DNA of 64,000 bases. It comes from Tubulanus polymorphus. Lineage: Eukaryota > Nemertea > Palaeonemertea > Tubulaniformes > Tubulanidae. Made by a program: the position numbers and the translations under genes. The number at the start of each line of letters is the position of its first letter. Position 1 is the first letter of the stretch. The DNA lies in contig NC_134031.1 in assembly GCF_964204645.1 (NCBI RefSeq), forward strand, positions 2,835,001 to 2,899,000, in the 5' to 3' direction. The notes beneath the pieces were generated by a model. That model ran no database searches. It saw nothing but the letters and a program-made list of their open reading frames with translations, and was not told where the DNA came from. This document shows, one piece after another, positions 1 to 64,000 of the stretch.

Positions 1-2590
1 CATACTTTACAATATATACTGTGTGCTGCCTCACACATAACAGTTATGAATTTCATAAGATAGTGTCTAGGGCTCTATCGAGGTCTGGTGTTATATGGGG
101 AAAACTATGGACTACAGGTCTTTATGAAACAGTGATTTGGTCTCAACACTTGATAAATCCAGAATAAACCAAAGCTTTAATTGATTTAATTCATTCCTGA
201 AACACTGCGTCCTGTTTTGGGCGACGCATGATAATTGTTGTTCGACTGACAATTAGCATACAGCCAGGAAAAATGGCTTAGATATTCACAATTAAGATGA
301 ATTCATTATTTGATGTTAGATCAAAAACTTTTTATATCATAAATATTTATTGAAATATAGCTGAAATATACAATATATTTGAGCACATCTATAAGTGAAT
401 CAGTCTCATTGACTGATCAGTTCTGTAACGCCAACTGCCGCGCTTACGACGACTAGCCATGCTTTTCATAATTGGCAAAATTTACTCAAACCTAACTGAT
501 TCAATTAATATCTAAAAGCCATACTGTGTGTCAAGTGACGCATATTAGATATAGTTTAACTGAAAATTAGAATCTAAGATGAATTACTCATTAACGTATT
601 ACTTAGATCGATTAAGGTTAATTCAATTGTTATGTGAAATTATTTCTAATTCCATGGACATTTAAAATGTAGCTGATACATGTGTATCTAAGCACATTTA
701 TTTATCTGTATCTAAGTGAACCTAGGGTGTCTTCACACAGCTGTATTAGTTTTGATACATATTGCCAAAATCATCTAACGCAGATTTACTTCCGATCGAA
801 TCTGTGCACAAATACATTCCTGGATTTGGAAGGGGGAATATTTCAATTTCACTGTGTATATCAGATTGAAAGCCTTATTGTGACAGGATATCCTAAACTT
901 AGGTCTTATTCCTCTTGCTAATAGCTCTCTTTTACTAACCCCTCTCCTTCAAACTATTTTCTAGCATCATGACTCGCACCGCACCAGGGAGGTCCGGTCA
1001 TAACAAGGTCTTTTGGTCCTTATACACAGTGAACTATATAATAGCCATTCGGCTAAGGGAATTTCTAATTTACCACTAAAGATATGCTTTTTTATCTTTA
1101 ATTTCTGATGAATTCAAATAGTGACGAATTCACCACATCTGAAATTCTACTCATGTAGATTTTCAGGCTCCATATGAATATTGTTCAACTGACTATTAAA
1201 ATATAGCTAGTATGATTACTAATTAATGGTTCGCTTAGATACCTAGAATTTAATTAAAATTAATTCAATGTAATGAATATAAGTGAAACTTATTCAAAAT
1301 TGCACAGTGGATGAGACGACTGTATCGCGCAATGTCATCTGCGTCTATTTGGGCCACATGTGTGTGTGGGATCTGTTGAATCAGTTAGGTTTTGGGGGAT
1401 TCTAGGTTAGTTAAGCTAGGTATCAAAAGCTCTGATGCAAAATTAGCAGTTTAAATAGTGATTAATTCTTCTCGTGTAGAAATTTAAAGCCCCATATGAA
1501 ATATTGTCCGAGACAATTTCAATTATAGCTAGGACATTTTCAATTAACTTATAGATTAGGTATCTAATTCAGCATCTTCATATAAGGTAAAAGTGCTCAA
1601 ATCTAAACCATAGGGGTTGATAAGTATAATTCAATATTGGTTGATATATAAAGAATACTGGGTATGTTTTAACTCTGTCTCTTGTGCGTGGGATTTATTG
1701 AATCTTTAAGGCTTTGCAGAATTCTGGATTTGTCGAGTTGTGGGAATGATTCGAGGTTTCTTAAATCTGTAGAACCATGTTACTTATAGGATCAGTGTGC
1801 TCAATGCTGGCAGCGCACTCACTCTTCAGTTAGTTATATTATCATAATTACAAAATCATTGTATATATTAGGAGCAATATTTAGAATTAATGAAATGGAT
1901 TAGAATACCATTCACTGGGTACAGATGTCGCCATCTGTGGGTAGAAAACATCTCTTAAGTTTATTAACTGACGATGAAGTAAATTTGATAATACGAACAT
2001 GGTTTAGCTGACAATCGAAATATGTATAGGCCAATATTACTAGCAGGTTTGCACTGTATGATGGGCCTGGGTTTCAATAAAAGACACATCAAGAATTTCA
2101 AGAAGATAGAAGAGAAAACAGTTCAAAAACGATTTGATAAGATTGATTTTGCATTACTAAATTTGTTGTAACTCTGGTATTCCTAGAGATGACTATAGAT
2201 GCTTTAGTTGAATTGTTGTTAAACTATAATAATCAACCATTGCTTAGATATTTAGAATATAGATGAATTACTATATGAGTTGAATTTCATAAATATCATT
2301 TAAGACTATTATTAAAATCTACGTATCGATCCACGTTGCTGATCTTATATATGAATTGACATGATAATTATGATCAGTGATATTCCAAAGGATTTTCTGC
2401 TCAAAAGGTTCTGCTCTTTTCTTCAGCTTGCCGTTTCAGACTGATTGGAAGATAGTTTGAATGAACCGGAATCAAATTTCCCAATTATGTACTTCGATTT
2501 CAGACATACTCGAGAAAAACTACAATAAACTTTTAAATATTAGACAAATTTAAACGGTGAAAATGACAAAAAAATTAAACTTAGACAAAA
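1..2590. other. AT-rich gene-poor region with diverged repeats
   Basis: No coding exon can be supported. A motif near 1155-1213 (short T/A-rich block, then a CCATATGAATATTGTT-like core) recurs in diverged form near 1478-1535, 2270 and 3732-3780. This suggests an old tandem or dispersed repeat with a spacing of a few hundred bases. The open frames here are short, AT-rich and lack splice or protein-family support. Confidence 0.5.
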
Positions 2591-3185
2591 TTCTCCCACC
2601 TTGTAAACTTTCGGACTAGTTACATGAAAAAAAGACCAAATATTGTAAAATATAGTTATTTCCAAAGTCTCGATGTATTAAATTAGGCAGAAAAAAAATA
2701 GATAAAATTATTCAACCTTGTAAACTTTCGGACTAGTTACATGAGAAAAAGACCAAATATTGTAAAATATAGTTATTTCCTAAATCTCGATGTTTTCAAT
2801 TAGGCAGAAAAAAATAGATAAAATTATTCAACCTTGTAAACTTTCGGACTAGTTACATAAAAAAAAAGACCAAATATTGTAAAATATAGTTATTTCCAAA
2901 ATCTCGATGTATTAAATAAGGCAGAAAAAAAATAGATAAAATTATTCAACCTTGTAAACTTTCGGACTAGTTACATGAAAACAAGACCAAATATTGAAAT
3001 ATATAGTTATTTCCAAAATCTCGATGTATTAAATTAGGCAGAAAAAAAGTTAACCCCAATCAGTCACTTAATATGTGCTTTGACTATTTAAACGGTGAAA
3101 ACGACCAAAAAAATTGAAGTTAGACAAAATTATTAAACATTGTAAACTTTCGGACTAGTTACATTAAAAAAGACCAAATATTGTA
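2590..3185. repeat. Tandem satellite, unit about 117-120 bp
   Basis: The block CTTGTAAACTTTCGGACTAG recurs at about 2600, 2715, 2832 and 2952, and again near 3138 as an ATTGTAAACT variant. Each is followed by a conserved stretch containing GACCAAATATTGTAAAATAT and, in the inner copies, CTCGATGT and AGGCAGAAAAAAA. The first four copies are spaced 115-120 bp apart; the last is further off and truncated. Copies differ by a few substitutions and A-run length changes, so the array is recent. No coding potential. Confidence 0.85.
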
Positions 3186-3429
3186 AAATTATCTTCAACA
3201 ATATAGTTATTTCCAAAATCAGAATTAGGCAGAATAAAAGATTGTTTGAATGAACCGGAACCGAATTACCAATTATGTTCTTGGACTTAAAAAAAAAGAT
3301 CTGTAAGAACGACCGCCGATCACGCAACTATATCTGTACTTCGATTTCCGATTTTGAAAAAAACCGCCGTATCGCTCCCGCCAGGTGTGGTAGGTTTGTA
3401 AGGGACACCAACTCGAAAAGTCAAACGAG

Positions 3430-4715
3430 AGCTTGAGGTCAACAACTCATCAAAAATCTGCCAATTAGAGAAAACAGTGCACAGAAGCCAACCGACTTAG
3501 GAGATCCTCGTCGATGATGAAACCAGCAATCATAAAAGGTAACTTGATATACATGGAGTTATTACGATGATTTCTAAATATCGTGATTACAGGATATATT
3601 TATTTACTCATTGCAGCTAAGTTTCAACTATAAGAAAGAGACTAGCTTAAAATCGACTACTCATCTGAAATCTACGGATTTGAACAACCCACAGAAGAAT
3701 CAAACTCATTAGATGGAAATTACCGGTATATAGAAATTTCAGGCCTCATATGAATATCATTTGATAAGTGATTATCATCGAAATCTATTTACCTGTCCAC
3801 ATGGCTGATCTTGGAACTTTTATCTTTACTAGTCTTGCACCTTGGAGTAATAAATTTTTCAAATGATTACTCCAAGCTTAAACATTAATGAAATAGTCCT
3901 ACTACTGCAATTATTTATTGGGGTTTAAATCGGCAATTGACGTCAATGAACCTAATTCTGATTTTGGAAATAACTATATTAACTAAGTGAAAAACACGGT
4001 GGCTTGTAATTTGAAATGACATGTAAGTTATGATAAATCTGTCTAAAATGTTTTGCTTTCTTCACTTTGTTTCAGTCAAACTACATCCCGGAAATAATGG
4101 CCTGAAGAAGACACAAGTAGACAAATACCCATTGACCCATTTGCTGATGAAAACTGCAGAAGCCCAGATGAGAAGTTTAGGAGCCAGCGACGGATTAATT
4201 ACTCAATGATGGAATCTTCTACAATTGGTGGTTGATGTCTATAAAACATTTTATCAGGAGCAGCAGAGATGATAGTGCATCTTATAAACACTGATTCGCG
4301 CAGCAAAGACAATGGATTATCTTATAAAATCTGATTCAGGATAAACACCGAAGCAGCAAAGACAATGGTTTATCTCATGAACACTGAGATCTAGCAGCGG
4401 CAAAGACCTCTGTAGTAAAGTTTTGATTTTTTTACTAATATCACCCTTTTTCAGACCAGTCTGATAGGTAACATAGTTTTAAAAATTTACCTGATAGCGT
4501 GGAATGGAGTATGAAAATAGTTGTTGAGTCGAATATTGAAAATAGTTAGATAATTAGTTAGATAATTAGGTTCCTTTGGCCTGAGAAAGGAACTCTACGT
4601 TTGAATATTTCAATATAGAGAAAACTATTTTATAATGAGTTTGTAAAAAGATGTGTCATGTGTTTTGCAATGTGACAGAAATATCCTTCTTAGAGTCTAA
4701 TAAAAGCTAAGCTCC
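3430..4715 (+). CDS. Possible 3' exons of an unidentified gene
   Basis: A pyrimidine-rich acceptor (ending TTTGTTTCAG) at 4075 precedes an open stretch of about 43 codons that ends at a TGA near 4207. It contains the hydrophilic segment KKTQVDKYPLTHLLMKTAEA. A candidate upstream exon ends at a GGTAAC donor near 3539 with matching phase (AAA G|TC AAA), giving ...MMKPAIIK-VKLHPGNNG.... A polyadenylation signal AATAAA lies near 4700. The upstream boundary is unclear because in-frame stops lie close by, and I recognise no family. It may be a real terminal exon pair or a degraded gene. The range covers both candidate exons and the presumed 3' UTR. Confidence 0.35.
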
Positions 4716-7070
4716 ATTTATTCACGATATTGGTCTTTGATCTTAGGTTGATAGATAAGTCGAGTTGGTTAGTCACTAGGAGTAAATGGTCGCGTCAAGC
4801 GCCTAGTTTTGAGTCGTAGGTCTGTTGAGTTAACGCCTAAACTGAGATATAGTTTCAACATGATATTGTAAGTTTTATTGTGCTTACCATAGTTAAACAG
4901 AGTCAACACAGTGGCTTTGCCCTGTAGATAAACTTAAGTTATTGATGTTATCGATTAGTTACCGATTGTATAATTATGTTGATGTTTTCGAAAGTGGAAG
5001 AAAGAACGTCAGAATAGTTAGTATTTAATGCCAAGGTGCTTGAAAGTCGGGGCAAAGTTGGCAAAATTCTAGTTTTCAAGTCAAAGTAATGTTAACGAAA
5101 AAGAAATTAAGAATGATAAATTGATACTCCAAGATTTCTGGTGTGAATCAGTATGTTTCATCTGTAGTTTTAACGCTTTATGTTAGAGACTGTTATTGTA
5201 ATACAGTTCACGTGTTTGTAAATTAGGAACTTACATGATGATTCCTCGATTAAGATATTATTGTTGTGTGAATAAAACAATGTACATTTTCATCATTCAT
5301 GTTGAACCTTTTCAGTTGTTAAGTTTTATAGCAACAATTTCACTTTTATGCTTATCAGTCGTTCATAAAATACTGATTTAATTAAGGCCCTGTTGAAAAT
5401 AGAGGATAACTTGTGGATGCAGTGCTAATTGGTCAATCGTCCAAGCTTTGTTTTGATTATCGGTTTAACCGCGTCTGTGTGGGGCCTGTAATGTCTGGAC
5501 AAGAAGAATTTCCTTTATAATAGTTTGCAGGGTTTGATCTAAGGAATAAATGCCATTCGACCGCAGGGCAAGCATAATATGTAATATCGCCCCCTCAACG
5601 TGCCCTACATGAGCAGTCCGATTGTGACACAATCATCCCTTGCATCGAGTGGGATAAAAGCTTTGAGATATAGAATTACACAAGCCCGGTGGATGAGCGA
5701 TAATGATTACCTACTTGCCCTAATGAAAATATACTTGTCCCGGGCAATTGAACTAGTGCTTAGATCAGACCCTGCTTTATTTCAAATGTAACATTTGTGA
5801 AATAAGCTAGTTGATAATGTTTGAAGAAATCTCTTAAAGACAAGGAAAATTTGGCAATGTTTTTAGTTTTCTTGTAATAAGTAAGATTAATTAGTTAACC
5901 TTACGCTCTCCAGAGTGTGAGTGAATTTGTAGGTGTAATGTATTCATGTTTTTATTCTGAACTGTTTTTAAATAACTCATTAAAAAAACGACATACATGT
6001 TCGTCATTCATGTTAAAACTTTTCAATTGTTCAGTTACGTGTATTGCAACTTTTTCACTGTGGTGCTTTTCAGTGGTTCATAAAATACTATTTTTATTAA
6101 GGTCCTTATGGAAAATGGAGGAGCAAAATAGAGGAGCATTCTCTTGATTAATGAGGATATATGAACAGTATTAATCAGTAAATTGTGCTAGCTATATATG
6201 GACTCTAAAACCATGGCTTAAATATGTCTATATGGGTCCTGAAATATCTGCACGAGAGCACCTCAAAAAATTATTGAATCTAACTTAATTGTAGATATCT
6301 AAGCAATGAGTTATTACATGTAGTAATTGACCTAGCTGTGTTAAAATTGACAGTTGAACAATATTTATATACTCGATTTATCTCGCTGAATGCATAGAAG
6401 AGAATGCCTCCAAAATACTTTGCATTAAATGTAACATTTGAGAAAATAACCAATTTGATCATGTCTGAAAATCTCTTAAAGACAAGGCAAAGGTGGCAAA
6501 ACTCTAGTTATCTTTTAAAATAATGTTATTGAAAATTAAATCAAAGACTGTTTAAAATCAAAAACGAAATGTTCATGTCAATTGTTCTTCAAACGCGCTG
6601 AATTAAGGTCGTGTCGATTCTAGTTGAGCTTTTTCTTGATAATTAAATGTCATTTGAAAAGTTGACACGGTAGATTCATATTTCATGAAATATAACAAAG
6701 TGTCGGTTATATTGACCTCATGAATTGTCAAATTCATAATCTTAGACTTTCAGACTAGTCCAATTTTCTGTGTTTTATGGATAAAAGTTTATAATTCTTT
6801 GTGTATTTTTGTTATTTTCCTATTGATGCAAATTGTATAAAATCAGTAGTAGTGGAGATGTATTGTATATTAAAACTTCGAAATACTTTACATGTTACTT
6901 TTGTGGTTTAGAGTTATTACAATTTCATTCATAGTAATAGAAATAAAATTACTATTAAAATTTGAGAAAATAAGCTAAAAGTTAATAATATGATATGTGA
7001 AAATAAAATGATGTAAAAATGTAAATCAGATTGATTACTTAATCCTACGCTTTCAAGAGTATTTGGCCAG
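4716..7070. repeat. Diverged large tandem duplication, unit about 640-720 bp
   Basis: Two adjacent segments are alignable. A block around 5280-5410 (TTCATGTTGAACCTTTTCAG, then TTCATAAAATACT and TTAAGG) matches 5998-6125. A block around 5778-5875 (AAATGTAACATTTG, then CTCTTAAAGACAAGG) matches 6427-6515. A third partial match to the 5890 region (CTTAATCCTACGCTTTC) starts near 7040. Similarity is imperfect with many indels, so the duplication is old. Open frames inside are not conserved between copies, which argues against coding. Confidence 0.6.
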
Positions 7071-7220
7071 GTTTATCTCTGGTTTTAGTGCGGGGAGCCA
7101 TGGACTCGAGAGTCCATGGTTGTAGGCCATAGACGTTTCTGTTTTAGATTCTATGGTTGGACCATGGATGTATAAACTCTAGTTTATAGTTTATACATCC
7201 ATGGTTGTACTGTTTTTGAA
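7070..7220. repeat. Short hairpin cluster
   Basis: Several nested palindromes built on CCATGGA-type words: CCATGGACTCGAGAGTCCATGG, then ACCATGGATGTATAAACT followed by AGTTTATACATCCATGGT. This looks like a small inverted-repeat element remnant. No coding potential. Confidence 0.55.
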
Positions 7221-7914
7221 ATACAGTCCACGTGTTTGAGGAGCTTACGTTATAATTCCTCGAGCACAAACCTGGCATTTTGTATGATTGTTGTACACTG
7301 TATGAGAATAAATATGATTGAAATTCTTTATCTGTTTAGCTACTCTGTCTGCACTTTGTTAGTTCACCAGTCAGTGGTTTTTTGTTATCTTGCAATCCAC
7401 CTCTTTTTTCAAACCAATATTCCCACCAACATTGTGCGGAGACGAGGATGTCCGGAAAACATGATAATCGAATATTGGCAATACAGCTTACCTTCAACCC
7501 GGACACACTAACACTTGTTGACCGGTTAGAAGCGAGTGTTGAGCTGCCGAAGAGTAATTACGAAATAAGCAATCTTTTTGATTGTCACTAAAGCCATCGG
7601 GGGCGGATCCAGACCGTATTGCCCAATACATTGTTCGTACGGTCTAAAATTTAAGTGCCCTTCGGCAATATTTTGTGACGGCATATATATTTCACCACCC
7701 GCTAATTTGATATTTCCACTGATGATCGGTTTGATTTTTATATACAGAAGCAGAGTCCTGAATAGTTAACTTTGCCTTTAAAAGTGGCACCCAGTATCCT
7801 TCTTTTGGTGTTAACATTACATGATTAATTACATGAGATTTGTGTTTCTCTTGTAAAAATCATTGTTTTTATTTTCTTCATGCTTTCGGTAAATATAGCC
7901 GATGACCTCCTGAT

Positions 7915-8720
7915 CGTCTCTAAGGTTCGAACCCAGTAATTAATTTTACTGATACTGATTCAGAGTGGTCCTGATGCTGAATAGAGGATGTACAGGGATG
8001 TCCCGGGTTCAAACCCATCAATTACTGTGATTCAGAGTTGTCGTGATGGATAAAGGATGAACAGGGGTGTCCCAGGTTCGAACACAGTAATTAATGATAC
8101 TGATTCAGAGTTGTCCTGACGTTGAATAGAGGATGTACAGGGGTGTCCAGACCGTACAGTGCTGCCGCTATGCTCATCGTTAGCGGGATTTTCATACACT
8201 AACTAAAGTCAACTCTGGCAATCGACGTGCTGTCTCCGTGACCTTAGCTTGCCAGAGTTGACTAACGTTAGTGTATAAAAATCCCGCTAACGATGAGCGT
8301 AGAGACAGCACCGTACGGTAAAATGTTGATATCTTAACAAAAGTAATTACTGATAACTGATTCAGGACACCCCTGTACAACCTCTATATATTCAGCATCA
8401 GGACCACTCTGAATCAGCATCAGTAATTACTGGGTTCGAACCCGGGACACCCCTGTACATCCTCAATTCAGCATCAGGACCACTCTGAATCAGTATCAGT
8501 AATTACTGGGTTTGAACCCGGGACACCCCTGTACATTCTCTATTCAGCATCAGGACCACTCTGGGTCAGTATCAGCAATTACTGGGTTTGAACGAGTGGC
8601 CCTGATGCTTAATGGAGGATGTACCGGGGTGTCCCGGGTTCGAACCCAGTAATTACTGATGCTGATTCAGAGTGGTCCTGATGCTGAATATACAGAAGAT
8701 GTACAGGGGTGTCCTGATGG
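7915..8720. repeat. Nested inverted-repeat element with tRNA B-box-like motifs
   Basis: A unit of roughly 80-90 bp (GGATGTACAGGGGTGTCC, GGGTTCGAACCCAGTAATTA, CTGATTCAGAGTGGTCCTGA) occurs in direct orientation at about 7915-8160, in reverse-complement copies at about 8340-8590, and directly again at about 8587-8715. Between the opposed blocks sits a second hairpin with about 49-bp arms (8172-8220 and 8250-8298). The GGTTCGAACCC core resembles a tRNA internal promoter box B, but no tRNA cloverleaf can be built around it. Confidence 0.75.
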
Positions 8721-8955
8721 CGAATCCTTTCTAGTTTGACACCGTAACGTGGTACATGTATATTGTTCTCATATTCGAGAAGCATGAATTGGTCAGTGGT
8801 GGTCAGTGATGGTCAATTTATGAATTCTCAATATTTATGGCGAATCCTTTCTAGTTTGACACCATAACGCGGTATATAGTTTTCAAATTCAAGGAGTTTG
8901 AATTTGTCGGTGGTGGTCAGTGATGGTCAGTTTATGAATTTGCAATGATTCTTCA
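8716..8955. repeat. Two direct copies of a ~120 bp unit
   Basis: TGGCGAATCCTTTCTAGTTT followed by GACACC(A/G)TAACG and later GGTGGTCAGTGATGGTCA occurs at 8717-8837 and again at 8838-8950. The copies differ by scattered substitutions and small indels. Confidence 0.8.
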
Positions 8956-10590
8956 GTAGTTTGAAAACAAACATGACTTGAAAAATTTCCGAAATTCGAA
9001 GTCAAGTGGTCAGACTCGGGGATATCTCAATTGGTCAGTTTCTGACCATCATGGTGTCACCATTGTGGTCTATAGCTCAAATGAAACATGTGGAACCGAC
9101 GAATGGGCCCAAAAGCGTAAGTCATTTCCTGAGTTATGTGATCCAAAAATGCCCTAACTGGAAAAGGCAGTCTCTCAATTGGACGAAACCAAATCGGACA
9201 GGACAATTAAAATTTGGGAAGGCCACAGGCAGTGGTCTTTCTACGAAGCCCACGCGGTGAGCGTATTATTATGAAATCTTTTTTAAACCACCATGTACCA
9301 CGAAGTAATAAGCATCGTTGTAAGCACTTGAAACAGCCATTAACCACTTGAAACTGTCAGATCAAACATCATACCGCATCCCCGCAAAGAGGGGTAGTTC
9401 AGCAAACCGGGGTTTTCATTGGCCTCTCTAGACTACCCCGCCAGTACGGGTAGCCGGAGAGCAAACCGGAAAACTCATAATGCATCAGAGTCGTGAGCCT
9501 CGGGGTGCCCCAGAAACATAGGAAAAGTGCCCATTTTGTAAATGCCAAGCCTTTTTCTGCCTCCAATTCAAACGCTAACCTGGCCCTGCGCCTTTTGGCA
9601 GATGCGGGCGCTGTTATGCCTTGGTCTCGTCACACGTTAGTCTTGAAAACCAGTCCGCTTGTTACGGGTTCCCTACCGCTTTTTGGGGAACGACGGCTAA
9701 AAAAGCCTAGTATTGAAATGAATAATGAACTTAATGTGTTGCCCTTTGCACCGCACGTAAGAGATTGGACGAAAAAACAGCTTAAATGACATTTATCTCA
9801 CTACACACGATAACCAGCCACGATTCAATCATTTTTAAAATTTGACCTAAAATCTGCGAACATTGCACAACGATTTAGAGGTTGAATGTGTAGCAATGAT
9901 CTATAAATACAACACGGCTAAAATAAACAATACGCCGATGTTATGCTATACCGGGTAGCGGGAAAATCCCGACGATCGATTCAATGCACTGACTAATAGA
10001 ACTACACAGTCGCTAAAAAATACTGAAAGGTTTAACGCTTGTGATCTGAATGTGAGTAAAATAAGCCTTGAATATTGTGTTCATTTGCTGTTTTGTAATA
10101 GGTAAAATAGATTGACTTATTGCGTAGAGGTAGATCGAGATTGAGGTAGGCTACTTTCCTTTTTGAAAACGTAGTTCTTTTCCCTTTTTCAGTTAACGCC
10201 TTGTAACGAAATGAATAAATTATGTATATTCGTAATACGATGTAGCTGAAACGAGGTCTAATTAGGAGCTCTTCATTTAAAATGCCCATCCTGTATTTTC
10301 AGATTGAAAGCTAATAATATTTTTGACACCCGTCTTATCAAAATCAAATTTAGAAGCCAGGCCTAGAGGGGAGAATGTTTGTTGACCATTTCCTCTTTGA
10401 CTTTTTGTCCAGATCTTCGCCTAAGGCATTCTTTAATCACAAATTTACTTGTGTTTACTTACAAATGTAATTCTGGACTAACAAACACGGGGCATTGATT
10501 TGAAATTTCAAAAATGATCGTCTTGCCTTCACGTTGGTGAAAATGAAAATGGAAAATCGATCCTGATGATTGATACCTGATGACTGAATC
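8956..10590. other. Intergenic region upstream of ZNFX1
   Basis: No supported gene. Two open stretches (about 9006-9260 and 9493-9789, + strand) flank a short GC-richer patch with repeated CCGG/GGGGTAG words at 9370-9480, possibly remnants of a mobile element. Neither has a good splice context or a recognisable domain. The ZNFX1 transcription start and any 5' UTR exon should lie in the right-hand part. Confidence 0.4.
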
Positions 10591-10625
10591 TCTTGGTATT
10601 TCATACTTTAAAGGAGCGTGAACCA

Positions 10626-13600
10626 ATGAATCAAAGGAGAAATGATAGGGGTAACCGAAGGGGAGGTGGAGCGAGGCCTAGGGTGAGAGACAATGGAGAT
10701 GATCTACAAAGAGACCACGGAATGAGAGGCAGAAGACAAGACCAAGGCCGTGGAGGAAGAGGTGGCAGGCAAAAGTACGTGATAACCATCAGGCTCAATT
10801 TCACACAGTTAAAACCTAATGAAAATTAACTTATTCTAGATATCTCAGTTGTATGTTGGCTGATAAGGGCCACGAAAATGTTTCTTAATAGAAAATAATT
10901 TGTCGATTTGAAAAAATGAAATTCCATCAAATTCAAAGCGAAAATAATTTCGTCTAAACTGAATTTTTCGAAAAATGTTCAGAAATGAAAATAACTCCGC
11001 CATTAAGAATAAATCACATTCAAAAATATATGTACCTATAGATATAATTTCGTTATGTTAAATAATCGCCTTCGAAATATATTTGTGAGTAAAAACAATT
11101 CCATCTCAATCGAGATATTTACCCGTCTGAGATATGTTTGCTGTAAAAATAGTTTCGGGGTTTCCCATTTATGCGCGCTTATTGATTGTGCTACAACTGG
11201 GGCAGGTCTGTTTGTAGCATATATCATAAGGTACAATTGATGCAAAATACAATTAAACTGCACAATATTTTGTGAAGGGAGACACTACCAAAAATAGTTT
11301 CAACTATTATATTGATGTAAACTGCAATGGAAAATTCCAGGAGGATTTTTTTAAATCAATGGGAGCAGCTTCATTCACAGTGGTTTAAGCAATAGTTTGG
11401 GCTTTAAATCAATTAAAGAAGGGAGGGCTAATTTGGAATTCCTTGATATTCGTGTCTTGGAGCAGAACCAGATGGGAGCACAAGGAGTATGTGTTGCGTC
11501 ACAATTGTTTCCCTTTTCACGAAAAAATGTCACCTTTCTGCAGCTAAAGAGAGTTTTGGCCCAATATCCTCTTCAACTATTTCTGTGTCACTCAGGTAAG
11601 TGGAAATATCACTGATATTTCGCAATTTTCCAGACCCCAATTTAAGCTTAGCGCCTACAGCACTTGCTTGGTGTGGATACTTGCCCTTTTTAACAGTATG
11701 CTCTTTTCATTTCTTTGTGCTCCTGTCAAAGTCTGCCTCTGGACCCGCCCCTTTTTTGAACAACATTGTCTGGCTATACAGCAGGCAGGCTGTACTTAGG
11801 ACATCGGTAGCACACTGCGTTGTCCAGATCTAATTTCTCTTTATAAATGACCTGTTGTTTCAGTGTTAGAAGACGTGATGATGTGCAGGATGATGAGGAT
11901 GTGATCGACTTGGATCAGCGCGAGCCTGCTTTTCATCAACCGCCACTGAATAAACAATCAAGATTTCGAATTGGATGGAAGAAACTTATGGAATTGAAAG
12001 TAGCCGACCCTCAAGAGATTGTTATTTATTTGAATGGCAATAAAAAAGTATTCACCGAAGATGTTTTAAAGAAAGAGTTGTATAAAGATAAGCCGGACTG
12101 GATACCATTGGTGTTGTCGATTTCACTTAGAGTGTGTGAGGCAACAGCAATACCTGAGAGTGTAATCGAATATCTGACCACTTTGGCCAACTCTGATTTC
12201 ATCAGCAAGAATATGGGCATGCATCTGATGAATATGACAATGGAGAAAAGTGTCGATAGACAAGAAAAGAACAAAGAGACATTGATACTGGCCATCAGAC
12301 TCTTTCAGGAGTTGTTAACACGCGTACCGACCCAAGCTTTTCAAGCTATGTTTGCGATGTCTGCTATGCTCAGTCACATCCTGACATTTCTGCGTATGAA
12401 AACGAATATAGTCGATGAGGAAATTGAATCAGGCGTTGAGCTAGTGCAGAAAATGGTCGAAGATCTTCACCAGAAGGAAGCCGAAGTTGTAAATGAAAAT
12501 ATGAGCAAATGCCGAGTCAGTAATCAACAAAGTGACACTCCACCCGATGACTTTCGCACGGTTTCATTGATTCCACAGCCAAAAGACCTAGATCTGTATG
12601 AAAAACCATTCCTAAGGGCAAATATAGCCCGTGGTCGTTACGATGACGTGGATCATTATCTCGATGTCAACTTTCGTTTATTACGTGAAGATTTTGTCCG
12701 GCCGTTACGTGAAGGTATAAACGATTATTTGAACCCGAGAAGAAATCGTCGCCAGCAACACATCAGAATTTATGAAAATGTACAAATTCTTAATCCAGTC
12801 TGTGGTACTTCTGGATTGAATTATAATATTCGCTTCAAGGCTGACCGATACAAAAATGTAAAATGGGAAACGAGCAAGCGGCTGTTATTTGGCTCATTAG
12901 TTTGTTTGTCGAGGGATAGATTCAAGACTATCGTCTTTGGAACTATTTCAAATCGGGATGTCAAAAAAGGTTTGCCGAAAGGAGAAATTGAGGTTCGATT
13001 TGAGGATTTTCATGATGAAATAACAAAGGCCATTCGGAATGCGGAGTACATATACACCATGGTGGAAACGTCAGCATACTATGAGGCCTACCGCCATGTC
13101 CTAATGGGACTTCAACGTATTGAGAATCTGCCTTTCGAAAAGCATATTGTAAGATGTGAGCCCGATATTAAGCCACCGAGGTACATGAATAGAAATACCG
13201 AATATGACATGACAAGTCTATTGACGGAAGATAATAAAGCTCATATGGTTTCTATGTATACTGGGCAGTATAACATTAGACCTCTTGATGATAGAAATTG
13301 GCCTACACCTGAAAAGATTGGATTAGATCAGTCTCAATGGGATGCCTTGAAGCTTGCACTTACAAAGGAGATTGCAATTATACAAGGCCCACCTGGTACT
13401 GGAAAAACATACATTGGCTTAGAACTGGTTAAAGTTTTACTTGATAATGCAAACGTGTGGCGGAACAACGTCGAGAATGAAACCATAAAACATCCAATAC
13501 TTATTGTGTGTTACACAAACCACGCACTAGATCAGTTCCTTGAAGGAATTCAAAAATTCAACAACACGGGTATAGTGCGTGTTGGTGGACGGTGCAACAG

Positions 13601-16600
13601 TCCTTCATTGGAAAAATATTTGCTGAAGAACTTGAAACACCGTCTCCGCGAAAATAGAGAGGTTCCCCGTGCTGTTTTTGTTGGACAGCAACAGGTTGTT
13701 GAAGACATGCGTTTTCTAGAAGATGAAATTGCAGATGCTGCTAAGAAAATAGCGCTAGTTGAGGAAGGAATACTTCACGAAAAGGTGCTTGAACACTGTG
13801 TACCTCCAATGTTGTACGAGCAGTTACTAGATGGGCCTGATAACGACGTTGACCTAGAGGCCTGCATGATGAAAGAATGGCTAGGCTATGGGACAGTGCC
13901 AATCTTTGACCAAAGGAGAGATGGTGTGGTTGAAATGGAAGTTGACGAAGAACAAATTGATGATAACGAGGAGGAAGGTGTAGATATTGATGATGAAGCT
14001 AATATGCTCGAGAGACAACGGATTATAGACGAACTTAGAGCTGAAGACTTTTTCCCCGTCCAAGAGAGACATACAGAAAGAACAGTCGACACAAGTATCC
14101 TGGGTCTGAAAATGGATGAAATCCAGAATCAGCAACGAGCCGACAATGGGTGGCAAGTCCAAGGTAAATCAAGATCGCAAATTCAACATCATTTGAAACG
14201 ACAGTTGCAATCACAGGATATTATGACTGATGCTCAAGTAAATCGTGTTCGATCTCTCTGGCGGCTCCCAATCGCAGAAAGGTGGAGGATGTATCGGTCA
14301 TTTGTGCAGAAATTCATTAAAGCAAGCAATGATCAATCCAATGAATTACAACTGAAGTACAGCCAAGCGGCAGAGAGAATGAAAGAAATTACATCTAGAA
14401 CAGACTTGATGATCCTTCAAAATTCTAAGATTATTGGTATGACAACGACTGGCGCTGCTCGTTGTCAAAGACTTCTTCAAGAGATAAAGCCAAAAATTGT
14501 TATCGTTGAAGAAGCTGCAGAGGTTCTGGAGTCACACATCATAACGTCGTTAAGTGAGGGCTGTGAGCACCTAGTATTGATAGGCGATCATAAACAGCTT
14601 CGTCCATCTGCAACTGTTTTTAAACTTGCAAAGAACTACAACCTTGAGATATCGTTCTTCGAACGAATGATCAACAACGAAGTTGAATATAAATGTCTGT
14701 CATATCAGCATCGAATGCGACCTTCCATAGCAGCGATGATGTCGTTCATCTACCCAGAGCTACGCAATCACATTGAAGTTCAATCCTATGAAAATATAAA
14801 AGGCATTGTTTCAAACGTGTTCTTTATAAATCATAAACAACTTGAGGCTACTGAAGATGAACTTCAAAGTCACTACAATGTCCACGAAGCTGAATATATC
14901 TCCAAGCTATGTCGGTACCTGATAATGCAAGGATACAATAGTAATCAAATAACAGTGTTAACTCCATACAGCGGTCAGCTTCACCAACTCAAACGATTCA
15001 TGCCCAAACGAGAATTCGAGGGCGTACGAGTTACATTGGTTGACAATTACCAAGGCGAAGAAAACGACATTATTCTTTTGTCGCTGGTAAGATCAAACAA
15101 AAATGGCTCGATCGGATTTTTGAAAATAGAGAATCGAGTCTGTGTTGCACTGTCTCGTGCGAAAAAAGGATTGTACGTCATCGGAAATATTGACCATCTG
15201 GCACTTCACAGTGAACTATGGAGTAAGATATATAACCATGTTCAAAAAGAGCGCATATGTGGGCCGGCATTGGAATTATATTGTCAAGTCCATCCGGAAG
15301 AAGCCCACATCATGGCTAAAGATCCAAGTGACTTCTTTAAGGCACCTGAAGGTGGATGTATGAGGCCTTGTGACTTTCGTTTACAGTGTGGTCACCAATG
15401 CCCAAAGCCATGCCACATAAGGGACAAAGACCACACAAAATATATTTGTCGAAAACCTTGCCAGAAGGTCATATGCGACAGAGGTCACAGGTGTACAGGA
15501 ACTTGTGCTGAAAACTGTAAACCATGCAAGAAACCTGTGGAAAAACAACTTCTGTGTGGCCACAAAAAAGTTGCTGAATGCAATCTAGAACCGAAATTTG
15601 TAAAATGCTCAGAATTCTGTAGAAGAAAACTCGATTGTGGGCATGAATGCCAGAAATTCTGTAGTCAACCATGTTCAGATACTAGAGAATGTACAAAAAA
15701 AGTTGCTAAAACATGGCCATGTGGACACAAACACAGCGTACCATGTAATACGAATGTGCTCAACAAACCTTGTCCTACAAAATGCAAAGCTGGTCTTCAG
15801 TGCGAACACCAATGCGATGGAACCTGTGGCACTTGTTGGCAAAGTAGAATCCATATCCCCTGTAAGAGTAAATGCCAACGGTCACTTGTATGCGGACATT
15901 TATGCAAGGTTTCCTGTACAAAGCATTGTCCTCCTTGTACTGATAAATGCAGAAACAGGTGTATGCATAGCAAGTGTCAGAAGTTATGTGGAGCCAAATG
16001 CGTGCCATGTAATGAACCATGTACCTGGTTTTGCAAGCATTACAAATGTACAAAATTGTGCCACGAATTGTGCAATAGACCGCAGTGCAACGAACCTTGC
16101 AAGAAGCGGTTGAGAAAGTGCGGCCATCCGTGCATTGGACTATGCGGAGAGCCATGTCCAAAGCTCTGCAGGATTTGTAATAAGGATGAAGTGCAGGAGA
16201 TTTTCTTTGGCTCAGAAGATGAACCGGATACAAGATTCGTTCAACTGGATGATTGCGGTCATGTATTGGAAGTGGAAGGATTGGATAGGTGGATCAGTCA
16301 AGGTGGCTCAACTGAGGCTAACAGCCGAGTAATTCAATTACCATCGTGCCCAAAATGTAAAACTCCCATACAGCAACACCTTAGGTATGGAAATATCATC
16401 AAGGAAAAGGTTTCTCTGATTGAACGAGTGAAGGAAAGGATTTTGGGTGCAGAGGCCGAGAAACAACAAACTGTTAATCGATTGCTCCGTGAATTGAATA
16501 CAGTTGACTTCAAAAGGTTTGCCGATCGAGAAAACATGAAGGACGTTTTGAATGGTGAGATGATTACCTTGCATCAAATCAATGTTATTCACAACCAATT

Positions 16601-17334
16601 GAACATAATGAAAGCGCTGAAGAAAATGACAAAGCAAGTGACTGACAATCTGAAAGCTTCACGGAATGAATCGGCAGACATTATATCCAACTTATCGACT
16701 ATAGAAGAAAAGCTTCTTCAAGTTCGTGATCAAATAAGTGATCAACAATTGGAAGATTTTAGCATCGAAACAACTCGTTGGCAGTTGTACATACGTGTTT
16801 GTGAGTTGGCGCAGAAGAAAAACGAATTGAGGTTCCAGTTAAGCGTTGAACTGGGTGACGAATTAGTTAGAACTGAAAATACTTTGACCGGTAACAGAAG
16901 AATAACCGAACAGGAGGAAACAGACATAGAGACATTCTTGAAGAAATTGAAGAAAGCGATTCCGAATAGTGGTCTTGGAATAAGTGAAGCTGAACGGGTT
17001 CAAATTGTTCAGGCAATCGGTTTGGCAAGAGGACACTGGTACGCGTGTCCAAACGGTAACTATATTGAATGTAAAATTTTGCATAAAAACAGTATACATG
17101 TGTATAATGTGAGCTTTTTTCGCTCCTTTATTTACTCAAACAGGCCATGTGTATGCTATTGGTGAATGTGGTGGTGCCTCACAACTCGGTAAATGCCCAG
17201 AGTGTGGCTCTGCAATTGGAGGTACTCGACACACGTTAACTGCTGGAAATCGACATTATGGTCTAATGGATGGTTCTAGTTACGCCGCATGGTCTGATCA
17301 GGCTAACATGGCGAATTATGAATTGAATTTCTAA
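10626..17334 (+). CDS. ZNFX1: NFX1-type zinc finger-containing protein 1 (ZNFX1), RNA helicase-like
   Basis: Three coding exons join in phase: 10626-10774, 11864-17055 and 17144-17334, giving 1843 residues (vertebrate ZNFX1 is about 1900). Exon 1 encodes an Arg/Gly-rich basic tail. The large exon carries a helical N-terminal region and a superfamily 1 helicase core: Walker A GPPGTGKT near residue 559, VEEAAE near 931, GDHKQLRP near 956, YQHRMRP near 995, NYQGEENDI near 1112 and ALSRAKKGLYVIGN near 1145. A long run of NFX1-type Cys/His repeats follows (about 1215-1490), then coiled-coil-rich helices. The last intron, only 88 bp, splits the C-terminal RZ-type finger, which reads GHWYACPNG-HVYAIGECGG...CPECG. 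In nematodes and mammals this family acts in small-RNA inheritance granules and antiviral RNA sensing; here that role is inferred. The ATG at 10626 is the first in exon 1; a 5' UTR exon may lie upstream. Confidence 0.95.
10775..11863 (+). other. ZNFX1 intron 1
   Basis: Bounded by AAAA|GTACGT and TGTTTCAG|TG; the split codon is AA|T. At 1089 bp it is the only long intron in the gene. It holds several short open frames but no exon whose phase fits: the open stretch ending at a GTAAGT near 11595 leaves a one-base overhang where two are needed. Confidence 0.8.
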
Positions 17335-17830
17335 CATGAAGCTTGAATAGGTAGGTCCATATTCATTCGTTTTTTCCAAACACTTTCGAAATTAAAAAAA
17401 TTAAGTGTATGTCCTTTTTATATTTAGCTGTTCGGGGGAACGTAATTCAACAAGGTGATTGAATATTCTGTCGTGTGTAGCTCACTGGAGGATCATGATT
17501 CTACGCGTTTTAAAAGAACTTGAGCTAGTGTTCGACATTTCGATGATTTTAAATAGAATACATGATATTGGTTCTTCTCTATTTATTCAATTAGTATTAT
17601 ATGTTAATCTTATTATTATCATTATGCTTAATCAAATAAATATACGGTGGAACCTCGTTATATCGACCTCAGATATAACATCGGTTATTACCAACCTAGA
17701 ATGTTGTCCCAAATAGGACAATTATTATTCGCACTGCACATATAACGAGCAGATTTTCTGGTCTCCTGAAGTTCGTTGTAACGAGGTTTCACTGTATATC
17801 CATGTACGTGTACTTTATTGGAATAAATGT
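17335..17830 (+). other. ZNFX1 3' UTR region with polyadenylation signals
   Basis: After the stop at 17334 the sequence is AT-rich and non-coding. AATAAA occurs at 17635-17640 and again at about 17822-17827. A small terminal-inverted-repeat element lies between the two signals, so its insertion may have added a distal poly(A) choice. Confidence 0.5.
17643..17797. mobile_element. MITE, pogo/Tigger-like ends (copy 1)
   Basis: The left end GGTGGAACCTCGTTATATCG is matched at the right end by an inverted CAGTGAAACCTCGTTACAAC. The length is about 155 bp, with TA at both borders, as expected for a Tc1/mariner-type TA duplication. A second copy of the family is at 20958-21248. Confidence 0.75.
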
Positions 17831-20800
17831 GGATTGTGATCAGTGTGAGATTTTTATTCTTATGTACATGGTTTGGGAATTTTCACATTGTCCTTTGGTT
17901 TTGGGGCCGATTGCATTCGGTAAGCATTTATTTTAGAAAATGAAGAAGCGCATAACACGAACAGTTTGAGGGGTCCTTGGAGCTCGGCTACATGTAGTCC
18001 CATTGATCGTCGGTGTGTAATGATAATGATTTCAATCTATTCTCGGGATCGTTATGCCAGTTTGTGAAGGAAAAATAAACGCACACCAAGCATAATTATG
18101 AAATATCGTTTATTGCAACAAGACTGACCATCAATAGTGAATAATAAAATATACACGACAGGTACATAGTTTATCATGGCAACTGGTGGTCAATATGGCC
18201 GAATATACTTGAGGCAAAAAAACGAGTCAACATATTACAATAAACTCTTAAATATAGAGAGCAAAACAGATCTATAGTTCCCAAACATTAACAAAATGAA
18301 TTATTCACTGGTTCGTAAAAATGTACATGATCCAAGTTAAATCGTGGATAAGATTATTTCATAGCTCCGAATAACTATTGTTTCCTTTCATAAATACATG
18401 TCAGAAATACAACAATTCCTATGATAAACTTCGGACTACATGTAATTCAAAATGTGTGCAATTTAAACTATGTAACAGCAGAGTGCAGATGGATTTTCTG
18501 ATATCCCAGATTCCATTAGGTTTAAAAGATTGAGGATAGGACTATACGGTTATGTACGTCGGCGCAGAAAAGAAATATCATTGTAATCTTCGGTATATTC
18601 AATGGTTATAGGCTACCTTAATTTTTTTCTGGATCAGATCTTATTGACAAACGAAGGGTAATCATTTATCGGATATACTGAGGTTGTAAAGATAAGCTTG
18701 ACTAGTCAAATTAAGACTGGGAAAATTTCCATTTACTGCTTTCATGGATGTATTTTATATTCTAACGTCCGTGAATTCATAAATGCGCGGGAAACAGTGA
18801 CAAAATTAACAATTAAACAGGTGACTAGTGAATACCTCAGTGACTAAAGAATAACGAACACATATATATCTAGTGAACAGCTTTTCGTAAATGCTTGCAA
18901 GTAGTAAAGATACCGATAACGTATAGTACACGTAACGTACATATACTGTATATGCAATTTAACCCGGGTATATTATTATTATTATTATACATGTACGATG
19001 GAAAAAATATTGAAAACTATTTTCGCGACAGTTGGAGAAAACGAATGCATACGAGTTTTAAGCACGGGACGGATATACATGTATAGTATCACAAAGTTTG
19101 GCGATGTTTATATAGTTTCATGGGTGTTACTGAAGCGATGCTGGCCCCCAGTCCAGCGAAAGATAGCTTCACATAGTTCGGTACCGTTGGTCCCCATTCA
19201 GTGCATTGCTTCTCAACGTTAGGCGTAACTAGTCTCACTAGTTACCGAAGGATGGCAAAGCGGGTAGCACAGGCCCCACCCAGTCCAACCATGGACTCTT
19301 CGTTTTAGACCTCAAGGTCCAACGAAGGATGGCTTTGGAAAATCCAAACAGATAATTCACTAATTCTCTAGGTATTGAGTACCCATTGAAAGATTTGGAA
19401 TGGTAAAATATCGACCAATTTTGTTTAGAGAACTGCGGTTTTAATACATGTATACTTATAAGTGGCAGCAGCTAAATTCAAACATGGTTTTAGTAATTCT
19501 TTCTCGATATTTCTCTCCTGGAAAAATGACTAGGACCGATAAATATATATATATATATATATATTAAATCGTATAAGAAAAATATACAACAATTCTAACA
19601 ATATCGATTGCTTGCAGTAAATGAATCATCGAGAAAAACTGAGTTTGATAAATACTGCGTATTATATATATGTGTATATAAAACCTTATCATTCACGTAG
19701 ATATACAAGTCTTATTGTAAGGACAGAGTTCCTATAATTCGTATTTCGAGATCAAATTATGATATCAACCGGTTTTATGGATTGGTTTTTAATAGATAAG
19801 AATTATAGGACACAGGACGTCTAGACATACACGCAAGAACACTGAAAATAAAGTCGTCTGCTTAATGTATAGACTTCGTATATGTTTACACAGATTTCCG
19901 AGGTCGTTCAGGTACCCCAACCATTAACCTGAGTGACCGACTAGACCCAGGAGATTGATTTTAATTCCCCATGATAAGCTTGACACGATCTAGACCGCTC
20001 TATTCTTTACACATTACCGATCATTTTGGCTGAAATTTCGGTTCCTTGTCGGTTTCACTAGCTACGACACCAACCACCCCGTAGCAAATAATGAAATGAC
20101 TGATCGTCTTCCTGAACATCGACAATGAACTTAATTTTGGCTTTTGGTAATTCAAAATTTTGGCGGAAACTGAGTTTGGCAGATAATTGACGGTCGACAT
20201 GTAGGGCCTAGTCTATTTCACAGTTAACTTGGCAACAAACAACAATTCTGAATCGGGTTTGAGTTAAATCTATCTCACTTGAATACAATTATTTACACGA
20301 ATTCTGATATATCATTGACAATGGTACATTTTTAGAAATTGGAAAGTACAAACTTTACAAAGACATTCAAATCACGTAGATAAACACATGCATTTACATT
20401 CAAACGTAGGAGTCAATTCTGCAGCTGTTAGTTAAGAATTCACTGTTTACAAAAAATATTCAATCATCATTCAGTTTAAACGTAAATACAATGCTCGTTA
20501 CACGTATTTGAACATGTATACTTGAAATTCGAACTGAAAATAACCTCACAACTGCGGAACTCTTACATAGAAACCGATAGTCTGTCCTAGACGATCTCAC
20601 AGACGAATCAAGTTTCCTATTTGGGATGATAAAAAGCTGACTGGAAGAAGAAAATTACTTTTTATAAACCCTTCAACCGCGAGTTACAAAATGTTGTCGG
20701 AATCTACGGGTTTTTAGACTGCGAATAATTATGATGATGAACGTGTGTTTTAATTTACAAATGAACGATGAAAATAATAATGAGTCACCAGGTTTACGCA

Positions 20801-21591
20801 GATCGGCAGAAAAGTACAAACCAGACGACCCGGTTCAAAAGTTCCGACACTCAAGATTCTTAAATTCGACTCTTAAGAGAGTTAACTTATTGAAATGGAC
20901 TCAGTTGTGTGATTTGCCCACGGAAATGAACCACAGTCGAACTCGCTTAAGTTGTCATAGGGTAGAACCTCGTTATAACAATTATGGATATAGCGATTTA
21001 TCGGTTATTACAAACCTAGGTCCGGTTTTATAGACTGGTATTACCTTTAACCCGGGGGCTAACTCAGTTGAATATGAATTGAGTTAGCCCCAGGATTAAA
21101 GGTAATATCCGACTATAGAACCAGCCCCTAGAATTTTGTCCCGAAATATCACAATTTCAGTTAATCCATACTGGATATAACGAACTATCAGGTAAAACAA
21201 ATAGTTTTTTAGTCCCCTGAAGTTCGTTGTAACGAGGTTCCGCTGTAGTTGGGAAGATTATTATGATTTCGACTTATCCAAATTCCGACGTACACTTATA
21301 GTCGATTGAATTGAAAATAAAAATTAAGACTCATAAATCAGCCATGTGACGACTTTAAAGCAAGTTTTGCTGTAATATCAAATGTAGTGTCTTTACAAAA
21401 ACTGTTGAACTGGGGCCTGGAGCCCGTTCTAGAGTCATGGCTTTGTCTTAAGACATCAACTTAGTATTATAGTCGATTTAACAACTTCAGATTTAAGACC
21501 ACTTTGGTAAGTCTTGACTGGAACAGGCCCCTGGGTCGTTGTTTAGCTGCTCGGATGACTGTTGTATAATATACGGTGTAGAAGGCTTGTT
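17831..21591. other. Probable whirlin 3' UTR and intergenic DNA
   Basis: No further coding exon is seen. On the minus strand an AATAAA signal lies at 18109-18114 (TTTATT on +), a plausible end for a long whirlin 3' UTR running from 21591; this is inferred only. Other contents are an (AT)n run at about 19546-19566 and MITE copy 2 at 20958-21248. Short open frames here lack any family match. Confidence 0.4.
20958..21248. mobile_element. MITE, pogo/Tigger-like ends (copy 2) with inserted hairpin
   Basis: The ends GTAGAACCTCGTTATAAC and an inverted CAGCGGAACCTCGTTACAAC match the family at 17643. The centre is interrupted by a separate long palindrome: arms of about 43 bp at 21024-21066 and 21080-21122 (including GGTATTACCTTTAACCC and its partner GGATTAAAGGTAATATCC). 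This copy is therefore a nested insertion, explaining its greater length of about 290 bp. Confidence 0.75.
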
Positions 21592-23241
21592 TTATTTAAC
21601 GACTGCTAGCGATGATTTCGCGTCGGCGACGAGAAGTTCCATGCTGTCGGTGTCTCGACGTTTGAACGCTTCCGCGATCACTCGAGCCGCGTCGCGATGT
21701 TCGAGGTTCTTCAACGATTTACCGTTGACCTCCAGAAGAACGTGGCCGACTTTCAATCCGCCGGACTCGTGCGCCGATCCGCCGGGCTACAAGAGAAAAA
21801 TAGATTACTCGGTTTAAAATGAAATCTCGGTAATCGCGATATCGTTTAACTAAACACTACCATTTTCACTTCATGTTTTACATCCAATATTTACGTCCAA
21901 AGTAAATCTACCTCCAAAAATATTACACCAAAGATAACGTTCCAAAATTGTTGTGCTTTGAAATTTTATTTTAATTTTTGAATATCGACAAATTTTGAAT
22001 TACAATTTTTTTTATAAAATCTCCTCACTCGACGCTACGATTTAAATCTCAAAAACCTGTCCAAGGTGTACCTTTAACCATAAGAAGATAAGTATGTCGA
22101 GAGAAGATGAAAGAAACTGAAAACAAGATGTACGTAGAACAACCGAGGAACATCGTGGGGACACAATACGTAACATTAAAGGAAAGCTATAACGCCCCAG
22201 AGAACACGAAAAGCTCTTCCCAGTAAAAACACATCATCAATAAAAGGAGGTCATTCATTTGAAACGATTGATCATGGATTGATCATGGATTGATCATGGA
22301 TTGATCATGGATTGATCATGGATGCAGGAATGTTATACTTGAATGGTGGGTTTTGCCATCCCCTCCTAAATTCATGATCCACTCTGTTTTTGCCTCATAA
22401 ATGAATGACCTCGAGTTAGGAATGACTTTCGAAGGAATCTTTTCCAGAAGGGGTCGACATGAACCATTCACCAAAACGAAGCAGCCTGTTGTCACCTGAA
22501 CACTATACGTATACCGGCACCGCAGTTTATTAGCGTGCGAATATATACCTCGATTTCGACCACTTTAGGAATGGGCTCGCGAGATTTAGCACCTCCGGTT
22601 ATCGCGATGCCCAACGTCGTTCGACATTTTTTAATGATAACTTTCTGCGAAATAAATATATATTTCATAATTCAAAGAAGAACAGAAATCAACTTTTTTC
22701 GGCGCAGTGGAAAGTAATGATTGATATAAATAGAGTTGCTGAGAGATGCGAATGTCTGAATCGGAGATGCATAGAAGAACGTACATAGAGGAGGAGGTCC
22801 CAAATGCTTTTACTAATAGGCAACAACTGACTAATATCAAGAGGAACTAAGCAATATAATGTTTCATGGACCTTGATGATAATTTCTAACGTCATGAGAA
22901 ATAATCAGGGTCTGAGATTCTGACTTTCCATATCAGACTTCGCGTACGAACAATCAGCAACTCTGGATTCAGTTTTTTATATAATATACCGAGTCTTGTC
23001 AGAACAAGCCAGACAGATATACTACTAGAGAATAGAGAATGCGCCCGTGGCGTCTGCGCGAGTTTAATGTTACCTGTATGTTGATAATTCTGGGAAGCGG
23101 TTGACGAGTGTTAGCTCCACCTTCGATCGCGATTCCCAGCGTCGGCTTAGTTTTATACACGTTGACGATGCTACCCTCGTCCGTCTGACAGCTATCATCC
23201 ACCGTGTTTAATGGTTGCTGCAATAATCATTGTTAGTAATG

Positions 23242-23280
<39 letters not shown>

Positions 23281-26200
23281 GTAATAGTAATAGATTTCAT
23301 TATATAGTGCAGATTTAGTAAGATAATCGCTGCACTTCACCTTCACAATAAAAAACAGTATAGAGAAAATGTTAAAATTACCAATCAGGCATTATGAAAT
23401 ATTCTAAAAGTAGGTTTGGCTAAAAAGATATGTCTTAAGATAACGTTTGAAAATATGAATGGATGTTCTCTTAGAGATTATGGCAGTTTGTTCTAGAGGA
23501 TTGGACTAAAAAAATATTTTGCTAACAATCAATCAATTAGCTCAGACTTGATCCCAATGAAGTTTAATGGCTTGTACAGTGTTGATTCAGTACTATCAGG
23601 ATTGAAACATATTTTACCTGTGACGCCTGTTGTTTTTTCTCCTCTTCAGGAATAATAGGATTGAAATTTGGCTGAAAATAGAGAACGAAATGTTACATAA
23701 AGCATAGTAATACTATCTTAACTTACGAGACAATGTTCATAATGTAAGGGGCGGCAAAACACATTATTAAATCAGACAATAAATCCAAACTAAATTTGGA
23801 AAAAAAATAACGTCTGCGTTTAACCCATCCCTGTGCTAGGTAACTTCAGATTCTAATGCGCTCAATAAAACTGACTCAGTTCTTAATGATTAACGAATCC
23901 ATTGATGACAATCCCAGTTTTGATAACTTAATTCAGATAAATTTCAATCGAAAAGATTTAACACTATATATACAACACTAGCAACAAATAAACGAGTTGA
24001 ACAACACTTATTCTGATTCTATTCGGAGAGATAAGATACGGCGCCGCTTTCTCTGAGAGTCTAACATTTCAGAATTATTAAAAATGACAGAATCGAGGAC
24101 AGAAACAACTCAAGTGCTCATATGGAATATTCATCGGAAAGACACAGAAATAGAGACAGATTTCCAATAAAAGTCTGAGAGGTTTTGTTTTTGCTTTATG
24201 AGTGTTCGATTGCGCTGAATAACTTCATCATCTGCGTAGAGAAATATTGCGTAATATGAATCATGACCACGTGTTGATTCAGATTGTAGATTCTTACAGA
24301 TCAGAGAATCCATAATTCCCTGACATTTCCCTGATTTGTCCTGACCTTTGACCAAAAATCCCTCCGATTAAATTTGAAAATATCCTCAGTGGGGACTGTT
24401 TCTATTCAAGAAGTTCCTTGTGCTACTCGTCACCAGCAAGAACAACAAAACTACAAAATTCAATTTCCCTGACTTTTTCTTGATTCTCAAGAAACTGATT
24501 CCCTGATTTTCCTACACAGGTAAAAAATAAAATCTGAAATTCCATGAATTCCCCTGATCTGTAAGAACCCTGGACACAAGACGATGAAAAGTGATTTTCA
24601 CAAGAATTCTAGAGCGACACGTTTGTGCATATTTACACCAAATACTCTGACGGGAGACAAACCTACATCGGTCTCACGGATAACCGATATTTCGCCGTCG
24701 GGGTACACCAGGGGGCGTGGTATTCGAAACGGAGTGTTCGATAAAACGCTATCCATCGCCTCGGCGGAAGAGCTATGAACGATGAGGAAATAAAATAGAA
24801 ATTTTACCCGAAAACCAAAAAAAAGGTGATCTAAAACACAACAATTTGAATTTACATAAACGATCTTCAAAAAAAAATCGCACTCTAGTGAAAAAGTTTG
24901 AAATAAATTCTTTTCATGAAATCGCTACCAAACATACGTGTTTGACATGCTGGTACCCTAACGAAAATTTTACAAGAAAAAATTTCGTAAATTTCAAAAT
25001 TCAACTGAAAATTTCATCACCAATAAGATAACTGCTATTATGTTCCTAGAAATTTCGAGTCTAAATGTTTTGAAAAATATTGCAATGAAAATATTCCGAG
25101 TAAACTTCGAGGTTAACAACTGAAAACGAATGTCAAATATTCAACATAGACAAAATGAATAAAAGTAAAAAAAACGCACAATTAGGAAACTGTACAAACT
25201 ATGAACACACAGAGTCGACAAATCCTCTTATATCTCTGTCTCTCGTATGATTTGAAGTGTTTGACATCAATTGCCGATGATAATACGCTGCAAGTTTTAT
25301 AGGTTACAGCAACTGATGAGAGAGGGTGGAGTACCATGTTGCTAGGCAACGTATGTAAGTTAATGGATGCTTCGATTGCATTCTCTAACGTAGATCAGTA
25401 GAGCTATTCGCGCGACTAATGCAAGGCTCGATTTATTTCATTTGTAGAAAGTATCCTTCATTTTCGGTTTGAAATTATGTTTCTAATCGAGGAAACGCGG
25501 GAAACAACTGAATCAAACATCTTTTAATTGTGAAACCAGAAATTTCTTTTATCAGAGTGCCGCCACTTTCTGCCCATTTACAAATTCCCATGATTTTTCC
25601 ATGTTACAACAAAAATTTCCCTGAGTGAATCAGAGGAATTTGTAGGTTTAAAATATTACTATTTATTCAATTTTTATGAATCCTGTATTACTGAAGAGAT
25701 AAGTGGTCGATAACGTTATCTCTGAAAAATTCCCGGTTAAATTCCCTGAATTTTCCCTGATTTTTTAGGTTTTCTAATTGCCAGAGTTTTCCAGGTTTTC
25801 TAGGTCAGTGATCAACCTGTCTATCGTGTCAAGATATTTTCATTCCAATTATCGGTATCCCAACAAGAAATCGACAACCCTCAGGATACAGAAATTACGC
25901 CAAAATTGAGTTATGATACAGAAAACTCACTCAGCTAAGCGCGTTCATGTACATGCATTCTCAATTCAATTACCAGGGTAGTAACTAATTAGTAACAAAT
26001 ATAGTATAGTTAATAATTAACAAATGGGTTTAATTTACCATAATTGATATTGGATATTTGATGATAACTGAGTGGATCGTCAATAGCGCTGGGAATACAA
26101 CAACTTAAAAGTTTCATTAGCATAATTGCAAACGATGAAATGGAAACAGACTTGACGAGGGAAGAACCTGGTTATAGTAAGAATGGTTAAGTTGAAAGGA

Positions 26201-29200
26201 TCCAAGTTGAGTGGAGTCTTCTGTACTTACAAGTACAGGGCTTAGGGTATGTTTTGTCAGTGAGTTCAATAGTCATCCTACAATATTATAACTTTGGAAA
26301 GAAATTCATATCTCTTACCTGGACCTTGTTGTAGTTACGAATTTCATTGCTGAAAAAAAAGGAGAAAAGTTATGAAATCGAAATTGAAAACGAGAATTTT
26401 CATTGAAACGCTTGAATGCGATGTTTTACCTCGGTAAATGTTTATCAGAGTTACCGTTTAACTCAACCCCACTATCTTCACTCGGGCTCCTACCCTGACC
26501 CTACAAATAAAACATACATATACGATGTTCAATTTGGAGCCGGGCTTATAGCGCATCAAATACAGTCGACTCTGATAGGCCACTCCTGTACACCGAGACA
26601 GTCATGTTGAGAATCACGGAAAGAGTAGTTTATCTTTTCAAGTTGACTGGTACAAAGTCAAGGAGATATTCATCAGTTAACTCAGGTAACACATTTAATC
26701 GTTATTTACCTTCGGTTGAGCCTGTGATTGAGAATGCACCTCAGCAGCGACCAACACATTTTCGCCGGGTTGACTTTTTCTACCCGCGCCACCGTTTATG
26801 TGTCGCTGAAACAGTTAGTAACAATCTAATGTACTAGATGTCGATCAAGGGGCAATCCTTTAGTAAGTAGCCGGCCTTGAAGGGTCGGAATGCTGGCTTC
26901 AAATAAGGGATAAATTAGACAGATAATCTGATGTATACCCAGTGTGGAAGATAATGAATGATCTTACAAATGATGATATCAAAAGTTTATTTTTCTGACA
27001 GTTAGTGTTTCTATGAAAACCGTCAGTTTAATAAACTCAGGTTTTGTACCATTTGTAGTCATCGATTTTCAATACCTTTTCCAGTGGTAAATATCTAAAT
27101 ACCCATAGCTACTGAATGTGATATGAGTTTATATTTACTACGACAGAATTGAAAGTTTACGTAGACAAATACTAGAACCACAGTTAATTGAATCCACAAG
27201 AAAATTAATCCAAACCAAATCCCGAGCCTTGAAAAAATAACTTCTAATATCCATAACTGTTCCAGGATTATAAGGACTCGCGCGAACCCGTAAAGTTTTA
27301 TGATCATCGTTCTTAGGGGTTTTTCATTAACTGATGAATTTGTCTGTTAATGCGCGAGAAAAATATACATCGGATTCCTCGGCAAATTGATCTGGATCAT
27401 TAGGACGAGCAGTTTTGACTTACCATCGGTTCACCACCGAAATAATCGGGTACCCCGTCTGTATCGTCGTATATATGATCAATAGCTACCTTCAACGGGT
27501 CAGATCTAACATTATGATGACGAGGACCCTGCAAAATATACACGTACACCCATTAGACAGTTCGCTGATATTATTGGATTACCACGTCGCCTAACTTAGA
27601 AACGCTCGGGTGAAAATAGCGTAAGCAACCACGCCTCAGACAGGATCAAGGTCGAGTGGACACTTTCTAACTGAAATATTGATCGTAAATAATTTGTATT
27701 CGGGTCAACTTTCCTTATATGCGTCAGCTGCGATGATAAATATATTGAGTATTGTCTGTACGTGCTGCAATTTGACAATTAGCGTAAATACATTCACGAC
27801 ACAGGCTACATATTTATGATCAGGCTAGGTATTTATGATCAGCCTACGTATCTATGACCAGGCTATGTATTTATGACCAGGCTATGTATTTATGACCAGG
27901 CTATGTATTTATGACCAGGCTATGTATTTATGACCAGGCTACGTATTTATGATCAGGCTACGTATCTATGACCAGGCTATGTATTTATGACCAGGCTATG
28001 TATTTATGACCAGGCTATGTATTTATGACCAGGCTATGTATTTATGATCAGCCTACGTATCTATGACCAGGCTATGTATTTATGACCAGGCTATGTATCT
28101 ATAATCAGGCAAATTATTGTCATTCGGAAGATGCGTCAGTATCAATGGGATAATGAAATGTGAATCATAAAACTCAACTACCAACACCCTGATCCAAGTC
28201 TAATCCTGCACCCAGTGTTCTCTGCCTTCTGCCAAATCGAGCTTAATTCAATAGAATTTATTACTTAAGAACCACAGGGACCAGTGCACATTTACCAGCG
28301 ACATTCAGTGCCTATGCCGATAACTGATCTAACTTCGATTTCGGAACTTGTCGGGTGACTGAGTTTACAAACAGTAACTGTGGAATCGGTGGCCCAATAT
28401 CTGATCGTGTAATATTGAATAATTTCGCTGAAAAGGAATGACCTGTCAACAAGTGACCAAAAACCTGAAAATCAAGCCACCACAATCTGTGCAAAAACTA
28501 AATCAGAATCCAGTTCCAACGAGTTAGATTAAATTCCTAAGTCGAATTAAGTGCATTTTCAAATACATCCAACTACAGACTGGAACCGGCTCTTTCGTGT
28601 TCAGAAATCTATCGAAAAACCTTTCACCCTCGTGGCTAAAACAAACTATGAATCCGTGAGAGGAGCCGAAACTAACCTTCTTCGAATGCGGGGGTAATGA
28701 CTGATTCATATTAGTCATCATATTGAATTTCAGATTGAAATCATCGAGAGACTCAGAATCCTGTAAGTATGTAAACAGATTCTGCAGTCACCTAAATCAC
28801 TTCTTCATTACAATTGTACTGTCAAAACCTCGTGCCTAACATGACATTTATGAGATTACTGGGGTCAAATTGATGAATTCAGGTATTAAACATCTTTGTA
28901 ACATCCTTACAATGGCTTCTTTTCACATTTTTTACAACAAAATACCAAGATTTTTCTAGATTATTCACATTTTTCTACATCAAGGTACAATATCATAAGT
29001 CATAAGTGACCACGATCTGGAGGGATTAAAATATAATTTCTTTAACCTTAACACAGCTTGTGCATACATTTTGAGCTCCACAGTTAAAGGTACAAAAAGA
29101 GGATCAAAATATTCGGACAGACATTTTTCTTGAATTTTTCACACATTTTCATGATTTTTCACTGATTTTTCAATTTTTCATTTTGCAAGCAGACATCCAT

Positions 29201-32200
29201 TTTTTAACAATTTTTCACATCAGTCTCACCCCCTGACTGATTAACATTTTCATAGAAGTGGTTGTATACGGTACCTGATCGTGTGAACTGCCGCTGCCGG
29301 TAGCGCGACTAGCCGCCGAACCGTGACTGTCAAACGATAAATCAGAAATATTGTCCGGAAAATAGGTCACATACTGCGTCTGCCTGGCCTGTAAATATAA
29401 CAACAACGATGACAATGAAGCAATTCGCGACCGATATCGAGAAATTTAATCCGAACAAATCGTTAATCGTACCTTCATAGTTTCCACGTCACGTTTCAAA
29501 ACGAGAGAATCGAATTTATCCAGATCTTTCGGCATGATAACAGTACGAACTTCTGAGAACAACGACGACTTTAATCATAAAACAAACAGAGAATCTGAAC
29601 TCATAACTGTGAAATAGGTCCTGAATATTAGATTATTAGTCAAATATTTTTTGACTTGAGTGGGTACCGGTAAGTGCATTCCGGACTGAGCTCAAATCGG
29701 ATCTTTTGGTACCGTCAAAATTTGTCGTAATAGAGACTGTGAGAACCGAGTTTCATGGTAAGTAGACTCCATTCGGAGTAGCTGATCGTTTATTTTATTC
29801 ACTGTTGGATATTTGCACTCTGGCAATTGGAACTGACTTCATAATAACTCTATATTTGCCAACTACTGATAGTAGCAACTGGGAAGAAACATGTCAACCC
29901 CTGATTGAAAACTGTTTGAATATTTACCTTCGCGTGTGTATTTAAAAGTTCGAACAGCGCTAACATTAACGAATCAATTGTAACGTGTTCTCTTTGATAT
30001 TCGGTTAAATAGTAACGCAGCGTATCGCGTTCCGTCTCGTTCAGAAGCTGCTGAGCCTGCGCGTCGATCATCGCCCATTGGCTACTCTTCGCGTTGTACA
30101 CCAACTGGGAACCGGCCCCTTTGGTAAATACGGGCTGGAAATATACGAAGCACGAATGAAATAATGTCCCCCAATTAAAAATGAACAAAATCCTGGTTTT
30201 GGAAACTTTAAATCTGTGAATAATATTTCATTCATCTGTAAATTGAGACTGCAATGTCTTGTCAGCAATTACTAGTATTGGTTATTTACTATTTCCTAAG
30301 TCCCTCAGTCATAAATATTAGGACCTTGTTCAACTTCCATCGGGCTACTACGAACAGATACATCTATTATTCATAACCAGAAACGAAACTCTGTCTCACC
30401 TCAGGAGCCATACTCTTTACATGATTCCTATCCAGGGAGCTATAACCATTCAGCCACCTATAAAACAGCCAACACATTTCATTTATTACCACTAAATTAC
30501 TGACATCTCAGAACTTACTACCATGAACCCTGGTAGCCCCAGTAGTAAGGCCAAGGCAAAGTCAGCACTTTAATGTACTTGAAGATGACTATTAGGATAT
30601 ACATGTAGTTGAAACGTCGAATTGATAAATTATTAGCTTGAAGGAAACTTTTCGGACTTCATCTTTCTCGTTTTATTAGTGTGGGATTCTCTATATATTC
30701 TAAAGCACTTTTTGATAGTAATAGTAAACACTTTTTAAGCACTTATGTAAGGCAAAAGTGACACTTTTCTCATCATTTAAGACCATGGTGGTCCTGGTCC
30801 TAATTGACCTCGTCCATAGCGCATTTGTTTTGAGCAGGACTCAAACCCACTTGCCACTCAGCACTGATAGTGGATGCTACAGCATCACACTATATCTCAC
30901 TGAACTACGGCGGCATTAAGCACTTCAGAAACTCACTATGAACCCTGTTGGGGTAATTATCTTGGCAATTACCCCAAGTTATTGGTAAACTCAATGAGTC
31001 GCAAGAAAAAGTAAGATGCTCTATTTCTCAAACCTTAGCTCTCCGACTTACATAGCTTTGCCGGCAGTTTTCACGGGTAGCTGCTCTTTCGGAATCCACT
31101 GAGTTTGATCGTACGTCGTACGAGCGTATGGCAGACGACCGACGTCTTTAATCGTCAGCATCATGTGTTTCGACGATTTGAGAACTTGCACGGCTTCGCT
31201 GTGGGAAATATCGAGAAAACTGCGACCGTTTACATCCAATATCTGATCACCGACCTACAACAAATGCAAATATATACCATTATCCAGCATTTATAAAAGT
31301 ACAGGGTACGGAATAAGTACAGTGAAATATTAAGGGACTCAAATTTTTTTGTTTAAATGAAATTTCTAGATTCAACAACATTTCTCGATTTTCAAATTTT
31401 TCAAATTTCGTTTGAAATCACAAGATCAAAAAGTAAAATTCCAACAAAAAGTTTTCCTCACAAAATTTATAATCTTTCTTTTTTAATTGGTGCAATTTTC
31501 ATGTCAAAATTACAAGAAAATTTTTTTCTGGATATTGGATCAGATTTTCTGGGATTTTCAACTAACCTTTAATCCGGCATTTTCCGTCACCGAAAACGGA
31601 TCAACGCCGGTGATGTAAACGCCTAAACCAAACTCATTACCGCCTCGGATCATCAGACCCAAACTATACCCATCTTTAACTACCACATTCACCTAGAAAC
31701 GATATCGAAATATCACGCTACGATTTTCAGACACACGCAGAGACCGAAAAAGAACGAGATAATCAGGAATTTGTCACGAAAAAATCAACCATTTAAAAAA
31801 CGATCGCAGACATTTCGCAGATGTTGCTGATATGAATGAAAGATCGATTACCCTGGATATGAGTGGACAGGTAATCAATACACAGATAGCTATAAACTGT
31901 ATCTCAATTATATCTCAATATACCATCAGTAAGGTGAAGCAAGTTTCATTTTCAAAATCTGACATTCTAAGATCTTCATTATTCGCACTCATGGGTCGTT
32001 ATAACGTAATTCTTAATGAAACCAACGTTTTCCTGGGAAAATACATCATTAAAACACCGTGTTGTCTATTCTTGGGAACCCAACAGCGGTGATATCAGAC
32101 TTGGAGTTTGACTGTACATAGAACCTTGCAGGGGCAGATTTAGGGTCTGCTTTAGGGAGGGGTGCATCCCCAAATAAAAAAGGGCCTTTCATATAATTAA

Positions 32201-35200
32201 AAGGGCACCAGGAAAAAAAAACTCAGCAGAATACATTTTTTGGAAATATAGAGAACAAAGAATTTAAACTTTTTTGGTATCAGTTTGATATTTCTTACTT
32301 TTCCCGTAAAATTTCTGGGCAACTTGACATTTCTAGGAGGTGCACATCCCCTGCACTGTCCCTTGGATACACGCCTGCCTTACATAGGCTACTTAAAGGT
32401 TTCAAAAGTCACCTAAATATTAGTTGTTTTAGTAGCTCTTCATAGCAACCGCCATGAATAGAACAAGTAAGAGATATCAGGACTCAAGAGCCAACTTGAA
32501 TAGTGGGCAATTGGGGTCTACCCAGATTATGAATTTTCCATACCCCTAAGTTACACTTATCGCAAATCTAGAACAGGCCAATGTAGGCCTGTTCAAAGTA
32601 AGTAAATGCCTATTATCAAAAGTTTCCAGGGTCTGCAAAAAATATTCCCATTTTCAAAGACTTTCCCAAGACCCACAAGAACCCTGTTATCCCGATTGTA
32701 ACTGACTGCGGCAGATATAGGGTCTGATTTTGGGAGGGGTGCATCCTCAAAAATAGGGCATATATAATATATAAAAACAACTCATTTTCACAACACATTA
32801 ATCGCAATTAAACACATCGCAAACTTTGAACAGGCCAATGTAGGCCCATTCAAAGTAAAGTAAATGCCTATTCAATAGCTTTTCCAGTACGGGCAAAAAA
32901 TGTTCACATTTTCAAAAACTTTCCCAAGACCCACAAGAACCCTGTTATCCTGATCTGTAACTGACCGCGGCGTTACCTTTCGTTCGTCGCTGTCTTTCAG
33001 CAGCATTAAACCACTTTTACGTTCGCCCTTCGATTCGTATCGCGACGTCTTATCGATTTCGGGCGGCGGCGGCACCGCGCGACCTTGAGGGTCGACCCAC
33101 GTGTACGTCTGGTGTACGGTGAACGAACCGGGAATTCGACCGACGCTTTTCACGACCAAATCCAAACGATTCGCCGATTTTATTATCTGTGTAGAAAAAT
33201 GAGAAATATGATTCGCTTCAGCGGGCGAATTTCACGAAGTTTTAGCCTCGGATCTCGAAGCGGTGCTTGAAGGGGCTGCATTCATTGTGAAGTATATGAC
33301 ATATGACATCGTTGCTGCTGAAGTGCTTATATAAGAGTATATTTTGGTGTTATCTTCTATTGCTACATTAGCTCGATATATTTCAAAGCAATTATCGGCA
33401 TTCATAGAATAGCCACACCGGTAGGGGGAGATTTTTTATAAGGGGTGGTTGATTTTCTGAGGGCGTGGACATAAAAATGAAAGGGGTAGTAGCCCCTCGA
33501 AAACCCCTCGTGGAGAACACTGACTTGAACCCGTAAATTTTCCTGGAAGGAAGCCTTGATTCTGGGGCAGATAGAGGCCTGATCATGGCAGTATCTCAGT
33601 ATTCTGAATTTGGTCGATTTTTTGCCGAGATAGGCCTATCAAAAATTGAAAAATGAAACTATCCCCGATTTATGAAAGAAATTGTTTAATTCATTTCTTT
33701 CTTGATGTTTCTTGATTAGAAACTTAAATCAAAGGTAAACTAATCGACGAACAACTGTTCAGTCGATAGAATGGATATCAGTACACAATACAAAAATCAC
33801 TTGAAATGAAATCTATTGTTTATCGGTAAAATATACCGCGATAATTCACAATGATATTTCCTTGTTCTTGTTTCTTTTTAATTGCACGCGGCAGCACTTT
33901 AAATAATTCATCCTAATTCAAATAGCTATGAATTCAATTCTTTCGAATATGTACCGGTAATTGCATCGCACGGAAGTAGCGTGTCACAGGCTAAAACCAG
34001 TTCTCATCAATTATTCATTAATGTATTATAACTCATGAAATAGCTTGAGATATATGTACATATATATGTTCGTATTTCGTATTTCCAAGGCCGCAGATAT
34101 AGTGTTCAGCGAAAAAATAATATTAACAAAAAAAAATCTTTTGAAAAAATGTATCATAAACAGAAACGAAACCCCCCAAAAAATAATTTTAACACATGAA
34201 AACTATGATTTAACTTCATTCTATAAAATTTTTCCCAAACTTCTCCCCGACTTTTTATTTAGCTTGTTTTACAAAATTCACCGCCTTTTAAATAAAAAGA
34301 AGAGAAATTCTCTGATTTTCACCCTGGCTAGTGTCACGGAGAGCGGTTTAGAAATTGAATTTAATCAGAAATTCAAACATATGAATATAATCATAATCAC
34401 AGGCAAAGGTATCAGCTGGTGTCTTTGACCTATCAGCCTAAATTCATCGCTCAATTCAAATTGATTTATCGCAGCACCGGTTTAGACCTCTCTATATCGG
34501 ATCAAACCAGGTGGCAATTTAAACTGCATTTATACCGAACAAATTACTCAATAAAAAGGAATTTTAATTTGTAATTTAAATTTTTCAAGAGTGCACCATA
34601 TTTTTAGCTTATATCATCAAAGTGTACGTGATTTATTTAGCATATATATGATTTTAGAAATGAATTTCAAATACTCTAATATGCTAAACTATGACATACT
34701 TCATAAGATGGCCTCAGGCCTATGCAAAATTCCTATTCATTTATTCTATCTATTTTAACTACTGCCACACTGCTATAGTTTTAACGCCTTTCGCGACTGA
34801 AATAATGTTGACAAATTTTCAAGGACGTTTACGTAGAGCTTCGAAATATTTCCGAGGAGCCATCTATAACCGGACTGCCGTTCAAATAAATGTGTCGATA
34901 ACAATTGATTCGTAATTGACTCCGTATAAAAATGTGGCTCAAACTACGACAACAAGGTATACACAGAGAATCCCTAGTGCGTGCCTGTGTATCACATCTG
35001 CTCCACGCGAAAATATGCCAGAGAGATCGATACAAGATATATTATAAATATATGTGTCGAGGCAGATGGTGAAATATTTTGCTTTGTGCGCGGAGTCGTG
35101 AGAATAATTCATTTTTCGAAAACAAAATATACATAAAACACGCGTTAGGAATTGGGAGTTAGCATTCGACGAAGGAACCAAAAAAAATAGAAAATTGCTT

Positions 35201-37454
35201 TTCAGTTTCACTGTCCCAATATTCAATATGGTGAAAATTAAAATAACTTAAAAACTGCCTTTCACTTTCACTGTCCCAATATTCAATAACGTGAAAATCA
35301 AAATAACTTTAAAATTGCCTTTCACTTTCACTGTCCCTATATTCAATATCGCGAAAATCAAAATATCTTTGTGATATGGTGTCTTTTGTTTATAGTTTTT
35401 ATTGTACGTTTTATTGAAACGCAGTGAATTGCAGTATCAAGAATGAAACGTGTTTAAGCGAAACTCTAAATTCAGATAACACCAAAATCAAAATAACTTT
35501 CCTCTAAACACGGCATCTAAATGCAGTCCAGTTTCATAAGAATGGGCCAATATTGTTCATCATCATCAGAGTAGCTACTTTTCCTGACTATTTCCTGACA
35601 TGCACACGTTGTTTTCCCCGACTTGACCTGCTAAGAATCCAATCAATTACCACTAGTCAAATACGTAAGACAGACGGATACTGTCTGATTTTATGCACGA
35701 TCTTATCTAGCAACTCAACAAATTTCCCTGACTTTACAGCTTTACAACAGCTTTTGCCTGAATTGACAAAATTCCCTGGCTATTTCCTGACTTTTTTTAA
35801 GAAAAGAAAATCCAACACTTTTCCCTGATTTCTAGGTATTAGTGGCCACCCTGGTCATTATTATGATTAGTTTGACATCGATCTGAAAATATTTCAAATC
35901 GAATTATCAATTCATCCGCTGATGACAGTTAATCTCTATAGATGTAGAATCCACTGGCTAACTGCCAATTACTGTGAAGTGTGTGAACTGGGCGTTGGAG
36001 GCATTATTGCGTATTATAGTATGAACAATATTTAATCAGAAGTAAACACAGAGAGAATGGAAATTAAATTGTCGAGTGTGGATTTTATATCATTTGCACC
36101 TGTTATCATCGCACAGTACATCTAGCATTCGTTAACGCAATCGTATTCATATATATCCTAGACCTATAGGCCTTTACATAGGCAACAAGAACATCTTCAT
36201 TCTACAAGTGAACATTCGAAAATATGCCAAAATATGCCAAACGCCCTTAAAACATTTTGTCATCTCAATGATTATTTTTTTTTGAAGTTCGTTCTTCAAT
36301 ATTTCTTCTAGAATTCTAACGTTGAAAATGAATTATTTTCACAGCTCGATCGGCCGAACATTTTTTCAACATAAGTTTTCCTTTTTTTTCTACAGTAGAC
36401 TCCTCCTAAATCGGTAATGTTTTAAACCATCGATTCAGTGGTTTTGTTTAAACGAATTTTTATCGTTTACGAAACCAAATGCGGATTCGAATTCGAAAAC
36501 CACCAAAATTTAAAGGAAAAACCTGGTCCCAACTGTATTGATTTAGGTGTCGTGTACTGTACAACTAAAAACTGCCTATTTCTCATTGAAAGAGTTTGAA
36601 AGGAGTTTTGGGCATTTTGCTAAAATCAAAGGGAATTTCATTCATTTTGAAGGAGTTTTTAAGGAATGAAGGAGTCGTAGGGACTCCGTAGATTGACTCA
36701 CCTTAGCGGCTTCATCATGCGTGATATTATCGAATGGAATATCGTTTAAAACGATAATTTGATCACCGGACGCGAGTCCTTGTCGATACGCTAAACCGTC
36801 CGTATCGACGATTGATACGTAGATACCGATACCGTGTTCGGCGCCGCCGCGGATACTGAACCCTAACGACTCTGACTTTTTCGGTCGAATTTCGACGCAC
36901 TTGATTTCGGCGTCCTCGGCGCCCTGTAAACTGGGTGGGTGTTGTTTCGGTTTTTGTCGCGCGCGGTATTTCGACGGCAGCGTGCGCGAGTGGTTGTTCG
37001 GCGCGGGTCGCGCGCGCCCGCGCGTCGGTAACGTCGACGCACCGCCGCCGCGAGGTGGCGCCGCCTGCTTGCGCGGTAACGACTGGTATAAATCGTCGTA
37101 TAAATCCTCATCGACGACGTGTTTATCGAACGAGGCGATGTCGCCGGTCGGGATGACTTTCCTCAATAACGCGATCAGACGTTTTTTCGCCGGCGTGTCC
37201 AGTAAAATCTTCAACATTTGCACGAACTCGTAAACGTTGCGTCGCGCGCGATACTCGTTTAACGAATCGATGAAATCCAATCGATCGCGTTCGTTGAATA
37301 GATTATTAACGGCTTCCTGTAGCTGTTGGACGTTCGACGACAGACCACGCGGCGATGATTTCTGTCCCGCGCTGCGAGAACCGCTAGTCCCCGCGCCGCC
37401 GGAGTTACTCCCGCCGTAAGATGAAGATAGATGAGACATTTCTATCCGATCCAT
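21592..37454 (-). CDS. WHRN: Whirlin, PDZ scaffold protein
   Basis: Minus-strand exons joining in phase: 37454-36702, 33186-32977, 31692-31567, 31254-31052, 30457-30400, 30134-29928, 29568-29473, 29388-29275, 27528-27424, 26805-26710, 26500-26430, 26349-26319, [one exon unresolved], 24772-24637, 23671-23618, 23217-23074 (or 22644-22549) and 21786-21592. The parts found give about 865 residues; human whirlin is 907. The order is that of long whirlin: harmonin-homology domain 1 (about 38-112), PDZ1 (SLGFSIRGG at 197-205), PDZ2 (SLGLMIRGG near 331), harmonin-homology domain 2 (about 450-525), a low-complexity linker and C-terminal PDZ3 (TLGIAIEGGANTRQPLPRI, then LKVGHVLLEVNGKSL). In vertebrates it scaffolds Usher complexes at stereocilia tips and photoreceptor cilia; here a sensory or ciliary role is inferred. 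An acceptor at about 37525 suggests the first coding exon begins in 5' UTR. Confidence 0.93.
22247..22412. mobile_element. MITE with GAGGTCATTCATTT ends, internal 12-bp repeat
   Basis: GAGGTCATTCATTT at the left is matched by AAATGAATGACCTC at the right, a perfect 14-bp inverted repeat about 166 bp apart. Inside is an array of about five copies of TGGATTGATCA. A relative is at 49850-50006. Confidence 0.8.
22549..22644 (-). CDS. WHRN: Alternative whirlin PDZ3 exon (duplicated exon B)
   Basis: A 32-codon open exon with a good acceptor (TTTATTTCGCAG) and donor (GAG|GTATAT), phase 0 at both ends. It encodes CRTTLGIAITGGAKSREPIP and flanking residues. It aligns without gaps to the last 32 codons of the exon at 23074-23217, with 15 of 32 residues identical. 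Both exons can splice to the common exon at 21786. Inclusion of both would duplicate the first strands of PDZ3 and break the fold, so mutually exclusive use is inferred. Exon B lacks the extra 16 codons at the front of exon A. Confidence 0.8.
23074..23217 (-). CDS. WHRN: Canonical whirlin PDZ3 exon (exon A)
   Basis: A 48-codon exon between TTATTGCAG and CAG|GTAACA, phase 0 to 0. Its last 32 codons start PDZ3 and contain TLGIAIEGGANTRQPLPRI, nearly identical to the vertebrate whirlin PDZ3 as I recall it. The first 16 codons (NTVDDSCQTDEGS region) are linker sequence absent from exon B. Confidence 0.88.
23237..23292. repeat. (AAT)n microsatellite
   Basis: An uninterrupted run of ATA/AAT triplets followed by GTAATAGTAATAG variants, immediately upstream (minus-strand sense) of whirlin exon A. 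Confidence 0.9.
24773..26318 (-). other. Whirlin interval missing one exon
   Basis: The exon ending at 26319 leaves phase 0, whereas the next recognisable exon (24772-24637) begins with one base completing a codon. An exon of length 3n+2 must therefore lie between, or one boundary is wrong. A candidate at about 26034-26083 (minus; encodes DDPLSYHQISNINY) has good splice sites, but its phase does not fit either neighbour. The rest is repeat-rich, including CCCTGA-type dispersed repeat fragments at about 25560-25800. Confidence 0.5.
27795..28112. repeat. 19-bp minisatellite
   Basis: About 16 copies of CAGGCTATGTATTTATGAC with a few variants (CTACGTATCTATGATCAG and similar), in a whirlin intron. 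Variant and consensus units alternate in blocks, indicating secondary duplication of multi-unit segments. Confidence 0.95.
35190..35370. repeat. Three tandem copies of a ~61 bp unit
   Basis: CACTTTCACTGTCCCAATAT followed by GTGAAAATCAAAATAACTTT recurs at about 61-bp spacing (core near 35205, 35265 and 35325). Confidence 0.85.
36391..36561. mobile_element. MITE with TACAGTAGAC / CCTAAATC ends
   Basis: The left end TACAGTAGACTCCTCCTAAA and the inverse of the right end, TACAGTACACGACACCTAAA, form imperfect inverted repeats of about 26 bp around a 170-bp element with TA borders. A related left end (TATAGTAGACTACACCTAAA) appears at about 55137 in a CDK11 intron. Confidence 0.7.
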
Positions 37455-37524
37455 ATTATCATTCTGAGCGTTGGATGAAAATGTCCTGGCATTCTTTAAG
37501 CGGCCGTCCTAAATACTTATACAC

Positions 37525-39892
37525 CTAAAATAATAAGAAAACTTCTTTTAGTTTCAGCAGGCAAAGCTCATAACCTGGCTGTCTACAATAGAACTAGTTC
37601 TCTGAATCCCGCATCATAGCTTAAGACTTATTATCCTGGTTTTTATATAGGCCTACCAATCCTATGGCGTGGTTCGTGAAAATACTGGTTATTTAAATCT
37701 GGTCATTATTGTCTAATGTCTATTTCACCTTTGCTCGGTTAAAAAATCAATGCGTTAGCTCAACTGCCCATCTGTACTGGTCCTTTTTAGACGGAACCTA
37801 TTTAGGTACGTACTAATACTAAGACTGAGGAGCCAGCGTCCAGGGAGGCCACCCGATGTCCTCTCAAAAGCATTGTTGAAATAAACATCAGTCGTTAGTA
37901 CTAAAAGTACCATATAAGATCATCTAGCTCATCTTGAATTCAAATAACCTTGGATTAAAGCAACTGAAAATATAGGATCGCTAAAAATCCAATCAGGTCA
38001 GCGGTTACATCGTTTTCTTTCGGTACTTAGTACAATCGAGAGAAATGTCAAGTTGAGTTGTTCTCAGTTTGAGACCCGATTCACTCGTATCTCAATGGTT
38101 TTAAATCGTGATCCTAAATATATCGGATAGAAAATAACACGAATCTTACACTCACTCGTAGAAACAGTTCGAATAGGTGAATTCCGGGTCGTAAAAACGA
38201 TTCCACAAATAATGCTGTCATTGCAAAAGGTTGAAAGCCTGTTTTGGTCGATGGCTAGTGACGTCATCAAGATCGCCTTTTTGTTACTCCCACAGCTAAA
38301 CAACTCACTTTTAACGGTTAACCGCTGAATTTGAATTTGCTGTCAAGTGTATTCTTGCTGGCTGTCGATTAAAAGATTGTGAATCATGTTTTCCGAACGT
38401 GTTAAGCTTGTCTCCGGACCAGTTGGTGGGAATATTGGTTTGAAAAAAGAGGTAGATTGCAAGATTATAAAAAACTCACTGGGTAACACTGGTGAACGCC
38501 GCGAGCATCGTGCACGGTGGTGCAGGCGAGGCGTCGCGACCGCGCGGCGGCAGGGCTTTTTAATTTTGGCTTTTGCCAGTTTTGGAGTCTTGTTATTGCC
38601 ACCACGGCCACGTTACCACCACACTCACATTGTCGCTAGGCCTACTGTACTGCCACTACTTTACTTGCTACTTACTCGGCTAAATTAATTTGTCTTCATC
38701 CACGCTTACTTCCCCCCTCCCCCCCCCCATGTTAACAAGTAATTTCTGCCAACCGAACCACCAGTCGCAGTAGCCGTAGGCAGTATACTATAGTGCAGTA
38801 GTGGGTACCCAGTGGCATGCCATTGCCATGCCACTGGGTATAGGCCTATGTTGCCCGTACACAGTCACCACCTAGTACTAGGCCTTAAATATTCCAACAA
38901 CCATTCCAAATCCAGCAACAAAAAATAAACAATAAATTTTAAGGCCTCGAAACAGAAGAATGGTAGTTCCCTGTATTCAGAGTCAATGAAAATGTATTTC
39001 TTGTTGCAGATAGATAGCCTAACCAATTTCAGGATAAGTACTTTTCATTCCTTTATTTATATACGTAGCCTAACTGTTTAATCCTGGCCCTGGCCACTGA
39101 GGGTGTATGCATTAGGTCTGGTCCCAGTTTCACTGAGCTAGTTAGCCAACAATTAAGCTGAGAAATTTTGTTAAGTGGCAATTCAGGGGCAGATCAGGAG
39201 AGTATACAGGGGTGTACACCCCTTAAAACTTTTAAGTTGCACTGAAATTTAAAGGGAAAATTAAAAATATCAACAAGTATTTTTAAAAAGCTTATATTCC
39301 AAAACATGTTCTCTGTAGGCCTACTTCCAAAATATAGGTATTATGTTTTCTGATGATCTGGTGCCCTTTTGATTTTTAATTATATATGATACTGATACCT
39401 ATGCCCTATTTTGGGCTGCACCCCTCCCTGAATCAGTCTGCCTGCAATTAAGAGGATGTTTATAGATAATTTGATTTAGAGGAATCTTTTAATTTAGTGC
39501 CTGATGTTAGGCCTTCCACAGCCTGGTAGAGGTGGTTTAGGTGAACAAGTTAGTCTTTACACTGCAGGACTTTTAGGTGAAGGTGAAACTGGCCCTTGTT
39601 TATGCATAGGCTACTGTGTGTGCACGCTTATCTTTATGCTTATTCAATTAGAATACCCATGTAGCTACCAAATAAGCACCGCTTCAGAGGATTTTAGAAA
39701 TTTTCACTTCAATAACACTGTGTTCTATTTTTGGGCACTAGCTACTATTATGCACAATTTTTTCAATCAATTCTATCACATTGATATACATATATGTGTC
39801 ACTTCTTTTGCATATAGTAGGGTCTTACCAGTGTGCTCTCTCACACCTCCCTGTGATATTGGCCTGAGACTGACAAATAATCTTTTTTGTAG
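37525..39892. other. Region between whirlin and the SGNH/MULE locus
   Basis: It probably contains the upstream promoter and 5' UTR exon of whirlin (minus) and the undefined 5' end of the next gene (plus). A GC-rich CpG-containing patch lies at about 38490-38560. A perfect 14-bp-arm hairpin (TACCCAGTGGCATG and its complement) is at 38806-38840. A dispersed repeat at about 38205-38265 is shared with 47912-47965 in inverted orientation. A fragment of the GGGGCAGATC...GTCTGCC repeat family spans 39185-39445. An open stretch at 39504-39582 ends at a possible donor, but its phase does not join the 39893 exon. Confidence 0.45.
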
Positions 39893-42705
39893 CGTATTGG
39901 TCTCGTAGCAGACAGCATTTTAAAGTATGCTGGGCTAGATGGTGTAGGCTTATTTGAATGGACAAGGATCGTGTGCCCCGGAGGAACCATTGAAACATTG
40001 ATGGAAGGTAATTTCTCGGTTCAGTACTGATTTATATTGTTCATTTTCATTGGGTTACTGATTAGTTGTATATTACAGAATTGAAAAAGGTGAAGATGCT
40101 GAATGTGGAACAACTAATCGTCCATGTTGGAACAAATAATATGACGCGTGATGTCCCGCTTGAGATTGTTCTGCGAAGACACGTTGAATTAATTCGATTG
40201 TTGCTCTATAAATGTACTGGGACCATCATTGTACCAGCTCTTTTTCCTCGATGTGATGAGTAAGTATCAAGAATAGATTTTTCTTGAAGTACTATATTTA
40301 TGATCGATGTAATGATTTTTAAATTTCTTTCTTTTTTAAAGTTTCGATGCTGACACAAAGATATTTCATTACAATGAAATGCTGCACCGCGAATGCTTTA
40401 CACTTGGTGTAAAGTTCGTTGATTTTCACTTCTCAAGAGATCTCCTTTCACCGTAAGTAATCGTTTAATTTTAATAAGCCCAGTAGGTTATGTGCATTTT
40501 TTCGCGATTTAAACTAACTTGTTTTTTTCTAAATTTTGTGATCTAGGACTGACTTGTTACACCCCAGCCGTAAGGGAAATCAGTTCATAAATAACAGGAT
40601 AATGGAACTACTGCTATTGAAAAATGAAGATGAAATGTACGTAGAATTGCATTATTTTATCCAATTACCAGGTATGCAAACTACATAAATTTTATGATTG
40701 TACTGGAAATAATGAATGATTCTTAATCAGGTGCCCTCAATACTTTCCATATGAGATTGAAAAGATGCAAAGAAGTAGAGCAGTCCATCGACGAAAGGTA
40801 ATCATTTAGCATTGATATCCTAGAAAATGAATGATTTGCAATTAGTTTTTATAACTTGAATACGAAACCACTTTATTCAAAATCCTTGCATTGAATTAAT
40901 GAATCATATTGATAGCTGATAGCAAAAAACAAATTGAAGGATGATCAAGCAAGAGCATGGGATGATTCAACAATAGTGGTAAAGTTGTTTTCCTAAGTGA
41001 TTTGTACGTGATTTATCTTTATAAAGTTAGATATATTTTAACAGTTTTTTGTATCCTTCAATCCAGTATAGCAGTTTTGACGTTGCACATCATACGAGGA
41101 AACAATTCTGTTGTGAAGATCAAAGAGCCTTTTTCACATTCGACCAGGTACATATCATCTCAAGAACTTATGATTTAATATTAGTTTGGTCACTTTTATT
41201 TCACAATTACCTAAAGGCTGTGCATGCACAAATCTGTCTTTTTTTCCAGTACATGACTAAAATTGATGTGGCTGGTGTTGCTATTTGTTTAAAGCCTAAA
41301 TTATTTACTCCTTTTTATCAGACTAAGAACGTGAGTAATATGTTTCTCGAAATGAAATTATAGAAATTCATTGGTATTGGTATGATTTATGCTGTAAAGC
41401 TTTGTTTTTATATTCAGGGATGCTACAATAGAAGTTGTCACAATACTAAAAGATTTAACAGAAAAAGGAAGTCAGTGGAACATGTAAGTTTGATGCCCTT
41501 TCTGCGAGACGCGGGTTCATTTTTGTTATTTTTGCTTAGATGTTGAAGCAAAAACAGATTAATGTGCTCTTCCACATTAGGTTATTCATCCACAGACGGA
41601 TCCTGCTGACTCGACATGTTTTTGCGGAGTTGAATTCACCAATTGGAAAGATCTTCTAGACCATGTTAGTTTAAACCATACTGAAATGTAAGTACAACAT
41701 AATTCAATTATTTTAGTACCTACAAATCTAAATGACTTAATGCAAATGACTCAGAGATACCCATGTTTTATGTTAGGCCTATATGGGTAATTTCATACTC
41801 TATCTATTGATATGTCTAAAAAAAGTGAGTTGATAATGTGTATTTCAGGCGGACAATGGAGGAAGAAGGAAAGGACGCGGCTTGTGACAATTTCTCGGAA
41901 GGAACGATAGAGGAAGCAGAAAAGATGCAGGAAGATAGTTCGAAAGAAAGGATAGAAAGATTAAAGATGCAGGAAGATAGCTGGATGGAAAACAAAAAAC
42001 AGCTAAGTATCACAGGTGGTGGAGGTATCGAACCAATCATAATTGATGATAGTGATGAGAATGATTCTGATGATGAACATGTATGTAGAAGAAATTTTAG
42101 TTACAATCCAACAGAAATGTGCCTCAATGACTATCAGTTTTTGAAAATTCCTCCTGTTATGCCATCAAAGGTCACGTCATTCAGAATTTGTGACATGTCT
42201 AATTCATGTCATTTGGCTGATGATGCCCCCACTATGCCCCACAAAAATCAGTTGGAGGACATAAAAGCACAGATGCAGTCAAGGATTGTCCGTGACCCTT
42301 CCATTAATATCCATGTGAGACTCGATACAGGCTGCTATTCTATTGATCAGATTAATAGGTTTCTTTTCTTACATTATGCTAAAACCAAACAACAAGATCT
42401 TTTTGCCATGAATCTTTGGGTAAATAGTAAGCCTTTAAGCCCCACTGATTCAGTCGATTGGGAACAGATTCAAGCATTTTCAAATATGCTCTTTTCCTTA
42501 AAACCCTCTCAACAATTTCCAGTTGGTAATAATAATAGCGTATCTGTATCAGAACTTCAGACGATGACTAATCAAAAATGGTTTGAAGGATCTGTGTTAA
42601 ATGCTTTTGCATCTATGATAAATGATCCAATACACCATGTAAAGACGAAAAATGTAATCATCCATCTGAATTCTATATATTTAATGATGGCAATGGTTTT
42701 TTCAG
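39893..42705 (+). CDS. SGNH-hydrolase / C2H2 / Ulp1-like composite gene, 5' part
   Basis: Exons in consistent phase: 39893-40007, 40079-40259, 40342-40452, 40547-40636, 40731-40797, 40916-40978, 41067-41147, 41250-41330, 41418-41483, 41581-41687 and 41849 to about 42640 or further. The first four encode an SGNH/GDSL hydrolase-like domain: block I LVADSILKYAG (usual GDS reads ADS), block III VHVGTNN, and the terminal catalytic Asp/His in DLLHPSRKGNQF. Cys-rich short exons follow, then a C2H2 finger (CFCGVEF...DHVSLNH). After an acidic stretch (IIIDDSDENDSDDEH) comes a segment like the start of a Ulp1/SENP cysteine protease (VSVSELQTMTNQKWFEGSVL). The protease catalytic His-Asp-Cys part is absent. 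The true first exon is not found. Such mixtures occur in large animal transposons and domesticated derivatives; function is not known. Confidence 0.7.
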
Positions 42706-42712
42706 AATCAAG

Positions 42713-45043
42713 CCATGTTCATCAACATCTAGATTTTGTCCTTTTGTACAACATGATAAAGATGCAAGTCTAAAGCAAGGAGCATCTGACAATAATCTTA
42801 AATCAGTACTATGTAATTTTCATGTCCTGCAGTGTATTCGTCGCTTCATGAATGAAAATCAAGAACTTCGCTTATTTTGCAAGCCTCTAGAAACTGGTTT
42901 CAAATGCATTATGAGATCATGGGATGCTTCCTCTAGAACTGATATAGCCAATTCATTTATTAGTTTTATTGAGAATGATATTTCTTTGGACCTTATGTCG
43001 CAAGATACAAAAACATTATTTATTGATTACCTAAAGAAGAATTGGTTTAATTCCCAAATTTGGTCTGATGCATTCAATGCTGAATCAATTTATCAGTCAG
43101 ACCAATCTAACAGAAATAACCCTTTGCTATTAACTGATAATATTACTGAGCGCAAATTCAAACAAATAGATGATGTCTACTTAAGTGGACACCTAAATAA
43201 ACTGATATCATCTTTTGTACGATTACTGTTTGAAAATGTTTTTAATGATGAGATCAAAGCGACAAATATGAACAATCTCCAATTTAAGCAACTTGACCAA
43301 CGAGTTAAGAATATACGTCACCTTGAAAAGATAGAAAAGTGTTGCAAAAGAGCCTTTGATTTATTACAGAATAATGAGATTTTAAAATATGATGAAGAAA
43401 CTAATTGGTTTGTTGTGAAGAGTTCTTCACGAAAGAACTTAAATAGGTTAGAAGATAATGATAATTTTTTCAATGGTGATACTCAATATACATTCAATCA
43501 GCTTGATGTTTTAGAAGAAAGATTCCCCGATAAAGTATCAATATCCGAGGAACATTCATATGACATTTCAAAAAAATGCCGAAGGTACATAGGAAATTTA
43601 GATTCAATATCCAGTCGTATCTTATTCAATTACGTTATTACAATCGTTCCTGAAAATTGTCTTTCATACGTAGATGGTAATTGCCATTTAATCAATTTGA
43701 AACTAGGTATATGTACTTGTGAAGCTTTTATAATGATTGGACAACCATATTTTTGCAAACATCTTTTTGCCTGTTTTGCCCAAAAAAACAATATAACCAC
43801 AACGAAGGCTTTAATTGATGCATATAAATTCCACATTGTGGAGCCTCTGCCAACTTACAATTTTACTCGACAAAATAGTTCTGTTTCATCTACCCTCATT
43901 GATAAGTTAAAAGATCATTCCCACATTGCTAGCTCGAATGATATCAATGCTGCTCGGAAAGGGCACATTCTAAGTATTTTACATAATGAAAGCCACTGTG
44001 GAATTAAGTTAATAAGCGGACGACCTGCCAAACGACAACCTCACAATATGGCTCATAGGCGTGCTGAGGGTCCAATCAAGGACAATCAGGTTGCCATAAA
44101 CCTTCCTGAACTTGAAGTGATAGACCCTTACTGCCCTAAGGTTACAATGCCTAAAGATGCTGAGAATGCAAGACACGGAGGGCGAAAGATAATTAGACCT
44201 GCTAACAGAGGTGTATCCTTTTCTGCTATGGTTGAAAATGCTGCTATCAAACTAGGTAAACAAGCTAAAATATCAGAAATTGAAACCATAGACTCCACTG
44301 ATCCAGATCCTGGCAATGATATCGAATTTTCAGCAGATATTTTAAGTCAGAATAAATCATCCTTACCGAAAAAATCAAAAGATACCAAACCAAAAGATAT
44401 TAAGTCAATACCAGTTGTTAAAAATGACTCGAAGTCTGTTTTATTTGAAAAAAGTATTGTCTGTTCCTTTTGTATTAAAGACAAAATAAATCCTCCATAT
44501 CTTTGTTCATGTCGCAGGGAACTAGATAGGCACATATCCACTTCTCATTCATCTTTGAAACCTATCTCATGTGCTATTTGTTGGGCAGATGGGGTTATTA
44601 ATTCATATGCAAGTGAAACATTCCTTCAAAAGCACATTCGTATTGAACATAATCATCATAAGAAAAAATCTATTGTAATCGATTATAATAATAGAGATGA
44701 TTATCTCAACAGTTCTCCTATTACAGAAATCAATAATTCCAAATCTGAAAAAGAATTAGAAATTCTTATAGATCAACCTGGAAATGCAGGCCTCCAAAAC
44801 CTAGCAAAATTGAAACTAGATAATCTTTTGCCATCAAAAGTTGAAAAAACCCCTTCTCAGTTAGTTGCTGAAACCTGCCCTGTCTGCCACAAAAACTGCA
44901 ATGCTAATCCTAAGAAAAAGTCCACATTCTCAATTGAATGTGATAATTGCCATAGATGGTATCATTGGAAATGTGCTCCAATCAATGAGGCTCCTCCTGA
45001 ACATATCAGGTGGTTTTGTTTTCATTGTGACCCGATTTCCTAA
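42713..45043 (+). CDS. MULE-like C-terminal transposase / SWIM / PHD protein part
   Basis: This long open frame runs from about 42707 to the stop at 45043 in a different frame from the upstream exon. It opens with VQHDKDASLKQGASDNN and LCNFHVLQCIRRF, which resemble the second acidic motif and the C..H segment of Mutator-like (MULE) transposases; the first catalytic Asp region is not seen. NITERKFKQID fits the next MULE block. A SWIM zinc-binding motif follows (CTCEAF...FCKHLFACF), then basic and disordered sequence, two C2H2-like units (CSFC...DRHISTSH and CAIC...QKHIRIEH) and a C-terminal PHD finger (CPVC...CDNCHRWYHWKC...WFCFHC). It may join the upstream exon through a short intron (donor CAT|GTAAAG at 42639, acceptor before CCA at 42713, phase 0 to 0), or the locus may carry a frameshift. 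Probably transposon-derived. Confidence 0.7.
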   Translation, partial: PCSSTSRFCPFVQHDKDASLKQGASDNNLKSVLCNFHVLQCIRRFMNENQELRLFCKPLETGFKCIMRSWDASSRTDIANSFISFIENDISLDLMSQDTKTLFIDYLKKNWFNSQIWSDAFNAESIYQSDQSNRNNPLLLTDNITERKFKQIDDVYLSGHLNKLISSFVRLLFENVFNDEIKATNMNNLQFKQLDQRVKNIRHLEKIEKCCKRAFDLLQNNEILKYDEETNWFVVKSSSRKNLNRLEDNDNFFNGDTQYTFNQLDVLEERFPDKVSISEEHSYDISKKCRRYIGNLDSISSRILFNYVITIVPENCLSYVDGNCHLINLKLGICTCEAFIMIGQPYFCKHLFACFAQKNNITTTKALIDAYKFHIVEPLPTYNFTRQNSSVSSTLIDKLKDHSHIASSNDINAARKGHILSILHNESHCGIKLISGRPAKRQPHNMAHRRAEGPIKDNQVAINLPELEVIDPYCPKVTMPKDAENARHGGRKIIRPANRGVSFSAMVENAAIKLGKQAKISEIETIDSTDPDPGNDIEFSADILSQNKSSLPKKSKDTKPKDIKSIPVVKNDSKSVLFEKSIVCSFCIKDKINPPYLCSCRRELDRHISTSHSSLKPISCAICWADGVINSYASETFLQKHIRIEHNHHKKKSIVIDYNNRDDYLNSSPITEINNSKSEKELEILIDQPGNAGLQNLAKLKLDNLLPSKVEKTPSQLVAETCPVCHKNCNANPKKKSTFSIECDNCHRWYHWKCAPINEAPPEHIRWFCFHCDPIS

Positions 45044-45800
45044 ATAGTTTGTATTGAATATTATTGATCGGGTTTCGAATGAATCCCTGACGTTAGAAAT
45101 ATTTTCATTTCCCATGGTGAACGTAGAAGCCTATAATGACCGTCACTTAGTCACCTATATATTTACTCGATTATATATAAGGTTAAGAAGCGATGTATAT
45201 GCACTGGTGTTTATAGTGCTCTATTTCAGGTTTTTTCTTTCAGGAAAATATATTTTGTGAATAGATTACCGCTTGATTTTTTATGTTACAGGTTACTGCA
45301 AAATCATCAGTTATTGTGATGCGTGCCGATGTCTCTGGATGATTCTGACCATGTCTAGAACTTCAACATCCTTGACTTATCATCAATTGGCAGCAGTATA
45401 CATACATGCATGTTCAGAGAGTGTATGAAGAGAGTGTATGGACACATCAACCTCGGTTCAAGGCTGTCCCTGATTAAATTGTATAATCCATATATAATAT
45501 ATATAGATTGGTCCCATTTTAACTTACTCAACTGCTTGAATGTCTTGTTTGTTATTCGTAAATTTTCACTTATTCATTGATTGTTTCTGTAGAATTTTAT
45601 ATGTGATATATAAACGTGGAAACCAGGGCCCATTGCACTATGAAAGACACTTGACATTTTTTTGGGACAGATCTTTCTATATGTTTATGTCCTCGAGGCA
45701 TCTGAACTTAAGAAAATTCCCTTTGAAAACTGGAAATGACATAATGAAATAAGTTGTGGAATGTTTAAATTCGACAAAATGAATGTATTTTGCATTCCTA
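45044..45800. other. Downstream flank of the MULE/SWIM locus
   Basis: AT-rich, with no supported exon and no clear inverted repeat to mark a transposon border. It may be the 3' UTR of the preceding gene. Confidence 0.4.
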
Positions 45801-46880
45801 AGGCCCTATATATTTACTGCAGTTAGTCCTGTATGTCTTTTTTATCGCAATTTACTGTGGTTTATTCCTGTTTGTCCTGTATGTCTTTGTGATCGCGATC
45901 GCAATTCATTGGTTGCATTGTTTACTGTTAATTCTGTATGTCTATCGCAATTAAGTTAGTCCTGTATGTCCTGTATGTCTTAGTTAATCGCAATTCATTG
46001 GTTGAATTGTCTACTGTTGGTCCTGTATGTCCTGTATGTCTTAGTTAATCGCAATTCATTGATTGAATTGTCTACTGTTAGTCCTGTATGTCTATCGCAA
46101 TTAAGTTAGTCCTGTATGTCCTGTATGTCTTAGTTAATCGCAATTCATTGGTTGAATTGTCTACTGTTAGTCCTGTATGTCTATCGCAATTAAGTTAGTC
46201 CTGTATGTCCTGTATGTCTTAGTTAATCGCAATTCATTGGTTGAATTGTCTACTGTTAGTCCTGTATATTCTGTATGTCTATCGCAATTAAGTTAGTCCT
46301 GTATGTCCTGTGGTTTAGTCCTGTATGTCTTAGTTAATCGCAATTCATCGGTTGAATTGTCTACTGTTAGTCCTGTATGTCCTGTGGTTTTATCCTGTAT
46401 GTCTTTGTGATCGCGATCGCAATTCATTGGTTGCACTGTTTACTGTTAGTCCTGTATGTCTATCGCAATTAAGTTAGTCCTGTATGTCCTGTATGTCTTA
46501 GTTAATCGCAATTCATTGGTTGTTGAATTGTCTACTGTTAGTCCTGTATGTCCTGTGGTTTAGTCCTGTATGTCTTAGTTAATCGCAATTCGTTGGTTGA
46601 ATTGTCTACTGTTAATCCTGTATGTCCTGTATGTCTATCGCAATTAAGTTAGTCCTGTTTGTCCTGTATGTCTTAGCTACGAGCAATTATCAAACTTGAT
46701 AATTGCCTTGTAGGTCTTAGTTAATCGCAATTCATTGGTTGCATTGTTTACTGTTAAAGCTGTATGTTCTGTATCTCTATCGCAATTTCATTGGTTGCAT
46801 TGTTTACTGTTAAAGCTGTATGTTCTGTATCTCTATCGCAATTTCATTGGTTGAATTGTTAACAGTCCTCTGTATGTACA
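45800..46880. repeat. Complex minisatellite, AGTCCTGTATGTC family
   Basis: About 1.1 kb built from words such as AGTCCTGTATGTCCTGTATG, TCTTAGTTAATCGCAATTCA and TTGGTTGAATTGTCTACTGT in a higher-order arrangement: basic units of about 50-60 bp, some joined by ATCTATCGCAATTAAGTTAG linkers. Variants cluster at the two ends (GTGATCGCGATCGCAATT; TGTATCTCTATCGC). A small hairpin (CAATTATCAAACTTGATAATTG) interrupts it near 46682. Confidence 0.93.
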
Positions 46881-47010
46881 TGTAAAAATAAATAAGGTTC
46901 TGACAACAGGTTTGTAAAGTAATCAGCTATCTGTTTTGTCTATCGTTGCTTAAATTGTTAACTGTTGTTTTAGAGTTCTGTATGTCTTTGTCGATCATTT
47001 TGTCTGCACT

Positions 47011-47255
47011 CAGGGGCGGATCCAGCATTTTGAAGGGGGGGGGGGGGCAAATGAAAGCAACAACAGATGGCTGTAAGCCATTCCAGAGCAAGCACCGATA
47101 ACGCGAAGACCCTCCCTAAAAGATTTTTGGAAAAATAGATGCAAGCAGGTGCATTCTGAGCATTACTTAATAGAAAGATTTCATTCGGTTTTTACTCAGT
47201 AACGCATAGATTTGCGGCTACATCGGTAAAAATAGAGGGGTGGATCCGCCACTGA
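47011..47255. mobile_element. MITE with CAGGGGCGGATCCA ends
   Basis: The left end CAGGGGCGGATCCAGC and the inverse of the right end, CAGTGGCGGATCCACC, bracket about 245 bp that includes a G-run of about 15. Related fragments (GGGGCGGATCCAG at about 7600; GGGGCAGATTTAGGGTCTGC at about 32134; GGGGCAGATC at about 39187) show the family is dispersed in this window. Confidence 0.75.
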
Positions 47256-48548
47256 ATAGCTATTGTTTTGTGTAGGATTGTATCTGTGAATTAAGTAAAG
47301 TTACTTACTCCAGTCTGATGTTATGACTTATTGCTCGTATTTTATTGTTTTAAGTGTGCGAATACTTTTCTTAGATTTATGGAGATCAGGATGACGAGGG
47401 TTCGATTTGAACCAACAAATAAACAAAAACATTCAAACCTCAAATTAATCCGTTTACTTGTCTTTATTTTTGGGGAACATTTTTTTACCTAGTTCAGATT
47501 TGATAACACAGTAGTCGCTTGTTCCAAAGCGATGTGCCGTTGAAGACAGACCTGAAGGTCTTTGCCGATAGCGATGCTATCCAGGATTTCAAAGGATGTG
47601 AAGAAGGTGCATCTTCGACAACCATAGTTTGCAGTTTTAACAATTTAAAACAATAATAGTTTCATTAAACAACTTAAAATTTAAAGATTTAGTGGACTTA
47701 CTGTTTAACCAGGGCAGGGATTTCTCGCAACCGTACATGATATATACATACACTAGCAGTAAATACAATGTACTTCTAACCCTTATAAAACTTAAACTAT
47801 TATTAGTTATTTTACAATTATTGAACGGCAACGTTGAAATGCGATGTGCGCTCAGAGCGGCCGTAGTGATTTTGGCGTATTGTGGGATTCGAACCGCTCG
47901 GAATTTGTACTAGTGACGTCACTCGCCATCGACCAAAACAGGCTTTCAACCTTTTGCGCTGTCATTGGCAGCTGCAATAACTTCCGCGTTTATCCTGCTA
48001 ATTACCAAAATAACCTCACTTGCCAGTGGAAGTGTAAACTAACTATTATCGGTAAAATCACATCCTCGTTTGCCCGTTTGCCAGGGGTCCGGTATCACTC
48101 CCGAACTAGCTTTAGCGTAGTGGGTTCGAATCCCTTGACGGGTGAAGATGGTAAAATCATAGCGGACCTTAAGATTTATAGTGAAATATACGAAAAGCCG
48201 TGAAAATAATTTTAAATAAGAAGGTTTATAGATAAGACATTATAATATAATCTGTGTCGTGTCCCAGTACTTATGACTATTTCATTTCAACCGTGCAGTT
48301 TCAGTGGCCTAGGCTACTCGAAGGGACCAGCACAGATTTTTGATCCATGGAATTGAAGGAGAGCCAAAAAACCTTCTTTGAATGAGGTTGAATTAGAGAA
48401 AAACCAAGTTAAACAGTAATAATTGTGAAATCATTTGACCTATATGATGTCATTTTTCAGAACAGAAAACCTTGTCTTTCCATTTTCACTATAAAAACAT
48501 TTGCATCGTGAATTAATGAATGAAAGATTATTTAGATGTATTTTTTCA
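47256..48548. other. Intergenic, repeat-bearing
   Basis: No gene supported. It holds the dispersed repeat at 47912-47965 (inverted relative to about 38205-38265) and a short hAT-like element at 48061-48151. The right edge contains the presumed LZIC poly(A) signal. Confidence 0.5.
48061..48151. mobile_element. hAT-like MITE, internally deleted copy
   Basis: It begins CATCCTCG and ends GTGAAGATG, and is flanked on both sides by GTAAAATCA (8-9 bp direct repeat). Its two halves match, in inverse orientation, the two ends of the 327-bp element at 57502-57828: the CCAGGGGTCC...CACTCCCGAAC half and the TAGCGTAGTGGGTTCGAATC half. Confidence 0.8.
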
Positions 48549-48554
48549 TTTATT
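48549..48554 (-). promoter_or_regulatory. LZIC polyadenylation signal
   Basis: AATAAA on the minus strand (TTTATT on +), about 340 bp downstream of the LZIC stop codon and followed by AT-rich sequence. Confidence 0.55.
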
Positions 48555-48889
48555 GGCACATATATTACATTGATCTCTTCTTTAAATCATAAAAATCATT
48601 TATTACTAGGCCTCCAATTCTAGGAAGCTATTATTACATGATATTATAACATATAATAGTTCAAGACTTATAAATAAATCATTCTTTGCATTTATAGTAA
48701 ACATAACATCAGTTTGGAATTCACAATTCCGAGGGCCATCCTTAGCTATCAGACTAAATCTCTTGATAATTGATATCAATTAGACATCAGCAGCTGATAA
48801 ACCCTCAATTTTGGATGCATTCAAAATCAACCGCAATCATCACAGTTTCTTAATTTCTATTATCCGTCTTCGGTAAGTAAACCGCTTTC

Positions 48890-51638
<2,749 letters not shown>

Positions 51639-54600
51639 ATGTCAGATTATGACGGATCAAGTCAATCCCCGATGGAGCATGGAGAATTAGACCCCAGTCC
51701 GCGTCGTTTTATCAATGATGTTGAAGAAGACCCGATCACAATAGACGACAGCAGCCCAGAAAAGTAAGTTCACTTTTGCATCCCTTCTTTCCTCTTGCTT
51801 TGATCATGATCTCATCGCTTCTCATTCATTCAATCCAGTACATAATCACTCTGGAAAGTAGGCTACTTCTTTCTGAGTCCAAAAGACCCGCCTTTTGGGT
51901 CTAAAATTTGCCGAAAAGTCCTTAGTACTTCTTTTAACCCTGCTGGGCTGGCGCTTACACCATTGCAAAAATTCCAATAAGATTTAAAATCTATAATTTT
52001 TGGATAATAAACATTTATCTATAGATGAAACGAGCGTTTTTATTTGATAACTATTATTTTATGTTTTTTTTTCCAGAATCGAAGACGCTTTGAATATTCA
52101 GCCGCCTCCGGCCGGTCACACGAGTCGCAAAGATAAAAAACATAAACGCCATCGAGACAACGAGCGCCACCGCGCGGGAGTAATAATGGAGGCGGGCGGG
52201 CGTTACCACGACGACCACCGAGGCGAAAACCACCGCGGCGCGAATAAACGAGACGCTCGCGAGGTGATACGCGAGAGGGAACGCGAACGCAGAATGAGAG
52301 ACGAGGATCGCGAGGCGAAGAGAAGAGAACAGTCTCGTATGGAGAGGTATGAAAATCACTCGAGTCTGTCGGTCTGTTTTACAGCGTGGCCATTGACCTG
52401 GAAAATTCAGGGAATCAGAAAAGTCGGGCAGAAATCAGGGAAAACTTTAAGATTTTGACTGATAGATTTCACCCAAAACCTGGAAAACTCTGGATACTGC
52501 TATCGACCACGCGTTTCTTTTACAAGTTTCAATGAAAAATGAATGAATTGTAACATTTTAAACCTAGAAATTTCTTATGATTCACTTCATTTTGTGTAAT
52601 CACATGGAAAAATCAAGAGCCAGTTCAACGGTTGTGAGTTAGGGTTAACTCTTGAGTTAAAATCCGTTCATTTTCAATTAGTTAACTTTGAGTCAAATCT
52701 TAACACAGAACTGTGGAATAGGGTCCAGGGGATTTATAATTGGGTGGAAAGTTGTCACCCTGCCGACGCCCCCGGCCATGACCTGACCAATGGTTTCCCC
52801 GTTATCATTTCTGGGATGAATGTGCTGAGTAAACTGTGACGATTCTCAAATACAGTCAACCCCCGCTGTACAACCCTCCCATATACCGTCATCCCTGCCC
52901 GGTTTTCTGAATGTACACCTAAATACAAATACATAGTAAAACACCACCGATAAACCGCCATACTCTCTGCACGGATGTGGGTGATATATCAGGGGTTGAC
53001 TATTTCAGTAATTTCAATCTATTGGTAACAGAGTATACTGAGTTTTGGTAGTGTTTTTAGGGAGAGACTCGAACGTCTGGAAAGAGAAACTCATAAAGAA
53101 CGATATTCACAACAACACGACGATCAATCGACGAGACATAAACAAAAACAGGACGAACGCAAACGACGCGTCGAAAATTGGAGAGCAAGTACGTGATACC
53201 CCCCTGTCAATCTCGGAAAGTCTAGTCAGAGAATTTGAATTTATTCACATTTTTTCCTATTGTAATGTGTGTAGCACAAGGGATCTCTTGATAAGAGAAG
53301 TTGATATCTAATGATATAATCGGGAAATTTCGAATTCTTTGAAATCTATTAGAACCCTTAGTTACCTGCGTGGTATCGTCTTAACCTCTTCGCTACCATG
53401 CGCGATGTATATTTACTTCGCAAATATATTCATTTACTACAATTGCTGGTGTGGTGAGTCACTACGCCGCTAGTGTATAGACGTACTAAATGATCATCTG
53501 TTTCAATTTAATTACACTATTTACTCATAGATGGCGAATCAGTGCCTCAAATACTGAAAATATATATGAATATGGGAAAATGCTCTGGTGCGGGGCGTTA
53601 CATTACATATGGTAGCGAAGAGATTAACAGTAACAGATTTAATGCGCTGATAATTTATTTGTGTTTTTAAGCAGCTCATGAACCGGCTCCGAAAAGAGAA
53701 CGGTTCGACGTCGACGGTGGCGAAAGTTCGCAGCGACGCAGAAGCGCGAGTCCTCGTCACCAGGCGGCGCCGCACAGCAATGGTCGCGATCGTAAACGAA
53801 GGCACAGGAGGTCGCCAGCCGGTCCGAAGACTCCGCCTTCTCCTAAAAGTATGAACGATTCTGCGATGATATTCGTTTATGATGGTTGCATATTTTTCGG
53901 TTTAGTGTGATTTCCGTTGATTTTGATGTAGGTGAAGTAAAATTGCCGCAAACGCCCCCTGGTGAGCCTATTGAACATCACTCCGATGATGAACACGAGG
54001 AGGAAGAGAAGGAGAACGTATACGTGGATGATCGTCATAGCGACTCGGCCTCGGAGGCGGATGACGCTAGCGAGGCGAGTGAGGAAGGCTCCGGTACGAG
54101 TAGTGAGGATAGTGATAGCGATTCCGAGTCGGAGTCCGGAAGCAGCAGCGCCGGTTCGGCTGAAGGGAACACTGATCAGAAACAAGGTAATTATGCCATC
54201 TTGTCTCGGCACGGATTGCAATTTAAACATGATGGCATCATGAGACTGTCACTCACTGGATTAACCCCTATCCTAGTAAACCCCAGCCCTAGTAGACCAT
54301 TCATACTCAACACGGATAGCACTCTGTCATGATACAAATCCCCGCCCTAGTAGACACATCTCTCTCAGTAGCGATTTTGTAACCTGATGGCGCCAAGAGA
54401 CTCTGTCATGGTACAAACCCCTGCGCTAGTAGACAGTGACTAAAATCATGGGACTCCTAAACCCCTGCCCTGATAAACGATCAAGCGCACATTTGCTCTT
54501 GCAGCTTTTCCATATTGCAAAATGTGTAGATCCAACCAGATTTCAGGTTATATAGGCCCACTTACTCTGCTGTAGAAAAGTCGTGCAATTTCTGTCTGTC

Positions 54601-57600
54601 ATTATGATCAGTGAATTCAATAATTAAGACTCGTCTATCGTCAAATCGTTTGTTCATGAATCGCCTTCTATTTCAGCGCATAAAGTGAAATCTAAATTCG
54701 ACGATCAAAGCGAAAACGAATCGCTTCACGAAGGTGAAATAGTCGCGACGCCGGAACAAAGCGACGACGATCACAACGAGTACGACGTTCAGGAAACTCC
54801 GCCGCAATCACCCGTCGAACTCGAGGATCAACTGCCTCCGTATTTCCCGGCTATACAGGGCTGTCGCAGCGTCGAAGAGTTTCACTGTTTGAATCGAATC
54901 GAAGAGGGAACGTACGGCGTTGTTTACCGAGCCAGGGATAAAAAAACAGGTACTCTGTTATTACATGTTCCGTGTAACTTTTTAATTCCTTAAAAATTCC
55001 TTCTAAACAGAAAATATTTATAGACGAGGCGCTTGAAATTTTTTTGATTTTAGCAAAATACCCAAAACTCCTTTAAAACTTCTTGAATTTTAAGAAATAG
55101 GCAATTAGAAATTGGAAATTTGTCTAGTTAGTAGTTGTATAGTAGACTACACCTAAATCGGTAAAGTTGGGACCTGGATTTTTTTTTAAAACAAATTAGG
55201 CGGTTATTGAATTATAAATCCAAGTCTAGATAGTCACTACACTACTAGTGTAAGGATGATTTGTTAACAATACAACTGATTGGGATAAACCGTACCAATT
55301 TACGCGGACGGGGAGTCTAAAATAATTGGGATATGAAAGCGATGCTTACACTTTCTCGAAATTTGAAATTCTCTCCTTGAAATCTCCTTATATCCAGGAA
55401 TGACTGATCAGTGGGAACCTCGTATTAATTCTGATGGATAATATTTATCAGACTGCACTTGAGTCAAATATATATTAAACCATTAAGATTTAATAGCTTG
55501 AAAGTGAAATTTAGAATTGATTGAAATTGACTGTTTCGATAGAATATTCAGTGATCCTTGAAATGTGTAGGCGGTACCGGTATTTTCATTTAGAATTAAT
55601 CGACAAATTTTTTCCAAAACTTCTGGCTTTGTCCGACACTCGTTGACTCATTCTGATTATTTCCCATTTGAGCGACATTTAAAAAATAGATGTGGTTGAA
55701 CATTGCTATGAGTGATATTAAAGCATTGAGATTGTATGCGTTTGCAGATGAAATAGTCGCGCTGAAAAGGTTAAAGATGGAAAAAGAGAAAGAAGGTTTT
55801 CCGATTACGTCTCTTCGAGAAATCAACACGCTTTTAAAAGCCCAACATCCGAATATAGTCACTGTCAGGGTACGACTATAAATATTTGTTAACTGTCTGT
55901 GTATTTCAATGGATAGGGTTAGATATTTAGTGCCAGGACAATTCGAAAATATATCATTACTACTATAATATTTATCTTTCAACAGAAAAAGTTTTACGTG
56001 TATTTCATGTAAAAATGTATTACATGAACTTACTGAAAAATTAATGAAAAATTTGAAGGTTCCAAAATTGTTTAGCTTCAAATGTTCACCAATTTTGATG
56101 CAGTCTCAAGTGAATTCGAGAAGATTTTTCAATGATAACCGGATTTTAAATCTAAACATTTTTTCCGTTGCAGGAAATTGTTGTTGGTAGTAACATGGAT
56201 AAGATATATATCGTAATGGACTATGTTGAACACGATTTGAAAGCTTTAATGGAGACGATGAAACAACCGTTTTTAGTCGGTAAAGTAGTATAACATGTGT
56301 TTCATTTCACAATTCATTCTTCGCGTTTAAAACCTGGGCTCATTCGAAGCCTAAAAATTAATTATTGAATTGTACCTTAAAAAATGGCTTAAAATCGTTT
56401 TGAAAAACCTAAACTGTACATTCTATTTAGGCAGATTTTGTGTTGGTTTTTTGATATTGTCTGTTTTTCCCAGGTGAAGTAAAAACGTTAATGATTCAGT
56501 TGGTTCGCGCGGTTCAACACCTTCACGATAACTGGATTTTACACCGCGACTTAAAAACATCGAATCTGCTTCTCAGCCATAAAGGAATATTGAAGGCAAG
56601 TTTTGATTTCATGTTTTCATTTGTTCAGCGATCATTCCTTCATTATTCATTGCTGGTACAGCTGAAATGCGACCCCAACGTGATCGAGTAATAAGGAATA
56701 TACTGTTCATGTATGGAGCACGTAAATTTGCATGGCACGTCGTAATTCTTGATATCTTTTTTTAAAAATGCCAAACGAAGGTGGGAGATTTCGGACTAGC
56801 GCGTGAGTACGGGTCACCGTTGAAGCACTATACGCCGGTAGTCGTCACGTTGTGGTACAGAGCGCCGGAACTCCTGCTCGGAACGAAGGAATACTCGACA
56901 CCCGTCGATCTCTGGTCGGTCGGTTGTATATTCGCCGAGTTCCTCACGATGAAACCGCTGTTCCCCGGACAATCGGAAATCGACGAGCTCAATCGCATTT
57001 TTAAGGTAATGGCAATATTTGTAGGATCTCGTGAGGAAATGATCAAACCTCAACAGTAAGGGATTTAAGGGTCATTTTGATAGCCTATGGAGGGGCAGGC
57101 TATTCATTTACTCTACTTACCATCCCTGGATTGTTTTTTGGAACAATTTCCCTGTCGACTTAGTTACCTAATCGTTGCTGGTTAGCTTTCATGATCGAAT
57201 GGTTTAAACTATGAAAATTTCTTGTTGTGTGGTAGCGAACTTTCTGAAATCATCTGAAGCAGATTCTACGTCACTCATTTTTCACGTCTCTTTCATTCTA
57301 TTTGATTTCTCGCGACTGTATTGTAGGATCTCGGCACGCCGAGCGAGAAGATCTGGCCCGGAGTGACAGAATTATCCGGCTGGAAGAAATGCACGTTCAC
57401 GGAATATCCGTACAACACGCTGCGAAACAGATTCGGTCCCTATCTGACCGACGCCGGATTCGAAATGCTGAATAGGTAAATAACAAGCAGCCACTCACTG
57501 TCATCTTCACCCGTCAAGGGATTCGAACCCACTACGCTAAAGCTGTTCCCCGAACCCCTTGACCTCACGAGTCGTTGGAGTCGTTACTAGCCGACCAGAA

Positions 57601-59377
57601 TCCGGTCGTACCAATCACAGCGCTTGTAACAAACCGACAGTAGACTTCTGTTGGTTTTCCCGTTAAATGGACCAATCAGCGAACGTTTTACCGAACAAGG
57701 AAGTATTTCGCAAATCGATATATGACGTCACGCGCAACAGCGCCAGTAATGAAATCACGCTTCGTGAGGCCAGGGGGCTGGTGGAAGCGAGTTCGGGAGT
57801 GATACTGGACCCCTGGCAAGCGAGGATGCTCACTGTAGGCTAATAACTGTATACCTTGAAACTGCGAAGTCTTTATGATGCAAATTTAGATGATGCAAAG
57901 TTTGGCCGATTTATGTACCTATGGAGAAGTGGCCCTTTCCGTTTTCCTGAGCAAAACTAAGAAACTCTGCAGCCACTAGGATTCAAACTCATACCAGAAA
58001 GATATTCTAAGTTTCTATTATACCTGCAGGAAGGGATTTAGGGGGTGGTCTCAGGGGTCCGGACTGCCTTCCGATTTTTCTGCAAATTTGATACTCATCA
58101 TCTGGTAAATTATGAGCTATTCTTTTGCGTGTTCGCAGGTTTTTGACGTACAACCCTAAAAAGCGTATCACAAGCGAGGAAGCGTTGAAACACGAGTATT
58201 TCACCGAGGCTCCGCTGCCCGTCGACCCGTCGATGTTCCCGACGTGGCCCGCGAAAAGTGAGATGTCATCGACGCGAAAACACATCAGCAGTCCGAAACC
58301 GCCATCTGGTGGCAAAGCATATGCAAAATTACTGGTGAGTCTTTAGTTTATCTGATCACGGAAGGTTTTATAAACCGTAGATGGATATCAGTTTGATCCC
58401 GGATGTACCAGCACCCACATTGTAGACATCGTGCATCTCTCGTGTTGAAAATTCTTGTTTCAGCCATACCTGCTTAATCCGCCTGATTATGATCTTATCC
58501 GGGCATTATTCATAGTCTACCTATAAAAAAATCTATGTGAACGCTGTTATGTCTAGAATTCTCTAAAACTGGGTTAAGTACAATTTTGAAGCTAGTCTAC
58601 CTAACTACGTTCATGAGTTACCATTGCCTATTACGAGATACCTGCTGTGTCATGTTTCTTGTGTCTGCTATCATTGCCACTATGAGATACCCGCTGTCTC
58701 ATGTTTCTTGCGTCTGCTATCATTGCCACTATGAGATACCCGCTGTCTCATGTTTCTTGTGTCTGCTATCATTGCCACTACGAGATACCCGCTGTCTCAT
58801 GTTTCTTGCGTCTGCTATCATTGCCACTACGAGATACCCGCTGTCTCATGTTTCTTGCGTCTGCTATCATTGCCACTATGAGATACCCGCTATCTCATGT
58901 TTCTTGCGTCTGCTATCATTGCCACTATGAGATACCCGCTATCTCATGTTTCTTGCGTCTGCTATCATTACCGCTATGAGATATCTCGTAGTTCCAGTTC
59001 TGCCGTCAGTTTTCTCATAGCCGATCCTTCTTATTCACTGTTTGATATTTGCTCTCACTCTCGCAATTTGAATGACACAGTTCCTGATACCCATCGCTTA
59101 GTCGGTTCATTTTGAACAATGGCTATAGCTCCAATGCCAACTTAGGATATAACTCGTAGTAGCTGCCGGGGACAGCACTGTTTTATCATGGTTGCATCAA
59201 ACGTGTCAAAGCATGTATAGAATTTGCTATTTTTCTAATTCTGTTGGAAATTAAACGGCAGATTTCATTTTGATCTATTTTTAGGGAGATGATGATGTTT
59301 TCGGTGGTTTCCACATGAGTAACGCTGCTCGTCAGGGCGTGTCTGCATCCGGTCCGGGATTTAGTTTGAAGTTCTAG
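51639..59377 (+). CDS. CDK11: Cyclin-dependent kinase 11 (PITSLRE kinase)
   Basis: Thirteen exons join in phase: 51639-51763, 52077-52346, 53061-53188, 53672-53848, 53932-54186, 54677-54949, 55748-55869, 56174-56279, 56474-56595, 56781-57005, 57327-57475, 58139-58334 and 59285-59377. The product is 746 residues (human CDK11B about 795). The N-terminal half is a charged Arg/Glu/Lys coiled region, then an RS-like segment and an acidic Glu/Asp/Ser run. The kinase domain starts near residue 387: GTYGVVY loop, catalytic Lys416 (VALKRLK), the diagnostic PITSLRE helix at 428-434, HRDLKTSN with Asp511, DFGLAREYG with Asp529, and [10 protein letters not shown]. In animals CDK11 pairs with L-type cyclins and acts in transcription and splicing (SF3B1 phosphorylation) and mitosis. 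Intron 9 has a GC donor (AAG|GCAAGT). Exon 4 has a NAGNAG acceptor. AATAAA lies at 59527-59532. Confidence 0.97.
52851..53002. mobile_element. MITE with ACAGTCAACCCC ends in CDK11 intron 2
   Basis: The left TACAGTCAACCCCCGCTGTA and the right AGGGGTTGACTA (inverse TAGTCAACCCCT) bracket about 150 bp with TA borders. It resembles pogo/Tigger-type non-autonomous elements. Confidence 0.65.
57502..57828. mobile_element. hAT-like non-autonomous element with 8-bp target duplication
   Basis: A 327-bp insertion in CDK11 intron 11 that starts CATCTTCACCCGTC and ends GCAAGCGAGGATG. It is flanked by a perfect direct repeat CTCACTGT at 57494-57501 and 57829-57836. An 8-bp duplication is typical of hAT transposition. 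The left part contains GGGATTCGAACCC, a tRNA box B-like word, so a tRNA-derived origin of part of the element is possible. A 91-bp deletion derivative is at 48061-48151. Confidence 0.85.
58635..58985. repeat. 49-bp minisatellite in CDK11 intron 12
   Basis: About seven copies of a 49-bp unit containing GAGATACCCGCTGTCTCATG and TTGCGTCTGCTATCATTGCC, with near-identical units. Because 49 is not a multiple of three, all three frames stay open over the array, producing spurious overlapping open frames. Confidence 0.95.
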
Positions 59378-60097
59378 GCTGCTCATAAACGAATAATTTT
59401 TCTGAACTTTCTTGTACCATACGTTAGAAATTCCCACAGCAAAGTAGAAGTGCGTTCTACGTATATTATGTACAATGGCTTTGTATTATTTGTATGAAAA
59501 AATCATGTGAAAACTGCATTTCTGTAAATAAAAAATATGTATTATATTTTAATCATGCAATCTCTGGTTTTTCTGGATGATCTTTGAATTGAAAAATTCT
59601 ATTGGCACAGTTTGTGGTTCTTTTCTTTAACGTATCACTCGTTTCGCGCGTCACGTCTAAAACACTGTTATTTACGCTTGGAGAAGATTAGGTCATCCAT
59701 GGACGAGATAAATTGCTCGCTACGTCGTAAGATCGGTCGACTGTGACGTTTTTCAGGTAGCCGCTCGATGACGACATAACATATCGCAGCGGTCTCCTCT
59801 CGATCAAAGCCACCATTTCGACCAAGCCCCCTGGGGCTTAGATATTTAGAATATGTAAGAAAATATACCATTATATTTATCATTCTTCGAGGATTTTGTA
59901 CGCGTTCAAGTTAATATCGAATTCTAAGAAATATTCTGATTTTGAAACACAGCAAAATTAATGCTGAAATCGAGTAATGAGTTCCGCGAGATAATTTTGG
60001 ACGAAAAGTTCATTTTATTTATCAATATTTTTACAAGAAATGGTCTTTATGACTAAATGCTATTTTTCACTTGGATGCATTTAGTCTGAGGACTTCC
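59378..60097. other. 3' UTRs of converging CDK11 and the 60.1 kb gene; possible minus-strand exon
   Basis: The CDK11 poly(A) signal is at 59527-59532 (+). On the minus strand AATAAA occurs near 60014-60019 for the gene at 60098-60667. Between them a minus-strand open stretch, about 59842-59668, follows a possible acceptor (TAAGCCCCAG). It reads GFDREETAAICYVVIERLPE and further to a TAA, with coding-like composition. It matches no family I know and joins no neighbour convincingly. Confidence 0.4.
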
Positions 60098-60667
60098 CTA
60101 CACGTAACATTCAATGCAGCCCTTGTCCTGACAGGACCGCACCGCGCTTTGTCGCAATACGTCTGCCGGATTGACCGTGTGTTGACCTTGGAAACACAAT
60201 CCCGCGTAGTAAGAATTCACGTTTTCGTCGTAGAAAAACATTTGTGGCAGTTTGAATTTCGTATTGCACGCTTCGCACATGAAAATCGCCTCGGAATCGG
60301 TGGATAGAACTTTAACGACTTTTTCATTCGGGTGCATCAGAACGCAATTCGATTTCAGTTTCGGGTTGAACTGTTTATGACAGCGGACGCAATGAGCGGC
60401 ATCGTCTGCCGGGAACTTCTGTCTGGGAAGGATTGTGCTCATGGCCACGATCAGTTTCGGATCTTTCGTCTGTAAACGCAGAAGTAACGTCTCTTTCAAC
60501 GCACCGGCGTCGAAGGTTTCTAAAATGCGCAATAGTCTGACGAATTCATTGCTCAAATGCGCGAATTTGATGAAGTTCCTCTCCTCGGATTGTCCACCGA
60601 AAGTTGCCGCGAGAGAACTTTGACTGGTGCCGCTGCTTTGACTGCTCAGATCCGACGAAGCCGACAT
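60098..60667 (-). CDS. Small cysteine-rich, probably zinc-binding protein, unrecognised
   Basis: A 189-residue open frame on one exon. The Ser-rich N terminus (1-25) is followed by a predicted helical segment (NFIKFAHLSNEFVRLLRILE, 31-50) and then a Cys/His-rich half: C93-x2-C96-H97, C108, H112, C131-x2-C134, and the C-terminal C179, C184 and C187 (last residues GCIECYV). The spacing suggests two zinc sites. No catalytic motif or signal peptide is visible. An acceptor TTTTCTAG just upstream of the ATG and a donor TACG|GTAAGT at about 60753 indicate a 5' UTR intron, which supports a real transcribed gene. I do not recognise the family and assign no function. Confidence 0.75.
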   Translation of the reverse strand: MSASSDLSSQSSGTSQSSLAATFGGQSEERNFIKFAHLSNEFVRLLRILETFDAGALKETLLLRLQTKDPKLIVAMSTILPRQKFPADDAAHCVRCHKQFNPKLKSNCVLMHPNEKVVKVLSTDSEAIFMCEACNTKFKLPQMFFYDENVNSYYAGLCFQGQHTVNPADVLRQSAVRSCQDKGCIECYV

Positions 60668-60753
60668 GCTTAAACTAGAAAATTGAGATATTGCATTAAT
60701 GGATAGACAGAAATTGGAATTTTTTTATTATTATAAACTAACCGGTACTTACC

Positions 60754-61867
60754 GTACCTAACTTTGAATGATCCTTTTCCGCGGACTCAGACACCCGTTT
60801 GATAAACCCTAGAGAAGAATGCGCATTGAATACGTAACTAATAAGTGAAATTTACATATAATGAATGGAAGGTTATCGCTTAATCGAGGCCTGCCACTAG
60901 TTTGTCAATTATATAGGACTAATTGGTAGCTTGGTAATCTTTATCCGAAAAATGGCAGTTATACATTTTACATCTAAGTTTCTAGATATCATAATGGTAT
61001 ATGATATGTATGTAGGCTGCGCAGGACACTTAGAAACCCACAGCAATACAATTTGAGCATTGAACCCGATCTTTTCTTCTACCTGGAGTCACATTCAATA
61101 TATACATGAAAACGTTTTGTCGAGTTACGCGCGGTATCTTTTAAAAGTTCTATTCGAATTAAACGGAGGCATTATAGAATAGAATACACGATTATATCAA
61201 ACCGACGCTTTCTAATTATATGATCTAACCCCGAGACTCGTCGTCGTTTGAATAGTTGAACAAGACTGACAACATTTTGAATAAAAATCACATATTGTAA
61301 ACGCTTCATTGAAAATAGGCTGTGGTCGAATACAACAGTCGTTCTGGTACAGATAGATCATTGAACAGAATAATAGAATGGGGGCATCTATACCCATATA
61401 CCTTATTGTCGTAGACCTGAAGCCTCTACCTAATACAATCCGTAAAACATAGATATATTAAAGATATGAATGAAATACTGAAATTCTACACAGGCAGCAT
61501 ACACACCGTTATAATATGATCGATTATCATGCAACCCAATTATTTATAACATACCTATCTGTAATTTATAAAAGCAGCTTAATACAATTAATAAGAATCT
61601 CAGATGAGTTGATATCCTAGAAATTTACTCGTATTACCGAAAATTCCCTCGATATAACGCGATGCACACCTCGAACTCCCCCGCGCAGCTACTATCGCCG
61701 TACTGAGTCGTAACCCTAAATGCTGCTACATGCAGCGTATGACTTTCAGCATCGATCCAACACCTGACTGCCATTCAATTAAATATACTGATTACAAAGC
61801 TAAACCTAAGCGAAAAACCGATATTCCATTCAACCCCGTATGAAAGTAAAACATCCCGCGTGAATCG
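60754..61867. other. Intergenic region
   Basis: The left end probably holds the 5' UTR exon and promoter of the 60.1 kb gene. No other exon or element is supported. Confidence 0.4.
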
Positions 61868-62050
61868 CTAGTTCTTGGAGGCGAAATCCTCTCTGCGTAG
61901 AAACGCATTTTCGTATATTACACGTATATATTTTTGAATATGCTCGAAATACCTGTTCAGTCCGTCTGCGTCGACTTCGAATGCCATAAAGAGGCTCGAA
62001 AATTTCATGAACAAAAAAATGTAACAATACAAAACAATAACGAACGCCAT
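61868..62050 (-). CDS. Possible small secreted peptide precursor
   Basis: A 60-codon minus-strand frame. It begins MAFVIVLYCYIFLFMKFSSL, a strongly hydrophobic signal-peptide-like stretch with a plausible cleavage after FMA (residue 23). It continues with an amphipathic segment DADGLNRYFEHIQKYIRVIY and a basic pair LRRE. The pattern L..YF..IQ.Y.RVI is loosely reminiscent of the NPY/NPF helix, but the expected amidated RxRF/RxRY ending is absent from this frame; it would have to come from another exon. The same frame is open for 30 codons upstream. It overlaps an open frame on the other strand, so it could be chance. Confidence 0.3.
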   Translation of the reverse strand: MAFVIVLYCYIFLFMKFSSLFMAFEVDADGLNRYFEHIQKYIRVIYENAFLRREDFASKN

Positions 62051-62353
62051 TCGCAGATGATCACGATGACCCTTGAACACGGGCAACGTGCGGGAGAGTT
62101 GTGGAATTTTTTCCGACAACGAACGAGAAGTCAAACACAAAGAATAACTTAATTTGTTACACGTACCACAACATTATGATACATATATTTTTAACGAATG
62201 TATATTCATTGAAATATTTCTCGAAATGAAAATACCGACTTTCCGGTGGTACAACATGAATAGAGTAATGTTTTTTTTTTTCATGAAGGAATTTCCGACA
62301 CAATCACTAACATTTAATTTCATTTTATACGACGAATAGAATATGTAACAATG

Positions 62354-62584
62354 TTAAGGCTAAAAAAAATTGATACCTTGTTTCTCCGCTCTGCTGAGCT
62401 TAAATGTTGACCCGGCCGGCCGCCTATCTACCCTATACATTACTTTTTTTAAAAATCGTGATCAATTTTACCATAACAGACCCGGCCGCTATAGAAATGA
62501 ACTGTTTACAAATTTTATAATATTTTACAAAAATGACCCGGCCGCTGTGGAGAAACAAGGTATCATTTTTGTTTAGCCTAACTT
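62354..62584. mobile_element. MITE with 31-bp inverted ends and GACCCGGCCG repeats
   Basis: The left TTGATACCTTGTTTCTCC is matched at the right by GGAGAAACAAGGTATCA. The flanking AGGCTAAA and TTTAGCCT extend the inverted repeat to about 31 bp per side (62358-62388 and 62549-62579). Inside, GACCCGGCCG occurs three times in otherwise AT-rich sequence. It lies just downstream of the GPCR stop, in its probable 3' UTR. Confidence 0.82.
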
Positions 62585-62641
62585 TTCATTATTATTTTAG
62601 CATCAAGAGTGTAAAGAACGTTTTTAAAATCATATAATTAC

Positions 62642-63586
62642 TCATGATTCCCGACTTATTGTGCTAGGTCCTTGTTCCTTTCGTAAGCAACAGCCGCACA
62701 CGGCGATCAGCTCTCCTCTGAACATCCGTCCGGTAAGACAGTACAGCCAGAAATTGATGGCATAATTTACGTACATCAACATGGCTGAAATAGCGTGGAC
62801 CAGAATCGAAATCTGTTCGCCTAATTGTAGCGATACGCTGAACGGAAATGACGTCACAAAGAAAGTAAAATTTGTCATCACGAGCATTAACGTGATGCTG
62901 TTGGTGACTGGTTTTTTCGAGGTGTTGTTGACGGCTGATGTCTGGGTTTGTCTGCGAGATTCGGCTCGTTTTAGAAAGTAAATGATGACGGCGTTACAGA
63001 TGAGAAGTACCGCGAATGGCGCTGCACTGGCTATAACTAGATCTATATTCAACCAATACCGGCTCCAGAAAACTGAATAGACTCCTTCACGTTCGCGGCA
63101 GAAGCCATCTTGGGTGGTACGTATTCCATAAAGAATATGCGAGTTGATGGCGAATACTAGAAAAATGACCAATAAAGAAGCGTAGATCATTCGTTTTCGG
63201 GAGCAGATTATTTTAGCGCGCATCGGAGCGACGACCGATACGCATCTTTCGATCGTGATCAAAACCAACATCCAAGGCGAAGCGTGCGCGAAGAAATGAG
63301 TAATAAATGTGTGCGCCACGCACACTATCGAGTTCCCATCACGAAAGTCGAATCTCAAACAATAATAGAAGATGGTCCAATGCCTCGCCAGACCAGTAGT
63401 TAGAAGTCCTGAGTCTGAAACTGATAAACAAATGAACAACCAAGCGTAGCTTTTATAACGAAGCCGTTTACCGCTGAATGTTATGATTATCAACGTATTT
63501 CCAACTAAACCGAATAAAAACACAAACGGCGCCCCATAAACTACGATCATCCTACCAATCTCATCAACTGCAGTTAATCCGTACAT
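62642..63586 (-). CDS. Class A (rhodopsin-like) G protein-coupled receptor, peptide-receptor type
   Basis: A single-exon frame of 314 residues with seven hydrophobic segments. TM1 has the conserved GN (GLVGNTLIIITF). TM2 has LSVSD in place of LAVAD. TM3 ends ERCVSVV in place of DRY. TM6 is followed by FPFSVSLQ and lacks the CWxP motif. TM7 reads NYAINFWLYC, a variant of NPxxY. A Cys before TM3 (SIVCVAH) and one in the second extracellular loop (DGFCRERE) can form the usual disulphide. The short tail has a likely palmitoylation cluster (CGCC). The pattern fits the FMRFamide/orphan peptide receptors expanded in lophotrochozoans. The ligand cannot be told. The start ATG at 63586 gives a short N terminus; a uORF begins at 63800 and overlaps it. 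Confidence 0.9.
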   Translation of the reverse strand: MYGLTAVDEIGRMIVVYGAPFVFLFGLVGNTLIIITFSGKRLRYKSYAWLFICLSVSDSGLLTTGLARHWTIFYYCLRFDFRDGNSIVCVAHTFITHFFAHASPWMLVLITIERCVSVVAPMRAKIICSRKRMIYASLLVIFLVFAINSHILYGIRTTQDGFCREREGVYSVFWSRYWLNIDLVIASAAPFAVLLICNAVIIYFLKRAESRRQTQTSAVNNTSKKPVTNSITLMLVMTNFTFFVTSFPFSVSLQLGEQISILVHAISAMLMYVNYAINFWLYCLTGRMFRGELIAVCGCCLRKEQGPSTISRES

Positions 63587-63800
63587 TCTTTGCGCGGTTG
63601 ATATTCGTCGCTGCGTAGATTTTAATCGGACGATAACAAAATTGATATTTCAAATCGAATAAGACTAAGACGAAGGTCCTGCTCTTTCTGATCGTCTGTC
63701 GATGTGACAATCTCGTATAAACTTTCGATGCAATAACACTGTCATTGCCCTTTGACGACGCCCTTTGTGATGATATATCACTCCCATGTCTCCAGTTCAT
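63564..63800 (-). promoter_or_regulatory. Upstream open reading frame overlapping the GPCR start
   Basis: An ATG-initiated 78-codon frame on the same strand begins 214 bases upstream of the GPCR ATG and ends 23 bases inside its coding region, in another frame. If transcribed it would lower initiation at the receptor ATG. Alternatively an unannotated intron removes it. Confidence 0.35.
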
Positions 63801-64000
63801 GAAGCTTTTTCGAAGTTTGTTTTTGTATATATGAATTTATGATCGTCATCGATGCAATATGATTAATTGATTTACCGTTAAATTCTTGTCAACGAATAAA
63901 CATTGGTCCCAGAAAATCGGGCGGTAATTCTAATCTCCGGTATACATCTGCTGAAAAGTAATCATTTTCACAATTTCCATGTTTTATTCATCGAAGACGA

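Follow-up and report, generated by a model that had tools for sequence, protein, structure and literature searches.

Does the whirlin gene of the nemertean Tubulanus polymorphus possess two interchangeable versions of one half of a single PDZ domain? A preliminary description of the DNA stretch analyzed here (64,000 nucleotides of contig NC_134031.1, referred to as the window) proposed two neighboring, probably mutually exclusive exons for the first half of the third PDZ domain (PDZ3). Whirlin is a scaffold protein and its human gene is a deafness gene. The answer that we consider probable, judged from the genomic sequence, is that both exons, here called A and B, go back to an old tandem exon duplication and substitute for each other in the segment of PDZ3 reaching from beta1 to beta3.

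Identity and Organization of the Gene

The assignment of the gene to whirlin was confirmed, as both possible PDZ3 versions match vertebrate whirlin PDZ3 first. The best match of exon A joined to the common downstream exon C (A+C) was human whirlin PDZ3 (KIAA1526, PDB 1ufx) with an E value of 3.3e-33, and the same entry (PDB 1ufx) was the best match of B+C (E 5.2e-30), while the next best non-whirlin matches of both were found at about 1e-12 to 1e-14. The PDZ3 encoded here is nearer to vertebrate whirlin PDZ3 than to PDZD7, harmonin or other PDZ domains. PDZ1, PDZ2, and PDZ3 follow each other in order on one strand, the minus strand, with both HHDs recognized by eye only. The 5′ coding exon starts from the ATG and contains an HHD1-like region (assigned by eye) and PDZ1 (36702..37454, minus strand); a Pfam search of this first exon gave no HHD match. 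The exons further downstream, all on the minus strand, encode the end of PDZ1 and the PDZ1-PDZ2 linker (32977..33186), the first (31567..31692) and the second part (31052..31254) of PDZ2, HHD2 (29928..30134, assigned by eye), and the end of HHD2 (29473..29550, 5′ border not fixed). In the order of its PDZ domains, and with the HHDs assigned by eye, this organization is like that of vertebrate whirlin (WHRN), which comprises two PDZ domains, HHD2, a linker, and PDZ3. Insect Dyschronic contains only one HHD and lacks HHD1 (PMC8048344), and the HHD1-like region accordingly speaks against an insect origin of the gene.

A search of the genome (267.8 Mb, 77 contigs) yielded one copy of the HHD2 exon, so that no second whirlin or PDZD7-like gene is visible to a search with HHD2. 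Viral contigs contained no relative of the PDZ3 protein. A possible exon encoding AMDSVLSNTPFRIPRPLVYPDGEISVIRETD at 24667-24755 begins with an in-frame ATG; it could serve as a linker exon, or a short isoform containing PDZ3 could start there. Whirlin and Dyschronic are reported to carry a class I PDZ-binding motif at their end (PMC8048344), whereas the product predicted here finishes with SLAVVK (21592-21610) and lacks such a motif.

Exons A, B, and C

Exon A (23217..23074, minus strand, 48 codons, phase 0-0) encodes QPLNTVDDSCQTDEGSIVNVYKTKPTLGIAIEGGANTRQPLPRIINIQ and is followed by the donor gtaaca, and exon B (22644..22549, minus strand, 32 codons, phase 0-0) encodes KVIIKKCRTTLGIAITGGAKSREPIPKVVEIE and is followed by the donor gtatat. 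The borders reported before for these two adjoining minus-strand exons proved to be exact, as did the statement that both join the same downstream exon in frame. This exon C (21786..21592, minus strand; PGGSAHES...SLAVVK*) contains the common second half of PDZ3, from alphaA to beta6, and the stop codon TAA. All three exons are preceded by YAG and are in phase 0, and both A and B are bordered by GT-AG and begin and end between codons. Exon A comprises the vertebrate-like first half of PDZ3 and, ahead of the domain, 16 linker codons (residues QPLNTVDDSCQTDEGS). Since exon B, the alternative first half (beta1-beta3), does not contain these linker codons, A and B do not correspond to each other over their full length. 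An upstream exon encoding PNFNPIIPEEEKKQQASQ (23671..23618, minus strand, phase 0-0), which is predicted only, ends between codons and could therefore be joined in frame to A, B or C.

The splice sites had been called intact, which applies to the GT-AG dinucleotides present on both A and B, but the sites are not strong. At the acceptor of exon A, the pyrimidine tract is poor and preceded by an (ATT)n microsatellite, although the branch-point consensus TACTAAC is matched perfectly (23232..23238, minus strand, by direct reading). A crude matrix ranks the donor of exon B (GAG/GTATAT) as the weakest of those predicted for this gene. The (ATT)n microsatellite (23225-23300) adjoins the acceptor of exon A in place of the expected pyrimidine tract, and its length could tune the inclusion of A between individuals. 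The A-B intron (22645..23073, minus strand) has 429 nt with GT-AG ends, and the B-C intron (21787..22548, minus strand) has 762 nt and contains, at 22264-22330, direct repeats of CATGATCAATC that are partly palindromic. The linker specific to A (23170-23217) contains DSCQTDEG, which presumably resembles the binding core for dynein light chain (LC8) and which would be lost in the B form.

Homology of A and B

The count of 15 common residues out of 32 given for A and B is correct, with TLGIAI and GGA kept, and R.P.P is also retained between them. When every 32-residue frame of the window that lacks a stop was scored for likeness to A without gaps, B reached a score of 84 compared to 22 for the next best frame and a background of -31.5 +/- 12, and B was the only such stretch besides A itself that resembles A. 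In line with this, a tblastn search with A in the window found B with an E value of 7e-8 over 32 aligned residues. No third copy was present in the window, and the genome search found only A and B. Similarity remaining in the introns around A and B consists only of weak matches at chance level. Exon A had been described as close to vertebrate whirlin, which agrees with its identity to the human protein for TLGIAIEGGANTRQPLPRI in the 23-residue core, while TGGAKSREPIPK is the motif particular to B. Used alone against PDB, B is closest to whirlin PDZ3 (E 4e-6), compared to 0.14 for PDZD7, and an origin of B from PDZD7 was therefore rejected.

Constraint on Exon B

Between A and B, 38 of the 96 bases differ (pS 0.60, pN 0.33), which corresponds to a dS of about 1.2 and a dN of about 0.43, values near saturation. 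Different codons are used at 10 of the 15 residues that both exons have in common. A duplication produced by the assembly or by separate haplotypes was rejected as the source of the pair because dS lies above 1.

If the observed differences were scattered at random, a stop codon would arise in 59% of cases, and the observed similarity of A and B was reached in only 1 of 10,000 random placements (0.01%). The 10 replacements in the core (E-T, N-K, T-S, Q-E, L-I, R-K, I-V, I-V, N-E, and Q-E) have a BLOSUM sum of 14, compared to -6.3 +/- 5.1 for random non-stop changes in a simulation that takes A as the ancestor (P about 5e-5). The identity of A to the human core sequence implies that nearly all core replacements took place on the B side. 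These comparisons argue that B is under constraint at the protein level as a PDZ sequence, and the arrangement of A and B looks real and kept by selection. It appears very unlikely that B is a dead relic of the exon duplication which is no longer spliced. Its donor, which the crude matrix places last among those predicted for the gene, would fit such a relic; however, the frame has stayed open despite a dS above 1 and the PDZ signature is intact, and the conservative nature of the replacements, the full Pfam score and the GT-AG borders speak against it as well.

Combinations of Exons and Their Splicing

Scored with the Pfam PDZ model, A+C reached 48.5 bits and B+C 48.1 bits, whereas a product skipping both A and B reached 35.7 bits and contains half a PDZ. 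The reading frame is kept in A-B-C, A-C, B-C, and in C alone, and inclusion of both A and B adds 240 nt with the frame staying open. The reading frame thus places no penalty on the use of both exons or neither and does not enforce mutual exclusion. For A-B-C, the score was 48.0 bits with the PDZ formed by B+C, meaning that this domain could still arise, preceded by A as a surplus N-terminal half.

The last point bears on the possibility that B is a cassette exon which can be added after A, giving a B-C PDZ and an orphan A half, or that A and B alternate only loosely. The in-frame combinations, the retained score of the A-B-C product and the length of the A-B intron, across which both splices are possible, are all in favor of this. 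On the other hand, the unpaired beta1-beta3 half would expose the hydrophobic face of a PDZ, and known homologous tandem exons mostly replace each other in splicing (PMC9741552), so that we regard a cassette exon as unlikely. Substitution of A and B for each other is the reading followed here, and their mutual exclusivity is inferred solely from half-domain logic. Like the exclusivity, the presence of both exons in mRNA and the changed choice of ligands are deduced.

With 429 nt, the A-B intron leaves room to splice both exons together and is too long for steric exclusion. Neither a short intron nor a U12/U2 combination explains an exclusion of A and B by each other, and pairing between the flanking introns was no stronger than in shuffled sequence (z -0.4 to 1.1), giving no signal of competing RNA structures. 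Considering the intron length, the ordinary GT-AG borders and the lack of excess intron pairing, exclusion, if present, would have to be a matter of regulated splicing. This is in keeping with the poor tract at the acceptor of A and the weak donor of B, the latter according to the crude matrix.

A different use of B was also considered, namely that a promoter inside the A-B intron gives rise to a short isoform in which B comes first in the coding sequence and little beyond PDZ3 is encoded. An in-frame ATG that would serve as its start is located 8 codons ahead of B (MKYIFISQ/KVII), and a mammalian short form of whirlin keeps PDZ3 without PDZ1 and PDZ2 (PMC4859837). However, these 8 codons are intron-like, the PDZ border coincides with a regular CAG acceptor that has a T-rich tract in front of it, and the start of the mammalian short form, in exon 6, is a long way ahead of PDZ3. 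All in all, we consider such an isoform quite unlikely.

According to the preferred reading of an exon substitution, the ancestral exon for beta1-beta3 of whirlin PDZ3 would have been duplicated in tandem long ago, giving rise to A and B. Splicing would then pick either A or B and join it to C, resulting in two whirlin proteins distinguished by one half of PDZ3. The A form would possess the ancestral, vertebrate-like groove and 16 extra linker residues, while in the B form the linker would run straight into a PDZ with changed beta1, beta2, and beta2-beta3 loop.

Expected Effect on Ligand Binding

In the established PDZ topology, the border between A or B and C is located between strand beta3 and helix alphaA. 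A swap would therefore exchange beta1, the carboxylate loop, beta2, and the beta2-beta3 loop, i.e., one wall of the groove, and leave the alphaB wall constant. The carboxylate loop TLGI is identical in A and B, and the His at the first position of alphaB (EHRDAAR) is located in the common exon C, so that both forms contain the carboxylate loop (XPhiGPhi) and the initial alphaB His that characterize class I PDZ domains. Both forms are thus expected to accept C-terminal ligands of one and the same general class. The class of ligands is determined by the carboxylate loop and the first residue of alphaB, with the betaA-betaB and betaB-betaC loops acting as modulators (PMC7138185). A precedent is PDZ2/PDZ2as of PTP-BL, in which splicing likewise alters the beta2-beta3 loop and thereby ligand binding: the insertion of 5 residues into this loop in PDZ2as abolishes binding of APC and RIL (PMC4365404). 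It differs from the case described here in being an insertion and not an exchange of homologous exons. Based on these determinants and this precedent, the specificity is expected to be retuned rather than wholly different. The two forms should differ in affinity or in their preference for more upstream ligand residues, and it is plausible that the choice of partners, as claimed in the preliminary description, is changed via the beta2-beta3 loop and upstream ligand contacts and not via the ligand class.

We tentatively suggest, as a possibility standing a little below even, that a splice switch swaps beta1-beta3, half of the ligand groove, against a constant other half and so provides two specificities of whirlin PDZ3, perhaps cell-type specific, in this species and its relatives. 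Whirlin PDZ3 anchors partners such as CDH23 in the stereocilia of hair cells (PMC7532178). If the switch exists, such a pair of interchangeable half-domains would illustrate how a single binding site of a scaffold can be retuned without duplicating the gene, and with these two natural PDZ halves the control of ligand preference by the beta2-beta3 loop could be tested.

Comparison With Known Systems

Substitution of tandem duplicated exons is a well-described class with 236 events in human and 154 in Drosophila (PMC9741552), and the human events are characterized by conservative changes that spare key residues (Martinez-Gomez et al., PMC9741552). Members of this class are consecutive homologous exons of >= 7-8 residues, and A and B share this as well as conservative replacements sparing key residues. 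The two exons are adjacent, in phase and homologous, they differ mostly conservatively, and they would exchange part of a domain. Unlike in that class, the pair encodes half a PDZ in whirlin, differs in length by 16 codons and is known here from DNA alone. The best reading of the pair is that of a further instance of this known kind of event.

Vertebrate whirlin isoforms keep or drop whole PDZ domains (exons 1-13 versus 6-13; PMC4859837), and no report of alternative PDZ3 versions was found for vertebrate whirlin. Isoforms of Drosophila Dyschronic (dysc), the insect homolog of whirlin, differ at PDZ3 as well; in its short isoform, however, PDZ3 is wholly absent (PMC3330124), and these papers describe no swap of half a PDZ3 (PMC3330124, PMC8048344). 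In the literature searched, mutually exclusive exons were found neither for whirlin nor for half of a PDZ domain. As subscription papers, annotation databases and eukaryotic genomes lay outside the search, it would be unsafe to claim a first description.

Other Features of the Window

Two overlapping long frames in different phases are located at 41829-45043, and inspection by eye suggests a transposase-like protein with SWIM-type and PHD-type zinc-binding motifs. A stretch of tandem repeats at 45840-46834 reads TVDNSTNELRLTKTYRT in the minus-strand translation. Finally, an intronless frame of 1772 codons at 11847-17165 encodes a ZNFX1-type helicase.
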